From positions 42,298,878 to 42,362,877 of the forward strand of contig CM020618.1 in NCBI GenBank assembly GCA_009829735.1: a stretch of 64,000 nt of DNA, given 5' to 3'. This stretch comes from Pyropia yezoensis. Lineage: Eukaryota; Rhodophyta; Bangiophyceae; Bangiales; Bangiaceae. Within the stretch, counting starts at the first letter, position 1. Each line of letters begins with the position of its first letter. Of this stretch, positions 1 through 64,000 are shown in pieces. The notes beneath the pieces are model-generated. The model had not been told where the DNA came from, ran no database searches, and saw only the letters and a program-made list of their open reading frames with translations. The position numbers and the translations under genes were made by a program.

Positions 1-115
1 CCCAAACTTAGGGAATATGGACCCAAATGCAGGGGGAGGAACGGATCAGGCTAGTGGCCTGCCGCCCCTTGCATGGCACGTGTTGCCCCCCTACCTGGGG
101 GTCAATACTGCCACA
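1..115 (-). repeat. E1 3' LTR, partial (last 115 bp on the plus strand)
   Basis: Bases 1-115 equal the final 115 bases of the LTR at 8455-8923 and end in the terminal motif TGCCACA. The rest of this LTR lies before the window. Confidence 0.95.
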
Positions 116-116
116 G

Positions 117-128
117 TCCCCTCTCCTC
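117..128 (-). other. E1 polypurine tract
   Basis: Read on the minus strand this is a 12-base purine run (GAGGAGAGGGGA) one base before the 3' LTR, where plus-strand priming is expected. The same tract sits at 58238-58249 in E3. Confidence 0.75.
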
Positions 129-453
129 AGTTCCGACCGACCCGGTCGGCCCTGTGAGGGGGTGCGTAAACGCACGTCTCGGCGTTGGGGGCGCGACTTG
201 CTGTCCCCCCTTGAGTACGTAACGCGGATGTGGAGGCGGTCACGTTGACCGCCCCTCTCCTCAAGCTTGCCCACTCGGCAGCTTGCTCTCCTCAGTTCAC
301 ACCTCACCATCACCACCACCTTCCCTTCACCTTCCACGGGGCCGCCCCACGCTGGGGAGGCCACCCGTCAACCCACGATCCGAGTCCCCCTCAACTCGAG
401 GCGGGTCTCGTGCCGCTGTAGCCAGGGCGTCTCTCCCCAACTTGGGGAGAGTC

Positions 454-2163
454 ATGGCGACCCCGGGAGTGGAGACGGACTCTCTTGTCGAGCGTATGGA
501 GGACAGCACCTACGGTGCAGCACCCGCCGGGACTTCCGGCGGGGGCTCCGCGATCGCTCCGGGGGATGGGACTCCCGCGTCACCCGGCTTTGGGTTGACG
601 GCGGGATCTCCCCCGGAGGCGGGACAAGTTGTCCCGCGTGAGGCCTTGGGGCGGTGGTTTTACCCCGCTTGGCCTCTATATGAGGAGGGGTTGATTGTTC
701 TTCGCTGTGGCCGACTTGGCGCAGCGATGGGTCGGGTATGGGACCGCCTACGGGAGAAGTATCCCCGTAGGGTCAGGTTCCCTGCCGGCTTCAGGACGGA
801 CCAGTTTGCCTTCCTGGACGACGAGGAGGTCGAAGACATACAGCGGGCCAAGGCCATGGTGGACCGCGGGGGAACTATCCCGGGTCCCGGCGACTTGCCG
901 ACCTTTACTTGGGACGCGGTGGCAACTCGCCCCCCGTACCTTCACGAGGCCGATCCACACACTCATCACTTTGATGTGCGGATGGAGAAGGACTTCCGGC
1001 GAGGTCCCTACTTGGTGACCTCGGCTCAACTTGAGTTTCCTCAGCAGTCTGCTGCCAGTAAGGAGCAGTACTATCCGAAGAAGCCCGAGTGGTGGCCTCA
1101 AGTTGAGGTCCCCTACGGGCTCCCGGCGTTGCTGCCACGGTTGCTTGACCACTTCGGCTCCGTCATGTTGACGGCTGGCCCTGATCACCTGGTGCGGGCC
1201 ATGTTGGCCACCCAGTGGCTCCTCGAGGTCATGTCGACCTGGGTGTCTTGTGTTCAGCGGCGGGGGATGCTCTGGCATCTCCCCCTCCGGCTTATCCAAG
1301 GTTTGGAACAGCTCACCCCTCAGCTAGTTGCTGAGGGGTGCTCATCAGGACAACTCACTCTACTTGAGGAGATGCTCCGCCTCCACAAGTCTATCGAGTG
1401 GGAGAGCATTGAGCACAAGTTGCGCCGCCCCACTCGTGGGCCCAAGGACGATGGCGCACTTCGCCAGTTCGTGTGTGTCGCTCGTGAACTTCACGACGGC
1501 CGTGTGGTCCGACGAGGGGGGTTGGGCATCGGGGACTACCCGTATGCCCCGGGGGTGGATCGCCACACTGCGCCACCCCCGGACAAGCCCATAGTTATGG
1601 CTGTGCCCTCATATGATGACCATATGACTCAACCCACGGCGGGGGCCCCAAGTCGGGGTCGCAGTTACACCCGGGTCCCGCCACCTCGGCGTGCCCCTCC
1701 GCTTCCTCCTGTCCCCTTCCAGCCGCACGGGAACATCCCGATTAGCGTGGCCGTCGAGTCGTCCACCCCGGTGTCCCCCAACTTGGGGGCCACCCTCCTG
1801 ACGGTATACCCCAAGTTGGTGTTACCGCCCACGCCTCTAACCTCAGAGATGATGATCACCACGTTGGTGCGCACCATTTCCTGGTTGGCCGCGTCGACCG
1901 CAACCCTACAGAGTTCCGAGACTCCTCAACTTGAGGAGCGCGTTCGTACTGCAGTGGCGACCGCGAGTTGCGAGTCGGTGGCGGAGTTTATGACAGCCGA
2001 GTTGGCTCGCATTGGGGCTATTATGCCCCAGCCAGCCCCACTTGGGCGTGGCAAACGTCGCGCGAGCCGGGCATACTCGCCTCCTCGCCGTCGTCGCCGA
2101 CACTCGCGGCGCTCTCCCTCCGTGTCGGAAGACGAACGGTCGGCGCCACTTGCGCGACCGTGA
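454..2163 (+). CDS. E1 antisense accessory protein (between pol and 3' LTR)
   Basis: This is a 569-codon open frame running opposite to gag-pol. The ATG at 454 is chosen because the reading matches E3 closely from there, although the frame is open upstream to 283. I recognise no known domain. The N-terminus is Gly/Ala/Pro-rich. The middle (about residues 160-320) is the part shared with E2, including VQRRGMLWHLP (267-277) and HKSIEW (311-316). The C-terminus is Arg/Ser-rich, suggesting nuclear import or nucleic-acid binding. Compared with E3, the C-terminal tail is shortened by a deletion of roughly 110 bp near 2130. A hand tally of E1 against E3 gives about 17 amino-acid and about 18 silent changes, which is fewer replacements than neutrality predicts. 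Promoter and function are unknown. A strand-specific transcript starting near the 3' LTR is inferred, not seen. Confidence 0.75.
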   Translation: MATPGVETDSLVERMEDSTYGAAPAGTSGGGSAIAPGDGTPASPGFGLTAGSPPEAGQVVPREALGRWFYPAWPLYEEGLIVLRCGRLGAAMGRVWDRLREKYPRRVRFPAGFRTDQFAFLDDEEVEDIQRAKAMVDRGGTIPGPGDLPTFTWDAVATRPPYLHEADPHTHHFDVRMEKDFRRGPYLVTSAQLEFPQQSAASKEQYYPKKPEWWPQVEVPYGLPALLPRLLDHFGSVMLTAGPDHLVRAMLATQWLLEVMSTWVSCVQRRGMLWHLPLRLIQGLEQLTPQLVAEGCSSGQLTLLEEMLRLHKSIEWESIEHKLRRPTRGPKDDGALRQFVCVARELHDGRVVRRGGLGIGDYPYAPGVDRHTAPPPDKPIVMAVPSYDDHMTQPTAGAPSRGRSYTRVPPPRRAPPLPPVPFQPHGNIPISVAVESSTPVSPNLGATLLTVYPKLVLPPTPLTSEMMITTLVRTISWLAASTATLQSSETPQLEERVRTAVATASCESVAEFMTAELARIGAIMPQPAPLGRGKRRASRAYSPPRRRRRHSRRSPSVSEDERSAPLARP

Positions 2164-2408
2164 GGGGCGCGACGGTTCCGACTTGAAGCCGCCGCCCCCT
2201 CCAACGAGTGGAGACCGTTATCGGCGTGGGTCTCGCCGGTCGCCTCTACGTGAGGGCGAGGGCCGTGGAGTTGGAGAGTCTAGCATGCATGCCTAGTTGG
2301 CAGCTGCCTTTGTTGTGAGAGTGTGAGGGGATAGGGCTGTAGTTAAAAGCCACTCTGCGTACCACTTCGACTTGAAGCACTCTCTTGGCACTGTTGCTCG
2401 GCCTTCCC
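2164..2408. other. E1 gap between tail-to-tail pol and antisense gene
   Basis: This stretch has no long gene. It holds several hairpins, for example 2406-2420 with CCCTC/GAGGG arms around ACGTT. The two genes converge here, so both transcripts would end in or read through this segment. Confidence 0.5.
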
Positions 2409-5400
2409 TCACGTTGAGGGTGGGCTGTTAGGGTCTATCTCATTCCGGGCACAGTACGCCCGGACCTTCTCAGCGGGAAGGTCCTCCACATACTCCCACG
2501 TATCATCCTTGGCTTTGTAGCCAAACCAACGCACCCTCAACATGAGGCGGTCAGTGTCTTCATCCCATCCGTGGTCGATGAACTTATCGAACACGTACTC
2601 CTGCGGGCCCTGTTTGGCCACAGGCAGTGAGGGGAGGCGCCACGCTTCCAAAGCACGCGCCCAAGCTGGGTCGCCTGCAGGCGGTGGTGCAACTTTGACC
2701 ACGTCCTGTCCGTTCACTGTGCGGACTCCATCGTCACTTTCGATGGTGAAGCGCCGCCCATCAGTACGAAGGACCTGGTACGGCCCCTTCGTCTGGAATA
2801 CCAACTTACCCCCAGTTGGGGTGTGTGAGTGTACCAGCACCCAGTCACCCTGCTCGGGGACATGCTTGGCTTTGCGCACCTTTTTGTCAAAGGTACGCTT
2901 GTAGCGCTTTTGTGCTTTGTCCATCTCAGCCCTGACTTTAGGGATGAGGTTTTCAAGCCTAGCAGCGAACTCCGCCTTACTCTCAGTAGGAGTAGGCGTA
3001 CTGCCACCATCCTCCCTAGTTGGGAGCGACCGCCGCACAGCGATAGACCGCACGCGACGGGGGGTCACAAAAGCGAGGGGTACTTCCCCAGTAGATGAGT
3101 GAACCTGCGAATTGTAGGCAGTAGTAAGAATAGAAATGTATTGGTCCCACGTCTTCACGTGCTCACTCACATAGTGGCGCAGCTGCCTAACAATAGTTTT
3201 GTTGAAGCGCTCCACCTGCCCAATAGTTTGTGGGTGGTAGGGGGTGGCATAGTTTGCCTTAACCCCCAACATATCCAGCACTCCCTGAAACAGTACAGAC
3301 GCAAATTGCGGTCCATTGTCTGATAGTGTACTATCCGGGATGCCATACGCGGCAACCCAGTGATCTAGGAAGGCTGACACGACCGACATGGCCGTGATCT
3401 CTGCCAGTGGGATCGCTCACGTAAGTTTCGTGAAGCGGTCACAGATGACCAGGAGGTACTGGTTGCCCTCCTCGGTCACTGGCAGGGGCCCAAGGATGTC
3501 CATCGCCAACGCGGCGAAGGGCTCCTTGGCCGGGAATAATAGCATAGCCGTACTAGGCCGCCGTTCCATCAGACGGTTCTGTGCACAACTTGTGCAGGCA
3601 GCCACCCAACTGTAGATGTCCACCACCATGGACGGCCAGTAGTACCTGGTCCTCAGGGTCTGGTACAGTTTACTAGACCCCAGGTGTCCACCCGTGGGAG
3701 CGATGTGCTCCCTCTCAAGGATACTGCCCTTGAGGGATGCGGGGACGACAAGTTGTTCTGTCCCCTGGAATACCCCCCTCCTCATGAGGAGGCCATCGTC
3801 TCCCAGAAAGAAACGCGTCTCCACCACTGTATCCAGTGTATCCCTCTGCGACTTGCAGAAGGGATCCTCGGCCTGGGCCTTCACCACCTCGTCCAGGGAC
3901 AGGGGCAAGTACTTCTTGTTCCCTGGCGCCTCGGGGTTCAACGCCTGACCCGAGCGCGTGACTACCCCCACGATGGGGATGTCCTCATCGACTGGGTTAG
4001 TGTCCAGCCCCTCGGTAGGTACCCGAGAGAGGCCGTCGGCAAGGGCATGTTGCCTGCCAGGTCGGTACTCAATATCAAAGTTGAAGGGTGCCAGTCGCAC
4101 CCTCCACCGATTGAGACGAGTGTTCGTAAAGTCCGTCTTAAAGATGAACTGCAACGCGCGGTGGTCACAGCGGATAAGGAACTTCTCACCCTCTAGGTAG
4201 TGACGAAGTGACGTCACCGCCCACACCACTGCGAGTCCTTCCAACTCGGTGACTCCGTAGCTCTTCTCGGCCGAGTTCAGCCCCTTGCTGAAGTATCCCA
4301 CCGGCAAGTACTCCTTGTCCGGCTGCTGCTGAAGCAACACACAACCAAGTTGGTCGTAGCTAGCGTCCACATCCAGGATGTAGTGGCCTCCCAACCTGGG
4401 AATAGCCAAGATGGGGGGCTTCAGCAGAAGGTCCCGAAGAGTCTCAAAGGATTCCTGCTCCACCCGACTTGGGGGAGGCAGGTTCTTCGGTAGCGTTGAG
4501 CTCACTAGCTCATTCAACGGCTTCGCCACCTTGGCGAAGCCCTTTGTGAAGCGTCGGTACACGTTACACATCCCGAGGAAGCTCCTCATCTGGGTCTGGG
4601 TCCGCGGGTACTGAGCCTTACGGATGGCCCTCAAGTTTTTCTCGTTGACACTGAGACGCCCCGGACGGACAACATGTCCCAACTATTCCACCTCTTGAGT
4701 GAAGAGGTGACACTTACTCGCCTTCAGTGACACACCGGCGTCAGCAAGTAGCTTGAACACCTGGCCAAGATGGCCAATGTGTTCCTCCGGACTTCGGGAG
4801 AACACAATGATATCGTCTAGGTACACGAGACAGATCTGCCACCGTACTCCGGCCAGAATCATGTCCATAGCGCGCTGGAAAGTTGCCGGCGCGTTACACA
4901 GGCCAAACGGTAGACGCTTGCACTGGTAGGTACCACAGTGACAGGTAAAGGTAGTTTTTTGCCTGTCTTCCGGGGCAATGGGAATTTGCCAGTACCCCGC
5001 GTTACAGTCCAGGGTAGAGAACACGTTCGCCTCCCCCAGAGAGTCCAGACAGTCGTCCATCCTAGGTAGGGGATAACTGTCCTTCACCGTGCTCTCGTTG
5101 AGCTTACGGTAGTCGATACAGAACCGGGGGGTCCCATCAACTTTGGGGACGATAACCACCGGACTCGCCCACTCGGCGTTGCTGGCCTCGATCACATCGA
5201 GGGCCTCCATGCGAGCAACTTGCTCCTTAACGAGGGCCCTTGAACGGGGTCCACCCCTATACGGTTGTTGGCATATAGGGGGTGCACCGGGCTTCAACTC
5301 AATCCGGTGTTGGGTGTCTCTCATGAGTCCCAATTGACCATCCCACAACTTGTGATATTGGTGCAAGGGGCGTTCAACTTGAACCCTCAACCCGGGTGGG

Positions 5401-6392
5401 ACACCCTCCATGTTCACATGCGGCCGAGAAGAGGCGGCCGACTTGGCTTGATGCTTCTCCTTTCCGGACTTCGGGTCGCTACTTGCGCCCGCGTTGAGGG
5501 TGACCGCTACTACCGGTCCCTCGTGTTGGTCGATATAGCCGAACTTGGCTCCCGACTTGAAGTACTGGGGCGACGAGCTCAGGTTCATCACCTGGATCCT
5601 CCACGGGACTCCGGCTTTGGAGTCCATCGTGCCAAGGGCAACATGCACTTGGTGCTTGCGAGCAAGACGGGGGTAAGGGTGCACCAACCCGTTCCCCGTA
5701 TAATCAGTTACAACATCAACGTGCGCCACCGAGTTGGGGGGCAACGTGACTTTACGGGCTAAGCGCAGGGTAGCAGGAAACCCTTCCCTCACAGAGCAAA
5801 CAGGATTCGACTGTGAGACTGTCACAGGAGCCACAGACTTTCCCTTACCAAGGATGGGGATAGTCTCCCCATTCATCAACTTGACCCAGTACTCAGGGCC
5901 ACAAATCAAAGGCACTTGTGTTACGACATAAGGGGTACCCAGAAGCAGGGGTACCGATATATTTTCAACTACTCCATAGGTCACGTCGACTTCATGGGTC
6001 TCCAACCTAGTTGGTAGGGTCACGGCACCAACGATGGGAAGTACCCCACCATTGATATCGATCAGATGGTCAGCTTTAGACTTCCAGCGTTGGAGCTTCA
6101 CCTCCTTTGGTAACAGCGACTTGCGTATCAAGGAGGCTCCTGACCCGGTATCAAGTACGATAAGGGCACAACAGGCGCGGCCGGGGGCAAGTTGCACCCG
6201 TCCAGCCACCTGGAAGTTCTCACCCGTCAGCACCGCGATGACCTGACGTGGGTTTACGTTCTTGGGGAGTCCTACCCGAGGTGGGCGGACTCCCTTAGGT
6301 CGCCGCAGTATCCGGCACGGTTGATTCGTCCTCTTGGCCCACTTGGCCGAGGCTGCCGTTGTGAGCTTCGGACGGCCAGCCCCAACGGTCAT
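2409..6392 (-). pseudogene. pol: E1 pol: protease, RT, RNase H, integrase, chromodomain; two nonsense mutations
   Basis: One minus-strand frame of about 1,328 codons, entered from gag by -1 frameshift. Domains in order: aspartic protease with DTGSGA (residues 81-86); reverse transcriptase with FCIDYRKLN and the catalytic YLDD box (524-527); RNase H with a DVDAS motif; integrase with an H-H-C-C zinc-binding region, SDNGPQF and a QVERFN box; and a C-terminal chromodomain with RVRWFGY and DDTWE (about 2430-2600). The chromodomain marks a chromovirus, whose integration is usually steered to marked chromatin. TAG at 4683-4685 falls where Tyr is expected in VEYLGH. TGA at 3417-3419 replaces an Arg codon that is intact in E3 (CGA to TGA). 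The copy cannot make full Pol unless the stops are read through. Confidence 0.92.
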
Positions 6393-8335
6393 TCGTTTCC
6401 CGCCGACTTGGCGTCCGAATCTGAGGACGAAGGGGAAGACGACGAGTCCGAGGACGACGTGTCCGCCCCCTTCGTCGGGGGTGTGGCGACCGCCACCACC
6501 GGACGAGACCCACCACCGCGGCGTGAACGTACTTCGTTCGTAGCCGACTTCTTACTCGCATTCCTAACAAGTTGTTGGATGCGTTTACTCAACTTGGGGC
6601 AATCATATGCCCAGTGTCCATCGGAGTTGCAGTTCCAACACCGATTGTCAGTTCCCGGAGGGGTCTTCCCAACTGGGGAAGACGAGGAGATACCCTGGGA
6701 AGTTCCCACGGCAGCAACCACCCTCTCCTTGCGGATTCGGCGTGCCTCTCTCGACTTTCTGGCCTGGCGCGCCTCCTCCCGCTCCTTGGCCAACTCGGCT
6801 TGACGCTCCTGGCGTTGTTCCTCCCGCAACTTGCGGTAGGCCTCACCTCTGCGTTAGGCGAACCTGGCCAACTCGGCCAGGGTCGCCCGGGCAGTGTTAT
6901 GCTCCCGGGTCTCCATCCGGACTGACCAATGGAGTCCCTCCACAAACCGACTCTTCACCACAGCTTGTGGATGAAGAAACCCACAAAGATTGTTGAGCTT
7001 ACGGACTCGCTCCGCAAAGGACAACTCGTCCTCCGCCTCTTCCTGATGGGCTTGCGTAAACTCCTCGACTTGAGAAGCCAACGCCGCTTCATCAACCATG
7101 GCCCTCAACAACCAGTTGACGAGCTCCAAATAGGACGTCACCTCACCAGCGCCTCCACTTGAGGAGCTGGGCATGACGGACATAAGTTCTGTCCGCAGGT
7201 CGCCCTTCGTAAACTCCTGTAGCATATAGAAAGCCATGCCTTCACTTATGGCATTGTCGTCACAGGCTTTTGTGAAACGACGTAGGAACTCAAAGACACG
7301 GAGGGGGGGAGTTCCATCCCACTCCGCCTTGTGCCCAAAAGAATGAAGTGCATTCTTCTTGGCACGGCCCATGGCTCGGGCCTGGTCAGGACCATACGCC
7401 ACCGACTTGTTGTGGAGGGCGTAGGTCTCACAGTCAAAGATCCTCTGGTAGACCGGGTTGGCTACCTGGATCTTGGGCGGTACCTCACGTTGAGGGAACA
7501 GCCGCTGTGGCACTGGGGTAAGTTGACCCTCAGTGCCCATAGTCTGGCGCGGCGCGCTTGTTGTAGCCGCCGGCGTTTCCGGGGGAAACTCCCCCGTAAA
7601 GGGCGTATGCCCCACCCAGTATGGTGTGGCTCCCTCGTTGGGAGTCACAGGTGTCGCCCACAGTTCGGGGCGACCCGAGGTAGGCATCAAGAGGGATTCC
7701 CCCTGCGCCTGCGGGCTCGAAAGCCCCGATCCGGCTCGGACATTAAGGCCATCTGGCAAACTCGCCACAATCTGATTCAGAATAGTATTCGTCATCGTGA
7801 CCACCAGGTCCGGCAAAGTCTGCCGCAACACATTGGTCGCCTCCTGACGGACAGTTTCCGCAAGGAGTGGATTGACGACTCTAGTTGAGTCTCGGTCCGC
7901 CTCCGGGAGTCCACCTGAGGGGTAACCACGTTCCTCAGGGGTCTCAACCGGGGGCATGGGCGCGAGCCCGTCGCCGACCAACGGAGGTCCGCCGTCCTCC
8001 GAAAGCCTAGTTGGCGACGGCTCCAAGCCAAAGTTGGCTCCAACCCGAGTGGAACCCGCGGGGACAGTCCTCACCCCTTGGGACGTTCCCGTTGAGTATA
8101 CCACACGGTGGCCAGACTTCGGCCCACCCACATCAGAAGTGTCACCCGAGTGAACTCCCGACTGAGTCGGGGTGGCCTGTTGCCCGCCCGCACTTCCAGT
8201 CCTGCTGGCTTGAGGGACCTCTAGTCCCTCTGCGACCCCAGGTAAACCCACCTGTGTCTCACCAGTATTCAAGGGCACTAAAGTACGTGCGTCACCCGTG
8301 TACTCCCCGGACGACGGGGAGTCCGAGCTAGCCAT
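6389..8335 (-). pseudogene. gag: E1 gag (capsid and nucleocapsid) with internal stop
   Basis: The start is taken as the ATG at 8335. The reading is open slightly upstream, but from GTG. The protein has a Pro/Thr/Gly-rich N-terminus, a capsid-like helical middle and a basic Arg/Glu/Gln-rich stretch. A CCHC zinc knuckle CWNCNSDGHWAYDC (about 6660-6620) binds genomic RNA. The frame ends at TGA 6389-6391 with the residues GNE, the same last three residues as E2 Gag. A TAA at 6854-6856 interrupts it before the nucleocapsid. The frame resumes unchanged after it, so this is a point mutation. Confidence 0.88.
6395..6401 (-). promoter_or_regulatory. E1 gag-pol -1 ribosomal frameshift site GGGAAAC
   Basis: On the minus strand gag ends GCG GGA AAC GAA TGA, so G GGA AAC is a slippery heptamer in the correct phase (X XXY YYZ). 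Slipping back one base gives GGG AAA CGA and enters the pol frame exactly. Six bases downstream is a stem of CCGTTG with CAACGG (6388-6383 and 6361-6356). Its loop contains GGCTG, which could pair with CAGCC just after the stem. A spacer of 5-9 nt to a stem is usual for such sites. E2 has the same heptamer in the same place. Confidence 0.85.
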
Positions 8336-8433
8336 GTTGGCTGACGATCCGTATGACACGGTCCAAGTCCACCGTTCCTCTGAGACAGAGGGCCCCCTAC
8401 ACCCGGGTGCACCCGGAGGTAAAGTTTACCTCT

Positions 8434-8453
8434 GTCCCCTGCTGCTCCACCCA
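8434..8453 (-). other. E1 primer-binding site
   Basis: Directly inside the 5' LTR the minus strand reads TGGGTGGAGCAGCAGGGGAC, complementary to a tRNA 3' end (…CCA). It has one extra G compared with E2 and E3, which share TGGTGGAGCAGCAGGGGAC. I cannot name the tRNA; its 5' acceptor strand would begin GGAGCAG. Confidence 0.8.
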
Positions 8454-8454
8454 A

Positions 8455-8923
8455 TGTGGCAAAAACCACTCGCACACACGGCACCCAAGTTGGGGCGGTG
8501 TACAAGGGCTGCCTCCCGTGTCGGGGGAACCGGAAGAAGTGCAAGTCGCACACACTCTGTCCCTGTTGTGGGGCAAACCCCCCACGGACAAACAAGAGGA
8601 TGGTGTGTGGTCCAACAGTTTCTTGGTCGGGACGGGGACGCAGGGCCAAGCCCCGCTGTCCCTCCCCTTATCCCCCCAGGGTCCACTCAGAATCTCGCCA
8701 CTCAGAATCTCCCACCCCAGCACCTGCCCACCGGGCCACACGAAAATTCAAGACGATAAATGCAGAAAACCCTCAAAACCAAGTTGGATTTACTACTAAG
8801 CTAACTATCCCAAACTTAGGGAATATGGACCCAAATGCAGGGGGAGGAACGGATCAGGCTAGTGGCCTGCCGCCCCTTGCATGGCACGTGTTGCCCCCCT
8901 ACCTGGGGGTCAATACTGCCACA
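8455..8923 (-). repeat. E1 5' LTR, 469 bp
   Basis: Bounded by TGTGGCA and TGCCACA, a 7-bp terminal inverted repeat. It is about 98.5% identical to the E3 LTRs by eye. It holds two CAAGTTG palindromes (8484-8494 and near 8783). The plus strand is open throughout in one frame, but see the rejected list. Confidence 0.96.
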
Positions 8924-8928
8924 GACGG
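8924..8928. repeat. E1 right-hand target duplication, GACGG
   Basis: These five bases follow the LTR and continue a satellite unit (ACGGTAATGACCAGCGCC resembles ACGGTGATGGCCAGCGCC at 9095). The matching left copy lies outside the window, so the duplication is inferred. Confidence 0.55.
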
Positions 8929-10130
8929 TAATGACCAGCGCCAAAAGCGCCGCCGCACCCGCCGCCGCCGCCGAGTTGGGTGGGGACGGGCACCTGGTCA
9001 GCCCGCTCGGACTCTCAGCCCTCTAGCATCAGCCTCTTCTGTTGGCGTTTGTTGCCGAGGCGGCGAGAGCGACCACAGCCGCCGCCGCCGGTGCCACGGT
9101 GATGGCCAGCGCCGTCAGCGGCTCCCCCGCTGCCGCCGCCTCCAAGGTGGATGGCCATGGCCGAGTGTTGAACTAGCGTACGCACCAATCTCCCCAGCTA
9201 CAGCCTTTCCCGTTGGCGTCGGTGGTGGAGGCTGTGAATGCGACCACAGCCGACGCCGCCGGTGCCACGATGGTGGCCAGCGCCACCAGCGGCTTCGCCG
9301 CCGCCACTGCCCTCGCGGCAGGTGCGGGAAAAAGATGAGTTCACCGACACGCCCACCTCCCCAGCCGCAGCTGCGCCCGTCTTCATCGGCGGCGGTCACG
9401 GCAGGAGCGACTATAGCGGTTGCCGCCGCGCCATGGACGGTTCCAGCGCCCCCAGCGGCTTGACCGCCGCCACTACCTCCACGGTGGGTGGCCGCGAGCG
9501 AGAGTTGACGTCGCGTACAGCCCCACCGCCCGAGCCGCAGCCTGTTCCATCGTCGTCGGCGGCGGTGGAGGCGAGTGCAACCGAAGCCATCGCAGACGTC
9601 GCCGAGGCCGGCCCCAGCGCCCTCAGCGGCTCGGCCGCCGCGACCGCTGCCACGAATGGTGGGCACGGTTGACGGTTGAGCGATCCTAGACGCCCCCCCC
9701 TCGACCGCGGCGGAATGACCATCGGTGGCAACGGGTGTAGCGGCGGGCGCGACGACAGGCGCCTCCGCCGGTGCCACGGTGGAGGCCAGCGCCACCAGCG
9801 GCTCCCCTGCCGTCACTGCCTTCACGGCGTGTGGCGGAAGGCAAGAGCTGAGCTCACCGACACGCCCACCTCCCCAGCCGCGGCCTCGCTAGTCGGCGTC
9901 GGCGGCGGTCAGGGCAGGAGCGACAAAAGCGGATGCCGCCGCGCCATGACAGGTCCCAGCGCCCTCAGCGGCTCGGCCGCCGCCGCCGACGTTACGGTAG
10001 GAGGGCACGGGTGACAGTTGAGCACGCCTACACGCCCCCCCCTCGGCGGCGGCGGCGTCACCATGGGCGGCAACGGGCGTAGCGGCGGGCTCAATCAGTA
10101 CCGCCGCGGCCGCCGCCACGGCGGATGCAC
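8925..10130 (+). repeat. Degenerate satellite, period about 170 bp, about seven copies
   Basis: The core GGTGCCACGGTGATGGCCAGCGCC plus CAGCGGCTC recurs at about 9088, 9261, 9430, 9600, 9772 and 9943, spacings 169-173 bp. Alternate units resemble each other most: those near 9261 and 9772 both carry CACCGACACGCCCACCTCC. This suggests a higher-order repeat of two or three units. Long open frames on both strands here are by-products of GC-rich repeats. E1 is inserted in this array. Confidence 0.8.
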
Positions 10131-11671
10131 CACTCGGCCCGCGAAGCTGCCAGACCCCGAGCGGCAGTCTTTGCCTCTGTCCGGCCTTGGAAGGCTCCCC
10201 ATCGACGGATTGGCCGCTGTGGGCCCTTGCACGGGGGGGACGTAAATACTCCGACCACTAGACGGCGGGCCTCATTCACGCCCGCGGGCTCCCATTGGCT
10301 CCTATCTTCTCGGTCTCACGACGACGTAAGACCCACGTGAGACACGAAGCCGCGACATGCCAGGCCCCGGGGTGTCACACACCGAGCGATTATTCAAGGG
10401 TTTATTCATTGGCGTGAACCCTGACGGTCCCAGCGCTTTATTATGGTTTCCGCGAAGAGCAAACCGTAGCCAGGTCAATCGCCAGATGGCACGTCTTCGT
10501 GACGATGGCGGTTCGGGGTTGGGGAGGTGGAACGGATCTCTCGTCTGCCCGACAAACGGACGCAGCACGCGACCACCGCTTTGAGCCGGAACAAATAGTT
10601 ACTTTCGCGAGTACGTCCATCTTTTGTGTACTGTACACGACTATGAAATCACCAACCTACTTTACTTGCGACTGACTCCGGTACGAGATCGCGAGGAGAA
10701 GATTTCAGTACAGTACCACTCGGTTCATAATCAGTCCAATCATTGAGTAATTGTATCCGATCGAAACATCTCAGACACGATTCCTGCCCTACCCATGACA
10801 TTTGGCAGCTCCAACCGGCTGGTTTCCACCGAGATGCCCGACCAGCAGATGTGGACATGAGAGCGGGCAGGGACTACCTATCTACCTAGATACCATCCCG
10901 CAGCGACATTGTACGCGCCACCTTTAAGGCAGCTGCGCTGCCGATGCCTTATCGAACGGCGTGGTCCCGCTCACGACCGGTCCTCGTGACCTTTGCCTTG
11001 AATCGCGCGCTGCCCACATGGAGCCGCGCGGCCGTCCCCGCAGTCGAGTTGTGTAAAACTCCTGCATTGAGAAAAGGCAGAGAGAGTGAACGCATTTGGG
11101 AGGGCTTACCAGTGGCCGTCCACTGCTCCTCAACCGAGGCAGGACCTCCCCGCCCCCAGCGGCAGGCCGCAGCGCCAACGACAGGAAGCTTCCTACCCCA
11201 CCGCTCTGCTTGCTGCTGCGTCACATACGCCGGGACGGGTGGATGAATGGAATATTATTCCTTTCTGTACCTTCTCCACTGGCTCGGCGGAACCGGGAGA
11301 GGCCAACGAGAGGTACGTAGGAGCAGGTGTCCGGCCAGGTACTCGACAACTACTTGAGCTGGCTAAGTGTACTTTAAATTGCTGTATGACTGTCATGAAA
11401 TCTTGATGAAGACCTCGAGTGACACGTTGCTTCCGCTTTCCTGGGCAGCGATCGCCGAGATGTGTTGATGCCGACCTTACGACTCTACCGCTCGCATCCC
11501 CGCCGGTCCCGGACCCTGAGGCGGACGGGCGCGCCCGATTCCTGCCGCCCGCCGTCCTCGGCGCTGCTGCCCGACGCCCCCTCCCCTTCCCTCCCATCCT
11601 TTCTTCCGGCTCCCATCCGCTGTGTACTCTCTCTCGTACTCTTTGTGCCGTGATCGGCCTTCCCTGCAACG
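10131..11671. other. Intergenic, upstream of the gamma-CA-like gene
   Basis: I see no gene, RNA or repeat that I can support. Base composition falls towards average between 10300 and 10900, unlike the GC-rich flanks. The promoter of the gene at 11672 probably lies in the last few hundred bases, but no clear core element is visible. Confidence 0.4.
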
Positions 11672-12544
11672 ATGCTGCGCACCAGCCTGGCCCGTGCCGC
11701 TGGGGCCCGCGCCGGTGTGACGGGCTTGCTGCGGCGGGGTGCTTCCCCGGCGGGCGTGGCTGGCTCCCTCCCCTCCCTCACGCGTTTGAGCCCCTCCCCT
11801 TGCTCCTTCACTGCGCCGACCTGTTGCGCCGCCAGCTCCTTGGCCAATCCCTCTTCCGGGGCGCCGGCCGACGTGGTCGTGGCGCCGCCTTCGACTACGC
11901 CCAACCACCGATCGCTGCTGGCGCTGGATGAGAACACGATCGTGCCGTTTGTGCAACCCAATGCGTACGTGGCGCCCTCGGCCAGCGTCATTGGGTCGGT
12001 CGTCATCAATGACCAGTCGGCGGTGATGACTGGGGCGGTGGTGCGGGGGGATCTGGCCTTCCTCCGCATTGGCGCTTTCACGATCATTGGCGACAACTGC
12101 GTGTTGTCGGCTGAGGGGCCGGGTGGGGGGGAGGGCGGCAGCGCCGACAGGCTGTCGGCATCGGACGCGGTCGCGACAGGCCTATCCATGGAGCCGGCCC
12201 TGTTCGTGGGGGACTATGTGGACGTGGCACCCAACTGCGTGCTCAACGGCTGTACGCTGGAGGGAGAGAACGCCATTGGCGCCAACACCGTCATTGGGCC
12301 GGGTGCGGTCATTGGCCGGCAGGCCCTGGTCGAGCCAGGCAGCGTCGTGGCGGCCGGGACGGTGGTGCCCGGGGGGGAGGCCTGGGGGGGGGTTCCTGCC
12401 GTCAAGCTGCGCGACCTGGACGGAGATGAGAAGGAGGCGTTTGTCAAGAACTCGATGGATAATGTGAAGATGACGGCAAGATACGCGTCGGAGTTCCTGC
12501 CCGTTGGGACCGTCTATTGGGAGGCGGAGCGGGTGAGTGCCTGA
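11672..12544 (+). CDS. Gamma-carbonic-anhydrase-like protein, probably mitochondrial complex I
   Basis: 290 codons with no intron, starting at an ATG. The first 35 or so residues are rich in Arg, Ala, Leu and Ser without acidic residues (MLRTSLARAAGARAG), typical of a mitochondrial presequence. Residues 90-245 form a left-handed beta-helix of hexapeptide repeats. Diagnostic features are VVRGDL (123-128), GDYVDV (180-185), AWGGVPA (237-243) and the C-terminal EFLPVGTVYWEAE. These match the gamma-CA-like subunits of plant and algal complex I. All three zinc-binding His positions are replaced: Ser146, Pro187 and Asn192. It should therefore lack carbonic anhydrase activity and act structurally. 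There is a Gly/Ser/Ala-rich insertion at 149-170. Confidence 0.88.
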   Translation: MLRTSLARAAGARAGVTGLLRRGASPAGVAGSLPSLTRLSPSPCSFTAPTCCAASSLANPSSGAPADVVVAPPSTTPNHRSLLALDENTIVPFVQPNAYVAPSASVIGSVVINDQSAVMTGAVVRGDLAFLRIGAFTIIGDNCVLSAEGPGGGEGGSADRLSASDAVATGLSMEPALFVGDYVDVAPNCVLNGCTLEGENAIGANTVIGPGAVIGRQALVEPGSVVAAGTVVPGGEAWGGVPAVKLRDLDGDEKEAFVKNSMDNVKMTARYASEFLPVGTVYWEAERVSA

Positions 12545-12867
12545 CGCGTGGTGGCTGGACGCGACACTCTTTTTTGCAATGCAACGGAGGGAGGAAGGGG
12601 CTGTGAGATGATGCTGTGGGGATATGGTGTCACCCAGAATCGGGTGTCCTTCTGCGGTGCGCTTTTAGTAGCTTACCGTTTCAGAGCTCAGGGGTCTTTT
12701 GTAAGCAGCTCTGTCCCTACGAGACCAAACCCAGTGCATGCCAGTGCCAACGTGTGCAGCTGCTATGCCATGTTTGGAGGGATGTAGGCGTGACCCTCTG
12801 GGGAGGGCGCGCGCGTCAGCAGGGGGGCGCCATCCGCCGCCGCCGCCACCACTGCTGCCACCGCTAC
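12545..12867. other. 3' flank of the gamma-CA-like gene
   Basis: No coding signal. It probably holds the 3' UTR of the preceding gene. Confidence 0.4.
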
Positions 12868-12990
12868 TATTGTGCGTCCCGTAAAAAGTGGACGTGCACA
12901 GGTCGTGCAGTGTGGGTTTGATTGGTCCAGTGGCCGATATTTGACATGATCACGACACGAGCACGTCCACTTTTTAAGGGACGCACTATA
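12868..12990. mobile_element. Short inverted-repeat element, MITE-like, 123 bp
   Basis: The arms 12868-12897 and 12961-12990 are inverted copies of 30 bp with two mismatches (core GTGCGTCCC and AAAAAGTGGACGTGC). Pairing continues inwards with GTCGTG/CACGAC. About 60 bp separate the main arms. The ends are TA-rich, but a target duplication cannot be fixed with certainty. It contains no coding sequence. It could be a MITE or one long hairpin transcript. Confidence 0.6.
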
Positions 12991-13272
12991 CCAAAGGTGC
13001 AGCCTCTGCCGTGGCCAGCCGCCAACGCCGGCCCAGCGGGCGCGACCGTCGCCCAAGCGTCAGTGCCAGCTGCACCTCCCTCTGCCTACCCCCCCCCCTG
13101 GGCGGTCCCCTCGCCCGCGCCAGCTCCAGAATCTGGACGGTGGTGCGCCTCAGCAGTCCGCCCGAGCCTTAGCCAATTCTTGTTTGGGGAGCGAGCCGTC
13201 AATGGCACCGCGGCGCCGCCGGCGCAGGCGGTGGTGGCAGTGGTGGTGGCGACGGTAGCGGGGCTACTGCAG

Positions 13273-13356
13273 CCCCGCCACACCGTCGTTGCCACTGCAG
13301 CCCCGTCACACCGTCGTTGCCACCGCTGCCCCGCCACACCGTCGTTGCCACCGCCG
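13273..13356 (+). repeat. Tandem repeat, three copies of 28 bp
   Basis: Units start at 13273, 13301 and 13329 and share ACACCGTCGTTGCCAC with few differences. It lies in non-coding DNA between the two host genes. Confidence 0.85.
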
Positions 13357-13726
13357 TGGGCTCCGCGGCACTAGAGCTCCTCGGCTCGACAATGTGGCAT
13401 GCGGACGCGGCCGAGGAGGATGCCCTCTGTCTCGCCCGCTTACGATGCGCACTTGGGGGAGGGGGGGGGCGGGGAAAGAAGGGGAGGAGGGGAGCGCAGA
13501 CGGTGGCCACCCCGTGGGCGCCAACGAGCACGGTACAGTCGCGGTGCCGTCGGCCCACCCGTCGACTCGCTGCACCGCGCCGGTAGCAGTGGAGTACGAC
13601 CACACCGCCTGCCCGATTGAAAAGAAACTCGTCTGCTGACGATGGTCCAGCCCGGAAACACTGCCTTGCCCTACCCCACCCGCCAAGCCCCGCGTCCTCC
13701 TCCCCCCCCCCCCCCCCCGTCCCTCA

Positions 13727-14182
13727 TCACTCCCGCTTGGTTGCCGCGAGCAGCTCCCGCCTCAACACCCTCCGGACAGTGGTCAGCACAAACAACACGC
13801 CCAGCACCGCTGCGGGCATTACCACCGCCTCCCCAGACGCCAGGCGGGTTGCCAGGGCGGCGACCATGGCGGCCTTGAGCATCCACGCGGCCGTGTCCCC
13901 GTGGACGGTCAGCAGACCAATGGCAAGGAACACCTCTGACGCGCCGGCGCCCACCCGCACGCTCGTCGCGTCGGCGCCGAAGCGCCGCAGCCCCGTCAAT
14001 CCAACGTAGCGCCTGAAGGCGGCCGCGTTGGCGGCATAGGTGGGGCGGTGGAAGAGAGGGGTGAGCTTGGTGAAGCCCACCACAAGAAAGTAGGCCGTGA
14101 GGCCCAGCGACAGCCCATTGACGACCGACTGGAGGGCGGCCGCTGGCCGGGCGGCGGGCGGGGCGGGGTGGGGAGTCGCCAT
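13727..14182 (-). CDS. Small TMEM35/DoxX-like four-helix membrane protein
   Basis: 151 codons from an ATG. About four hydrophobic helices are visible: residues about 20-42 (with GFTKLTP), 75-95, 99-117 and 118-138. The first helix ends in VVGFTKLTPLF, followed by a Tyr and an FRRYV segment. That arrangement recalls TMEM35/NACHO and DoxX-like proteins, small membrane proteins proposed as chaperones or redox-linked. The C-terminus is basic (TKRE). The gene is convergent with the gamma-CA-like gene. The family is assigned by pattern only. Confidence 0.6.
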   Translation of the reverse strand: MATPHPAPPAARPAAALQSVVNGLSLGLTAYFLVVGFTKLTPLFHRPTYAANAAAFRRYVGLTGLRRFGADATSVRVGAGASEVFLAIGLLTVHGDTAAWMLKAAMVAALATRLASGEAVVMPAAVLGVLFVLTTVRRVLRRELLAATKRE

Positions 14183-17100
14183 GGGGACAAAGCGCGACGT
14201 GGGGAGGGGGCAGGGGATGAAACGCGCAGAGAGGGAGGAAGGGAAGACGTGGCGAGTGTGCTGGGCTCACGGCCACCACGCGGTGGCGGCGGTCGGGGAG
14301 GCGACAAGGTTGGTGTGGGCGATGGGATGGCGGCGGCGACAGTTGAAGTACCGTCAGCTGACGGGGTAGGATTTAAAATGTACTTTCTACACTGGTGTTC
14401 ATGAAATTCAATGTGGTCTCGAACTCTGAAGCACGGCTATCCTTCTGACAAATCTTGATCAGGAGGGGTAGCATGCGGAATCGCCTCTCCCCCACCCGCA
14501 ACGCAACGTGCACTCGAGGGGTGCCGTCCGGCCGCGTCACGACGCCAGATACAGTACCGGTCGCGATCACCTTGCACTGGCGTCGCGGCTCGACTCTTCC
14601 CCCCGCGCACGGCCCTCCCCAACTTTGCCTGCTGGCGATCCCCGGCCGCGGGAGACCCTGCGTTTTCCGTCTCACCGCAGCCACCTCTGCCTCGCCCTCC
14701 ACTGCTACGTCCACCGATGCACCGCTGCCGCGCCCACCGCTGCCGGCCCACCGTTGCCGCCCTCACCGCCGCTGTTTCCGCTCGCTGTCGTTGCCACTGA
14801 CGCTGCCGCTACCGCCGGCGCTACCACCCCCGCCGCTGCCGCCGCCGCTGCCGCCACCGCCCTTGCCAATGCCGCCGATTCGCCTGGCCGGTGGCCCCCG
14901 GCCGCCCTCCGCCGGGCGTGCGTTTTCCCAACCCCTGCACAACGGTCGCGGGCAGGGCGGTGGGGGAGAAGCAGGGCGCGTCGCAGGGGGTGGGTGATGG
15001 GGGCGTTAGTGGCAGCGCGTGTGTCCCCGCTGTCGCACACTCCCCGCTCCTTTCCATTTGTCCCCCAAGCCACCTGCGCGCGCCGCTGTGCATCCTGCAC
15101 CCGCCCGGCAGCCCCGCCGGTGCGTGTGGTTACCGCCCTCCCCCTCCCTCCCCCGCCTTTCCACCCCCGCCCTCAGTGGACGGCGGCAACGCGGCAGCAG
15201 CGGCCGCGCCGGCGCCAGCGGTTGGCGTCCACGGCGTAGTGCCGCGCGCCTTGCGTTCCCCGTCGTGGCGCGACGGCACTATGTGGCCGGCAGTAACCCG
15301 CGGAGGGGGGTTTGGGTGGCGCACCCCGTTTTGGGGAGGTTGAGGAGGGAAGGAGGCGGTCGCGGCCGCCGCTACCTTGTGCTCCGACCGTGGAGCCCCG
15401 TCGTATCGGCGGTGGTCGTCTCCCCTTGCGCCGCCGCCGGCCGCGGCTGTGGGCGAATTCCCGTTCCGCCGCTGCCACCCCAATCCCCCGGTCCCTCTCG
15501 GTGTTCTGCTGCCGCGCCGCGCGGCAGCAGCTGTTTTGATGTGGGACGTGGGGCGGGGGGGGGCACCGCGCCCGCCCGCCTGCGAGGCTGCCTTCCCACC
15601 CGCCTGCCCACTCGTCGCGCCCGCCGCGCCCGCCTGCCTGCTCCGACCTTCCGCCAGTCGCCGCGGACGCGGTGCCGGCGGCGGGCCGCGGGACCCCGAC
15701 GCCGCTGCCTTTTTGTGCATTTCGCACGCACCTATCCCCCCCCCGGCCCCCACCACCTCATGCCCTGCCTCGCCGCCTCGTCGCCTCGGTGCATTGCGCG
15801 CCCGCCCGCCTGCCCGCATCTCCCGTGTCTCGCCCTTCCCCCTGCGGGCCCGCCCACTCGGCCCCCCTACCCCCCGTCTGCCCTCTCGCTGGCCCACCCG
15901 CTCGCCCTCTCGCCACCACGCAGCTCGTCCCACGGCCGTCTGTGCGCCGGAAGAGGTGGGAGCTGGGGGACTCGGGGTTTGGTTGACTGTCCTTTGGTGG
16001 ACGATGCGTTCCTTGTTCGAGTGGGGCAGGGGGGAATGGGGGCGAGGGTGACGTGCCCAGCAGCCCTGGTGGTTGCCTTTCGCCACCCGCTTTTGTGTTA
16101 GAGCATGCCGGCAGCCAATCGTGCAGGCGCGGTTGTGGTTGCTCTCAACCGCCGCCCCGGTGCGGGCATGCGATCCTCCCACCTCCCTCCGTCGCCGACC
16201 TGTTTGGTTTCGGTCGTTATCGCGGGCGCCTGCCATCGCACCCACACCGCCATTGTGCATCCATCTCTCTCTGGACCCGTTGCGCTCCTCCTTCCCTCTG
16301 GACACCGTGGTGAGCTCCCCCCCCTCCCCTCGCATGCCAATTCCTGATCGCTCCCTCTGCCTCACCGCTGACCCCTTTTTCCCCTTGGTGCCGCTGCCAC
16401 CGTGTCTGTACCTGCTCCACCCGCTCCCCCTTCCGAGCACCCCATCGCCGCCGCGGCCGATGGGGGTCCGCGAGAAGGCCCCCCCGGAGCTTGTCTCCCC
16501 CCTTTGCTCTGGCCTCGTCCCAGTCGCTCCCGTGACGATTAACGCTATCGGCAAGCCACCGCAACCGCCTGTGTCGCGGTTGGCTTCTGCACGGGTTGAA
16601 GCCAGCACCAGTTTCGCGGACGCCGCCGACGCGGGTGTCCGCGTCGGTGGCGGTAGTTGTGGGGACGACGACGGCTTCGGTGCTTGTGAGGTGGGGCCGG
16701 TTGCCAGAATTGTGCGGCCGACCAACCCCATGACGCGGGACCCCGCGTTTGTCCTCGCTCTTCTTCATGGCGAGCGGGTGGGAGGGGGAGGTTGGTCGGC
16801 TGGGGGGTGGGTAGGGGTGGGGCGCGGGAGCACCAACCGTATTGCCCGGAATAGTGGCAGTGGGGAGGACCGGAGGGGCTTCTGTGGGGAAGGGGAGGCT
16901 GTCTAGGGGCGATGTTGGGGAAAGGAATTCTGCGAGGGATCCGCTGCTTGTGATAGGCGGCACTTGCGGCGTCGGTGGCGGCGGTGCCATGGGTGGTGGC
17001 AACGCTCATCACTGCGCAGCACTGCTTATCGCCTGTCAAAATTTTCTTGCTTTTTGGGGAAATTCTCGAGCAAAAACCTGCATAAAACCTGCATCGACCC

Positions 17101-18737
17101 CCCCTCAAGGCATCATAGACACCGCTTTTACGCCCGTTTCTGCTTTCTGCCCATAACAGCTCGGGCGATTGGTGGTCGCCACCTCCCTTGGTATGACCGG
17201 AAGCGCTCGGGGCAGGAGAGCACTCTCGCGAAGCGCAAAGAAGCAGTATCCATCTGGCTTGAGGGGATCGGGGGGTGCTCCAAATGACCTGAAATCGCGC
17301 CCCTGACAGTCCCCTCAGATTAGACGCTTAGTCCGGCTAATATACTGCGCTCGCAACTCGGTACATCGGTACAGCGCCGACTAACTCTACGGATGGCTCT
17401 TCTAAGTCGTGTAGAGAAGCGCGTCCTCCGCATCTACTTCGGCAATCATTCGGGGGTGCACCGTCCCAGGGGGCGCATCGGGGTCTGATGACACCTGTGC
17501 TTCGCGACGTCCGCCCTCGGTCGCCATCTTTGACAGCGCTCAGCTCCCCCTGGGCCCCGAGTGGCCCTACCTCCTCCTCGCACGGCGCGTCGCGCAGTGC
17601 CCATCCCCAACCCCGCGTCGCAAAGAGCTCTCCCCCCCCCTCCCCACGTCGCCAAGTGCCTCTCGTCCCTCCCTCGTCACCCATTCCTCTCCCCCCCCTC
17701 TTCACCCCGCCCCCCCCCCCCCTCGTCACCCAGCCCTCCCTCTCCTCCCTGTTGTCGCCGAGTGGGACGCGCGCGCGGTGGTCGGTGGGGGGTGGGATGG
17801 GGGGCATGCTAGTCTGCCCTCCCACCCCCCCCCCCACCGCCGCCGCCCTCCGCGCCGCCCGCACCGCCGTCCTCGCCGCCCTCTTCACCCGCTCCCCCCG
17901 ATAGAGCCACCTCCGCCGCTGCCTCTGCGCAAAGTACCCGTGGTCGCCCAACGGGCGCCACCACATCACCGCGTGTGGGGTGCTCCACGGGTGGTGCCGC
18001 TGCCGTGGCGCCCTCGTGGAGGGGGGGGGGGGGCGGCGGCGGCGGCGGCGGCGGCGCCAGCCGCCTTGGCGTCGGCCGGCCGCACCAGGTCGTTACGCCG
18101 CGGGTCGCCCACCGCCGCCGGCCGCCCGACGGTGGCGCAACGCGGGGCGGCCACCGCCGACGAACGCCGCACGGCGGGTGGCGGGCGCGGGTGGCGCTGT
18201 GGCAATGCGGGGGGGGGGGTCGACGCGCTGGGAGATGGCGGGGGGGGGGGGGGGGGCGACGCGCCGGGGGGAGAGGGGGGGGAGCGCCGCCGCCGGCAGC
18301 GGCAGAGGCGGCGGCGGCGGCAGCGGCTGAGCGGGTGTGGGGGGGGGGGTGGCGGCGGCGGCGGCGGCGGCAGTGGCGGCTGCGGCGGCGCGGCGGCTAC
18401 AGCCGCCCCGCCAGCCGGAGGGGGCGGATGGTCCCACGCGCACCGGCGCCCTCCCCCCCCTCCCCCCCTCCCTCCCCCTTTCCCGCAGCGCGGGCGCGCG
18501 CCGCCACAGCGGCCGCGGCCGCGGCCGCCACTGACGGCGGCGGCGGCAGCGGCGGCCAGGATGGGGGTGGTGGCGGTCGAATCGGCTGCGCCAGGGGCGG
18601 CGGCGGCGGCACGGCGCGCGCGGCGGGTGCGGGCGGCGGCGCCTTCAGCCGCGCGCAACCGCCCGCCGAGGCGGCAAAGTAGGCCGCCTCCGTTCATTGT
18701 TTTAAGCAACGTTGCCGGCTCCTCACCTATTTAAAGT
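14183..18737. other. Long GC-rich low-complexity region, no supported gene
   Basis: Long open frames occur in several frames on both strands at once (for example around 15019-16731 and 17778-18734), all Pro/Arg/Ala/Gly-rich. That is what GC-rich sequence with few stop codons gives by chance. From 18020 to 18690 it is dominated by (GCG/GGC)n and G-runs. A small gene cannot be excluded around 16200-17000, but no family is recognisable. Confidence 0.55.
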
Positions 18738-18819
18738 TTGAGAATAGGTCGAAGGAGTTACTCCCCCGAGGCCTCTAATCATTCGCTTTACCGGATGATA
18801 CTGACTTGCATTTGCTCCC

Positions 18820-18820
<1 letters not shown>

Positions 18821-18869
<49 letters not shown>

Positions 18870-19732
18870 AGTCTTTCGCCCCTATACCCAAGTTCGACGA
18901 GCGATTTGCACGTCAGCATCGCTACGAGCCTCCACCAGAGTTTCCTCTGGCTTCGCGCCTCCTCAGCCGCCGCCGCCGCGTCCGCCGCGCGGCGCGCGGC
19001 GGCGGCGGCAGCGGCAGTGGCCACCTCCGCCACGTCGGCAGCGGCAGCGGCGGTCGCGTCGGCGGCTGCCGTCTCGTCAGCGGCCGCGGCGGCCGTTGCG
19101 TCCGCCGCGCTGGCGACCGCCGCCGCGTGGTCGCGGGTGCCCGCGACAGCGGCGGCAACCTTGGCCGGCAGGGGCCCCGAAGTCGCGACAGCCGCTCTGC
19201 GGCTGGTGGCGGCGGCGGTGGCGGCGGTGGCGGCCGCCTGCCGCCCCGCCGCGGCCTCCACCCGCGCGTCGGCGGCGGCAACAGCTGCGGCGGAGGCGGC
19301 AACAGCGGCCGCCCCGCGGGCGCCGGCGGCGGCGGTCGCTGCGGCGGCAGTCGCTTCCCGCTCGTCGGCGGCGGCCGAAGCGGCGTCGGCGGCCCCGTTG
19401 GCAGCCGCCACCGCGGCGGCTGTGGCTTTTTGGGCAGCTGCGGCGGCCGCGGCCGCGGCGGCGGTCGCTGCCGCCTCGCGGTCTGCGGCGGCAGCTACTG
19501 CGGCCACCGCGGCGGCCTCCCTCTCATCGGCGGCGGCCACCGCCGCGGCCTCCCTCTGGGCGGCGGCGGTTGCGTCGGCCACCGCGGCGGCCTCTCTACA
19601 CGCTGCTGTCCCCACGCACACGAGAAAGGCCGAGTCAGAATCTCGCTGGAAGCGCGATTCCCTGTAGAGGAGACGAGAACGGCACGGGCAACCCAACATG
19701 GTCGCTGCAGGTGAAACCCCGAGCAGCATCAC
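18821..19732 (-). other. Alanine-rich repeat region, open on both strands
   Basis: A GCN-codon tract is open for about 300 codons on both strands. The minus-strand reading shows an irregular repeat of ADEREAAAVAA / ADREAAATAA type, which would form long Ala-rich helices. It is bounded by non-repetitive coding-like ends (…LPAKVAAAV; the C-terminus runs through KLWWRLVAMLTCKSL). The plus reading is similar in composition. I cannot tell whether either is translated. Trinucleotide expansion is the simplest explanation. Confidence 0.4.
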
Positions 19733-19779
19733 ACAGTGGAGAGCGACATCCCCTTCCCCCCCAGACAGACGTACCCGGG

Positions 19780-20280
19780 TGACGAATAGAAAAAGAGGAC
19801 CGATGCAGGCGTCAGGTCACAGTGCAGCACGTGCTCCTTGGCGTGGTTGAGGAAAACCCCCGCCCCTCGGATGAGGCCCTTTGGAGCGCCCGTCGTGCCC
19901 GACGAAAACAGCATCAGAACTGGGGCGGAAAATGGCAATGGCGTAAACGCAAACGCCGCCACGGCCGCGGGGGACGCCAGCACTGTGACAGCTCCGCCAT
20001 GGTCAGCACCGCCCGCCTAAGGGCGCCGCCCCCCTTCCCACCACCCCTCACGCCCCCACCACTGTCGGCCGGCTGCCGTCGCCGTCGTAGTTGCGGTCGC
20101 CGGGCAGGGCCAGGAACACCCCCTCATTCTCCGTGCAGTCCCCTCCCACCGCGTCCGGGAGGACAAGGACGGTGCGGAGGCGGTCACCGGGGCGGCCCAG
20201 CAGTGGCGCCACCCCCCCTAGGCAGCCCCGCACTCGCCCACGGTACACGGTGGTGGCAGACACGACAAGCACGGACGGAC
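19780..20280 (-). pseudogene. Acetoacetyl-CoA-synthetase-like remnant (AMP-binding family)
   Basis: Two coding pieces survive on the minus strand. The upstream one (20280-20048) has VLVVSATTVYRGRVRG, resembling the segment before the adenylation core. The downstream one (19997-19780) has the AMP-binding P-loop LFSSGTTGAPKG followed by GAGVFLNHAKEHVLH, the pattern of acetoacetyl-CoA synthetases. Homology stops abruptly after LFFYSS. The two pieces are separated by about 50 bp containing stops, either a very small intron or decay. The upstream end meets a 22-bp tandem repeat. Only a small part of an enzyme of about 650 residues remains. Confidence 0.65.
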
Positions 20281-20285
20281 CGCGA

Positions 20286-20373
20286 GTGAATGCCGACTGG
20301 CCCGCGGGTGAGTGCCGACTGGCCCGCGGGTGAGTGCCGACTGGCCCGCTGGTGAGTGCCGACTGGCCCGCGG
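20286..20373 (+). repeat. Tandem repeat, four copies of 22 bp
   Basis: Units GTGAGTGCCGACTGGCCCGC(G/T)G start at 20286 (one variant base), 20308, 20330 and 20352. Each contains GTGAGT, a good splice-donor sequence. The repeat abuts the broken synthetase remnant. Confidence 0.9.
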
Positions 20374-21240
20374 GTGAGTACCATTGGGACACCGTTGGGG
20401 GCGGAGAGGCCGCCGCCATCCCCATCGGCAAGAGGGGGTGTTTGGTGGTGGCGGGTGGGGGGAGGGGTACGGGAGCGGGAATGGGCGGCCTTGCGCTCCT
20501 CCCCTCCCCTTCCCGCTCCAACCCATTCCCTTTCTTTTTTTTTCTTTTTTTTTTTTTCCGGATCGACCCCCCCTCCCCCGCCTGTGCACTCATCTGGATG
20601 CGGTACAGTACCCCCACACGCCGATTGAGCGGGAGCACCGCGGATTGCCCCCACGCCCGCGAGGCTGCGCGCGTCACCCGACCCCCCTATCCACCCCCCG
20701 TGCCGCCGCGTCGCGCGTCGCCGGCGCCACTAGACTGCCACCGAATCCTCTGGTGACCTTTTATTCGACCTGCAGATTGGAACACCTCCGACGACTGGAA
20801 ATATGACATGAGGAAAAGGTCCCCAGATCGGAAACGTCCCATGGCACTTCCGGGCAGCCAGATGAATTTGTGCGTCACCTCTGGGCACGCCAACGACAAG
20901 ACGTGGTACCGGAAAGGTACCTGGCAGGTTTTCTCGGTACGTCGGATCAACCCTGGAACAACCCTGAGCTGAACGTGGCAGCCACGTGCGTGATCCGCGC
21001 TCTCCCACGGCGCTGTGGCCCTCCCCCACCCTGAGCCGTCACGCACGTTCGCGGCTTGATGTCCCGCGTGGTCGGTCACCTGACCCTTCCGTCGCTTTTA
21101 TTCGCGCTCCTCCGCCATCCACCCGTCCCCTCCCGTCCCCTCCCGTACGTCCCAGACTGGGGCTGGTTCACGCCTGACGGTGTCGCAAGGTGCGAGTGTC
21201 GTCGGGTTGGGGGAGGGGCGAGACGCGGGTCCCTGCTGCC
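20374..21240. other. Intergenic, with an oligo-T/C tract
   Basis: No gene supported. 20531-20558 is nearly pure T. The last 100 bp precede the transposase-like frame. Confidence 0.4.
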
Positions 21241-23049
21241 ATGGGAAAGCAGCGTGCCGTGGGGAAGTGTCGGCCGCCTCCCACGGTCAATGCAGCATTA
21301 AGTTTCCGTCGGAGCAGGCGCCGGGTACGCGCTCTCGGTTGTGGCGCGAGCAGCGGCGGGACGCGTGCTGTAAACGCGCGAGATCCTGCAGGCGACACAT
21401 GTGGGGTGAGTGGCTCAGCCCGGCCCCGCACCCTGACTGGGCCCGTGTCAAGGGCTCCCGTGCGTGGAGCTAGTGCGGCCGCAGGAGGCGGAGAAGAGCC
21501 CTGTGGTTCCGGGGGCACGTCGCCCGCAGGCTCGGAAAGCTCTGGCGACATTCCTCTGAGTGATCCAGAGCCTGTGTTCCCCAGCGATGTAGAAGACGTC
21601 TGCATGGACTCGCCAGGTGATGCGGACAGTGCAGATATGGTGGCAGCAAGTGCTCCCGTCGAGCGGTACGATTTGGACCCGGATGTTGCGCCCGCGTCCA
21701 GCGTGCTTCCGACGGATTCGCCCCCTGGCGTTTCAGGGGAGCTGCCTACCCCGGGCACGCAGTTGTTCTCGTGCGTTGAGGACTTCTACGGCTATCTCAT
21801 GCTGCGTGGGCAGCACCCCTTGACCGAGGAGCACTACGACATGGCCCGCCACGGTTTCAACATTTCCTCACCCACTCCTCTTCCGTCGCTCAGCAAGGTA
21901 AGACGTTCTATCGCACCGCTTGTACAACCTTGGCTGCTTACGACCAGTCATTTTGAGGCAGATCTTCCTGATGGTGACGGTCCCGTCCAAGTCCAATTCG
22001 TTGCGCCGAGCACGCACGTACGTCGTGACATGATGTTTGCCGACACGTATGAGAAGTTTCTGGCAGCTGAGAAGCGGCCGCAGAGCGGTCGCGAGCCTGA
22101 GTTCGTGGATTCTCCGTTCTATCAAGACCGCAGCGCGGCCCTACTGTCTGACAAGTTGGTTTCCCGTTTTTCCTTGGGCGACGCTGACGTCGACGTTGGT
22201 GATGTCATCGACGTCGTGCTGCTAGCTCCCCATCCCGCTCAACGCGTCAAGGTTCAAAAAGCGTACTTCTGCTCTCATGCGGCCGGTGTTGCACCTGGTG
22301 ACGGTGTGCACGCTGGAGACTTCGTCGTCATTTGCGAGGGCGTGAACGACACGGGGGCTTCTGGCTGGGTAGTTGGGCGTCACTGGCCTTCCGACGAGCT
22401 CCCTGCGCTCTGTTGGTTCCCCGAAGACGGTGCAGCTGTGCAGGCAGTGCGGCAGCTGAGAGTTGTGCTTCGCGGTCATGCAGGTCAGGGTGGGGCAGGC
22501 AGTGCTGACCGACCGCGGCGCGACATCAGCGGAATGAAAGACGGCGTGCCCTTCATCATTGTAAGCCTGTGCTTTAACACAGACGACTTTCAGTCCCGCG
22601 TTGGCAAGAGAGCTTCCCTGGGAGGCGTCTACATGAGCTACTTGTCATGGCGGTTCCAAGACAGGCGGAACAGCCACGCGTGTCGTGTGATTGCAGTGGC
22701 GCCCGCCAGGGTGGACTCTGACCTGGTGCTGGAGGCAGTCACGGCCGACCTTGTTGAAGGAGCTACGAGTGGCTGGCTGTGCCGCCGACCAGATGGGGCC
22801 GCGGTACCTGTGTTTGCCGACGTGGCCATGTTTGTAGGCGAATACCTGCAAGTTACGAAAAGCAGCAAGATGATGGGCTACGGGGCTAAGTCGCCCTGTC
22901 CCCTTTGCAGCTATCGTGCGCCCGGCATTGGTGGCTGCCGTTACGGCCTCGACGGCAGCAGCGCGGACGTGGGAATGGCGCGCACATCTCGCCGCACTCG
23001 CCATATATGTCGCGCTGTGGGAGAAGCATGCCGTAGCCTGTCAGATTGA
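21241..23049 (+). CDS. Transposase-like protein, N-terminal/central part (CACTA/KDZ-like)
   Basis: 602 codons from the ATG at 21241 (the frame is open to 21190 without ATG). The N-terminus is basic, then acidic and low-complexity. The body has SLGGVYMSYLSW, then FADVAMFVGEYLQ, then a CPLC zinc pair in GYGAKSPCPLCSYR. An acidic residue followed by G-x-C-P-x-C is the layout around the second catalytic Asp of CACTA/TNP2- and KDZ/Plavaka-type transposases. The frame ends in a short unrelated tail after the CxxC, so the C-terminal third is missing. A similar C-terminal part lies at 41968-43425 on the same strand. The family call is by motif only. Confidence 0.5.
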   Translation: MGKQRAVGKCRPPPTVNAALSFRRSRRRVRALGCGASSGGTRAVNARDPAGDTCGVSGSARPRTLTGPVSRAPVRGASAAAGGGEEPCGSGGTSPAGSESSGDIPLSDPEPVFPSDVEDVCMDSPGDADSADMVAASAPVERYDLDPDVAPASSVLPTDSPPGVSGELPTPGTQLFSCVEDFYGYLMLRGQHPLTEEHYDMARHGFNISSPTPLPSLSKVRRSIAPLVQPWLLTTSHFEADLPDGDGPVQVQFVAPSTHVRRDMMFADTYEKFLAAEKRPQSGREPEFVDSPFYQDRSAALLSDKLVSRFSLGDADVDVGDVIDVVLLAPHPAQRVKVQKAYFCSHAAGVAPGDGVHAGDFVVICEGVNDTGASGWVVGRHWPSDELPALCWFPEDGAAVQAVRQLRVVLRGHAGQGGAGSADRPRRDISGMKDGVPFIIVSLCFNTDDFQSRVGKRASLGGVYMSYLSWRFQDRRNSHACRVIAVAPARVDSDLVLEAVTADLVEGATSGWLCRRPDGAAVPVFADVAMFVGEYLQVTKSSKMMGYGAKSPCPLCSYRAPGIGGCRYGLDGSSADVGMARTSRRTRHICRAVGEACRSLSD

Positions 23050-23159
23050 CTTCGCGGTGACTTCGCGGTCCTCGGCCTTGGCGGGACGAGTGTTGCGTCC
23101 AATCGCCTGAATTGAAGCCGTTCGTCCCCCCTGCCCAAATCGATTGCGCTGTTCTTCCA

Positions 23160-23616
23160 GTACCCTGCTTTGAGCTGGCAGCTTGCCTGCGCGCGACGCG
23201 CTCCCCTGGACTGCTTCTGTGAGTCGCGGTCGTTTCCCGCAACGCCGCCGCAGTGCCGTCGCCTCGGCACTTCCCTTGCCTGCCTGCCGGCGTCTGGGCT
23301 ACCGGTCGCACGGCAGCCTGTCGGTGCTGTTGCCGCACACCTGTCGCTTTTGTTGCCGTTCTCGCTGGGCCCTCCCAGACCTGCAACTTCTTCCCTTCTT
23401 CTTTGCACTGGCACAACTGGTGCCGCCCTTCCACTGCTGCTGTACGCTCCCCTCCATCTCTGCCCCCGTGTTGCTGCTATTGACGCCCTGCTGCTGCAGC
23501 ACTCTTCGTGAGCGGGCTTTCGCCGCCTGAGACTGCACTTCTTGAGCTGTCGTACCGCTCCTATCCCTGACGCCGGAACCTCCCAGTTCCTGCTGCTGGC
23601 GCCCTGCTGCTGCAGC
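23160..23616 (+). repeat. Degenerate CTG/GCTGC-rich repeats left of E2
   Basis: Pyrimidine-rich repeats with period near 120 bp (GCTGCTGCAGCACTC recurs at about 23490 and 23607). The same type continues at 34344-35280, so E2 split one repeat region. Confidence 0.55.
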
Positions 23617-23621
23617 ACTCC
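23617..23621. repeat. E2 left target duplication, ACTCC
   Basis: ACTCC directly precedes the 5' LTR and is repeated at 34339-34343 after the 3' LTR, the 5-bp duplication expected of Ty3/gypsy integration. Confidence 0.95.
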
Positions 23622-23985
23622 TGTAGCAATATGGTTGGCCGTATTGTGACCCTAAGGTTAGGGGGGCTACTTCTAATCCTTGGCATTTCAATTTGATAGT
23701 CCGTACTGGTCACGGTATCTATAAGTTACGTATGACCGGAGGGACTTGCATCTTGGGGTGGAGGGTAGTTAGTAGTGTCTCCGAGGGTTTATAACGTGGG
23801 GGCCGGCGGCGAATCCACCGCCGGCCAAGGTAGAACAACAAACCCCTCCCATTTGGGCTCCCATTTTGGTCCCGTGGCTTGCGCTCCAAGGACAGCAACC
23901 TTGGCCTCCCGGTGACGTTGGTGCCGATCCCCCTTGGTGAGTGTTCCCTGAGAGTGGACGCGCGACGGGTTCCTATTGTGCTACA
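23622..23985 (+). repeat. E2 5' LTR, 364 bp
   Basis: Starts TGTAGCA and ends TGCTACA (7-bp inverted ends). It includes a TATAAG at 23720-23725 as a possible core promoter and a GC-rich hairpin at 23801-23826. Confidence 0.97.
23801..23826 (+). other. Hairpin in E2 LTR
   Basis: GGCCGGCGG and CCGCCGGCC are perfect 9-bp arms around an 8-nt loop CGAATCCA. It is unchanged in the 3' LTR (34154-34179). It may be a terminator, packaging or polyadenylation structure; the role is unknown. Confidence 0.75.
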
Positions 23986-23986
23986 T

Positions 23987-24005
23987 TGGTGGAGCAGCAG
24001 GGGAC
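23987..24005 (+). other. E2 primer-binding site
   Basis: TGGTGGAGCAGCAGGGGAC begins one base after the 5' LTR and is complementary to a tRNA 3' end. Identical in the inner E3 site and nearly so in E1. Confidence 0.85.
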
Positions 24006-24211
24006 GGGTTTCCGTCACCCTTGTGGCGACGCCGTCTTCGGCCCTGGCACACGGATAGGGATCCGGTCCTTTTCTTGTACTCGTGGTGTTGCGACCTGTT
24101 CGATTGTGTTGAGTTTTTTACCTTTGACTGTGACCTACTGTTACTCTTCCCAATCTACCCCCTCGCTCACTTATTCGTGGTGATTGTTACATCGGTTGAC
24201 TGATTGTGACT

Positions 24212-26395
24212 ATGTCTACCCAAGAGACGGGGAATGCTCAAGATGACGGATCGGCGTCGACGCCGACTCCGGAAGTGACTACGGGAACCGGGATCGGGAA
24301 CCCGATCAACAACATTGAGACGCCAATGCTTTCCGGTGCCGGATCGACGTTTGGCACGGCTCGGACGGCAGGAGGCGGGGGCCCGCCTCAACTGTCGTCA
24401 ACCGACCTCACTCCACCGCCTCCTTCACCAGGGGACTCCCTGATGGCATCATTGGCCCGCATCGAGGCCCGGTTTTCCGGACTCGACGCTCGCCAGGATC
24501 GGACGGAGGACGCGATGGCAGTGCTGATGTCAACACGCCACACGACGGGACCCCGTCGTGTTCCTCCCACACCGGTACGGTTCGAACCGGCCGGACTACT
24601 TTCGGAGGCCACCATGGTCAACCCCGGTGTTGCTACTCCTGGACAACCCCAGGACACGGCGGGGTATGGATCCGACTCGTCGGCTGAGTTGGAACGTAGC
24701 CATACGGAGCGCTACGCTCGGAGCACCCAGAGCGGGCTCCGCGGACATGGTCCGGCGGATACTTACGCCGAAACAGAATCGGCGATGGGGGGAAACGGTA
24801 CCGCCTCGCATTACCCCCTTGACGACGGAAGCCAGGCAACTCGGGTACCCGACGCGCCGGCGCCGGAAGTTCCAGCGTCACTGATGCAAGCGATGACAGC
24901 GCAGGTTACTGCGAGCTTACTGAAGCGGTTGGAGTCCGATGAGTTGACTCCTCAACTGGCGAAGCGACTGGATATCCAGGACGCGGACACGGAGATTGTC
25001 AACGAAGTCTTCAGGTCGGTACTGACTCCCGAACGTAATCGTTTGGAAGACCGATCCACTGCCGTATCGGAATCGATGCGTACGACCTCGCACCGAGCGA
25101 TTCGCTCTATGCAGAACCTTATGAAGGGAGTCCCTATGTTCGGGGGGCCGAACGGACGCCCGTTGGCAGTCATCGGCTTCTTGACTAGCTTCAACGCAGC
25201 CGCGGACAAGGCCCTCGTTCACGAGGGGCTGGCCCTGGAGATCCTCCCGTTCTTTGTTGATGAACGGGTGCGAGGCATTCTTCGCCAGGCATCCCCGATG
25301 CCGGGAATGAGGGTTGCGGCCACCCCCATGGATTACCGTGGGATCCTCAAGGAGCTGCTGAGCAGTTACCTCAGTGAGGACAAGTGCGAGGACCACTACC
25401 GGGCCCTGCGCGCTGCCACCGCCCAGAGCTGGGAGGATGAGGAGATAATCGGACCACGGATTCAAGAGCTCGACTACGAGCTGGGGAAGCTCCTCGGAGA
25501 GGGGGAGCTACGGGCCATCCTGTTCGCAGGAGTACCCAACTACGTGCGGATATCCGCACGGGGCGCCAATACGGCACGGACGAACTTCAGTCGACTGATG
25601 CACATGTGCAAGTCCCTAGGGGACGCCTACCGAGTGCTACACCCGGAATGTGCCTTGGCCCCGAAGCCCAAGGGTGAGGGAGGCAAGCACCATCTTACCC
25701 CGGTACCGAGGCAAGAGAAGGTGGAGCGTAAGGCTGCACCAGTACTGGTGGCAACCGAACATACCCCCACGGGCGAGGAGGAACCACTGGTTGATCAGCA
25801 GGGCCACCTGCTGTTACCGGCTACGCCGGTGATTGATGAGCAAGGTACGGTAGTGTACATCGCTCCGGCAGGGACCCAGTTCCAGGTCAGCGAGGGCACG
25901 GGACGTCGCGTCCCGTACGTACGGACTACGGGGTACTCCCCGGTGACGGGTAACCCTCACCAACCCTTGCCAACATTGGCGGTGCGCACGGAGGCACCTC
26001 CGCAGATTGCGGGCCGACCCAACCGGTTGGGGGAGTCCTTGTTCCGGTTGACCCAAGGACCCAAGGCCTACCAGGGAGCAGGCACTCGGGCGCCCGAGGG
26101 AGGCAACCGCAGCTACGGGGCTACCCCGATGCGAACTCAAGGGGGGACCGGCACGTCCGGATGTATGTTGTGTGGGGATCCCCAGCACTGGGTGTCTTCC
26201 TGCCCACTCATCCCCGAGGAGTCTCGGCCGGCAGCGGCGCAACGCAAGGCATCCACCGGGGGGTATCCCGCCAGAGCACCCGGACCCGCACCGGGTAGGC
26301 AGCCAGCTCCAGGTGGAATACTGGCCGTCGAGGAGGCACCTCCTCAGCCGGATGTCCCGGCAGACAGCACCCGGACGAGCACGGGAAACGAATAA
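24212..26395 (+). CDS. gag: E2 Gag
   Basis: 727 codons from the ATG at 24212 (the frame is open to 24206 without ATG). A Thr/Pro/Gly-rich N-terminus is followed by a capsid-like region (about residues 230-480, with MQNLMKGVPMFGG and ELDYELGKLL). A CCHC zinc knuckle CMLCGDPQHWVSSC lies near 26160-26205. The protein ends GNE at TAA 26393-26395, the same last residues as E1 Gag. It would assemble the particle and bind genomic RNA. The frame is intact. Confidence 0.9.
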   Translation: MSTQETGNAQDDGSASTPTPEVTTGTGIGNPINNIETPMLSGAGSTFGTARTAGGGGPPQLSSTDLTPPPPSPGDSLMASLARIEARFSGLDARQDRTEDAMAVLMSTRHTTGPRRVPPTPVRFEPAGLLSEATMVNPGVATPGQPQDTAGYGSDSSAELERSHTERYARSTQSGLRGHGPADTYAETESAMGGNGTASHYPLDDGSQATRVPDAPAPEVPASLMQAMTAQVTASLLKRLESDELTPQLAKRLDIQDADTEIVNEVFRSVLTPERNRLEDRSTAVSESMRTTSHRAIRSMQNLMKGVPMFGGPNGRPLAVIGFLTSFNAAADKALVHEGLALEILPFFVDERVRGILRQASPMPGMRVAATPMDYRGILKELLSSYLSEDKCEDHYRALRAATAQSWEDEEIIGPRIQELDYELGKLLGEGELRAILFAGVPNYVRISARGANTARTNFSRLMHMCKSLGDAYRVLHPECALAPKPKGEGGKHHLTPVPRQEKVERKAAPVLVATEHTPTGEEEPLVDQQGHLLLPATPVIDEQGTVVYIAPAGTQFQVSEGTGRRVPYVRTTGYSPVTGNPHQPLPTLAVRTEAPPQIAGRPNRLGESLFRLTQGPKAYQGAGTRAPEGGNRSYGATPMRTQGGTGTSGCMLCGDPQHWVSSCPLIPEESRPAAAQRKASTGGYPARAPGPAPGRQPAPGGILAVEEAPPQPDVPADSTRTSTGNE
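26383..26389 (+). promoter_or_regulatory. E2 gag-pol -1 frameshift site GGGAAAC
   Basis: Gag ends ACG GGA AAC GAA TAA, so the heptamer is in phase and four bases before the stop. Slipping -1 continues GGG AAA CGA into the open pol frame. Downstream is a strong hairpin (GGGGT…ACCCC enclosing GCTGGGG/CCCTAGC, about 26411-26443). The spacer of about 21 nt is longer than usual. The site, phase and distance to the stop equal those of E1. Confidence 0.85.
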
Positions 26396-29300
26396 GAGGA
26401 AGGACGACACGGGGTCGCTGGGGTAACCCTAGCAAGTCACCCCGGACTACCGCGGGGAAAGCCCCACGGAGAGCGCGGTTGAGCCGACGCCGCATCAACC
26501 CCCGGGCACACCTTCCGGCCCCGACGACACGGCGTCAGGGGATTGATGACCAACCACCAAGGTTGGGAGGAGAGGACGGGAAGCCCCGTCACATGGAACC
26601 AGACAAGGGCCCTGTTCAGGATGCCCGAGCTACACCGGTTATCGGTGTAGGCCACGTGCTGTTTACCTTGGAGAACTTCAAGGTATCAGCCACACTGGGG
26701 GTTGACCCCCAGTCGACCCGATCGTACTACCCTGTACTGGATACAGGGGCTGGACCCAACCTTATCCGGAAGGATACCCTCCCGGACAAGTGGCTTCCGC
26801 GAGTCAGAGTGACTCGGGGACCCACCATCAAGGACGCGAATGGTCGCCTCATTCGTACGACCGCAGCGATGTCGCTGCGGGTTACCATCGGGGAACTCAC
26901 CACGGAAGTCGACTTCCTGGTGTGTGAGACCCTATCGGTGCCCTGCATACTGGGGTGCACCTTCATCAACGTTCACGTGGATGCAATCCGGCCAGGCCGG
27001 AGGACCGTCGAGCTTCAAGAAGCCGACGGGACGAAGCGAGGACACACGGCTATCGTCAGGGACCTGACGCTACAAGGGAGCCACGTTAACGTGGCTGAGG
27101 TGTACGCAAGCGTCGAGCCGAAGACACTTCGCTTGGCCAAGCGAACTCGCTTTGAACCGTTGTCGGAGATAGTCCTCCCGGTTAACTGCGACCTCGCAGG
27201 CATCTGCAGAGTCCGGTCCAACCTGCGGACGTACAAGCGCCATGGGTTGACCATGGCCAACGGTCTCATAGACCTCCCAGCAGGAGGGTCGTCCCTCCTA
27301 GTGATGGCGAACTATCGCCGTAAGGCAGTCACCCTCCCGAAGGGGACTATCCTCGGGATTGCCGAGCTCTACGAAGGAGATATCCTTACCCCTGACAAGG
27401 AAGGTCAAGTGGAACAACTTGAGGTGCTGGCGGCCGCCGAGACCACCGAGCGACAGCAACCCGATGACGGGAAGCCTAACCCATCGGCGGCTTTGGCGGA
27501 CATGCCGCCAAAGGACCAAGAAGCACTGAAGGCCCTGGCCGAGGCTGGCCTCGACCACCCTCCCCCTTCGGTAGCCGAAGGGGTACGGCGGATGCTAAGA
27601 AAGCATGACGTCATGTGGACAGGCGGGGCCTTGGGTACCATTGGGGCAACCCAACATCGTATAGACCTGGTACCAGGCGCACGCCCCGCCCGGTCACAAC
27701 CGCACCGAGCGGGACCTATGAAACGAGAGATCGTTGATGGAGAAGTGAAGAGGATGAGCGAAGCAAAGGTGATACGACCTTCGATGTCGGAATGGGGTGC
27801 CCCAGTCGTTATCGTACCGAAGAAGGATCAAACCCCTCGGTTTTGCATCGATTATCGATGCCTCAACTTGGTTACCAAGAAAGACTCATACCCTTTACCA
27901 AGGATGGATGAATGCATTGACTCCCTGAGGGAAGCTACGGTGTTTACCACCATCGATTGCAATGCCGGATACTGGCAGATCCCAGTGGCGGACGAGGATA
28001 TCCCAAAGACGGCGTTCGTCTGTCACAGTGGAGTGTACGAGTTCCTAAGGATGCCCTTTGTCCAACGCCCCCGCTACATTCCAGCGGGCTATCGACATTA
28101 TACTGTCGGGGGTGAAGTGGCGTAACTGCCTAGTGTACCTCGATGACGTCATCGTCTTCTCGCGTAACATGGATGACCATGTGCAACATGTTGACGAGGT
28201 ACTCACCCTCTTGCGGAACGCCGGGGTAACCCTGCGTCTGAAGAAGTGCGCCTTCTTCCAACAGACTGTCGAGTATCTGGGCCACCAGATAACCCCTGGT
28301 AACCTAGGGGCACTCGAAGCCAATACCCGGGCACTCCGGGATGCCCGGTTCCCTAACAGCCAGACACAGCTCAAGAGCTTTCTGGGAATGTGCAACGTAT
28401 ACCGACGGTTCGTCAAGGACTTCGCTCGGATAGCTAAACCGTTAACGGTTCTTACGAGCAGTACCTTGCCCAAGGTACTCCAACCCCCCTCGCCTAGCGA
28501 AGAGGAGGCATTCGAGTCGCTGAAGCGAGCCCTACTATCTTCACCCGTCCTGGCGTTACCGCACAGACGGGGTACCTTCGTCATCGATGTCGATGCATGC
28601 GATACACAAGTGGGATGCACCCTGTTACAGGGAGAGACGTTGATCGGTTCCGATAACGTTATCCCGGACCTACGTCCGGTAGGGTACTTCAGCCGGACAC
28701 TCAACCCGGCTGAGCGTAACTATAGTGCCACCGAGCGTGAGTGCCTCGGGGTTATATGGGCAATGCAACTGCTCCGTCCATACCTGGAGGGCTCCAGGTT
28801 CATCGTGAGGTCCGACCACGAACCCCTACGATGGCTCCTCAACCTTGGTGACAAGGATTCCGATAGCCATGGGAGGCTAGCCCGATGGAGGCTGAAGATG
28901 GCCGAGCACTACTACCGCACCGTGTATAAGGCTGGGTCAACCCCCCACCTCGGAGACGCGTTGTCGCGACTCGACACCCCGAGCGGGGATACCCGCCCGG
29001 TGGACGAGGACATCCCGGTGGTACCGGTGTGCATGGTGGGTAACGCCACCCAAGGTATGGTTGACCATACCATGGCACACCGAGCATGCCCACTGACTCT
29101 CGCGGACTTCCGCGAGGCACAAGCCAATGACGACGACTGTAGACGCCATCGCGCTAACCTCCTGGCCGGTACGGCCGGCATCTTCTCCGAGAACGAGGAC
29201 GGACTCATATATCGACGGGCACCCGCCGATGGACGGCATCAGGTCGTGGTTCCCGTGTCCTTACGGCAGGCCGTCATGGAACGAGAACACGAGAACCCCA

Positions 29301-30565
29301 CAGCCGGACACCCGGGGGGTTCGCGCATGTTTGCAGCAATGCGAAGGTTCTTCTACTGGCCAGCAATGGCCGTCGACGTGGTCGACCACGTAAGGGGATG
29401 CCACCCCTGTGCACGTAACCGCATGAGTCTACATAGGCAGGCGTCTGCCATGAAGCTATTCCCACCCGATGGGCTCAACGAGCAAGTCGCTATCGACATA
29501 CTCGGGCCACTTCCGGTAACGGAAGAAGGGAACAGGTACATCCTAGTCATGTCAGACCGATTCACTAAGGTGTCACGAGCAGCAGCCATCCCGAATGATA
29601 CGGCATATACCATCATGAACGCAGTGGTTGACCACTGGATCAGTGCATACGGAGTCATGAAGCAACTCCTCTCCGACAACGGAGCAAACCTTACGTCAGC
29701 ATTCTGCACTAAGGTCCTGGGCATGTTCGGTATCGAACCCCGTCGGGCATCCGACTACCACCCGCGGTCCAACGGGCAAGTGGAGCGGTTCAACCGCACC
29801 ATCGTCAAGATGCTCCAATGCTACGTGGCCGAGCACACGAACACTTGGGACAGGCTCCTGTCCATACTCACCCTGGCATACAATGCCAGGCCACATCGAA
29901 GCACGAACATCGCCCCACTGGAGTGGGTCATGCCACTAGGCGTCGGTAACCTGACGCTGCCGCCAGGCAGGTGCACTTGGTATGATACACCGGAGGGCCG
30001 ACCGGCCGAACGCATCCACCTAGCTTGGTTGGCCAAGCTATCGTGGATGATTCCTAAGCTCAAGGGTGCCCTTGACAGAACACAACTTCGATACAAGAAG
30101 AACTTTGACGCCCGACAACGGGTGCGCAACGCTACCCTGATGACAGGTGACTGGGTCTACATCAGACACCAGAAGTTCCGAGGGAACAAGCTTATGCAAC
30201 CGGTCAAGGGACCGTACCAGATCTTGCACAGAGATGACCACTCTGTCATACTGCACTCCGATACGGAGATACAACGCATCAACCTCAACGATGTGACACC
30301 TGCTCCGAAGCCGGAACAGCCTCAGCCGGTACCGGCTGGGTTGCTACATGAAGCTCTTACAACCCACCGGTCAGATGACCCGGTGGGGCCGGATGGGATT
30401 CCATACCAAGTAGAGAGCGTGGTCGGACACACCGACCCGGACGTACCAGGACCCTGGTACGTCAAGGTTATGTGGGTCGGATACGACTCACCCACCTGGG
30501 AACAGGCGGCGAATATACCCCGCCAACTCCTCATGCCTTACATGAGGCGACGACGTCTACTGTAA
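26389..30565 (+). pseudogene. pol: E2 pol: protease, RT, RNase H, integrase, chromodomain; frame broken in RT
   Basis: Read in the -1 frame relative to gag. Protease has LDTGAGPN (about 26739-26762). RT has FCIDYRCLN and YLDDVIVFS (about 28136-28162). RNase H has DVDACDTQVG (about 28590). Integrase has an HHCC region, DILGPLPV, SDNGANL and QVERFN. The C-terminal chromodomain-like segment has VKVMWVGYDSPTWEQ (about 30462-30510). The reading shifts at about 28060, inside the conserved RT block LRMPFGLSNAP. Comparison with that block suggests loss of about five bases, so the upstream frame runs out at 28125. Both halves are otherwise open, so the damage is probably recent. Confidence 0.92.
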
Positions 30566-31015
30566 CAACCCAACCGACACCGACTTCGGCTGTTGGGGGG
30601 TGAGGCTTATACCTACTGAGTAGGGTGTCACATGGACTCGGCAAGACTTAGGTTCACTAAGTTGGAGCGGACTTAGGCAAACTAAGTAAGCTACTGACTT
30701 TTACAAGTTTACTTGAAGGAGATGACTAACTCCGATAATCTCAAAGTAACCTAAGGCTTACACCAAGGCAAACCTTCAGCCAGGAGGCAAGTGACGGACC
30801 AAGACGGTTGACCTTCATGAGTATTAACCAACCAGGATGGGTTGGGGGAGGCGGAAGGGAACCGAGGCAAGCCACGACTAAGTCAAACGGGGTACTCCCC
30901 AATGGCAGGCGTTGGTATCATGCAAACGCCCCAGCGGGGGATGAGTTTATACTCACTACTACCCGGCCACCCTAAGGGTTACCGGGGCCCTCTCCCTCAC
31001 AAACAATAGCACTCC
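30566..31015. other. E2 gap between converging pol and antisense gene
   Basis: 450 bp with no gene, AT-richer than the rest. It contains repeated ACTTAGG/ACTAAGT-like words. It occupies the place of the 245-bp gap in E1. Confidence 0.45.
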
Positions 31016-32860
31016 TCAGTGGGTAGACCCACTGCCCGAGGGAGGCCACTCACGCGTAAGCGCGTATAACTCCGTGCTCCACCGGCCGGCAATCTCACGA
31101 CGGTCAATCACCCGAGTTACCTCGGTGCATAGCTGGACGAGGGTGCTGCGGCCAGCCTCCACGTCCTCCAGAGCTGTCTGGAGGCGGTCAAGCACACCAC
31201 CAAAGCAACGCGCTGACCCAACCAGCGCAGCACCTGGGGGGATATCCCCCGAGCTAACAAAGAGACCCTCCCGCATTGCGCGGGCAACAAGGGCGTCAAC
31301 GCCCTCATACCAGAGACGGGGACCCCCGTCATGCATGACAGGGGCGGGAGGTGACCCTGGCGCAGCCAGAGGAGCTACAGGAGCCGACACGGCCACCACC
31401 GGAGCCGGTGGCGCCTGGTATAAGTCCCGGTAGGACCCCGCCGAAGGGGCTCCACCGTACCCCCGGCGGGGCTCCGCCCGACGACGGGACACCTCACGCT
31501 CCCCACCCGCAGAGCCCCACTCTCGGGGACGACGGCCAACCGCCGCCGGTATCGGGTTACCGAACCACGGGGCAAGGACCTGAAGAGGGTCATGGATAAC
31601 CATGGGAATACCCAGGTCAGCAACAGCCTCGGTGGACGCCCACCCATGGCAATTGGGCTCACCCGGCTGAGTACGCCGGATACGCAACGAGTGACGAGGC
31701 AAGGGGGAAGCCCCAGCCTGCGGGTCCCGGTGCGGGGGAAGGGCCAACACCCCAGCCCAGTCCACGGCATCGTGAACAGCCAGCAGGGCCTCGAACTCCC
31801 GGGCCAACCCGGTCTTGGCGGCTATCAGGTCCACGCCCAACTGCGCGATGTGCCGACGGACACCCGTCGGAAGATGTAACAGGCGCCCCTGCCGGCGGAC
31901 GGACAGCAAGAAGGAGGAAGCCTGCCCGAGGGTAACCTCAAGGGTGAAGGTACCCTGCAACCGGTGGACCGGCCGGGAGGCCGACACACTCCCGAAGTAT
32001 CGGAGACAGGAGCCGGTGTCAAACCGGAAAGCAGGGGCGGGTTCCCACCCCTCCTGCCACAGAGGCGGGCGCACGGGAGTGTATACCGGCGCACGACCGT
32101 TGCCGGTCTGCAACGCACACGTTATATCGGTGCGGAACGCATCCGCCATGACACCATGGTTGCGTCGCCAGCTAGACGCCGACTTCAACCCCGCCATAGA
32201 CGGGTACGGAGCCGTCAACGACAGATACGGGGATACCCCCGGGTAATAATCGAAGTCGGGATACCGACCGGTATCGCCCACCGTTTCCCCAAACGCAACC
32301 GGCTCCGCCGCCGCCGCAATCCCCCGAGCACTAGCCGGGTAGTCAACCTCCCGCGGCAACGCGGGGGCAATCAGGTCGCATACCCCGAAGGCGGGGTCGA
32401 GGTAGACCTCACCCCGTCCCACCCGGGTGCGCCAGAGCTGCGCATGCCGGTCGTCTGGCTGACTCAGGATCCAATGGTGTTCCACCCGCACCGCGTTCGG
32501 CTGGTTGACCAGCCGCACCAACTCCCGCTCCCAACTCGGGTCCACCCTGCCGCGCCGGGAGGTCCCTCCAGAGAGACGCGGCTGGTGGAAGTCCACCCGC
32601 ATCCGCCCATCGGACTCCATTGACTCTTGCACAGTCAGGCCTCGAACCCGAGCCACCAAGCCGGACATCGACATGGCGGGTTGACCTGCCGCCACGGCGA
32701 CGCCGCCACCCAACGGGGCAACCCGGGCAGGACCAGGAAGAATCGGGGGCGCCGGGGGATGCCCCACCGGCGCATGGGCCGTTGACGGAGGTGCACGGGG
32801 CCGAGGAGGAAGAAGAAGGGCGGGCGCCCGCCCGGAGTAGCTCCCGGAGTCCACTGCCAT
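31016..32860 (-). CDS. E2 antisense accessory protein, main part
   Basis: 614 codons from an ATG at 32860, opposite to gag-pol and between pol and the 3' LTR. There is a Pro/Ala-rich N-terminus and a 300-residue globular-looking centre. A Pro/Arg/Gly-rich linker leads to a helical C-terminus (VLDRLQTALEDVEAGRSTL). The segment VRRQGRLLHLP (321-331) to HDAVDW (363-368) aligns with E1 VQRRGMLWHLP to HKSIEW at nearly equal spacing. Weaker similarity precedes it (SPYLSLTA against GPYLVTSA). No known domain recognised. It may be read together with the upstream acidic frame, separated by one stop. Confidence 0.7.
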   Translation of the reverse strand: MAVDSGSYSGRAPALLLPPRPRAPPSTAHAPVGHPPAPPILPGPARVAPLGGGVAVAAGQPAMSMSGLVARVRGLTVQESMESDGRMRVDFHQPRLSGGTSRRGRVDPSWERELVRLVNQPNAVRVEHHWILSQPDDRHAQLWRTRVGRGEVYLDPAFGVCDLIAPALPREVDYPASARGIAAAAEPVAFGETVGDTGRYPDFDYYPGVSPYLSLTAPYPSMAGLKSASSWRRNHGVMADAFRTDITCALQTGNGRAPVYTPVRPPLWQEGWEPAPAFRFDTGSCLRYFGSVSASRPVHRLQGTFTLEVTLGQASSFLLSVRRQGRLLHLPTGVRRHIAQLGVDLIAAKTGLAREFEALLAVHDAVDWAGVLALPPHRDPQAGASPLPRHSLRIRRTQPGEPNCHGWASTEAVADLGIPMVIHDPLQVLAPWFGNPIPAAVGRRPREWGSAGGEREVSRRRAEPRRGYGGAPSAGSYRDLYQAPPAPVVAVSAPVAPLAAPGSPPAPVMHDGGPRLWYEGVDALVARAMREGLFVSSGDIPPGAALVGSARCFGGVLDRLQTALEDVEAGRSTLVQLCTEVTRVIDRREIAGRWSTELYALTREWPPSGSGSTH

Positions 32861-32872
32861 CGGGGTAGATTA

Positions 32873-33385
32873 GTCTTGACCATCACGCGTCCGCGGCACC
32901 GCGGGCAGAGCATCGCCGCCACCCGAGCCCGACGTGGGTACCACGGGGGCAGCACGGGTAGACCCGCTACCCGCCGCAGCGGACACACCAACCGCGCGGG
33001 CACCCGCGCCATCTTGACCCGCCGTACCGGCCGGGGAGCCGCCACTACCATCCGCCACGCCGGCGACACCGTCTTGAGGTAGAGCCGCGCCGGCACCGGC
33101 GACAGAGGCCATCCGGGCCGCCGGAGGAGTAGCGGTAGAGGCCACCGCTGCACGCGGTTGTCCGCCACCCGACGGAGCCGTCGTGCCGCTACACACGGAC
33201 GACAACCCGCCCGGCGCGCCTTCCGGGGCCACACGAACGGTCACCCGGTCGTCCTCGTCCTCCGACGAGCTCGCTAAGAAGCACTCGGCGGCGGTGGCAG
33301 AGACGGGAACGTCGTCCACCATCACCTCTTCCTCCTCCTCAAGCAGGAGGTCGTCCTCGCCCCCGGGTACCTGGGGGTCCGACAT
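32873..33385 (-). CDS. E2 antisense acidic N-terminal frame
   Basis: 171 codons from an ATG at 33385. It has an acidic Glu-rich start (DDLLLEEEEEVMVDD), then Ser/Gly/Ala-rich sequence. It is in the same frame as the next protein and ends at a TAA (32870-32872) only nine bases before that protein's ATG. So this is either one long protein broken by a nonsense mutation or two adjacent ORFs. E1 has a single protein here. Confidence 0.5.
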
Positions 33386-33962
33386 GGTAAAACCGGGGTA
33401 GCAGGGGCGCCCCGTGCGGAAAAGCCGAGGCCGGCTCGACCCGGTACGAGGAACGCTCGCGCGGACGAGCCAGGGAAGCGCGGGTACCCGTGCTTATAAC
33501 CACACAGCTCAGCACGAGCGATACAGCAGCGCGGGACGGCCCGCGCCAGCCGAGCTACGAGGGCGCTCCACCCAGGCACCTGGATCGGGGCCACGCCCCC
33601 CCCACACGGGGCAATCAAGGGGGGTCACCCCCAACCGCCCCCACTCAACGCGGGCAGCCCCCGCCCTCCACTCAATCGTCCATACGAGAGGGGCCCCCCT
33701 ACCACCAGACACCTGGTGGCGGATCCGCTTGCATCACCCCTCGGAAAGGGGGGTCGTGAACAAAAACCCGCATCGGGAATTTAACGGTCCGGAAAACGGA
33801 TCGTGTGTGTACCACACAAAGGGGGGCACCCCCCTCAGACAACCTCGAAAAGGGGTGCCTGTCGCGACAGGGCGCAAAGCCCCACCCGACTGGTAAACCG
33901 TCACGCGACCCACTTACATTCGGCAACCCGAATGCAACTCGACCCGAGGACGGGCCGAATCT
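33386..33962. other. E2 segment between antisense gene and 3' LTR
   Basis: About 580 bp without a supported gene. It should hold the promoter and leader of the antisense gene. C/G-runs are frequent. Confidence 0.4.
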
Positions 33963-33972
33963 AAGGGGGGGA
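33963..33972 (+). other. E2 polypurine tract
   Basis: AAGGGGGGGA ends two bases before the 3' LTR, as expected for the plus-strand primer. Confidence 0.8.
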
Positions 33973-33974
33973 TA

Positions 33975-34338
33975 TGTAGCAATATGGTTGGCCGTATTGT
34001 GACCCTAAGGTTAGGTGGGCTACTTCTAATCCTTGGCATTTCAATTTGATAGTCCGTACTGGTCACGGTATCTATAAGTTACGTATGACCAGAGGGACTT
34101 GCATCTTGGGGTGGAGGGTAGTTAGTAGTGTCTCCGAGGGCTTATAACGTGGGGGCCGGCGGCGAATCCACCGCCGGCCAAGGTAGAACAACAAACCCCT
34201 CCCATTTGGGCTTCCATCTTGGTCCCGTGGCTCGCGCTCCAAGGACAGCAACCTTGGCCTCCCGGTGACGTTGGTGCCGATCCCCCTTGGTGAGTGTTCC
34301 CTGAGAGTGGACTCGCGACGGGTTCCTATTGTGCTACA
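33975..34338 (+). repeat. E2 3' LTR, 364 bp
   Basis: Same ends and length as the 5' LTR. Seven substitutions by eye, five of them transitions. Confidence 0.97.
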
Positions 34339-34343
34339 ACTCC
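34339..34343. repeat. E2 right target duplication, ACTCC
   Basis: Matches 23617-23621. Confidence 0.95.
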
Positions 34344-35280
34344 TCGCCAGCGGGCATTCGCCGTCTACGGCTGCACTGACGCAGCCGTTCAAGCCCTACC
34401 CAACGCTGGGCTCTTGCCATCTGCTGCAGCACGTATACTGATCAACAAACGACTGCCGCAGCTGGTGCCGCGCTATGCCGTTGGCGACTCCACTGTCGCA
34501 ATTGCTGACGCCCCCTAGCGGCAGCTGGTGGCGCCCTCGTGCTGGCTCATCCCCGTTGCACAGGCCGCGCCCTTCTCCTTTCGCTCTCCCCGGTTGTTGC
34601 TGTTCACGGCCTCCTGGTGCTACCTCCTCGTTGCTGCTGTGAGTGCTCTCCTCTTGCTTCTCCCCAGGCTCCTGCTCTAGGCGTCATCCTTCTCCAGTAC
34701 TTCCCGACGGCGGGTTCCGGATGTCCACGATTGCTCGGTCGCAACTATTGGCGCCGTCCTGCAGCGGTACTTCCCGGCGATGAGCTTCTGCCGTCTGCAG
34801 CTGCACCGTCAGCGCTCGTCTCGCGCTCCTGTCGCTGCTGGTCTGACTCTCGTTCGAGTCCTCCCGGCCGTCTGGCAGCTGCCGTCGGCGGCAGTCGGCG
34901 GCTGCTGCCCGTAGAAGCTGCTCTCGCCCTGCCGTTGCAGCGATCTGCTACGACGACCCCTCTTCGCTTGCAGGTTCACGACAGTAGCAACTGCTGTCGC
35001 CGTCGGGTCGCCGCTCGAGCTGCTCTGCCGTTGCCGACCATAACGACGGCGGGCTCCTGCAGTCTACTGCAGCCAGCCTACAGGTCGCTGCACGACTGCC
35101 GCCGCTGGGCTTCCCTCCCGTTGCCACCCTCCCTGCCGGCCGGCTATTACGATCTGCCGCGGCAGGCGCGCCGACGACTGTTGCTTCTCTTGCGGCTCTC
35201 CCGTTGCCGCCCGGCTGTGGGTCCCGTTCGCACGCGATTGGCTGCCCCCGCCCCCGCCCGCACGCGCTGCACCCGTCTTC
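34344..35280 (+). repeat. Degenerate CTG/GCTGC-rich repeats right of E2
   Basis: Continuation of the repeat region at 23160-23616. The words CAGCGGGCATTCGCCGTCTACGGCTGCAC here and GAGCGGGCTTTCGCCGCCTGAGACTGCAC at about 23510 are related. An open frame crosses it but looks non-coding. Confidence 0.5.
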
Positions 35281-36108
35281 ATGCCCCTCAGCATGACTGG
35301 GTGGAAGCCAGCCTCAAAGATGCCGGCGTACACGTGTGTGTCACAAGCTGTTTTCAACGAGCTTGTACACGCGCCGGGCATGGTGGAGGCGTGCGGCGGC
35401 ATGGACATCACTGACAAGCCCGTGCACGTGTGGCCAACGAAGGCAGCGGACGTTTTTGTCCGCCAGGGGGACGTCTTTGGCCTAACGGGGCAACCATGGT
35501 TGCTTGAAGCTGATGCGGCGGCGCACGGGACCACCGTTCAACCTTCCACGCTCCCTGGAGCGGGGCTCGGGGTGTTTGCAACCCGCCCTCTTGACGTGGG
35601 CGCGGAAATCCTTCCCTTCTTTGGACAGCTGGTCTACCATGATCTCCAGGTGGCAGCCCGATCATCGCGTGATCGCCTGTCCACGCGTGTGTACGCGAAG
35701 GGCGTGGTTGCCGAGGGCCTGGCGACGACGGCAGCTAAATGGCTTGACAACGCACTGCAGCTGCAAGCCTCCATCAGCATGTGGACGGCGTCTGCTGATG
35801 ATCCCGCATCGTCCATGGTTCCTTCTGTGCTCGGCACGGTCATGAGCGGCGAGGCTGGGCCCGCTGAGGAGCTCTGCCGCCCTGTGTGGGTTGTACCTGC
35901 CAGCTGTTGCGCAGGTGGGAAAGTGAACGATCCCGGCCGCCATCAAGTCGCCAACGTTCGCTTCGAGCAGCGCCCCCGAGTGATACGTACGGTCAAGGAT
36001 CTGGTGAAGCGGAGCTGTGGCGTCCTCCGCGTGACTCGCCGCATCGAAGTGGGGGAGGAGGTGATGGTGAGCTATGGTCCTCGGCACACAGTTCGGCAAG
36101 TGGCGTGA
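35281..36108 (+). CDS. SET-domain protein (putative lysine methyltransferase)
   Basis: 275 codons from an ATG. The N-SET segment is LPGAGLGVFATRPLDVGAEI (91-110), the classic G-x-G SAM-binding start. The C-SET end is RRIEVGEEVMVSYG near residues 255-268. The usual NHxC motif between them is replaced by CCAGGKVNDPGRHQVANV. This partly preserves the N…H…N pattern but lacks the canonical order, so activity is uncertain. SET proteins methylate lysines of histones or other proteins. It lies between the two transposase-like pieces on the same strand, so it may be transposon cargo, but it could equally be a host gene. Confidence 0.7.
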   Translation: MPLSMTGWKPASKMPAYTCVSQAVFNELVHAPGMVEACGGMDITDKPVHVWPTKAADVFVRQGDVFGLTGQPWLLEADAAAHGTTVQPSTLPGAGLGVFATRPLDVGAEILPFFGQLVYHDLQVAARSSRDRLSTRVYAKGVVAEGLATTAAKWLDNALQLQASISMWTASADDPASSMVPSVLGTVMSGEAGPAEELCRPVWVVPASCCAGGKVNDPGRHQVANVRFEQRPRVIRTVKDLVKRSCGVLRVTRRIEVGEEVMVSYGPRHTVRQVA

Positions 36109-37843
36109 GGTGAGACTGACGCGGCAATGTGAGGGTAGAGGTCGTGAATGTAGTTCGATGATGTGCAATCGTGGGCTATGAGGAGTGACTATACAGCAGA
36201 GAGCGTAGTTTACGCTTGTAGAGGAGCAGTTATACAACAAAGAGATAGCGAACGATCGTACAACCCGCCCCCCCGGAAGTCCGCTCGCAGCAGGGACGCT
36301 GCGCCACTGCCGGTAGCGCTGCCAAAGCCGTTTGCGCTCCTGTTCACGGTGCCCAGTGGGCTCCCCTCCCAGTGTTGGGTCCACGCCGCTGATTTTGGAT
36401 GGGGCCACACCACTGCACCCACCTCGTGTCGTTGGCTTCCTGCCGTCGCCAACGGGTGTGTGTATTCCACAGCACGCCCCTCTCTCCGCTCGCCTCTCGC
36501 GGCCGGCACGTGCTGAGGCTCTCGACAGCAGAGCCCTCCACGCAGTCGCGCTTCGCGGCTGCCTTACGCTGAGCCCGCTCACAGCGCCTCCCTCCCCGCC
36601 TTGTATCCCAACGGCCCCTGCGGGCCCATGCAGAGTCCCTCGGCGAGCGGACAGGCGGGCGCCGGCTGGAGGCAGTGGTCGAACGGCACCACGACAGCAG
36701 CAGTGGACACTGAGCTGTCCGCGCGGCGCACCGTCCCTGCTCCCCGTGGGGGGAGTATCCAATGATGAAACGGCAGCCTTCGCTGCAGCAACGGTTTGAA
36801 ATGGGTCTTTCCCCACCCTTCGAGGGTCCTCTCAGTGCCTGGGGGAAGTGGGCCAACAATGGTGGGCAGGGGATGGGTTGTGGCGATCTCTTACTGGCCA
36901 CAAGCGCGCATTGACATCCCCTTTGGATCACACTCGAGGCTGGCAGCTTCAGTCCACACGGCGTACCTTCAAAATTTGAAATCAGCGTGATCGCGGTACC
37001 TGTGATCTCGGGAACGGCTCCACGATTTGGGCACCCCTTACAATGGCAATGGGCCCACGCTTGCGCGCCCTTGGGCTAGGAAGGCGCCATACCCGTCGCC
37101 CTTGCAGCCGTGTGGGCAACAGTCGCTCGACACCGTCTCTGTCTTGTCCCTCGGGTGGAGTCTTTCGCACGGTCAAGCGGCCCGTACGCCCATGTGGAGG
37201 ACCCTAGCACGGCAGCGTCTCCGCACTCTACGGGACACTTTATCTCTTTGCACAATGGGGTCAACCGGCGGCGGGGCTGCTGATACCACCCGCGTCGCGT
37301 TTGCCGTGCGGAAGACGAACCGGCCTTTGGTCTCTCTGGCGGGTGCGACATGTACCCCACGGGAATGCGAGGCGAGTGGGTTTTCGCGCCTCTATGTGTG
37401 CACCGCCGCTTCGTGGGATGCGGGGGGCCGGCGGGTGACACTGTACGCCGCCGACGAACCGCTCTGGACAGGACGGCCGGGGAATCGCTGGCTGGGTGGT
37501 GGGCGTCACTTGCTTTGCCTCTTGTCAGAGGCGTCCCTGGCCAAGTGGTGGGCGTTACTCTCTGTGCCTTTTGTCTTGGTGGAATTCAATCAGTTCATGG
37601 CTGCATACCCTTGACCCCCTGTCTTGTCCTCGTGTGCACAGCTGCCTCCTTATAACCTTTTGAGGTACGCCCTCATCGACCACTGCCGCGGCTGACTCCT
37701 ATGACCCTCACCACCCTCCCCACGATCGACGCCACCCTGACTGTTCTCCACTATCTCCAGTCCGTCGTTCACACCTCTTCCAAGGCACGGTACATTCCTC
37801 TTCTGCCCGCGCATTCGTACCAGACGCTGCACGTTCAGGAAGC
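36109..37843. other. Intergenic, no recognised gene
   Basis: Several medium open frames on both strands (for example 37027-37614 plus), none with a recognisable motif. Nothing else supported. Confidence 0.4.
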
Positions 37844-39421
37844 ATGCCGTCAGGGTCGAGACGTCGGAGGGGCGGCTCAGCACTTCCCCCCGGTTCCCGG
37901 GATTCTGACTCTGACGACGCGGGCGCCACACCCACCAAGCGTAGACGCGCTGCCGCCGCGTCTTCCCCTCCAGCTCGAAGCGCTGGCAATAACCGCGGCG
38001 GTGCCGCGTCTGGCAAGGGTGGACCGGCTGACGCTGCCGCTGAGTCCTCAGATGAAGGCTCCGCCTCAGACGGAACGCGCCCAAGTGGTGTGCGTGTCAG
38101 CACTGCTCCGGAGATGGCAGGTCTGGACACCGGCCGTCTCTCCCGAACGGACACCATGGGCGTTGCTGCGGCGCTCTTTGAGCAGCGTCGCCCTTTTCTC
38201 CTCAGCGCAAAAAGCGACATCCGCAACGCCATGTGCTCCAAGTGGGACGAGCTCTTGAGCCCTGGTGGTCCGCTAGAGGCCCTGCTACGCTCTGTTATGC
38301 GCGAAGAGCTCGCCGCATTTGAGGCTCGGCAGCCGTCGCAGACAATTCTCGGGGAAGCCATCTCCAAGAACGTCGTCGCCGGTGTCAAGCACGTGGTCAA
38401 GACAACTTCAAGGACCCGAACCGTGGAGGAGATGGGGCGGACGGCCCTGCAGAACGCTGTGTGCAACGCGCTCGACATTGAGGGCGTTCGGCAGGTGCAC
38501 GGGGCAATGCTCAACCTCCGAGTGATTGCGAACGGGAAGGACCCGGCATCTCAGGACGATGGAATCACCATCAGCTTTCCTGCACACAGCAAGAAGCCCG
38601 ACACGTACGCCAACCGGGAGTTTATGAAGCTGCTGCAGTGCATCATGGCGAAAGTGTACAGCAACATGGCCTCGATTGACGAGGACAAGAGGCCCGATGT
38701 CTTTCGCAAGAAAGTTGCGCTCTTGACAAGGCACCTGGACCGCGTCGACGATGCTCTGGAGGCTGTGTTGCGCAACATCCTCAACAATGGACGGTCCGAC
38801 GCGCGTGCTATGTTCTAAAAGCTACTGGGATTCTATTTGCGGATGAAAGACGCGAGCATCGAGATGGAGCACCCGACAGCGACAGCTCCTGCGCTCGGCT
38901 CCGGCAGGTTGTCCGACCTCTTCTCGGTCGTGTGCGAGCTTTAGGCCACGGCCACAGGTGAGATGCCTGCCGACGAGGCTGCTGCACCTGCTCACGAGTG
39001 CTCTACGGATGCTCTTTCAGGCGTGCACTCCGTCGTGCGGAAGGCGTGCTTGTACATGGTTGCAGGCCAGCTGCTGCAAGCGCTATTAATGGGGCCGTAC
39101 GCGTTTGACGACGAGGCCATCCACGTGGTCGCGCTTAACCTGCGCTCGATGGTTACGGAGTCCCAGGAGTGGGCGCACATGTCCAATAAGCAAGCGGAGC
39201 TAGTGAAGCACCCACGTACATGGGCTTTGATGCTGCCCATCACGGCCGACGCCAAAGCCAGTGTGGTGCGGAAGCTGACCGATGATGAGCGTCAGGACAT
39301 CGTTGGCAGTGCTCTTGCCGCTGCCCGCGCCGCGCAGGAGGCCTCTGGTGCTGCTGGTGCTGCCGCTGGTGCGGTCGAAGACGAGGGGGACGAACGCGAG
39401 GAGTGGCTGCGCGGTATATAG
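37844..39421 (+). pseudogene. Unknown protein, one frame with two stops
   Basis: A single frame runs from the ATG at 37844 to 39421, interrupted by TAA (38816-38818) and TAG (38942-38944). The first part (324 codons) has a basic/acidic low-complexity N-terminus with a likely nuclear signal (PTKRRR), then a helical globular region (about 100-320). The sequence between the stops and the last part (38963-39421, 152 codons, ending EDEGDEREEWLRGI) looks equally protein-like. So this is either one decayed gene of about 525 codons or one with introns I cannot place. No family recognised. It is on the same strand as the neighbouring transposase-like genes. Confidence 0.5.
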
Positions 39422-39626
39422 ACGTAGTCCGCGCCGACCCACGTTCGCAGCGCGTAGCATGAGATGTCCCTGACGGAGCTAATGTATAGGACGCTTGCAC
39501 TGCAGGACAGTAAACATTATGACATGCGATGCTGCCTGCCCTGTTGCTTGACAACTACACCGTACTGCACCCGGCCCACACCCGCCTTTCCCAGGCGAGC
39601 GCGCGCTCCTGGAAAGACAACGTCAG

Positions 39627-39896
39627 CTATCCCTCTCTCGTGCCGGCGACTGCCAACGCGGCTGCGGTCTGCACAGCCGCCATTGCCTTCCCCCCGGCAG
39701 CCGCGGTCGTCCGGTACACAGAGCAGTCGGAATCGGCCGGGTCGGCTGCCTCAAGATGTGAGTCAACCACGAGCAGGCTGCCGTCAGCGGCCTGTGCCAC
39801 TGTCGTGGGTGTAACCGAGTCGGCGTCTGTGACGTTGCGCTCCACCCGGGCAATGTCCGTCGGCGTGGCCGCATCCTCAAGCCGCAACACCGCCAA
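39627..39896 (-). pseudogene. SMP-30/gluconolactonase-like C-terminal remnant
   Basis: About 89 codons containing VTPTTVAQAADGSLLVVDSHL, which resembles a beta-propeller blade of SMP-30-like or calcium-dependent phosphotriesterase-like proteins. Upstream, at 39900-40170 on the same strand, related sequence is broken by frame changes. A low-certainty call. Confidence 0.35.
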
Positions 39897-40170
39897 GACC
39901 GACAGGCGGTTGCGGTCGGCGTACAGCTGCAGTGGCGATCAGGTCGCCGCCGGCGCTCCCTTGCGCCGCCTACGCCACGCAGATGAACTCTGCCACGTGC
40001 GCATCAGCAATGGTCAGCGGTACCGCGGCGACGTGCCGGGCGCCACTGCAGGACCGCCAGCCGATGCGGGCGCTGCCAACGGAGCCCGCCGGCGAGAGCG
40101 GCACCAACGCAGAGGTAGGGGAGCGGGGAGAGCGCGCACTCCCGGCGCTGCCGTGGCTGCAACCGCCAGC

Positions 40171-41967
40171 ATGGCTGCTGCCAGCACCAGACGGGCGCCC
40201 GCGCCCAGCGCCGCCGCCCTCCGCGCGCCCCAGGGCGCGCCCGGTAGTGGCCTCCCCCGGCAGAGGCGCTGGTGCGGCTGGCGACCGCGTGTCTCACACC
40301 CGCAGCGACCGATCAGCCCACCCCCCGCGCTGCGCGCGGTGCGATGCGGGATGACAGACACCTGGGTGCCGCGGCGGGCCACGCCGACGGCAGAGGGCAG
40401 TGGAGTGGTGATGCCACCACGTGGGGGGATGGCCCTATTCAGCGTGCCCCGCCTTTCCACCTCGCGAACATTTGCTCGTCGGTGACGCCGACAGCGGCGG
40501 CGGTGGGCGCAGCCAGAGCGTTCGTAGTCGCGACTGTGGGCGCCGCAGCGCCCGCCCCCCCCACCCCCAGAAGCCAACCCCCACTCAAAGATTTCCAACC
40601 CTCGTCTCCGCTACTCTACCCCCACCCGGGCGGTCGAGAGATGGGTTGAAAAAGATGGGGGAGGGGGGGAAGGACGGAGGGCAGTGTCGCAACAGTCGTG
40701 GCTGACACGGCCGCCGCGCCGCCGCCGCCTCCAACTCCGTCACCACCGCCGCCGCCGCGTCCGTGGTTGCCAACACCGCCGTGTGTTGCGCCGGTAGACA
40801 TAATGGGCGGCGGAAACGGCGGCAGAAGCACTGCAGGGTGCTCACAGGGTGGCCGTGCGCCGGGGAGGCGGGGTCGCAATACCCCATCGTCCCTGTCCTC
40901 GCAATGTCCCCAGCTCTGAGCAGCACCATCTCCACTAGAACGCGTGCCGCGTCATGGCTTGTGATGACAGGGCGGCCGTCTGGGAGCAAGTGCCCGAATG
41001 TGTCCAACTCGTGATTATAATTCTACACGCACTTCCTTCAAGAGTTGTCTCCGGCACTTAAACACAATTTCTTCGAGTGTTTTCAACGATGACCGGCAGT
41101 CCAGCTGGGTGAACAACGGAGGTCCACTGCATGACTGCTAACAATCCGACTCTGCCGCACGGTCCCAAGGACACCCTTTCACACGCTCCTTGTGCCATTT
41201 CTCGCAGGTGCCCATCAGGCACCCGACCGCTGAGGCACGACTGGCTCGGCCGGTGTGCATCGCCGGTGTCTGTCGCCCCGACCCAGTGCTGCCGCCGCCA
41301 CTGCCACCGGCCACGTACTCTGTCTGGCGTCACACACGCCTTCCATCGCAAAGCCGCGGCAGCGGCCACCGGTGCGCGCGGTCACGACCCCGTGCTCTGC
41401 CGCCCCTGCGTTTGCCAGACGCCAGGCCGGCCGCGCTGCCGCCTCGAGCTCGTCGTGGTCGTTCTGTCGCTGCTTCTGCACGGAGCTACGCCGGCTGCCC
41501 TGCCGCACCCACATACCGCCCGCAAGGGGCGGTCGCGGCTACCGGTGTGGGCAGCGCCGCCGCCGTGATTCTGCCGCCACTGCATCTTTCCTTGCGAGGC
41601 CGGCCACCTGACCACGGAGGACCACTGAGTCACGGCCCCCGGTGGGCCCCGCGACGACCTCGTACAACTGCCGTCACAGCTTCTGCCGGGCGCCAGTCAG
41701 GCCACCCCACCGTCAACCCTACCACTGCCAAGGCGCGGCCGCGGCCATCAGTGTACACGGCCGCGACCCCGTGGTGCTGCCGTCGCTGGGTCTGTCCGGC
41801 GCCAGGCCGGCACCGCTGCCACCTCGAGACCGTGCTCGTGCTGTCGCTGCTTCTGCCTGTCACTTTGCTGGCCGCCTTGCCCTACCACCCAACCGCTAAG
41901 GCGCGGCCGCGACCGCCGGTGGGCGCTGCCGCTACCCCGTACTGCTGCCGCCACTGCCCCCGGAGGA
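40171..41967. other. Intergenic with long degenerate repeats
   Basis: 40171-41050 has no supported gene. 41330-41960 contains imperfect repeats, for example GCGCCAGGCCGGC…GTCGCTGCTTCTGC at about 41420 and 41800 (offset about 380 bp) with shorter sub-repeats. These resemble in style the CTG-rich repeats flanking E2. Confidence 0.45.
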
Positions 41968-43425
41968 ATGACGTCATCAAGCGACAGTATGAACGACGCG
42001 GAAGAGACTGCCAGACTGGAACGTGGACTTCGCCATCTTGGGCTGCGCGCTGACTCGCACCGCAGCGTGCTCAACCTCTGGGCTCGGATGCTGCCACCAG
42101 GGATGTTTGACGGTCATCGGTCGGCGATGGTTGCACCTGACCATCTTCTTTACCATGGTCTCACGAAGCGGCTCGTAGGCGCAACATTCAAGCTACTGTC
42201 GGAGTCCCGGCGGAATCGTGTCGCGATATCCATTCGAGAGGCTCTGGCGCACAGCCATTTTCCCACGACGTCGGTGTACAACGCCAAGCGGCGGTCGATC
42301 GTTAGCATTGGCATCTCCGAGTGGGCGGCAACCCTGACCGTGTTCAAAGCAGTTCTGAAAAGAACCTTGAGGAGCGCGACCCACAGAGAAGGAGCTGAGA
42401 TGACCCCGCTGATGAGGGCGATGAATGTGGTCTGCGTCTACAAGGACCTGGTGACGTCAGTGTACTTTTGCCCGAGGATCGACCTCGACGGCGGCGTTCA
42501 ATGCCGCACCCGTTTGACTGCCGTAGCGTTGCAGCAAAGGGCTGAGGAGTTTTTTTCTCTAGTCCGCAGCGCTTGTTTGCGAGCCGACATGGCCGGCTTT
42601 GGCGCCATGTTGGATGTTCCAAACCTCCACCGCCTTCGAGAGTTGATGGACCACGTCATCCCTGCCCTGCTCCACGTCCGGCACGCGCAAGAGCTTCTGT
42701 TCGAGAACGCCCATCAGCAGCTGAAGCGGGCAGTGGTGTCGGGCAACGGGCATGAGGATGCGGCAAGGGCGCTGTCTCGTTATCTGCTCGCGGAAGTTGC
42801 GTCAAGGATGAAAGCTTGCCCATCCGTCTTCGCTCTACCGGATGACTGGCTGGAGCATCCTGGCGTGCGCGCGTGCCTTTCCCGGTGCCATCCCCTGTTC
42901 AGCGTGGACACCGCGGAGTGGCGGTGCGCGCCGCAGACCCTGTCAAGTGAGAAAATCCCTCTCGCTGCCCGGATGATTGCCACACCCTACTGTGGGTCGC
43001 CAGCCGATGTACGGTGGCACCGCCGTGCAACGCGGCCACCAACAGAGGGACTGTCGGTGGGAGATGCCGTGGCGGTCTTGATTCTGCCGCAGCTGAGCCT
43101 TACTGCTGTGCCTGTTGCGCGTGGAGCCGCTGCCAACCGAGATGACGCCTCAACGGCGTTCTTCTGTGTCCAAGCCTTTTTCGTCACGCGTTCTGGAGCT
43201 GCAGGTGCCGTCGTTTGCCCCTACGACAGAGATGATGCGGGAGCGTTCTGGCGCGTTCGCACACACTCCTACTTTTTTCTTGCTCTGGAGTTCGCACGGC
43301 GCGCACTGGTGCTGCATGATTGTGATTGCAGATGCCCGACTGTGTGCAGACGCGCTGTACATACACAAACTAACAGATGGCTGCTGTTTGGCCGCCGGGC
43401 AGGTTATCCTGCACGCAGTGGCTGA
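41968..43425 (+). CDS. Transposase-like protein, C-terminal part
   Basis: 485 codons from an ATG. VAPDHLLYHGLTKRLVGATF (about residues 50-70) resembles the D/MH…G segment before the third catalytic acid of CACTA/KDZ-type transposases. The later segment LHVRHAQELLFENAHQQLKR with a following NGHEDA resembles their C-terminal helical region. The N-terminal catalytic Asp and CxxC are absent here but present in 21241-23049. The two may be halves of one ancient protein separated by insertions, or parts of two related elements. The C-terminal 100 residues after residue 370 are not recognised. Confidence 0.45.
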   Translation: MTSSSDSMNDAEETARLERGLRHLGLRADSHRSVLNLWARMLPPGMFDGHRSAMVAPDHLLYHGLTKRLVGATFKLLSESRRNRVAISIREALAHSHFPTTSVYNAKRRSIVSIGISEWAATLTVFKAVLKRTLRSATHREGAEMTPLMRAMNVVCVYKDLVTSVYFCPRIDLDGGVQCRTRLTAVALQQRAEEFFSLVRSACLRADMAGFGAMLDVPNLHRLRELMDHVIPALLHVRHAQELLFENAHQQLKRAVVSGNGHEDAARALSRYLLAEVASRMKACPSVFALPDDWLEHPGVRACLSRCHPLFSVDTAEWRCAPQTLSSEKIPLAARMIATPYCGSPADVRWHRRATRPPTEGLSVGDAVAVLILPQLSLTAVPVARGAAANRDDASTAFFCVQAFFVTRSGAAGAVVCPYDRDDAGAFWRVRTHSYFFLALEFARRALVLHDCDCRCPTVCRRAVHTQTNRWLLFGRRAGYPARSG

Positions 43426-43604
43426 CCGATCAGCAAGGAAGCTTCGGCCGTGGGCGAGGACGCACGCGGTATTGAAGGGGTGGGTGCTTATGGCTGGGGC
43501 GCTATGCAGCAATGGGGTGCAACGAATGATTTGACGGACAGACCGTTCTCTGATATGAAAGCACAGGGGAATCATCAACTATTGTCCAAGGTGTCGCGCC
43601 AGGC

Positions 43605-44933
43605 CTACAACGTGAGCATGTCCAGCATGCTGGGTGTGGCCTCTTCAATGACACAACACGGCATGCTAGCAGTGACTACACCACACGCGTCGGCACCATC
43701 TCTCATTAAATATGCACTGGGTGGGGCCTCACGCCATGATAAAAAGGTTGGGCATCTCTCGGGCAGTGCCGGAACCGCGGAGAACGGTACAACCCGGTTC
43801 TCGAGCGGATGTAAATATCCATGGAGACGCACACTGTACTCCTCCGACTCTCGCACCGCCACACGGAGCTCATCCCGTGCAGGGTCACGCCCCAAGATAT
43901 ACCAAACGCACCCGCTCTCGTCGGTATGACTCTCTACCAGAACACGCGTCGGATGCGAGTTGTCGCGCTGGCGTTTGAATACGCGACAAGCGTAGTCTCT
44001 CCGCATGTCGTCACTGAAGCCGATGGCAGCCAGGAGCTCCCTTGACTCCGCGAAGTGTAGCGTGCGCATTGCGCGACAGCTCCGCTTCACCGCCACGGGA
44101 GAGTAGCTGAGCTTCTCCATCTGGGCCAACTCGTCCATTCCGCATCGCGTGAATGGCACATCGAAAACAATGCCTAGCTGCTCTCTCCCGACGCGAGCGG
44201 ATGCAGGGGGAGCGGTCTTCAGACGCTGCTCCATCTTGGTCGCAAGAATGCTCTGTAGAGCCGAGCCCAAGCGGAACTGCTGCTGGACAGCAACTGCACG
44301 TAGCACATCAATCCCGTAAAAAGCAGAAGATGACGCTGCCAGCTGGTCTTCAATAGCTGTCACTCGACATGCGCGTTCTTCCTCTCGCGCTTGGAGCGCC
44401 TGTAGTTGCGCCGTGAGCCGGTCCAAGTCCGCAACCCGCACAGACCGCGGCTTGCGCGTACGCCCAGAGGCAGCCTCAACAACTGCCGCGGCGCCTGCCG
44501 CCGCCCCCTCTTCATTCGCCCCACCATTGAAAGGAAGGCTTGTGAGGCCATCAGCGGCGACTGCATTTGTCTCCTCGACATCATCAGCACTGCCGGAGAG
44601 GCGGGAAGAGGCAGCAGGCGCGCCCGCACCCCCGCCCTCATCGACAGCACCAGTACGGTCTGAGAGGCGGGGAGAGGCCGCCGCCGCGGCCGCCCCATTG
44701 CCCGCTGGGACATCACCAGCACTGTCTGAGAGGCGGGATAGGCCCGACGCCGTGGCCGACGCCGCGGCCGCCACCACGCCGCCCGCGTTGCCTATGGACC
44801 AGGAGCAGTTCGGATAGTGAGGGATCAGTGAAAGAAGGCAAGCTGATGACGTCAGGACCGAAGGTGTAGTGTTGTATTGCTGCCCATCCACTTCTTGATG
44901 CTCAGAAGATACAGGCGCCTCGCTGCCGCTGGC
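43605..44933 (-). CDS. Unknown protein with coiled coil, at least one intron
   Basis: An open frame of 443 codons without an initial ATG. Just upstream the minus strand has a pyrimidine-rich tract ending TTAG (acceptor at 44934-44936). A textbook donor GAG|GTAAGT lies 87 bp further up (45020-45015), so an intron is likely and 44933 starts an internal or last exon. The first exon is not resolved. The protein has three imperfect copies of a SRLSDSAGDV-type repeat (about residues 50-105 of the 428-codon part), a basic patch RTRKPRSVR, a coiled coil (about 151-187) and a C-terminal globular region with VWYILGRDPARDELRVAV. No family recognised. It converges on the transposase-like gene, 180 bp apart. 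Confidence 0.55.
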   Translation of the reverse strand, partial: ASGSEAPVSSEHQEVDGQQYNTTPSVLTSSACLLSLIPHYPNCSWSIGNAGGVVAAAASATASGLSRLSDSAGDVPAGNGAAAAAASPRLSDRTGAVDEGGGAGAPAASSRLSGSADDVEETNAVAADGLTSLPFNGGANEEGAAAGAAAVVEAASGRTRKPRSVRVADLDRLTAQLQALQAREEERACRVTAIEDQLAASSSAFYGIDVLRAVAVQQQFRLGSALQSILATKMEQRLKTAPPASARVGREQLGIVFDVPFTRCGMDELAQMEKLSYSPVAVKRSCRAMRTLHFAESRELLAAIGFSDDMRRDYACRVFKRQRDNSHPTRVLVESHTDESGCVWYILGRDPARDELRVAVRESEEYSVRLHGYLHPLENRVVPFSAVPALPERCPTFLSWREAPPSAYLMRDGADACGVVTASMPCCVIEEATPSMLDMLTL

Positions 44934-45020
44934 CTAACCACACAACGAGGAGAAAGTCATATGACTCGGTCTGCTGACGTGCCCGCTTATCCCGGGGGGG
45001 CAATGGGCAGCTGCACTTAC

Positions 45021-46869
45021 CTCGACTTGCGCGTTCCATAGCAAACGACGACGTTATGGCCGGTACACCGTAGCGTGAACAGGTGAAGAAGAGAATGGCG
45101 ACTAAGAATGGAGCTCCTGGCGCATGGGAGAGAGCTAGCCGTTCGGGCGACAAGAGCTGCGTCCAAGTCTGCGACACGAGCGAGTCTGCGACACGAGCGA
45201 CTTACCGGCATACTACAGTACGAATCATGAACGATTTGACCACGAATCTCGCATGCTGACGAGGGCAGCTCCACCATATATGATGCTCTCCTTTGAGCTT
45301 ACATTGTACTCGATTCAATTCGTCCAGGCAATGATTGTCAGGTCACTCCACTCCGTTGCTGACTTTGCCGCCTTTTTTGCGCTCGGGACTGTCCTGTTCT
45401 GCTGCGCCGCGTCGCTGCGGCATCGATGAATGCCCACGGCAGGCCGGCAGCCCGACACACACCAAGGTCATCCTCTCTGCACCACCGTCATCCACTCTGC
45501 TCCACCGTCGCCTGCCCCTGTGCCCCCCCCCCTTTCCTCGATCGCATGTATGGTGTCCTTCACCGCTCGGCCCCCTTCTTTCCTGTCCCCTGCACTGTTC
45601 TCGCTTCGTTTCGCCTCCGATTCTCTACACCGCACGGGCACGGTACGTTTAGACGCTGGGGGCTGGGTGTGTGAGGTATGCGATCAATCGTTGTGGGCCC
45701 TAGGCGATGTAGATGCGGACTATGGAGGCCGATTGGAGTCCATCCTCCTGTTCACACTGCCTCGCTTTTTGTCCGGGTTTCGTGCGTGCAAAGCTGGCAG
45801 CGGCTCCTCTATCACTTACCCACCTCTCGCTTCCCCTCCGGTGCTTCCCCATGCTTCCCCCATGCGTCCCCCATGCACAGAACTCCATCAAAGCGTATGT
45901 GCGGCCTTCGCATCGGCTGCATGGCTCACCCGCCGCGACCCGCGTTGGTGCTACTCCTCATGGGGCCGACGTCCATGCAACGGCTACGGTACGTTGACCG
46001 TCCACAATGTTTTGCCTGGGATGTGTCAACGTTTTGTATATGTGTGTCGCGGGGCCCACGGCAGACGCTTCTGGGTTGGTCGCGTGCAAGGCATTCCCCT
46101 GACGTGCCCGTTTTCTGTTGAGCATGACGCTTCGCCATGACTTGCCTCTCTGTCCCACGGCATACGGGCTTTCTGCTTCAATGTTCAGGGTGCTACTGCT
46201 GGGAGCAGATGGTGTCTGTCGGCGATGGCCTTCGAGACTGGTGCCCCCAGGGTGAGGGTCAAGCAAGCACACGCGGAGTGGGGCAGAACTAGGGAGTGGT
46301 GTGCTTGGGAGTGGGGGCGTGCAAGGGGTTGAGGTCGTGGTGTGTGGGCGTGTTAGCGAGCGGAAGGGAGAACAGAACGGGGAGGGGGCGTGCTTCGAGT
46401 GGGCGCGGGGTATGCGGGAGGACGCGGGAGGACACGGGAGATGGGTCGGTGCACGGCGCTATGAAAGAGCCTTTGAGCGCACGATATCCATCCTGTCATT
46501 CAGAAGCACATGTGAAAAAAGCACCCTGCATGCCCGTTGAGCCCATATGGAGAGAGGTCCTGGAGGCCGGATGACGGACAGTCCGTCAGAAGAGAGTCGA
46601 AGGAGGTCTGGAGGAGTATCGGTACACACTCGGTACACACCGTAATACAACTCTCCTCCACAAGGCCAGTCGGGAGTGGTCCCACAAGCGCCTTTTTCCA
46701 TGCCAGTCGAAGAGTTCTTCAAATGTCCTCCCCATCTCTTCGACGTCGAGTCGCATATTTTAGTCATTACAGATTGTCACGATAGTGGGACCTCTGACGG
46801 AGAGTTGAGAATCGGAAGTGAGCAATATCACCAGTACCTCCATGAAGGTTTTTTAGCCCAAATTTGACA
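45021..46869. other. Intergenic; includes a 17-bp duplication at 45167-45200
   Basis: No gene supported. GTCTGCGACACGAGCGA is present twice in tandem at 45167-45200. Open frames at 45430-46140 overlap each other and show no motif. Confidence 0.4.
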
Positions 46870-48332
46870 GTCTAGTGGCGGCGGCGGGCGGCGGCGGGCG
46901 GCGGGTGGTCGGGCAGCAGCCACCGTGTCCCCGCACCCCCCCCCCTTTTCCTATCCCCGCCCCCCTGCCATCCCCCTTACCCTGCCCCATCCTCCGCCAC
47001 TCCCCCCCGCCCCCACTTCCTCTTTCTCGTCCACACCCCCGACCCCCCCCTCCCACCCCCTGCCGCTGCTGCTGGACCTGCTTCCACGAGAAGAAGACGT
47101 GGATCCGTGGGGGGGGGGGGGGGTGGAGGGGGGGGGAGATGGCCGGCGGCGGCGGCGACGATCCGCCCCGTGCGCGCGCCGCCGCCGTGGACACCGCCGT
47201 GAGGGCTGTGGCCGTGGCGGCGCGGCCGCTTTTGTCCCCTCCCTTGTCCCTCTCGTTCCACCACGTTCCACCACGTTCCACCCTACCCCCCCCCCCCCCC
47301 CCCCCTCGCAACCCCCAGACCCGCTCCTTCCGCTCTCCCCCCCCCCCCCCGCCCACCCCCCGCGCTGCCGCGGGTCACCCCCCATTGACCGCCACCATGG
47401 CCCGCCCCCCCGCCCCGCCGGCGGGCGGCGGGCCGCCGCTCCCTCCCCCCCGCTGGGTCGCCTCCGCGGACCCCCCCCCCCTCCCCCTATGGCCGCCGCA
47501 CGCGGCGACACCCCCCCCCCCCCCCCTCCCCGCTCGTGTCGTCCCCGCCTCCGCCTCCTCTCGTCCCCCCCCTACTTCCCATCCTCCCCCTCCCCTTCCC
47601 CGTCCCCTTCCTCCCCCCCCCGCCCGCGGCCCTTCTCCATCACAGCCGCCCCCCCCCCCCCCCCCTCCCCCCCCGCCACCACCCCGCCGCCCGTCGACTC
47701 GGACCACGCCGCGGCGCACGCCGCTGCCATTGCCGCCGCACTCGCAGCTGGGCCCACCCGCCCGCCGCCGACGGCGCCACGCTCGCCGCGGCCGCGGCCG
47801 CCCCCGCCCATGATGCCACGCACGCGGCGGCCGTTGCCGACGCGATCGCCGCCGTCGCTGCCGGTGCCGCGTCGGACGCGCTGGAGGCGGCGCTCAAGTC
47901 GAACAACTTGGCGGCGGTGCTGGGCCGGGACGGCGGTGGCGGTGGCGGCGGCGGTGGCGCCGCTTCTGTGCTGCCACGTCCTCTGACGGGGCCGACGGGG
48001 CCGCCTTGGGAGGGCCAGCGGCCGACGCGGGGGGGGGGGGCGACGACGGCGGCTGCCTCTGCCGCTCCTGCGGGCGCGCCCCTGGCCACGACGGCGGCGG
48101 CGACAATACGCACCCTTAGCGGGGGAAAGCGACTGTCCAACGGGGACGCGGATGGCGGTGGAGGTGGTGAGGACGGGGCTGGTGGGGACGGGGTGGAGAC
48201 TGGCAGTGGGGAAGGGGAGGACGTGAAGGACGACGACCGCGCGAATGGCGGCGCGGGGGGGGGGGGGGGGGGCGGATGGCGACAGCAACGCAAGCGGATA
48301 AAGCGGCCAGCGGCTATGCAGCGGCGATGGCG
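46870..48332. other. GC-rich low-complexity region with C- and G-runs
   Basis: Homopolymer C and G runs, GCC/GGC trinucleotides and overlapping open frames in most frames. A segment around 47790-47930 (plus) reads as an Ala-rich helix (…SDALEAALKSNNLAAVLG) and could be real coding sequence, but it is unsupported. Confidence 0.45.
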
Positions 48333-48436
48333 GACCCCATGCCTGCGCGGCGGTCCGTCCATCAATACGCACTCTCACATGGACCCCCCATGCCCGCGCA
48401 GCGGCCCGTGCACCAAGACGCACTCTCACACGTACG
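48333..48436 (+). repeat. Two-copy tandem repeat of about 52 bp
   Basis: Two imperfect copies share GACCCC(C), GCGCGGCGGTCCGT-like and CGCACTCTCACA words, just upstream of the TCC microsatellite. Confidence 0.65.
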
Positions 48437-48467
48437 CAGACGCAAACTCCTACACCTCCCCCCCCAC

Positions 48468-48709
48468 CTCCTCCTCCTCCTCCTCCTCCTCCTCCTCCTC
48501 CTCCTCCTCCCCACCGTCCTCCTCTTCCTCCTCCTCCCCCCCGTCCTCCTCCTCCTCCCCCCCGTCCTCCTCCTCCTCCTCCTCCCCCCCCTCCTCCTCG
48601 TCCTCCTCCTCCTCTTCCTCCTCCTCCCCCCGTCCTCCTCCTCCTCCCCCCCGTCCTCCTCCTCCTCCTCCTCCCAGCCGTCCTCCTCGTCCTCCTCCTC
48701 CTCCTCCTA
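48468..48709 (+). repeat. Interrupted (TCC)n microsatellite, about 240 bp
   Basis: Almost pure TCC/CCC triplets with a few TCT and TCG. On the minus strand it is a (GGA)n purine tract just downstream of the stop of the gene at 48707. Such tracts can form triplex or G-rich structures. Confidence 0.95.
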
Positions 48710-49275
48710 GTCCTGCTCCCTCGCCCCCTCCTCCTCCTCTCTCCTCCTTCTTTTCGCTCCCCTCATGGCTTTGCCGGCCTTCCTCTCCTTCTCAATCGAG
48801 AGCGGCACCATGCCTATGGCCTGCATGCGTTGCTGCAGTGGCTGCGGTGTGTCGTGCCAGTCTGCTAACAGCCGCCGCGTCATCCGGTACAGCCTATAGT
48901 GCTCCGAGAAGCGCGGTAGGGCACCCGTCTGCTCCTTGTGCGCCTCCACCTCAGCGACGTGCTCGGAAAGACGCCGCCGCCGCGTGGCCTCGCGGGCACT
49001 CAGCGGCACCCCGCCGTCCTCGCCATCCGCAGGCGGCCGCAGGCCGAGGGCCTCCAGTCGCGCTGTCAGTGGCTCTGGCAAGCTCTGCCATGACCCTACC
49101 AGCCGCGTCATCCTCCTATGCGCCGGATAGTCTTGCAGGCGGCGCGGCAGGCCGCCCGTCCGCTCCTGGTGCGCCTCCAGCTCCGCCACATGGGCAAAGT
49201 GTTGGCCAAGTTGGCTACCTGGCGCGGCGGCAACGGCTGTGAAGAGCGCCTCGTCCGTGACGGTGGCAAACCGTC
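48707..49275 (-). CDS. Protein with two tandem 55-residue repeats
   Basis: Open from just after a stop near 49276. No ATG is visible in the open part, so an upstream exon or a different start is likely. Two repeats are aligned by eye: HVAELEAHQERTGGLPRR…LEALGLRP and HVAEVEAHKEQTGALPRF…MQAIGMVP, each with RMTR and a Trp (GSWQSLPEPL, ADWHDTPQPL). The pattern slightly recalls helicase-associated domains, but I would not assign it. The C-terminus is basic then acidic (KRRRREEEEG). The conserved repeats make this one of the few convincing coding regions in the 46.9-55 kb stretch. Confidence 0.6.
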
Positions 49276-50990
49276 ATCGCCGCCGCCGAGCGGCCGAGGC
49301 GGCGGCGGCGGCAGCGGCGACGGCGAGCGGTACCGCCGCCGTGGCGGCGACGGCGGCCGTGGCGGCGGCGGCGACAGCGGCAGCGACGGCGGCAGCGACG
49401 GCGGCAGCGACGGTGGCAGCGACGGTGGCCACAGCGGCGGCGCGGCGGCGGCAACGGCGGCAGCGGCGGCGGCCATCCTCAACCGCGCAGCGGCGAGGCG
49501 GGAGGCAGCAGCGGCGGAGAGGTGGGCGGCTGCAGCGGCGACGGGCTCCGCCGCCGGGGGTGCGACGAAAGGCGGCGGCGGCGGGTGCGGCCGCCGTGGC
49601 GGCACCGGCGACGGTGGCGGCGTGCCGCCGCCGCCACCGCCTTCCCAGCCCCGCCACGCGCCGTCGGCAGCGGCGGCGGTGGCGGCCGGGGCGGGGCGCC
49701 CCCCCCCCCCCTTGCCATTCCGCCCTCGCCCCGTGGCGGCCACGTGAACGGCCGCCGCGTCGGCGGGGGAGACAAGCGCCCACCGGGGACGGCGGGCGGC
49801 GGCGGCGGCCGCCGCGTCAACCGCCGTGGCCGCCGCGGCAGCGGCCGCGTCGCCGCCGCCTCCGCCACTGGTCGCCGCTGCCGCCGCCGCCGCCGCGGCC
49901 GCAGGCGACGGCGGCAGCGACGGCGGCGGGCCAGGGAGCGGCGTGCCGCCGCTGCCGCCCCACCCACGCCCCCCGCCGCCGCCGCTGCTGCTGCTTCTGC
50001 CACAGCCGCCGCTCCACAGATCGGCAGGCGCCCATGCGGGCAGGGGTGGGGCGGCGGCGGCGGGCGGCGACGGGAGCTCCCGCAAATGCGCGCCGAGGAG
50101 GTCGACTAGCCGGGCGCCCGCCCAGGGGGTGGGGGGGGGGACCCGGCCGCCGCCGTTACCCCTGTTGTCGCCGCCTCGGCGGCTGCGGCCGCCATGCCGC
50201 CTCCACATCTGCCGCCACCGCTGTCGCCTCCACAGCTGCCGCCGCGGCCGTCGCCGGGGCGGCCGCCCGGGTAGCCACCACCATTCCACCACCAACGCTG
50301 AAGCCGCCGCCGCCACTCGCCCCTGCCTCCCGCCCCCCGCCACCTGCCGCCGCTGCCAACTCCACCGCCGCCGCCACCCCCGCCGCCGCAGCAGCCGCCG
50401 CCGCCCGCGTGGCGCCCCCCATTCCCCCCCTGGCGGTCCCCCTTTCCCGCCGCGCTGTGCGGGGGGAGTGGACCGGCCGTCCCCCCCTGGCTGGGCGGCG
50501 GTCCCCCTTTCCCGCCGCGCCGTGCGGGGGAAGTAGACCGGCCGATCGCGGCGCCCCCCCCGGGAGGCGGCGTCAGCGGCGGCGGCAGCGGCGGCGGGCA
50601 CCCAGCCGCTGGCGGCGGGGGTGGGCGGCGGGGAGGCGGGGAAGCCCCGCCACCCCTCCCCGGGGGGGGAGGGGGCGTCGGTGGTCGAGGCGGTGATTGC
50701 GGCGGCGGCGGCGGCGGCGGCGGCAGCGGCGACAGCGCAGGCAGCGGCAGCGACGGTCGGAACGGCGGCGGGCCCCCCGGCCGCCAAGACTGTCCGGGTG
50801 GGTACGGCGGCGGTCGCCCGCGGCGAGGCGGCTGTCACGGCAGCGGCGGCGGTGCTGCCCCCCCCCCACTCCGTGCTGCGCACGTTCGAGCTGATTTTTC
50901 CTCGAAGGCGGGAGGAGGTGGGTGCAGGGGAGGTGGGTGCAGGGAAGGAGGGAGGAGCGCTGGGGGCCGCCGCGGCCCGTCCGTCTCACG
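49276..50990. other. GCC/GGC trinucleotide-rich region
   Basis: Ala/Arg/Gly/Pro open frames on both strands and in several frames. No gene supported, though coding continuation of the minus-strand gene at 48707 cannot be excluded. Confidence 0.5.
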
Positions 50991-53900
50991 GCACGTCCTG
51001 AAAAGCGCAAAAGTGACAGATGAGATATCCGTGGAGAGAGGACTTGAAAACGTCTTGCCACCAGCCGTCAAAGATACCCCACTAAAGGATATGAGGGAGC
51101 GGAGAGAAAAAGAGATCTTGAGAAGAGTGTTCTGAAGCCTCCAGGGCTGTTGTCCGGGATTGGTCATTGATGGACAGACACCACTTTTTTTTACATGTCT
51201 AAATCCCAGTGCTCAGTACACTGACTCTGCACCGCCCAACCCGCCTCCACGGGAAGAAGGGGCCGAAGTGATCTACTAGGAAGGGGGGAGAGGGTGGTGA
51301 GAAGATGGTGGACAGAGTGGTGGAAGACAGGCGGCAGACAGCAGGCAGAAGAAGCAGGATGGGGAGGAACAATCATGGCAAGCAGCGAGTAAAGGGAGGA
51401 GCGTCAGAAAAGAGTCCCCCACATCGCACTCAGCTCTTGTGCCGTACAGTGGTATTGACCACTTCACTGCCTACCAATCGGTCACCCCCACACAGTTCTC
51501 GACCGCTCACTGCATACCGATGCCCCCCCCCCCCACACTCACGAGCACGAAACAGGCACCCAGCCCCTTACTTCATAATGTCCATCGGGATGCTGGCAGC
51601 CCGCCCTGCCGGCGCGTAAAGAAGTGAGGGGCTATAGAGGCAAAGGGACCAAGAAACGCATGTAAAGGACACAGAGAAAAAATGGACAGCAGGGGGGGGC
51701 AGGTCGAAACGAGTCAGACGTCAAAAATGACCCAGAGAGCCCCAGCGAGCGGGGAAAGGCTCGATAGGCAAAGACGTCCCTCCCGCCCCCTCAGACGCCC
51801 GCTCCCACGCCACGTGCACCACCGCCGCCCACGCGACAACAATCATGGTGGCCACCGCACGCACTCGCCAGCAGGCCATTTCCACGGCCCGCCGAAGTGA
51901 AGACGGCGCACCGTGAAGGGCCAACTGGTCAGCATTGGCAGCAGCGCCGAGGGCGATCGCCGCGCGGCCCACCGCCGACCCCCCCAGCTCCCCCCTCCGC
52001 CCGGCGACGATGGGCGTGGGCGTCAGCGGCGGCCGGTGGAGGCTGGAGCGGTCAACGCCCGGGCACGCCTGCGCGGGCGCCCACCGCTCAAACGCTGAGC
52101 GGTGGGAGACCGCCACGGACAGGGCGTGGCGGTCGGCGACTGCGGTGGCGGCTGCCGTGGCGGCCGGCGACAGGAAGGACGAGTCGATGGTGGTAGTGGA
52201 GGTGGAGGTGGGCGGGGGCGGACGGGGCTAGGGGGAGGAGCATGCACTACGGTCTAAGTCGATGGCGAACGACGTGACGATGTCGGAGGGCGGGTCACGC
52301 GGCATGGGTACGCGATCACCGCCGTGCAACTCCTGCACGCCTCGGATAGGTGTCCCGAAATGTGAGGCGCGCGCGGCGGAATCGGTCGTCCTGAGCAAGA
52401 GGAATGGGGAATTGCAGCAGTAGAAGAGAGGAAAAGATATCCCGTCTGTCCAGAGAGAGAAAAAGACTGGTGGCCGGGAAGTCTCAAACGCTCTGGGTCT
52501 CGCGGAGAGGATAGGAGTCTTTTTTTGTTCCGCTGACGAGTCCCAATCCCTTCTCAGAGTCTGGGACCGAATCTGGAACGTTTTTTAGATCGCTACAGAC
52601 TTTGAGGCAGTGCTGTGCTACGTGGCCCTGCAGGTATCGCCGGATCCTGTCACATCCAGTACCACCACCGAATCCTGGTCAGCGCTCTCGGCGGGGGGGG
52701 GATGGGGCTCGCCATCTGCGAGCCCCCAGGCCGTCCGCCATGTGTGCGGCCTCCGCGCGTGCGGGGCCGCCCCCGTCGCCCGAGCGCATTGGGGGGCGGG
52801 CGCAGACGCGGCCGCCTGCCCGCGCCCCTGCCGCCGCCGCCGCCACTCGCGCCGCCGCCACCGGGCGCGGTCGGCTGTGTGCCCCGCAGAGGGCGGGGGG
52901 GGGGCGCACGTCGCAGCCGCCGTTCGCCGCCGCCGCCAGCTCCTGCCGCCCCCGCGGCCACCGCTAAGGCCACCGCCGCCTGCCTCTGCCCCCGCGTGCT
53001 ACCGCCGCCACTTGCCACAGCAGCCGCCTGCCGCTCCTGCCGCCTGCCGCCTTTGTCGCCCGTCGCCACCACCGCCTGCCGCCGCAGCCACCCGCCGCCG
53101 CCGTCGCCCTCCGACGCCGCCTACGGCTGCTTCCGCCCTCCGCCGCTGCCGCCGGGCCCGCCGCTGCCCGATGCTGCTGCCGCTTGCAGCCGCCGCCGCC
53201 TGCCGCCGAGCGCCGCCGCCGCCACCTGCCGCTGCCACCGCCCGTCGCTGCCGCTGCCTGCATCCGCCGCCTGCTACTGCCGCGGTATAGGCAGGAGCCT
53301 CTACCCCCGCCGGCCGCCGCCGCCGCCTGCAGCTGCCGCCGTGCTCCGCCGCTGCCACCTGCCGCCGCCGCAGCCCGATGCCGCAGCCGCCTGCCGCCGC
53401 CGCTGCCGCCGCCGCTATTTCCGGGCGGGTTGCCCTTCGCCTGCGGCCTACGGCGCAAATGGGGGGCCACCGCAGCGGTGCTGCTACGGCGAGGCCACGG
53501 CAGCGGCCGCCGCCGCGGCCGCGGCGGTGCCCCCGCCGCAGCCGCGGCCCGGTGGCGCCCCTGGGCGGCGGGTAAGGCGGCTTGTCGGGGTGCACAGGTC
53601 GGAGGGGAGGGGGGCGGGGGGGGGGAACGCCCGGTCCCGGAGGGGTGCCCACAGTTGCCGCCGCTGTCGACACCGCCACCAGCTTCTCTGTGTGTTCGGA
53701 TGTAGGACATGTGGCGGGAGGGCGCTGCGGCTACCACCTGCGGCCACCGCCGCCTGCCACTGCGGGCGCTCGCCGCCGCCGCCGCCCCCGCGGCCGCAGC
53801 CGCGGCCGACCTTGCCGCGGAGGCCAGCGACGTCTGCTTTGCGTTGCAGGCGGGGCGGGTTTGGTAAGCGGGCGCTGCCGCAACCGCGTGCCTGCTGCCA

Positions 53901-55115
53901 GCACCTGCTGCCGCCAGCGCCTGCCGTCGAACTGCCGTTGCTGCCACTGCCACCGCCTCCGCCTCCGACGCCGCCGTTTTCCGACGGTTGGGGGGGGGAG
54001 AGGCAGGCGCTGCCGCCGCCGCTCGCCTAGTTTTCTCTACCCTGCTGTGAAGGGGACAGAACCCTATTGACCGTTTGTACGCCGCGAGCTGGCCGGGGGG
54101 CGTCCTTTCACCTACACCCTCCGCTCTCCCCCTCCACAGCTCCTCAGCTACCCCCCTCCCCCCCGCTACCCGCTATCACGCACCCCGCCTCACCTCGCGC
54201 CTGCTCCCCTTCCGCCCACTCGCACGGCCGCCGCCGCAGCGCCGCCGCGGCGTGCCGCTGGACGTCCCACCGGCGCACGGTAACGAACTCTTCTCTCCCC
54301 CCCTGGGGCGCAACGCCAGCAGCACCGGCAGCGCCGCCGGCACCATGCCAGCGTCCTTGCTATGTCACCGCCTCCCCACGTCGGGGTCCATCCCCCCCGG
54401 CTGCTGTCGCGGTGAACAACGGCGCCACCCCCCAGTCGACCCCCCGCCTGCCCCCCGGCGCCGGCGAAAATCCCGAACGGCCGCCGGTACTCAGCAACCG
54501 AGAAGGCCGTGGGGTGTCTTGCCGCGGCATGCCGCCGTGGCGCCCGCGAAAGGAGAAGAGGGGAGGTAACCGGCGACACCTCGACGGCGCCAGCAGACGC
54601 TGCCGCCGTTTCCCTTGCTGCAGTCACTGCCTCTGTCTCCTCATCCCTCCCTCCGGCCGCGCAACGCTGCCACGGCCGCCGCCGCCACGCCCACCGCCGA
54701 CGGCCGTGCCCGCTGCTTCCGCCACCGCCATTGGAGGCGACGCGGTGGCGGCGGCTGCGAGCCGCTGCCGGCGGAGGCGGCCGACACCCCCCCCCCCCCC
54801 CACTTGCCGCCGCCGTCGCCATAGCCGCCGGCGACGCGGTGGCGGCGACGACGGCGTCGGCAGCGGCGGCCACCGCGGCAGCCAGCCGCCGCGGCCAGTC
54901 CCCCGTATAGTGGCGGCCGGCGCGCACGCCGCCAGCTTCGCGACCTCTTGCGTCCAGTGACGCGTGACAAATTGGCAGGTCCTCGTCGCTCCGCTCTCGC
55001 ACGCGCCTCAATCCCTCCTCACAACCCATCCGTCAGCACGAGTGACTTCGACAAGACCAGTGGAGAAAAACAAAAAGAAATACGATTATTGGCAACGAAA
55101 GACACACGCAATCTC
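50991..55115. other. Intergenic; GCC-rich block at 52680-54030
   Basis: 51000-52600 is of ordinary composition with no recognised gene. 52680-54030 is again GCC/CTGCCGCC-rich with open frames in all directions. 54070-54960 is Pro/Arg-rich. Nothing supported. Confidence 0.45.
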
Positions 55116-55511
55116 TCATCGACTCGACCACGCCTGCATCGAGCTGAAAGCAAAACGCATCTCGAGGCGGTTACGAAGAGCCTTGTAGTTGACGTAGGCT
55201 GACGTACTGTCCCAACCCCCCTTGTCTTGAATCCATGCATCTGACATGCCCAGCGCATCGTATAGCTGGACGCCAGTTCTCTTACCAGAGTGCGTGGCCA
55301 CCTTCGAAACGTCGAGAATTCCGCAGTCCGCAAGTGCCACCCTAACCAGAGCAGTCAGCGCCTCATTACCTACCCTGAGATGGGTGTCCCAGGTGATCGA
55401 GAGGACGCCTTTCTGCTTCCTCTGCAGAGGGCGACAGTAAATGGGCCCAGGTCCACCACCACGCACCTTCATCCAAAGCAGAAAAACCCGGCCCGCATCA
55501 AGTCTGCGCAA
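55116..55511 (-). pseudogene. Tyrosine recombinase C-terminal fragment (Crypton- or DIRS-like)
   Basis: 131 codons. The end of the catalytic domain is visible: THSGKRTG (His74, Lys77/Arg78), then GGWDSTSAYVNY with Trp100 nine residues before Tyr109. That is the spacing of the H/W and nucleophilic Tyr in tyrosine recombinases. The N-terminal half and the first catalytic Arg are not found in any frame upstream, so the gene is truncated or spliced. In eukaryotes such enzymes mostly come from Crypton or DIRS elements. Confidence 0.6.
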
Positions 55512-56785
55512 GAAAGAGACCTGAAAAAAATGACAGAATGGTCAGATCACAGCAATGCGTCCACTTCCGCGCGCCGTCAAATTACCTGCTGCCCACTAGC
55601 TCGGGGGGGGGAAGGGGGGGGTGGGCGGACAATGGCCAAGCGCGCCCTGTGAGTGGCTGAGAAGAACATTGGGGTTTTTTCATGACCCCAATTTTCACCC
55701 CACGCCACAGAGGCCGTGAGGGACGGTCGGGCGCAGCCTTGGTGACGCGGCCACCCGGATCTTGCGCTTCAGTGCGTCCCCCCATTGTGCGTCTACCCCA
55801 CCCGTTGAGCAACATTTCCACCCCTTCCCCCCCGGTGGTTTTTCTTGCGTGTTTTTGTTTTTTCTACGCAGCCCAAGGCTCTTGCTGCCCTGTCGGGCTC
55901 CCGTCGCCTTGGCCCCTTCCCCTTCAACTCCCCCGCCGCCGGGGTCTGAAAGCGACAGCCCTTCCCCTGAGATTGACCCCATTCCTGTTGCTGTTGCCCC
56001 AGGCATTCCCAGGCTTCTCTGGGATGCCCCGGGGAAGCGTCCTCGGGCGTACTCTGAGAGTCTAAAACGCTCCAAGACGCAGAGGACCGTGTCTCCGCCA
56101 CAGGTGGATGAGTCGCAGACATGGGGGGACCGAACCCCCCCGAGACGCGAAAAGACGCCCCCTGCGCCGGGCCCACCCCTTTTTGACCTTGCCCACCCAA
56201 AGTGTGACGGGGAGTGAGCGTTTGGGGGGTGCACCGGGCGAGGGTGGAGGCCATTGGGCGCTGTGCGAGGGGATGAGATGGGGTGGGTGGCACTTCACCA
56301 AGGTGTGGAGTTTCGCTCCGGCAGCCGTTCTGTGAGGCACGGTTGACTATCGTCTTTGCATTCTTTTGAATTCTTTTCCATTCTATTCTGTTCTCATCTG
56401 CCCCACACGGCCGCGACAACGGGTGCAGGTGAACACGTGTACACTCTTTAACTTTCTGTGGCCCAAAGGAAGAAAAAGACCTGACACCTCGTTCTTGAGC
56501 CTATGCGGTGACAGAATTGCCCCTCAGACCGATCGAATTGATCTTCGTCGGCCAATGAGGAGACGAGGGAGCTCGTGAAACCCAGGCTTCACAAAAAGGG
56601 CCCTCTTAACTAGGCGTGTGCCGGGCCCGCCAAGTATCGGTGACAACGGCGGCGGGTGGTGGGGCCACGTGATTCTCTACATTCTTTAACTGATTTGTCT
56701 TTTGCAACGAGTTCCCGAGCGATGTTGAGGTCAATTCGCAAGAGCAAATACATTTTCGTTTCTAAGAGTTTTCTCTTCTTTCAAT
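55512..56785. other. Intergenic
   Basis: No gene supported. A Pro-rich open frame (55762-56217 plus) has no motif. Confidence 0.4.
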
Positions 56786-57655
56786 GTGCCGACCTGTTCG
56801 CACTCTGCTGCTCTTGCTGCCAACCCTGCCACATGCATGTGGCGCGACACGAGACCAGCACGTTGTTCTTCTTCTGTTGATCTGTCTTCGTTCGGGGACT
56901 TCGTGTCTTTGGACACGGGGTTGCACCCTTCAGGCAGACTGCGGCTGTCGTCTTTCGTCCCCACGCCGCCGGGCGAGCGAGACCTGGCCCTCTTTGCGTC
57001 AGCCGCCAAGTTTCCATCATCCTCGACCGCCCCTCTTGCTCCCTGGCTGGAGTTGTTTGCCAACGAGCAGCTGAACAGTGCAGCTGCGGCGGGGCGTGCT
57101 CTCCATGAATGGCATTCCCGCCGCAATGAGGCGGAGGGTCTTCCGGCGCGCACCCCCTGTCCATCACCTGTTGTTTCCCTGGCGGCAGCGGCCGACGGCC
57201 GTTCTTTTGAACCTGACGCGGATGTGGAGAGCTTCGAGCAGGTCGTAGGTGATGACCCACGCGCCCCACCGACGGCCACCCCAGTACCCGTTCTGGGCGG
57301 TCAAGCATCTGCTGGTGCCGCACGTGCAGCTCGAGGGCCCGACCAACTCGTCTGTCGTGGCCTCAAGTCAGTCGAACAGGTACTGCTGGCGTGGGATACT
57401 GGCCTAAACGGTTACGGGCCGATGAAGGACTACAAGAACGGCGCGGGCGGCAAGCTCGATCGGGCTCAAGTCAACCTGCTGTCGAAAGACCACATGGTCT
57501 GGAAGAAGGTGCAAGACATGGGGAGGGAAGACTTTCGTCACATGTATGAGATGCCCGTGGAAGGGAAGGTGCCTACGCCGGCCTCCATTCGGGACACCAT
57601 TGAGCGGGAAAACCGCCTGTACAAGCGCGGGAACAAGCGCGCTCGTCAAGACTAG
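56786..57655 (+). CDS. Putative DNA-binding protein recalling Crypton GCR1_C domains
   Basis: 289 codons; the start is uncertain. The N-terminal two thirds are Ala/Pro/Ser-rich. The C-terminal part (about 195-285) reads SVEQVLLAWDTGLNGYGPMK, then KLDRAQVNLLSKDHMVWKKV, then a basic tail (YKRGNKRARQD). W…GLNG…P followed by basic helices recalls the GCR1_C DNA-binding domain of Crypton recombinases and some transcription factors. The tyrosine recombinase fragment lies 1.3 kb upstream on the other strand, which is suggestive but not proof. E3 inserted 113 bp after its stop codon. Confidence 0.4.
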   Translation: MPTCSHSAALAANPATCMWRDTRPARCSSSVDLSSFGDFVSLDTGLHPSGRLRLSSFVPTPPGERDLALFASAAKFPSSSTAPLAPWLELFANEQLNSAAAAGRALHEWHSRRNEAEGLPARTPCPSPVVSLAAAADGRSFEPDADVESFEQVVGDDPRAPPTATPVPVLGGQASAGAARAARGPDQLVCRGLKSVEQVLLAWDTGLNGYGPMKDYKNGAGGKLDRAQVNLLSKDHMVWKKVQDMGREDFRHMYEMPVEGKVPTPASIRDTIERENRLYKRGNKRARQD

Positions 57656-57762
57656 GAAGGGTATGAAGTGAAAATATGTTTCCAGCTGCAAGCATTGCTC
57701 ACCTCCTCTCACCTTCGAGCCACCCCGGCAAAACATGGCGGCGACGACAGGCGGCTGCAGCG

Positions 57763-57767
57763 GCAAG
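57763..57767. repeat. E3 left target duplication, GCAAG
   Basis: GCAAG precedes the left LTR and is repeated at 63894-63898. Confidence 0.96.
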
Positions 57768-58236
57768 TGTGGCAAAAACCACATGCACACACGGCACCCA
57801 AGTTGGGGCGGTGTGCAAGGGCTGCCTCCCGTGTCGGGGGAACCGGAAGAAGTGCAAGTCGCACACACTCTGTCCCTGTTCTGGGGCAAACCCCCCACTG
57901 ACAAACAAGAGGATGGTGTGTGGTCCAACAGTTTCTTGGTCGGGACGGGGACGCAGGGCCAAGCCCCGCTGTCCCTCCCCTTATCCCCCCAGGGTCCACT
58001 CAGAATCTCGCCACTCAGAATCTCCCACCCCAGCACCTGCCCACCGGGCCACACGAAAATTCAAGACGATAAATGCAGAGAACCCTCAAATCCAAGTTGG
58101 ATTTACTACTAAGCTAACTATCCCAAACTTAGGGAATATGGACCCAAATGCAGGGGGAGGAACGGATCAGGCTAGTGGCCTGCCGCCCCTTGCATGGCAC
58201 GTGTTGCCCCCCTACCTGGGGGTCAATACTGCCACA
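57768..58236 (-). repeat. E3 3' LTR (left), 469 bp
   Basis: TGTGGCA…TGCCACA. Contains the 17-bp perfect palindrome AAATCCAAGTTGGATTT, which is imperfect in E1. Confidence 0.97.
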
Positions 58237-58237
58237 C

Positions 58238-58249
58238 TCCCCTCTCCTC
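58238..58249 (-). other. E3 polypurine tract
   Basis: Same 12 purines as in E1, one base inside the 3' LTR. Confidence 0.75.
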
Positions 58250-58577
58250 AGTTCCGACCGACCCGGTCGGCCCTGTGAGGGGGTGCGTAAACGCACGTCT
58301 CGGCGTTGGGGGCGCGACTTGCTGTCCCCTCCGCTTGAGTACGTAACGCGGGTGTGGAGGCGGTCACGTTGACCGCCCCTCTCCTCAAGCTTGCCCACTC
58401 GGCAGCTTGCTCTTCTCGGTTCACACTTCACCATTACCACTACCTCCCCTTCACCTTCCACGGGGCCGCCCCACGCTGGGGAGGCCACCCGTCTACCCAC
58501 GATCCGAGTCCCCCTCAACTCGAGGCGGGTCTCGGGCCGCTGTAGCCAGGGCGTCTCTCCCCAACTTGGGGAGAGCC

Positions 58578-60521
58578 ATGGCGACCCCGGGAGTGGAGAC
58601 GGACTCTCTAGATGAGCGTATGGAGGACACCTCCTACGGTGCAGCACCCGCCGGGACTTCCGGCGGGGGTTCCGCGATCGCTCCGGGGGATGGGACTCCC
58701 GCGTCACCCGGCTTTGGGTTGACGGCGGGGTCTCCCCCGGAGGCGGGACAAGTTGTCCCGCGTGAGGCCTTGGGGCGGTGGTTTTACCCCGCTTGGCCTC
58801 TCTATGAGGAGGGGTTGACTGTTCTTCGCTGTGGCCGACTTGGCGCAGCGATGGGTCGGGTACGGGACCGCCTACGGGAGAAGTATCCCCGTAGGGTCGG
58901 GTTCCCTGCCGGCTTCAGGACGGACCAGTTTGCCTTCCTGGACGACGAGGAGGTCGAAGACGTCCAGCGTGCCAAGGCCATGGTGGACCGCGGGGGAACT
59001 ATCCCGGGTCCCGGCGACTTGCCGACCTTCACGTGGGATGCTGTGGCAACTCGCCCCCCGTGCCTTCACGAGGCCAATCCGCACACTCATCACTTTGATG
59101 TGCGGATGGAGAAAGACTTCCGGCGAGGTCCCTACTTGGTGACCTCGGCTCAACTTGAGTTTCCTCAGCAGTCTGCTGCCAGTAAGGAGCAGTACTATCC
59201 GAAGAAGCCCGAGTGGTGGCCTCAAGTTGAGGTCCCCTACGGGTTCCCTGCGTTGCTGCCACGGTTGCTTGACCACTTCGGCTCCGTCATGTTGACGGCT
59301 GGCCCTGATCACCTGGTGTGGGCCATGTTGGCCACCCAGTGGCTCCTCGAGGTCATGTCGACCTGGGTGTCTTGTGTTCAGCGGCGGGGGATGCTCTGGC
59401 ATCTCCCCCTCCGGCTCATCCAAGGTTTGGAACAGCTTACCCCTCAGCTAGTTGCTGAGGGGTGCTCATCAGGACAACTCACTCTACTTGAGGAGATGCT
59501 CCGCCTCCACAAGTTCATCGAGTGGGAGAGCATTGAGCACAAGTTGCGCCGCCCCACTCGTGGGCCCAAGGACGATGGCGCACTTCGCCAGTTCGTGTGG
59601 GTCGCTCGTGAACTTCACGACGGCCGTGTGGTCCTACGAGAGGGGTTGGGCATCGGGGACTACCCGTATGCCCCGGGGGTGGATCGCCACACTGCGCCAC
59701 CCCCGGACAAGCCCATAGTTATGGCTGTGCCCTCATATGATGACCATATGACTCAACCAACTGCGGGGGCCCCAAGTTGGGGTCGCAGTTACACCCGGGT
59801 CCCGCCACCTCGGCGTGCTCCTCCGCTTCCTCCCGTCCCCTTCCAGCCGCACGGGAACATCCCGATTAGCGTGGCCGTTGAGTCGTCCACCCCGGTGTCC
59901 CCCAACTTGGGGGCCACCCTCCTGACGGTATACCCCAAGTTGGTGTTACCGCCCACGCCTCTAACCTCAGAGATGATGATCACCACGTTGGTGCGCACCA
60001 TTTCCTGGTTGGCCGCGTCGACCGCAACCCTTCAAGCTTCCGAGACTCCTCAACTTGAGGAGCGCGTTCGTACTGCAGTGGCGACCGCGAGTTGCGAGTC
60101 GGTGGCGGAGTTTATGACAGCCGAGTTGGCTCGCATTGGGGCTATTATGCCCTAGCCAGCCCCACTTGGGCGTGGCAAACGTCGCGCGAGCCGGGCATAC
60201 TCGCCTCCTCGCCGTCGTCGCCGACACTCGCGGCGCTCTCCCTCCGTGTCGGAAGACGAGTTGTCTTACTCCGTCTCGGAGTCCTCTACCCCTTCGGAGA
60301 CGGAGTCTGTCCAGCGTCTGCGTCGCAAACTTGCGCGCAAGACCAGGCAGAAGAGTAGCCACGGTCGGCGCCACTTGCGCGACCGTGAAGGGCGCGACGG
60401 TTCCGACTTGGAGCCGCCGCCCCTTCCAACGAGTGGAGACCGTTATCGGCGTGGGTCTCGCCGCTCGCCTCCACGTGAGGGCGAGGGCCGTGGAGTGGGA
60501 GAGTCTAGCATGCGTGCCTAG
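58578..60521 (+). pseudogene. E3 antisense accessory gene, premature stop
   Basis: Collinear with the E1 antisense protein from the ATG at 58578. A TAG at 60153-60155 (CAG in E1) stops it after 525 codons. The frame beyond is open to 60521 and encodes the full C-terminal tail: an Arg/Ser-rich part (SPPRRRRRHSRRS), an acidic Ser-rich stretch and another basic stretch with RLRRKLARKTRQK. This tail shows what E1 lost by its deletion near 2130. The SR-like composition suggests nuclear localisation or RNA binding. Confidence 0.8.
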
Positions 60522-60632
60522 TTGGCAGCTGCCTTTGTTGTGAAAGTGTGAGGGTTAGGGCTGTAGTTAAAAGCCACTCTGCGTACCACTTCGACTTGAA
60601 GCACTCTCTTGGCACTGTTACTCGGCCTTCCC

Positions 60633-62288
60633 TCACGTTGAGGGAGGGCTGGTAGGGTCTATCTCATTCCGGGCACAGTACGCCCGGACCTTCTCAGCGG
60701 GAAGGTCCTCCACATACTCCCACGTATCATCCTTGGCTTTGTAGCCAAACCAACGCACCCTCAACATGAGGCGGTTAGTGTCCTCATCCCATCCGTGGTC
60801 GATGAACTTATCGAACACGTACTCCTGCGGGCCCTGTTTGGCCGCAGGCAGTGAGGGGAGGCGCCACGCTTCCAACGCACGCGCCCAAGCTGGGTCGCCT
60901 GCAGGCGGTGGTGCAACTTTGACCACGTCCTGTCCGTTCACTGTGCGGACCCCATCGTCACTTTCGATGGTGAAGCGCCGCCCATCAGTACGAAGGACCT
61001 GGTACGGTCCCTTCGTCTGGAATACCAGCTTACCCCCAGTTGGGGTGTGCGAGTGTACCAGCACCCAGTCACCCTGCTCGGGGACATGCTTGGCGTTGCG
61101 CACCTTTTTGTCAAAGGTACGCTTGTAGCGCTTTTGTGCTTTGTCCATCTAAGCCCTGACTTTAGGGATGACGTTTTCAGCCTAGCAGCGAACTCCGCCT
61201 TACTCTCAGTAGGAGTAGGCGTACTGCCACCATCCTCCCTAGTTGGGAGCGACCGCCGCACAGCGATAGACCGCACGCGACGGGGGGTCACAAAAGCGAG
61301 GGGTACTTCCCCAGTAGATGAGTGAACCTGCGAATTGTAGGCAGTAGTAAGAATAGAAATGTATTGGTCCCACGTCTTCACGTGCTCACTCAGATAGTGG
61401 CGCAGCTGCCTAACAATAGTTTTGTTGAAGCGCTCCACCTGCCCATTAGTTTGTGGGTGGGTGGGGGGTGGCATAGTTTGCCTTAACCCCCAACATATCC
61501 AGCACTCCCTGAAACAGTACAGACGCAAATTGCGGTCCATTGTCCGATAGTGTCCTGTCCGGGATGCCATACGCGGCAACCCAGTGATCTAGGAAGGCTG
61601 ACACAACCGACATGGCCGTGATCTCTGCCAGTGGGATCGCTCGCGTAAGTTTCGTGAAGCGGTCACAGATGACCAGGAGGTACTGGTTGCCCTCCTCGGT
61701 CACGGGCAGTGGCCCAAGGATGTCCATCGCCAACGCGGCGAAGGGCTCCTTGGCCGGGAACAATAGCATAGCCGTAGTAGGCCGCCGTTCCATCAGACGA
61801 TTCTGTGCACAACTTGTGCAGGCAGCCACCCAACTGTAGATGTCCACCACCATGGACGGCCAGTAGTACCTGGTCCTCAGGGTCTGGTACAGTTTACTAA
61901 ACCCCAGGTGTCCACCCGTGGGAGCGTTGTGCTCCCTCTCAAGGATACTGTCCTTGAGGGATGCGGGGACGACAAGTTGTTCGGTCCCCTGGAATACCCC
62001 CCTCCTCATGAGGAGGCCATTGTCTCCCAGAAAGAAACGCGTCTCTACCACTGTATCCAGTATATCCCTCTGCGACTTGCAGAAGGGATCCTCGGCCTGG
62101 GCCTTCACCACCTCGTCCAGGGACAGGGGCAAGTACTTCTTGTTCCCTGGCGCCTCGGGGTTCAACACCTGACCCGAGCGCGTGACTACCCCCACGATGG
62201 GGATGTCCTCATTCCACAACTTGTGAAATTCGTCCAAGAGGCGTTCAACTCGAACCCTCAACCTGGGTGGAACATCTCCCATGTTCAC
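60633..62288 (-). pseudogene. pol: E3 pol remnant: integrase and chromodomain
   Basis: The upstream part (62288-61446) joins a few residues before RT (…FHKLW) directly to the linker before integrase (NEDIPIVGVVTRSG), so RT and RNase H are deleted. Integrase keeps HHCC, DILGPLPV and SDNGPQF. QVERFN follows in another frame after a small insertion near 61455. A one-base loss near 61180 and a TAG at 61149-61151 further break it. The chromodomain (60633-61148) is intact. The Arg codon mutated to stop in E1 integrase is intact here. Confidence 0.88.
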
Positions 62289-62429
62289 ATGGGGTCGAGG
62301 AGAGGCAGCCGGCTTGGCTTGGTGCTTCTCCTCTCCAGACTTCGGGTCGCTACTCGCGCCCGCGTTGAGGGTGACCGCTACTACTGGTCCCTCATGTTGG
62401 TCTATATAGCCGAACTTGGCTCCCGATCA

Positions 62430-62883
62430 AAGATACTTTCTTTGAGGGTGGCGGGGGTAGCAACTTGCTACGACCCCTGTCACAGGCTCGAGCCCATCAC
62501 CGACGAGTGAAGGTCCGCCGTCCTCCACCCGCCTAGTTGGCGACGGCTCTATGCCGAAGTTAAATCCAACCCGAGTGGATCTCGCGGGGACGGTCCTCTC
62601 ACCTTGGGACGTTCCCTTTGAGTGTACCACCCGGTGGCCGAAGTGCGAACCACCAGTCCGAGGAAGACCCTCAGGGTGGACACCCGACTGGGTCGGGGTG
62701 GCAAACTGCCCGCGCCGATACTCCCGGCCCTGCTGGCTGGAGTGCCTCTAGCACCTCCGCGACCCCAGGTACACCCTGTGTCTGGCCAGTATTCAAAGGC
62801 GCCGGAGTAAGGTCGTCACCGGAGAGTTTCCCGAACATCGGGAGGTCAGATCCTGCCGTGTTGGCTAACGATCCACACGACAC
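62430..62883 (-). pseudogene. gag: E3 gag N-terminal remnant
   Basis: Residues resembling the start of E1 Gag survive (PLNTGQTQGVPGVAE against PLNTGETQVGLPGVAE). The E1 start codon ATG is ACG here. Frame changes follow and the capsid and zinc knuckle are deleted. Confidence 0.75.
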
Positions 62884-62978
62884 AGTCCAAGACCACCGTT
62901 CCTCTGAGACAGAGGGCCCCCTACACGCGAGTGCACCCGAAGGTAAAGTTTACCTCTGTCCCCTGCTGCTCCACCAAA

Positions 62979-63193
62979 TGTAGCAGAAATCACCTTGAAA
63001 TCGCCGGAAAAATCGATGTTGGATGCCCGGAATCGAACCCACGCCATAGAACATATGTTAACCAGGCGCTCGTGGACCACTGCGCCACGGGTTGAATCCT
63101 TGACATCTTGGGCCAGATATGGGGTTTTCACCCCAAATCCTTACAGCATCGATCGCCAGGTCCGTAATACGTGACAGTCACAATACTGCCACA
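62979..63193 (-). repeat. Second LTR-like sequence inside E3, 215 bp
   Basis: On the minus strand it begins TGTGGCAGTATTG, as the outer LTR does, and ends TGCTACA. It is followed at once by a full primer-binding site (TGGTGGAGCAGCAGGGGAC, 62957-62975) and the gag leader. No target duplication flanks it, so it is not a later insertion. The body is unlike the 469-bp LTR and includes a tRNA-like sequence. Confidence 0.7.
63021..63095 (-). other. tRNA-like sequence with Pol III A and B boxes
   Basis: On the minus strand, box A TGGCGCAGTGG (63087-63077) and box B GGTTCGATTCC (63039-63029) are perfect and spaced as in a tRNA. The D stem GCGC/GCGC pairs. The acceptor and T stems do not pair properly and no clear anticodon stem forms. 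So it is tRNA-derived (SINE-like) rather than a working tRNA gene. Confidence 0.6.
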
Positions 63194-63424
63194 TATCCCC
63201 CTTCGGAAGGCTTGACCGCCCCGGTCAAGTAACGTTCCCGGCTACTTCCGCGACTACTCCGAGACGACTTTCAACCGTGCAGCTGGAAATTCCGGTACTT
63301 AGGTAGACGGGCGGCTTACGGCATACTGACTTCCACACGCTTCCTGGAACGTGCCTCCGGGCCCCAACCGGAGGGTACCCGTCCGCCTCGCTGGTCACCG
63401 TACATCCCCTGCTGCTCCACCAAA
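63194..63424 (-). other. Leader between outer 5' LTR and inner LTR of E3
   Basis: About 230 bp with no match in E1. It starts, on the minus strand, with another primer-binding site (TGGTGGAGCAGCAGGGGA, 63422-63405) next to the outer LTR. So E3 has two LTR-plus-primer-site units in tandem at its 5' end. Confidence 0.65.
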
Positions 63425-63893
63425 TGTGGCAAAAACCACATGCACACACGGCACCCAAGTTGGGGCGGTGTGCAAGGGCTGCCTCCCGTGTCGGGGGAAC
63501 CGGAAGAAGTGCAAGTCGCACACACTCTGTCCCTGTTCTGGGGCAAACCCCCCACTGACAAACAAGAGGATGGTGTGTGGTCCAACAGTTTCTTGGTCGG
63601 GACGGGGACGCAGGGCCAAGCCCCGCTGTCCCTCCCCTTATCCCCCCAGGGTCCACTCAGAATCACGCCACTCAGAATCTCCCACCCCAGCACCTGCCCA
63701 CCGGGCCACACGAAAATTCAAGACGATAAATGCAGAGAACCCTCAAATCCAAGTTGGATTTACTACTAAGCTAACTATCCCAAACTTAGGGAATATGGAC
63801 CCAAATGCAGGGGGAGGAACGGATCAGGCTAGTGGCCTGCCGCCCCTTGCATGGCACGTGTTGCCCCCCTACCTGGGGGTCAATACTGCCACA
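63425..63893 (-). repeat. E3 5' LTR (right), 469 bp
   Basis: Identical to 57768-58236 except for one base (AATCACGCC against AATCTCGCC). Confidence 0.97.
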
Positions 63894-63898
63894 GCAAG
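63894..63898. repeat. E3 right target duplication, GCAAG
   Basis: Matches 57763-57767. Beyond it, to the window end, the sequence passes into GCG-rich low complexity. Confidence 0.96.
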
Positions 63899-64000
63899 CG
63901 CAGGCGAAAGCGCCAGCTTCCCGCCCCCCCCCGCTCACAAGATGCAGAACCCTCCGCGGCGGCGGCGGTAGCAGCGGCGGCGGCGGTGGCAAGCGGCGGT

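What the first reader, a model, noticed from the sequence alone, without database searches (positions are those of the whole stretch)
24251..30463. E2 gag-pol carries dozens of perfect 16-27-bp inverted repeats
Independent of E1 and without the CAASTTG core, E2 shows the same excess. Verified examples: 24251-24266, 24372-24389, 24540-24561 (10-bp arms), 26630-26650, 26694-26713, 26861-26880, 27079-27096 (AGCCACGTTAACGTGGCT), 27128-27145, 27563-27583, 28460-28479, 29376-29391, 30021-30040, 30323-30338 and 30440-30463 (11-bp arms GACGTACCAGG around AC). Chance predicts roughly two per 10 kb for 8-bp arms with spacers 0-9. I list 14 in 6.2 kb without an exhaustive scan. The host-like genes nearby (11672-12544, 35281-36108) show no such density by eye. 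That two divergent families share this suggests a property of their replication or a shared structural need, for example escape from silencing or packaging.
Basis: seen in the sequence. Interest (0 to 1): 0.9.

Follow-up and report, generated by a model that had tools for sequence, protein, structure and literature searches.

The report
Hairpin-studded retrotransposon lineage in nori
One lineage of jumping genes in the nori seaweed genome carries dozens of small hairpins along its length, with loop styles that differ between families and stems apparently kept by selection at silent codon positions, which looks like a tag by which an element recognises its own RNA.

Summary
Observation confirmed. 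All 14 listed inverted repeats (IRs) are perfect; an exhaustive scan finds 24 in E2 gag-pol against 1.7 expected, never above 6 in 1000 protein-preserving codon shuffles. Seven other ORFs of the window show no excess (2 vs 2.5).

The genome matches Pyropia yezoensis. The excess is not general: the Copia loci, distant Gypsy loci and four nearer Gypsy families sampled there lack it or nearly so. The families that have it (E1, E2, F9, F3, F4) form one clade, support 95/99, so E1 and E2 are not independent.

Formats differ by family. E1's excess sits mostly on pentaloops N-A-S-T-N (39 vs 2.3); E2 has mostly even, about 4-nt loops closed G-C; F3 and F4 differ again. Silent sites in E2 stems vary about half as much as elsewhere.

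Best reading: selected hairpins in the element's own transcripts, read by an element-encoded RNA-binding protein, perhaps the Gag zinc knuckle, as a family tag for packaging or handling. Selection for hairpins is well supported; partner and strand are inferred. New variant of a known kind.

The parts
23622..23985 (+). 5' LTR of E2 (TGTAGC...GCTACA)
   Evidence: local alignment of the two LTRs; 5-bp target-site duplication ACTCC read from the flanks
33975..34338 (+). 3' LTR of E2
24206..26395 (+). E2 gag ORF with a CCHC-knuckle motif at 26162; 5 strict IRs
   Evidence: zf-CCHC_2 E=0.011, below cut-off
26479..28125 (+). E2 protease-like part and first part of RT; pol of this copy is split between two frames; 8 strict IRs
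   Evidence: RVT_1 40.1 bits; gag-asp_proteas 27.0 bits, below its cut-off of 28.2
28058..30565 (+). E2 rest of RT, RNase H, integrase, chromodomain-like tail; 11 strict IRs
   Evidence: Pfam; Chromo 15.9 bits, below cut-off 25.1
31016..32860 (-). E2 antisense ORF (614 aa) between pol and 3' LTR; 20 even-axis hairpins vs 4.2 by dinucleotide shuffle
32861..33974 (.). stretch with no ORF assigned by me, also hairpin-rich (14 vs 2.9)
23801..23826 (.). IR in 5' LTR, arm 9 spacer 8
34154..34179 (.). IR in 3' LTR (same as 23801-23826), arm 9 spacer 8
24251..24266 (.). IR, arm 8 spacer 0
24372..24389 (.). IR, arm 8 spacer 2
24540..24561 (.). IR, arm 10 spacer 2
25543..25560 (.). IR, arm 9 spacer 0
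25898..25916 (.). IR, arm 8 spacer 3
26630..26650 (.). IR, arm 8 spacer 5
26694..26713 (.). IR, arm 9 spacer 2
26861..26880 (.). IR, arm 9 spacer 2
27079..27096 (.). IR, arm 9 spacer 0
27128..27145 (.). IR, arm 9 spacer 0; one pair T-A to C-G in family F9
27491..27513 (.). IR, arm 9 spacer 5
27563..27583 (.). IR, arm 9 spacer 3
27845..27861 (.). IR, arm 8 spacer 1
28460..28479 (.). IR, arm 9 spacer 2
28689..28713 (.). IR, arm 8 spacer 9
28782..28799 (.). IR, arm 8 spacer 2; one pair G-C to A-T in F9 and in one E2 copy
29054..29071 (.). IR, arm 8 spacer 2 (core GGTTGACC)
29099..29116 (.). IR, arm 8 spacer 2
29376..29391 (.). IR, arm 8 spacer 0
29872..29890 (.). IR, arm 8 spacer 3
30021..30040 (.). 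IR, arm 8 spacer 4
30323..30338 (.). IR, arm 8 spacer 0
30363..30387 (.). IR, arm 8 spacer 9
30440..30463 (.). IR, arm 11 spacer 2
31017..31034 (.). IR in antisense ORF, arm 8 spacer 2
31165..31184 (.). IR in antisense ORF, arm 8 spacer 4
32498..32515 (.). IR in antisense ORF, arm 8 spacer 2 (core GGTTGACC)
32818..32833 (.). IR in antisense ORF, arm 8 spacer 0
2409..8359 (-). E1 gag-pol, sister-family comparison: AST-centred pentaloop hairpins
   Evidence: 30 AST hairpins; 39 of 262 AST axes in gag, pol and antisense ORF together
283..2163 (+). E1 antisense ORF (626 aa), AST-centred hairpins
   Evidence: 12 of them; protein 25% identical over 232 alignment positions to E2's

Best explanation
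The inverted repeats are hairpins of about 6-9 bp with a small loop whose size and sequence differ between element families. They lie along nearly the whole element, coding and non-coding, and in coding parts are kept by selection at synonymous positions. SHOWN: excess over protein-preserving nulls; restriction, among the families sampled, to one clade of Ty3/Gypsy elements; family-specific loop format; reduced silent variation in E2 stems. INFERRED: the hairpins act in the element's RNA; an element-encoded RNA-binding protein, perhaps the CCHC zinc knuckle of its Gag, recognises them; the many weak sites together mark the element's own transcripts for packaging or other cis-preferential handling, in the manner of dispersed packaging signals; sister families have diverged in format because protein and loop co-evolve.
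For: Excess: 24 vs 1.71 (max 6 of 1000). Folding: windowed MFE z of -4.8 to -10.2 in the nine E1/E2 ORF pieces, -1.5 to +1.1 in six other ORFs (40 shuffles each). Selection: among 26 non-reference E2 copies, codon-position-3 diversity is 0.051 in stems (262 sites), 0.104 in loops (36 sites) and 0.090 outside; 0 of 1000 frame-preserving shifts as low; 13 of 15 double-change cells are Watson-Crick, 10 of them the same change at one pair, so 4 distinct pairs against 2. Against sister family F9 (88.7% nt identity), silent divergence is 0.131 in E2 stems vs 0.247 outside, and both double substitutions are compensatory. Loop motif: in E1, A-S-T axes 39 vs 2.3 (max 6 of 200), other axes 52 vs 41.5; complementarity at AST axes is 0.33 at offset 2, then 0.46, 0.43, 0.50, 0.41, falling to background by about offset 13, and 0.25-0.27 at other axes from offset 2 on. 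E2: 88 even-axis hits vs 20.6, 33 odd-axis hits vs 16.7; closing pair 5'G-C3' in 50 of 66 four-base loops in gag-pol. Clade: one change on the tree, 95/99, 98% of bootstrap trees. Each element has one CCHC-knuckle motif in the scan of the window: E2 in gag (26162), E1 at 6640 on the - strand, between the gag and pol ORFs called here. Different formats in one cell point to an element-encoded partner (inference). Orientation: in E2 the loop centre TG exceeds CA in leader-gag-pol (14/369 vs 3/453), and the bias reverses in the 3' region (TG 1/111, CA 10/262), that is, follows the antisense ORF's direction.
Against: Strand is not settled: G-U and A-C mismatches are equally common (18 vs 19), sense and antisense hairpins are equally stable, folding z is similar on both strands, and E1's core is its own reverse complement. 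In variation among copies A-C exceeds G-U (212 vs 150 cells, 65 vs 52 pairs in E2; 14 vs 3 cells in E1), the opposite of what sense-RNA wobble predicts. The E2 orientation contrast was chosen after seeing the table; the 3' half alone is not significant (p=0.25 for TG vs CA) and part of the flip reflects how often TG and CA occur there. If only gag-pol-sense RNA were packaged, the motif need not flip. E2's preference for even axes is not exclusive: odd axes are also doubled (33 vs 16.7, null maximum 32). Conservation in E1 alone is weak (0.0165 vs 0.0334, 74 of 1000 shifts as low). No clear motif was found in F3 or F4, and F4 has many 6-bp but few 8-bp arms (1 in each of three loci). Hairpin spacing is not notably regular (gap CV 0.77-0.78). 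No binding data exist here.
Confidence: 0.5

Rival explanations
1. Genome-scale ordered RNA structure without a specific partner: stable local hairpins shield the transcript, or keep sense and antisense transcripts apart, so that dicing, innate sensing or RNA decay is avoided.
For: Structure spans coding and non-coding parts, on both strands; E1, E2 and F3 carry an antisense ORF downstream of pol, so opposing transcripts are plausible.
Against: Shielding does not need a fixed loop sequence or a family-specific loop size. Other families sampled in the same genome lack the structure or nearly so. Whether F4 has an antisense ORF could not be decided: the stretch read downstream is occupied by a neighbouring E2 copy.
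Confidence: 0.2
2. Mutational origin: the clade's reverse transcriptase or host repair switches template at imperfect inverted repeats and makes them perfect, favouring certain centres.
For: Clade specificity could follow the RT; low stem variation could be continual correction; most double changes restore pairing.
Against: In E1 complementarity is low at the outer loop position and rises at offset 3, whereas fold-back copying would pair right up to the turn. Non-coding stretches are on the whole not richer than coding ones (22 in about 2.6 kb vs 89 in 8.1 kb in E2, summed). The E2 loop bias changes sign between gag-pol and the 3' region (post hoc), while RT copies one strand throughout.
Confidence: 0.12
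3. Palindromic DNA sites or cruciforms recognised on double-stranded DNA, for example by integrase or another dimeric protein.
For: E1 core and closing pair are self-reverse-complementary; no wobble or energy bias between strands.
Against: Arm sequences differ from site to site, so what is kept is complementarity rather than sequence. Both families make 5-bp target duplications, so even and odd axes do not follow target-site geometry. E2's centre bias looks strand-specific.
Confidence: 0.1
4. Chance, composition or codon-usage artefact.
For: The host sequence is GC-rich and the window outside E1/E2 has a mild excess of 8-bp arms.
Against: Synonymous-codon, dinucleotide and other-family controls fail to reproduce it.
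Confidence: 0.01

Closest known systems
Dispersed packaging signals of single-stranded RNA viruses (MS2 and others; review PMC6281560, abstract and passages read)
   Same: Many stem-loops spread through a coding genome, sharing a loop feature, differing in stem sequence.
   Different: Here in LTR retrotransposons; protein contact not shown; loop format differs between sister families; hairpins continue through an antisense ORF.
Genome-scale ordered RNA structure (term searched, listing only; concept recalled)
   Same: Length-wide excess of folding energy over codon-preserving shuffles.
   Different: Short perfect hairpins with a preferred loop parity and motif; found in a retrotransposon clade and absent from the nearest relatives sampled.
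Ty3 and Ty1 genomic RNA structure (PMC11381356 and PMC4974528, passages read)
   Same: LTR retrotransposon RNA with structured coding regions; Gag/NC needed for RNA handling; PMC4974528 says packaging sequences are not precisely defined.
   Different: A well-folded core of about 19% of Ty3 RNA is described in the passages, rather than dozens of like hairpins with a family-specific loop.
Plant LTR retrotransposons with antisense ORFs between pol and 3' LTR, such as Grande, RIRE2, Retand (PMC7264820, passages read)
   Same: Position and orientation of the extra ORF; function unknown.
   Different: No similarity to those ORFs was tested here; the only named homologues are from Pyropia vietnamensis; no hairpin array is mentioned in the passages read.

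Membership tests
Ty3/Gypsy (Metaviridae), chromovirus-like | Pol order PR-RT-RH-IN with Pfam support | tested here: met
   RVT_1, RT_RNaseH, Integrase_H2C2 and rve over cut-off in that order; protease match below cut-off
Ty3/Gypsy (Metaviridae), chromovirus-like | LTRs with TG...CA ends and a short (here 5-bp) target duplication | tested here: met
Ty3/Gypsy (Metaviridae), chromovirus-like | C-terminal chromodomain | tested here: inconclusive
   PF00385 at 15.9 bits (E2) and 23.6 bits (E1), cut-off 25.1
Dispersed packaging signals | Multiple stem-loops along the genome sharing a loop motif | tested here: met
   E1 N-A-S-T-N pentaloop; E2 mostly even loops closed G-C; not met for F3 and F4, no clear motif
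Dispersed packaging signals | Motif lies on the packaged RNA strand | tested here: inconclusive
Dispersed packaging signals | Direct, motif-dependent binding by capsid or nucleocapsid protein that promotes assembly | not testable with these tools
   needs binding or CLIP data
Genome-scale ordered RNA structure | Length-wide folding energy below sequence-matched shuffles | tested here: met
   z -4.8 to -10.2 in all nine E1/E2 ORF pieces tested
LTR elements with antisense ORF | Conserved ORF antisense to gag-pol between pol and 3' LTR | tested here: met
   E1 and E2 ORFs homologous, E=1e-9; F3 has a 995-aa antisense ORF without detected homology

The most novel reading that the evidence does not exclude
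A single retrotransposon lineage invented an RNA self-recognition code: dozens of hairpins per element, written into the silent sites of two opposing transcripts, whose loop size and sequence act as a family badge read by that family's own protein. Sister families sharing one nucleus diverged in badge, so each packages or handles only its own RNA.
Probability: 0.3. Interest if true: 0.87.

Novelty: new variant of a known kind. Interest (0 to 1): 0.75.

Why it matters
How LTR retrotransposons pick their own RNA out of a cell full of RNAs is not well defined; [quoted passage not shown] Here the same genome holds hairpin families with different formats and relatives with none. That makes the dispersed-signal idea directly testable by binding assays with single hairpins across families, and gives a natural experiment in how such a code begins and diverges. 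It also suggests that silent sites in transposon genes can be under strong structural selection, which would distort dating by synonymous divergence.

Tried and rejected
Integrase target-site idea: loop parity (mostly even in E2, odd in E1) might mirror target-duplication length; both are 5 bp, so rejected. Wobble test for strand: no bias (18 G-U vs 19 A-C), and in copy variation A-C exceeds G-U, so the sense-RNA claim rests on the E2 loop orientation alone. Energy test for strand: no bias. Regular spacing: gap CV 0.77-0.78, about what random placement with exclusion would give by my reckoning, not computed. Antisense-ORF protein as the required partner: not decided. F4 has hairpins, but the stretch read downstream of it is occupied by a neighbouring E2 copy, and a second F4 copy could not be fetched. 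Viral-contig searches for relatives gave none, so generality beyond this genome is untested. Literature: searches listed no report of such an array in LTR retrotransposons that I recognised; I saw listings only, apart from the papers named in Closest known systems (passages; for PMC6281560 also the outline with its abstract) and PMC7423979 (passages). A structure prediction of the antisense-ORF protein had not finished after seven collecting calls.

Limits of the controls: the null is 20 shuffles and the longest ORF of each locus was taken without checking that it is the pol frame. L031-L033 carry ORFs of the same length and composition, so the six Copia loci are fewer independent elements. 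The six Gypsy loci L037-L042, probably copies of one family, show 27 IRs (arm >=6, spacer <=5) vs 18.0 expected in sum, a slight excess, and folding z down to -3.1. F8 (L071) and F9 (L070) are broken pieces with ORFs of 469 and 521 aa. Identity to E2 was measured for L040, L045 and L046 only among the distant Gypsy loci.

Rows dropped: 3 of 29 E2 copies (L012, L023, L028) and 2 of 13 E1 copies (L058, L063), for many differences and gaps, probably flank or rearrangement. One search was a wrong-strand alignment, replaced; one search failed on a variable clash, replaced. Copies are the best-scoring of those scored (30 loci of 40 scored of 1215 candidates for E2, 14 of 40 of 1427 for E1), so a biased sample. 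In some searches the shuffle of the long E1/E2 gag-pol strings used one frame across ORFs lying in different frames; shuffled each ORF in its own frame.
Full report
WHAT THE WINDOW IS. The window lies in a 107.5-Mb assembly whose three large contigs are 43.59, 34.33 and 29.39 Mb. That matches the three Pyropia yezoensis scaffolds of 43.6, 34.3 and 29.4 Mb (PMC7423979, passages read), where nearly half of the genome is repeats, mostly LTR retrotransposons. The seven named homologues, of nine, of the E2 antisense ORF are from Pyropia vietnamensis. E2 is a Ty3/Gypsy element: LTRs 23622-23985 and 33975-34338, target duplication ACTCC, gag 24206-26395 with a CCHC-knuckle motif (Pfam match below cut-off), pol in two overlapping ORFs 26479-28125 and 28058-30565 (RT, RNase H, integrase), a chromodomain-like tail below cut-off, and an antisense ORF 31016-32860.

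All 14 listed repeats are exact. The full scan gives 24 perfect inverted repeats with arms of at least 8 in gag-pol. Permuting synonymous codons within each ORF gives a mean of 1.71 and never more than 6 in 1000. Seven other ORFs of the window hold 2 against 2.5 expected. Outside E1 and E2 the window has a mild excess of 8-bp arms (24 vs 12.1) and little of 6-bp arms (117 vs 98.3). Windowed folding energies of all nine E1 and E2 ORF pieces lie 4.8 to 10.2 standard deviations below synonymous shuffles, on both strands; six other ORFs lie between -1.5 and +1.1.

NOT A GENERAL PROPERTY OF RETROTRANSPOSONS HERE. Copia loci (L031-L036, three of them alike) and distant Gypsy loci (L037-L042, L045, L046; 29% identical to E2 in the three measured) show no IR excess, or a slight one in L037-L042 (27 vs 18.0 in sum), and weak folding signals, z down to -3.4. 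Nearer relatives split. F3 (L043: 20 vs 7.4) and F4 (L044, L047, L048: 30, 27, 20 vs 5.0, 6.6, 2.0) have the excess with 6-bp arms; with 8-bp arms F3 has 7 vs 0.85 but F4 only 1 in each locus. F5, F6, F7 and F8 (L067, L068, L069, L071) do not (3, 2, 0 and 2 IRs vs 4.1, 4.0, 3.6 and 2.3), and F9 (L070), a sister of E2, does (14 vs 3.0). On a maximum-likelihood tree of pol pieces the six hairpin rows form one group against six hairpin-free rows (95/99; one change in 98% of 200 bootstrap trees). Six database proteins of unknown hairpin status lie inside that group, one of them at zero distance from E1's branch point.

FAMILY-SPECIFIC FORMAT. Spacer parity differs: in E2 gag-pol 55 of 76 are even, in its antisense ORF 15 of 15; in E1 21 of 27 and 11 of 12 are odd. 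In E1 the excess is concentrated on axes centred A-G-T or A-C-T: 39 against 2.3 expected, while all other odd axes give 52 against 41.5. Complementarity at AST axes is only 0.33 at the outer loop position, rises to 0.46 at offset 3 and decays by about offset 13; elsewhere it is flat. The form is a pentaloop N-A-S-T-N with a stem of up to about nine pairs. In E2 even axes stand at 88 vs 20.6, but odd axes are also doubled (33 vs 16.7); of 66 four-base loops in gag-pol, 50 are closed 5'G-C3'. F3 favours wider loops and F4 narrower ones, with no clear motif.

SELECTION. Among 26 non-reference E2 copies, third-codon-position diversity is 0.051 in stems, 0.104 in loops and 0.090 elsewhere, and none of 1000 frame-preserving shifts is as low. 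Fifteen pair-cells changed on both sides; 13 remain Watson-Crick, but ten of these are the same change at one pair, so the count by pair is 4 against 2. Between E2 and F9, third-position divergence is 0.131 in 130 stem sites and 0.247 in 584 others, with two double changes, both Watson-Crick. In E1 the direction is the same (0.0165 vs 0.0334) but not significant alone (74 of 1000).

WHICH STRAND. Mismatch types show no wobble preference (18 G-U, 19 A-C); in copy variation A-C exceeds G-U (212 vs 150 cells in E2; 14 vs 3 in E1). Hairpin energies show no strand bias. The only strand signal is in E2: loop centre TG is favoured over CA in leader-gag-pol (14/369 vs 3/453), and the bias reverses in 30566-33974 (TG 1/111, CA 10/262), so it follows the coding direction on each side. 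At the threshold the contrast has p=0.008 in gag-pol, p=0.25 in the 3' region alone, and p=0.0006 for the flip among hits. The last figure ignores how often TG and CA occur in each region, and the contrast was chosen after seeing the table. The stretch 30566-31015 between the two opposing ORFs has 1 hairpin against 0.57 expected, as if it lay between two decorated transcripts.

MECHANISM. Selection on complementarity rather than sequence means a folded strand is read. Strand-specific loops in E2, if real, point to RNA. Formats that differ between families sharing one nucleus point to an element-encoded partner rather than a host factor. Gag is the simplest candidate: the scan of the window found one CCHC-knuckle motif in each element, in E2 inside gag, in E1 between the gag and pol ORFs called here; F3 and F4 were not scanned for it. 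Dispersed packaging signals are the closest known mechanism (PMC6281560, abstract and passages read). That the decoration continues into the antisense ORF suggests that both transcripts are handled by the same factor, or that the tag also serves export, stability or translation. None of these binding steps is shown here.

On rereading the calls I narrowed several statements (folding z range, E2 odd axes, closing pairs, the position of the E1 knuckle, F4's antisense ORF, the controls). None of these changes moved the odds.

Noticed in passing
31016-32860 (-) and 283-2163 (+): Homologous antisense ORFs (25% identity over 232 alignment positions, E=1e-9) in E2 and E1 with no Pfam match; only 9 homologues of the E2 one in the protein database, 7 of them named Pyropia vietnamensis. 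Structure prediction did not finish.
   Followed up: partly
L049:1551-4535 (-): F3 has a 995-aa antisense ORF downstream of pol with no detected similarity to the E1/E2 antisense ORFs and no Pfam match.
   Followed up: partly
57764-63893 and 1-8923: Two E1 copies; the right one is about 3.15 kb shorter internally and has a 5-bp target duplication GCAAG.
   Followed up: partly
18670-18977 (-): Two fragments of eukaryotic large-subunit rRNA, in a very GC-rich 2-kb bin (75%).
   Followed up: no
47524-48721 and beyond: Arrays of mainly 9-nt repeats within long open frames.
   Followed up: no
26479-30565: The window's E2 pol is split between two frames; most other copies listed match over a slightly longer stretch, so unsplit copies may exist.
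   Followed up: no
21190-23049 (+): 619-aa ORF without a Pfam match that by eye resembles CACTA-type transposon proteins (recalled, not tested); it shows no hairpin excess.
   Followed up: no
genome G000: Several codon variants of the clade's GMCNVYRRF motif at 511 places in a search built to leave out the codons of E1, E2 and F4 (only part listed), so the clade is large and diverse here.
   Followed up: partly
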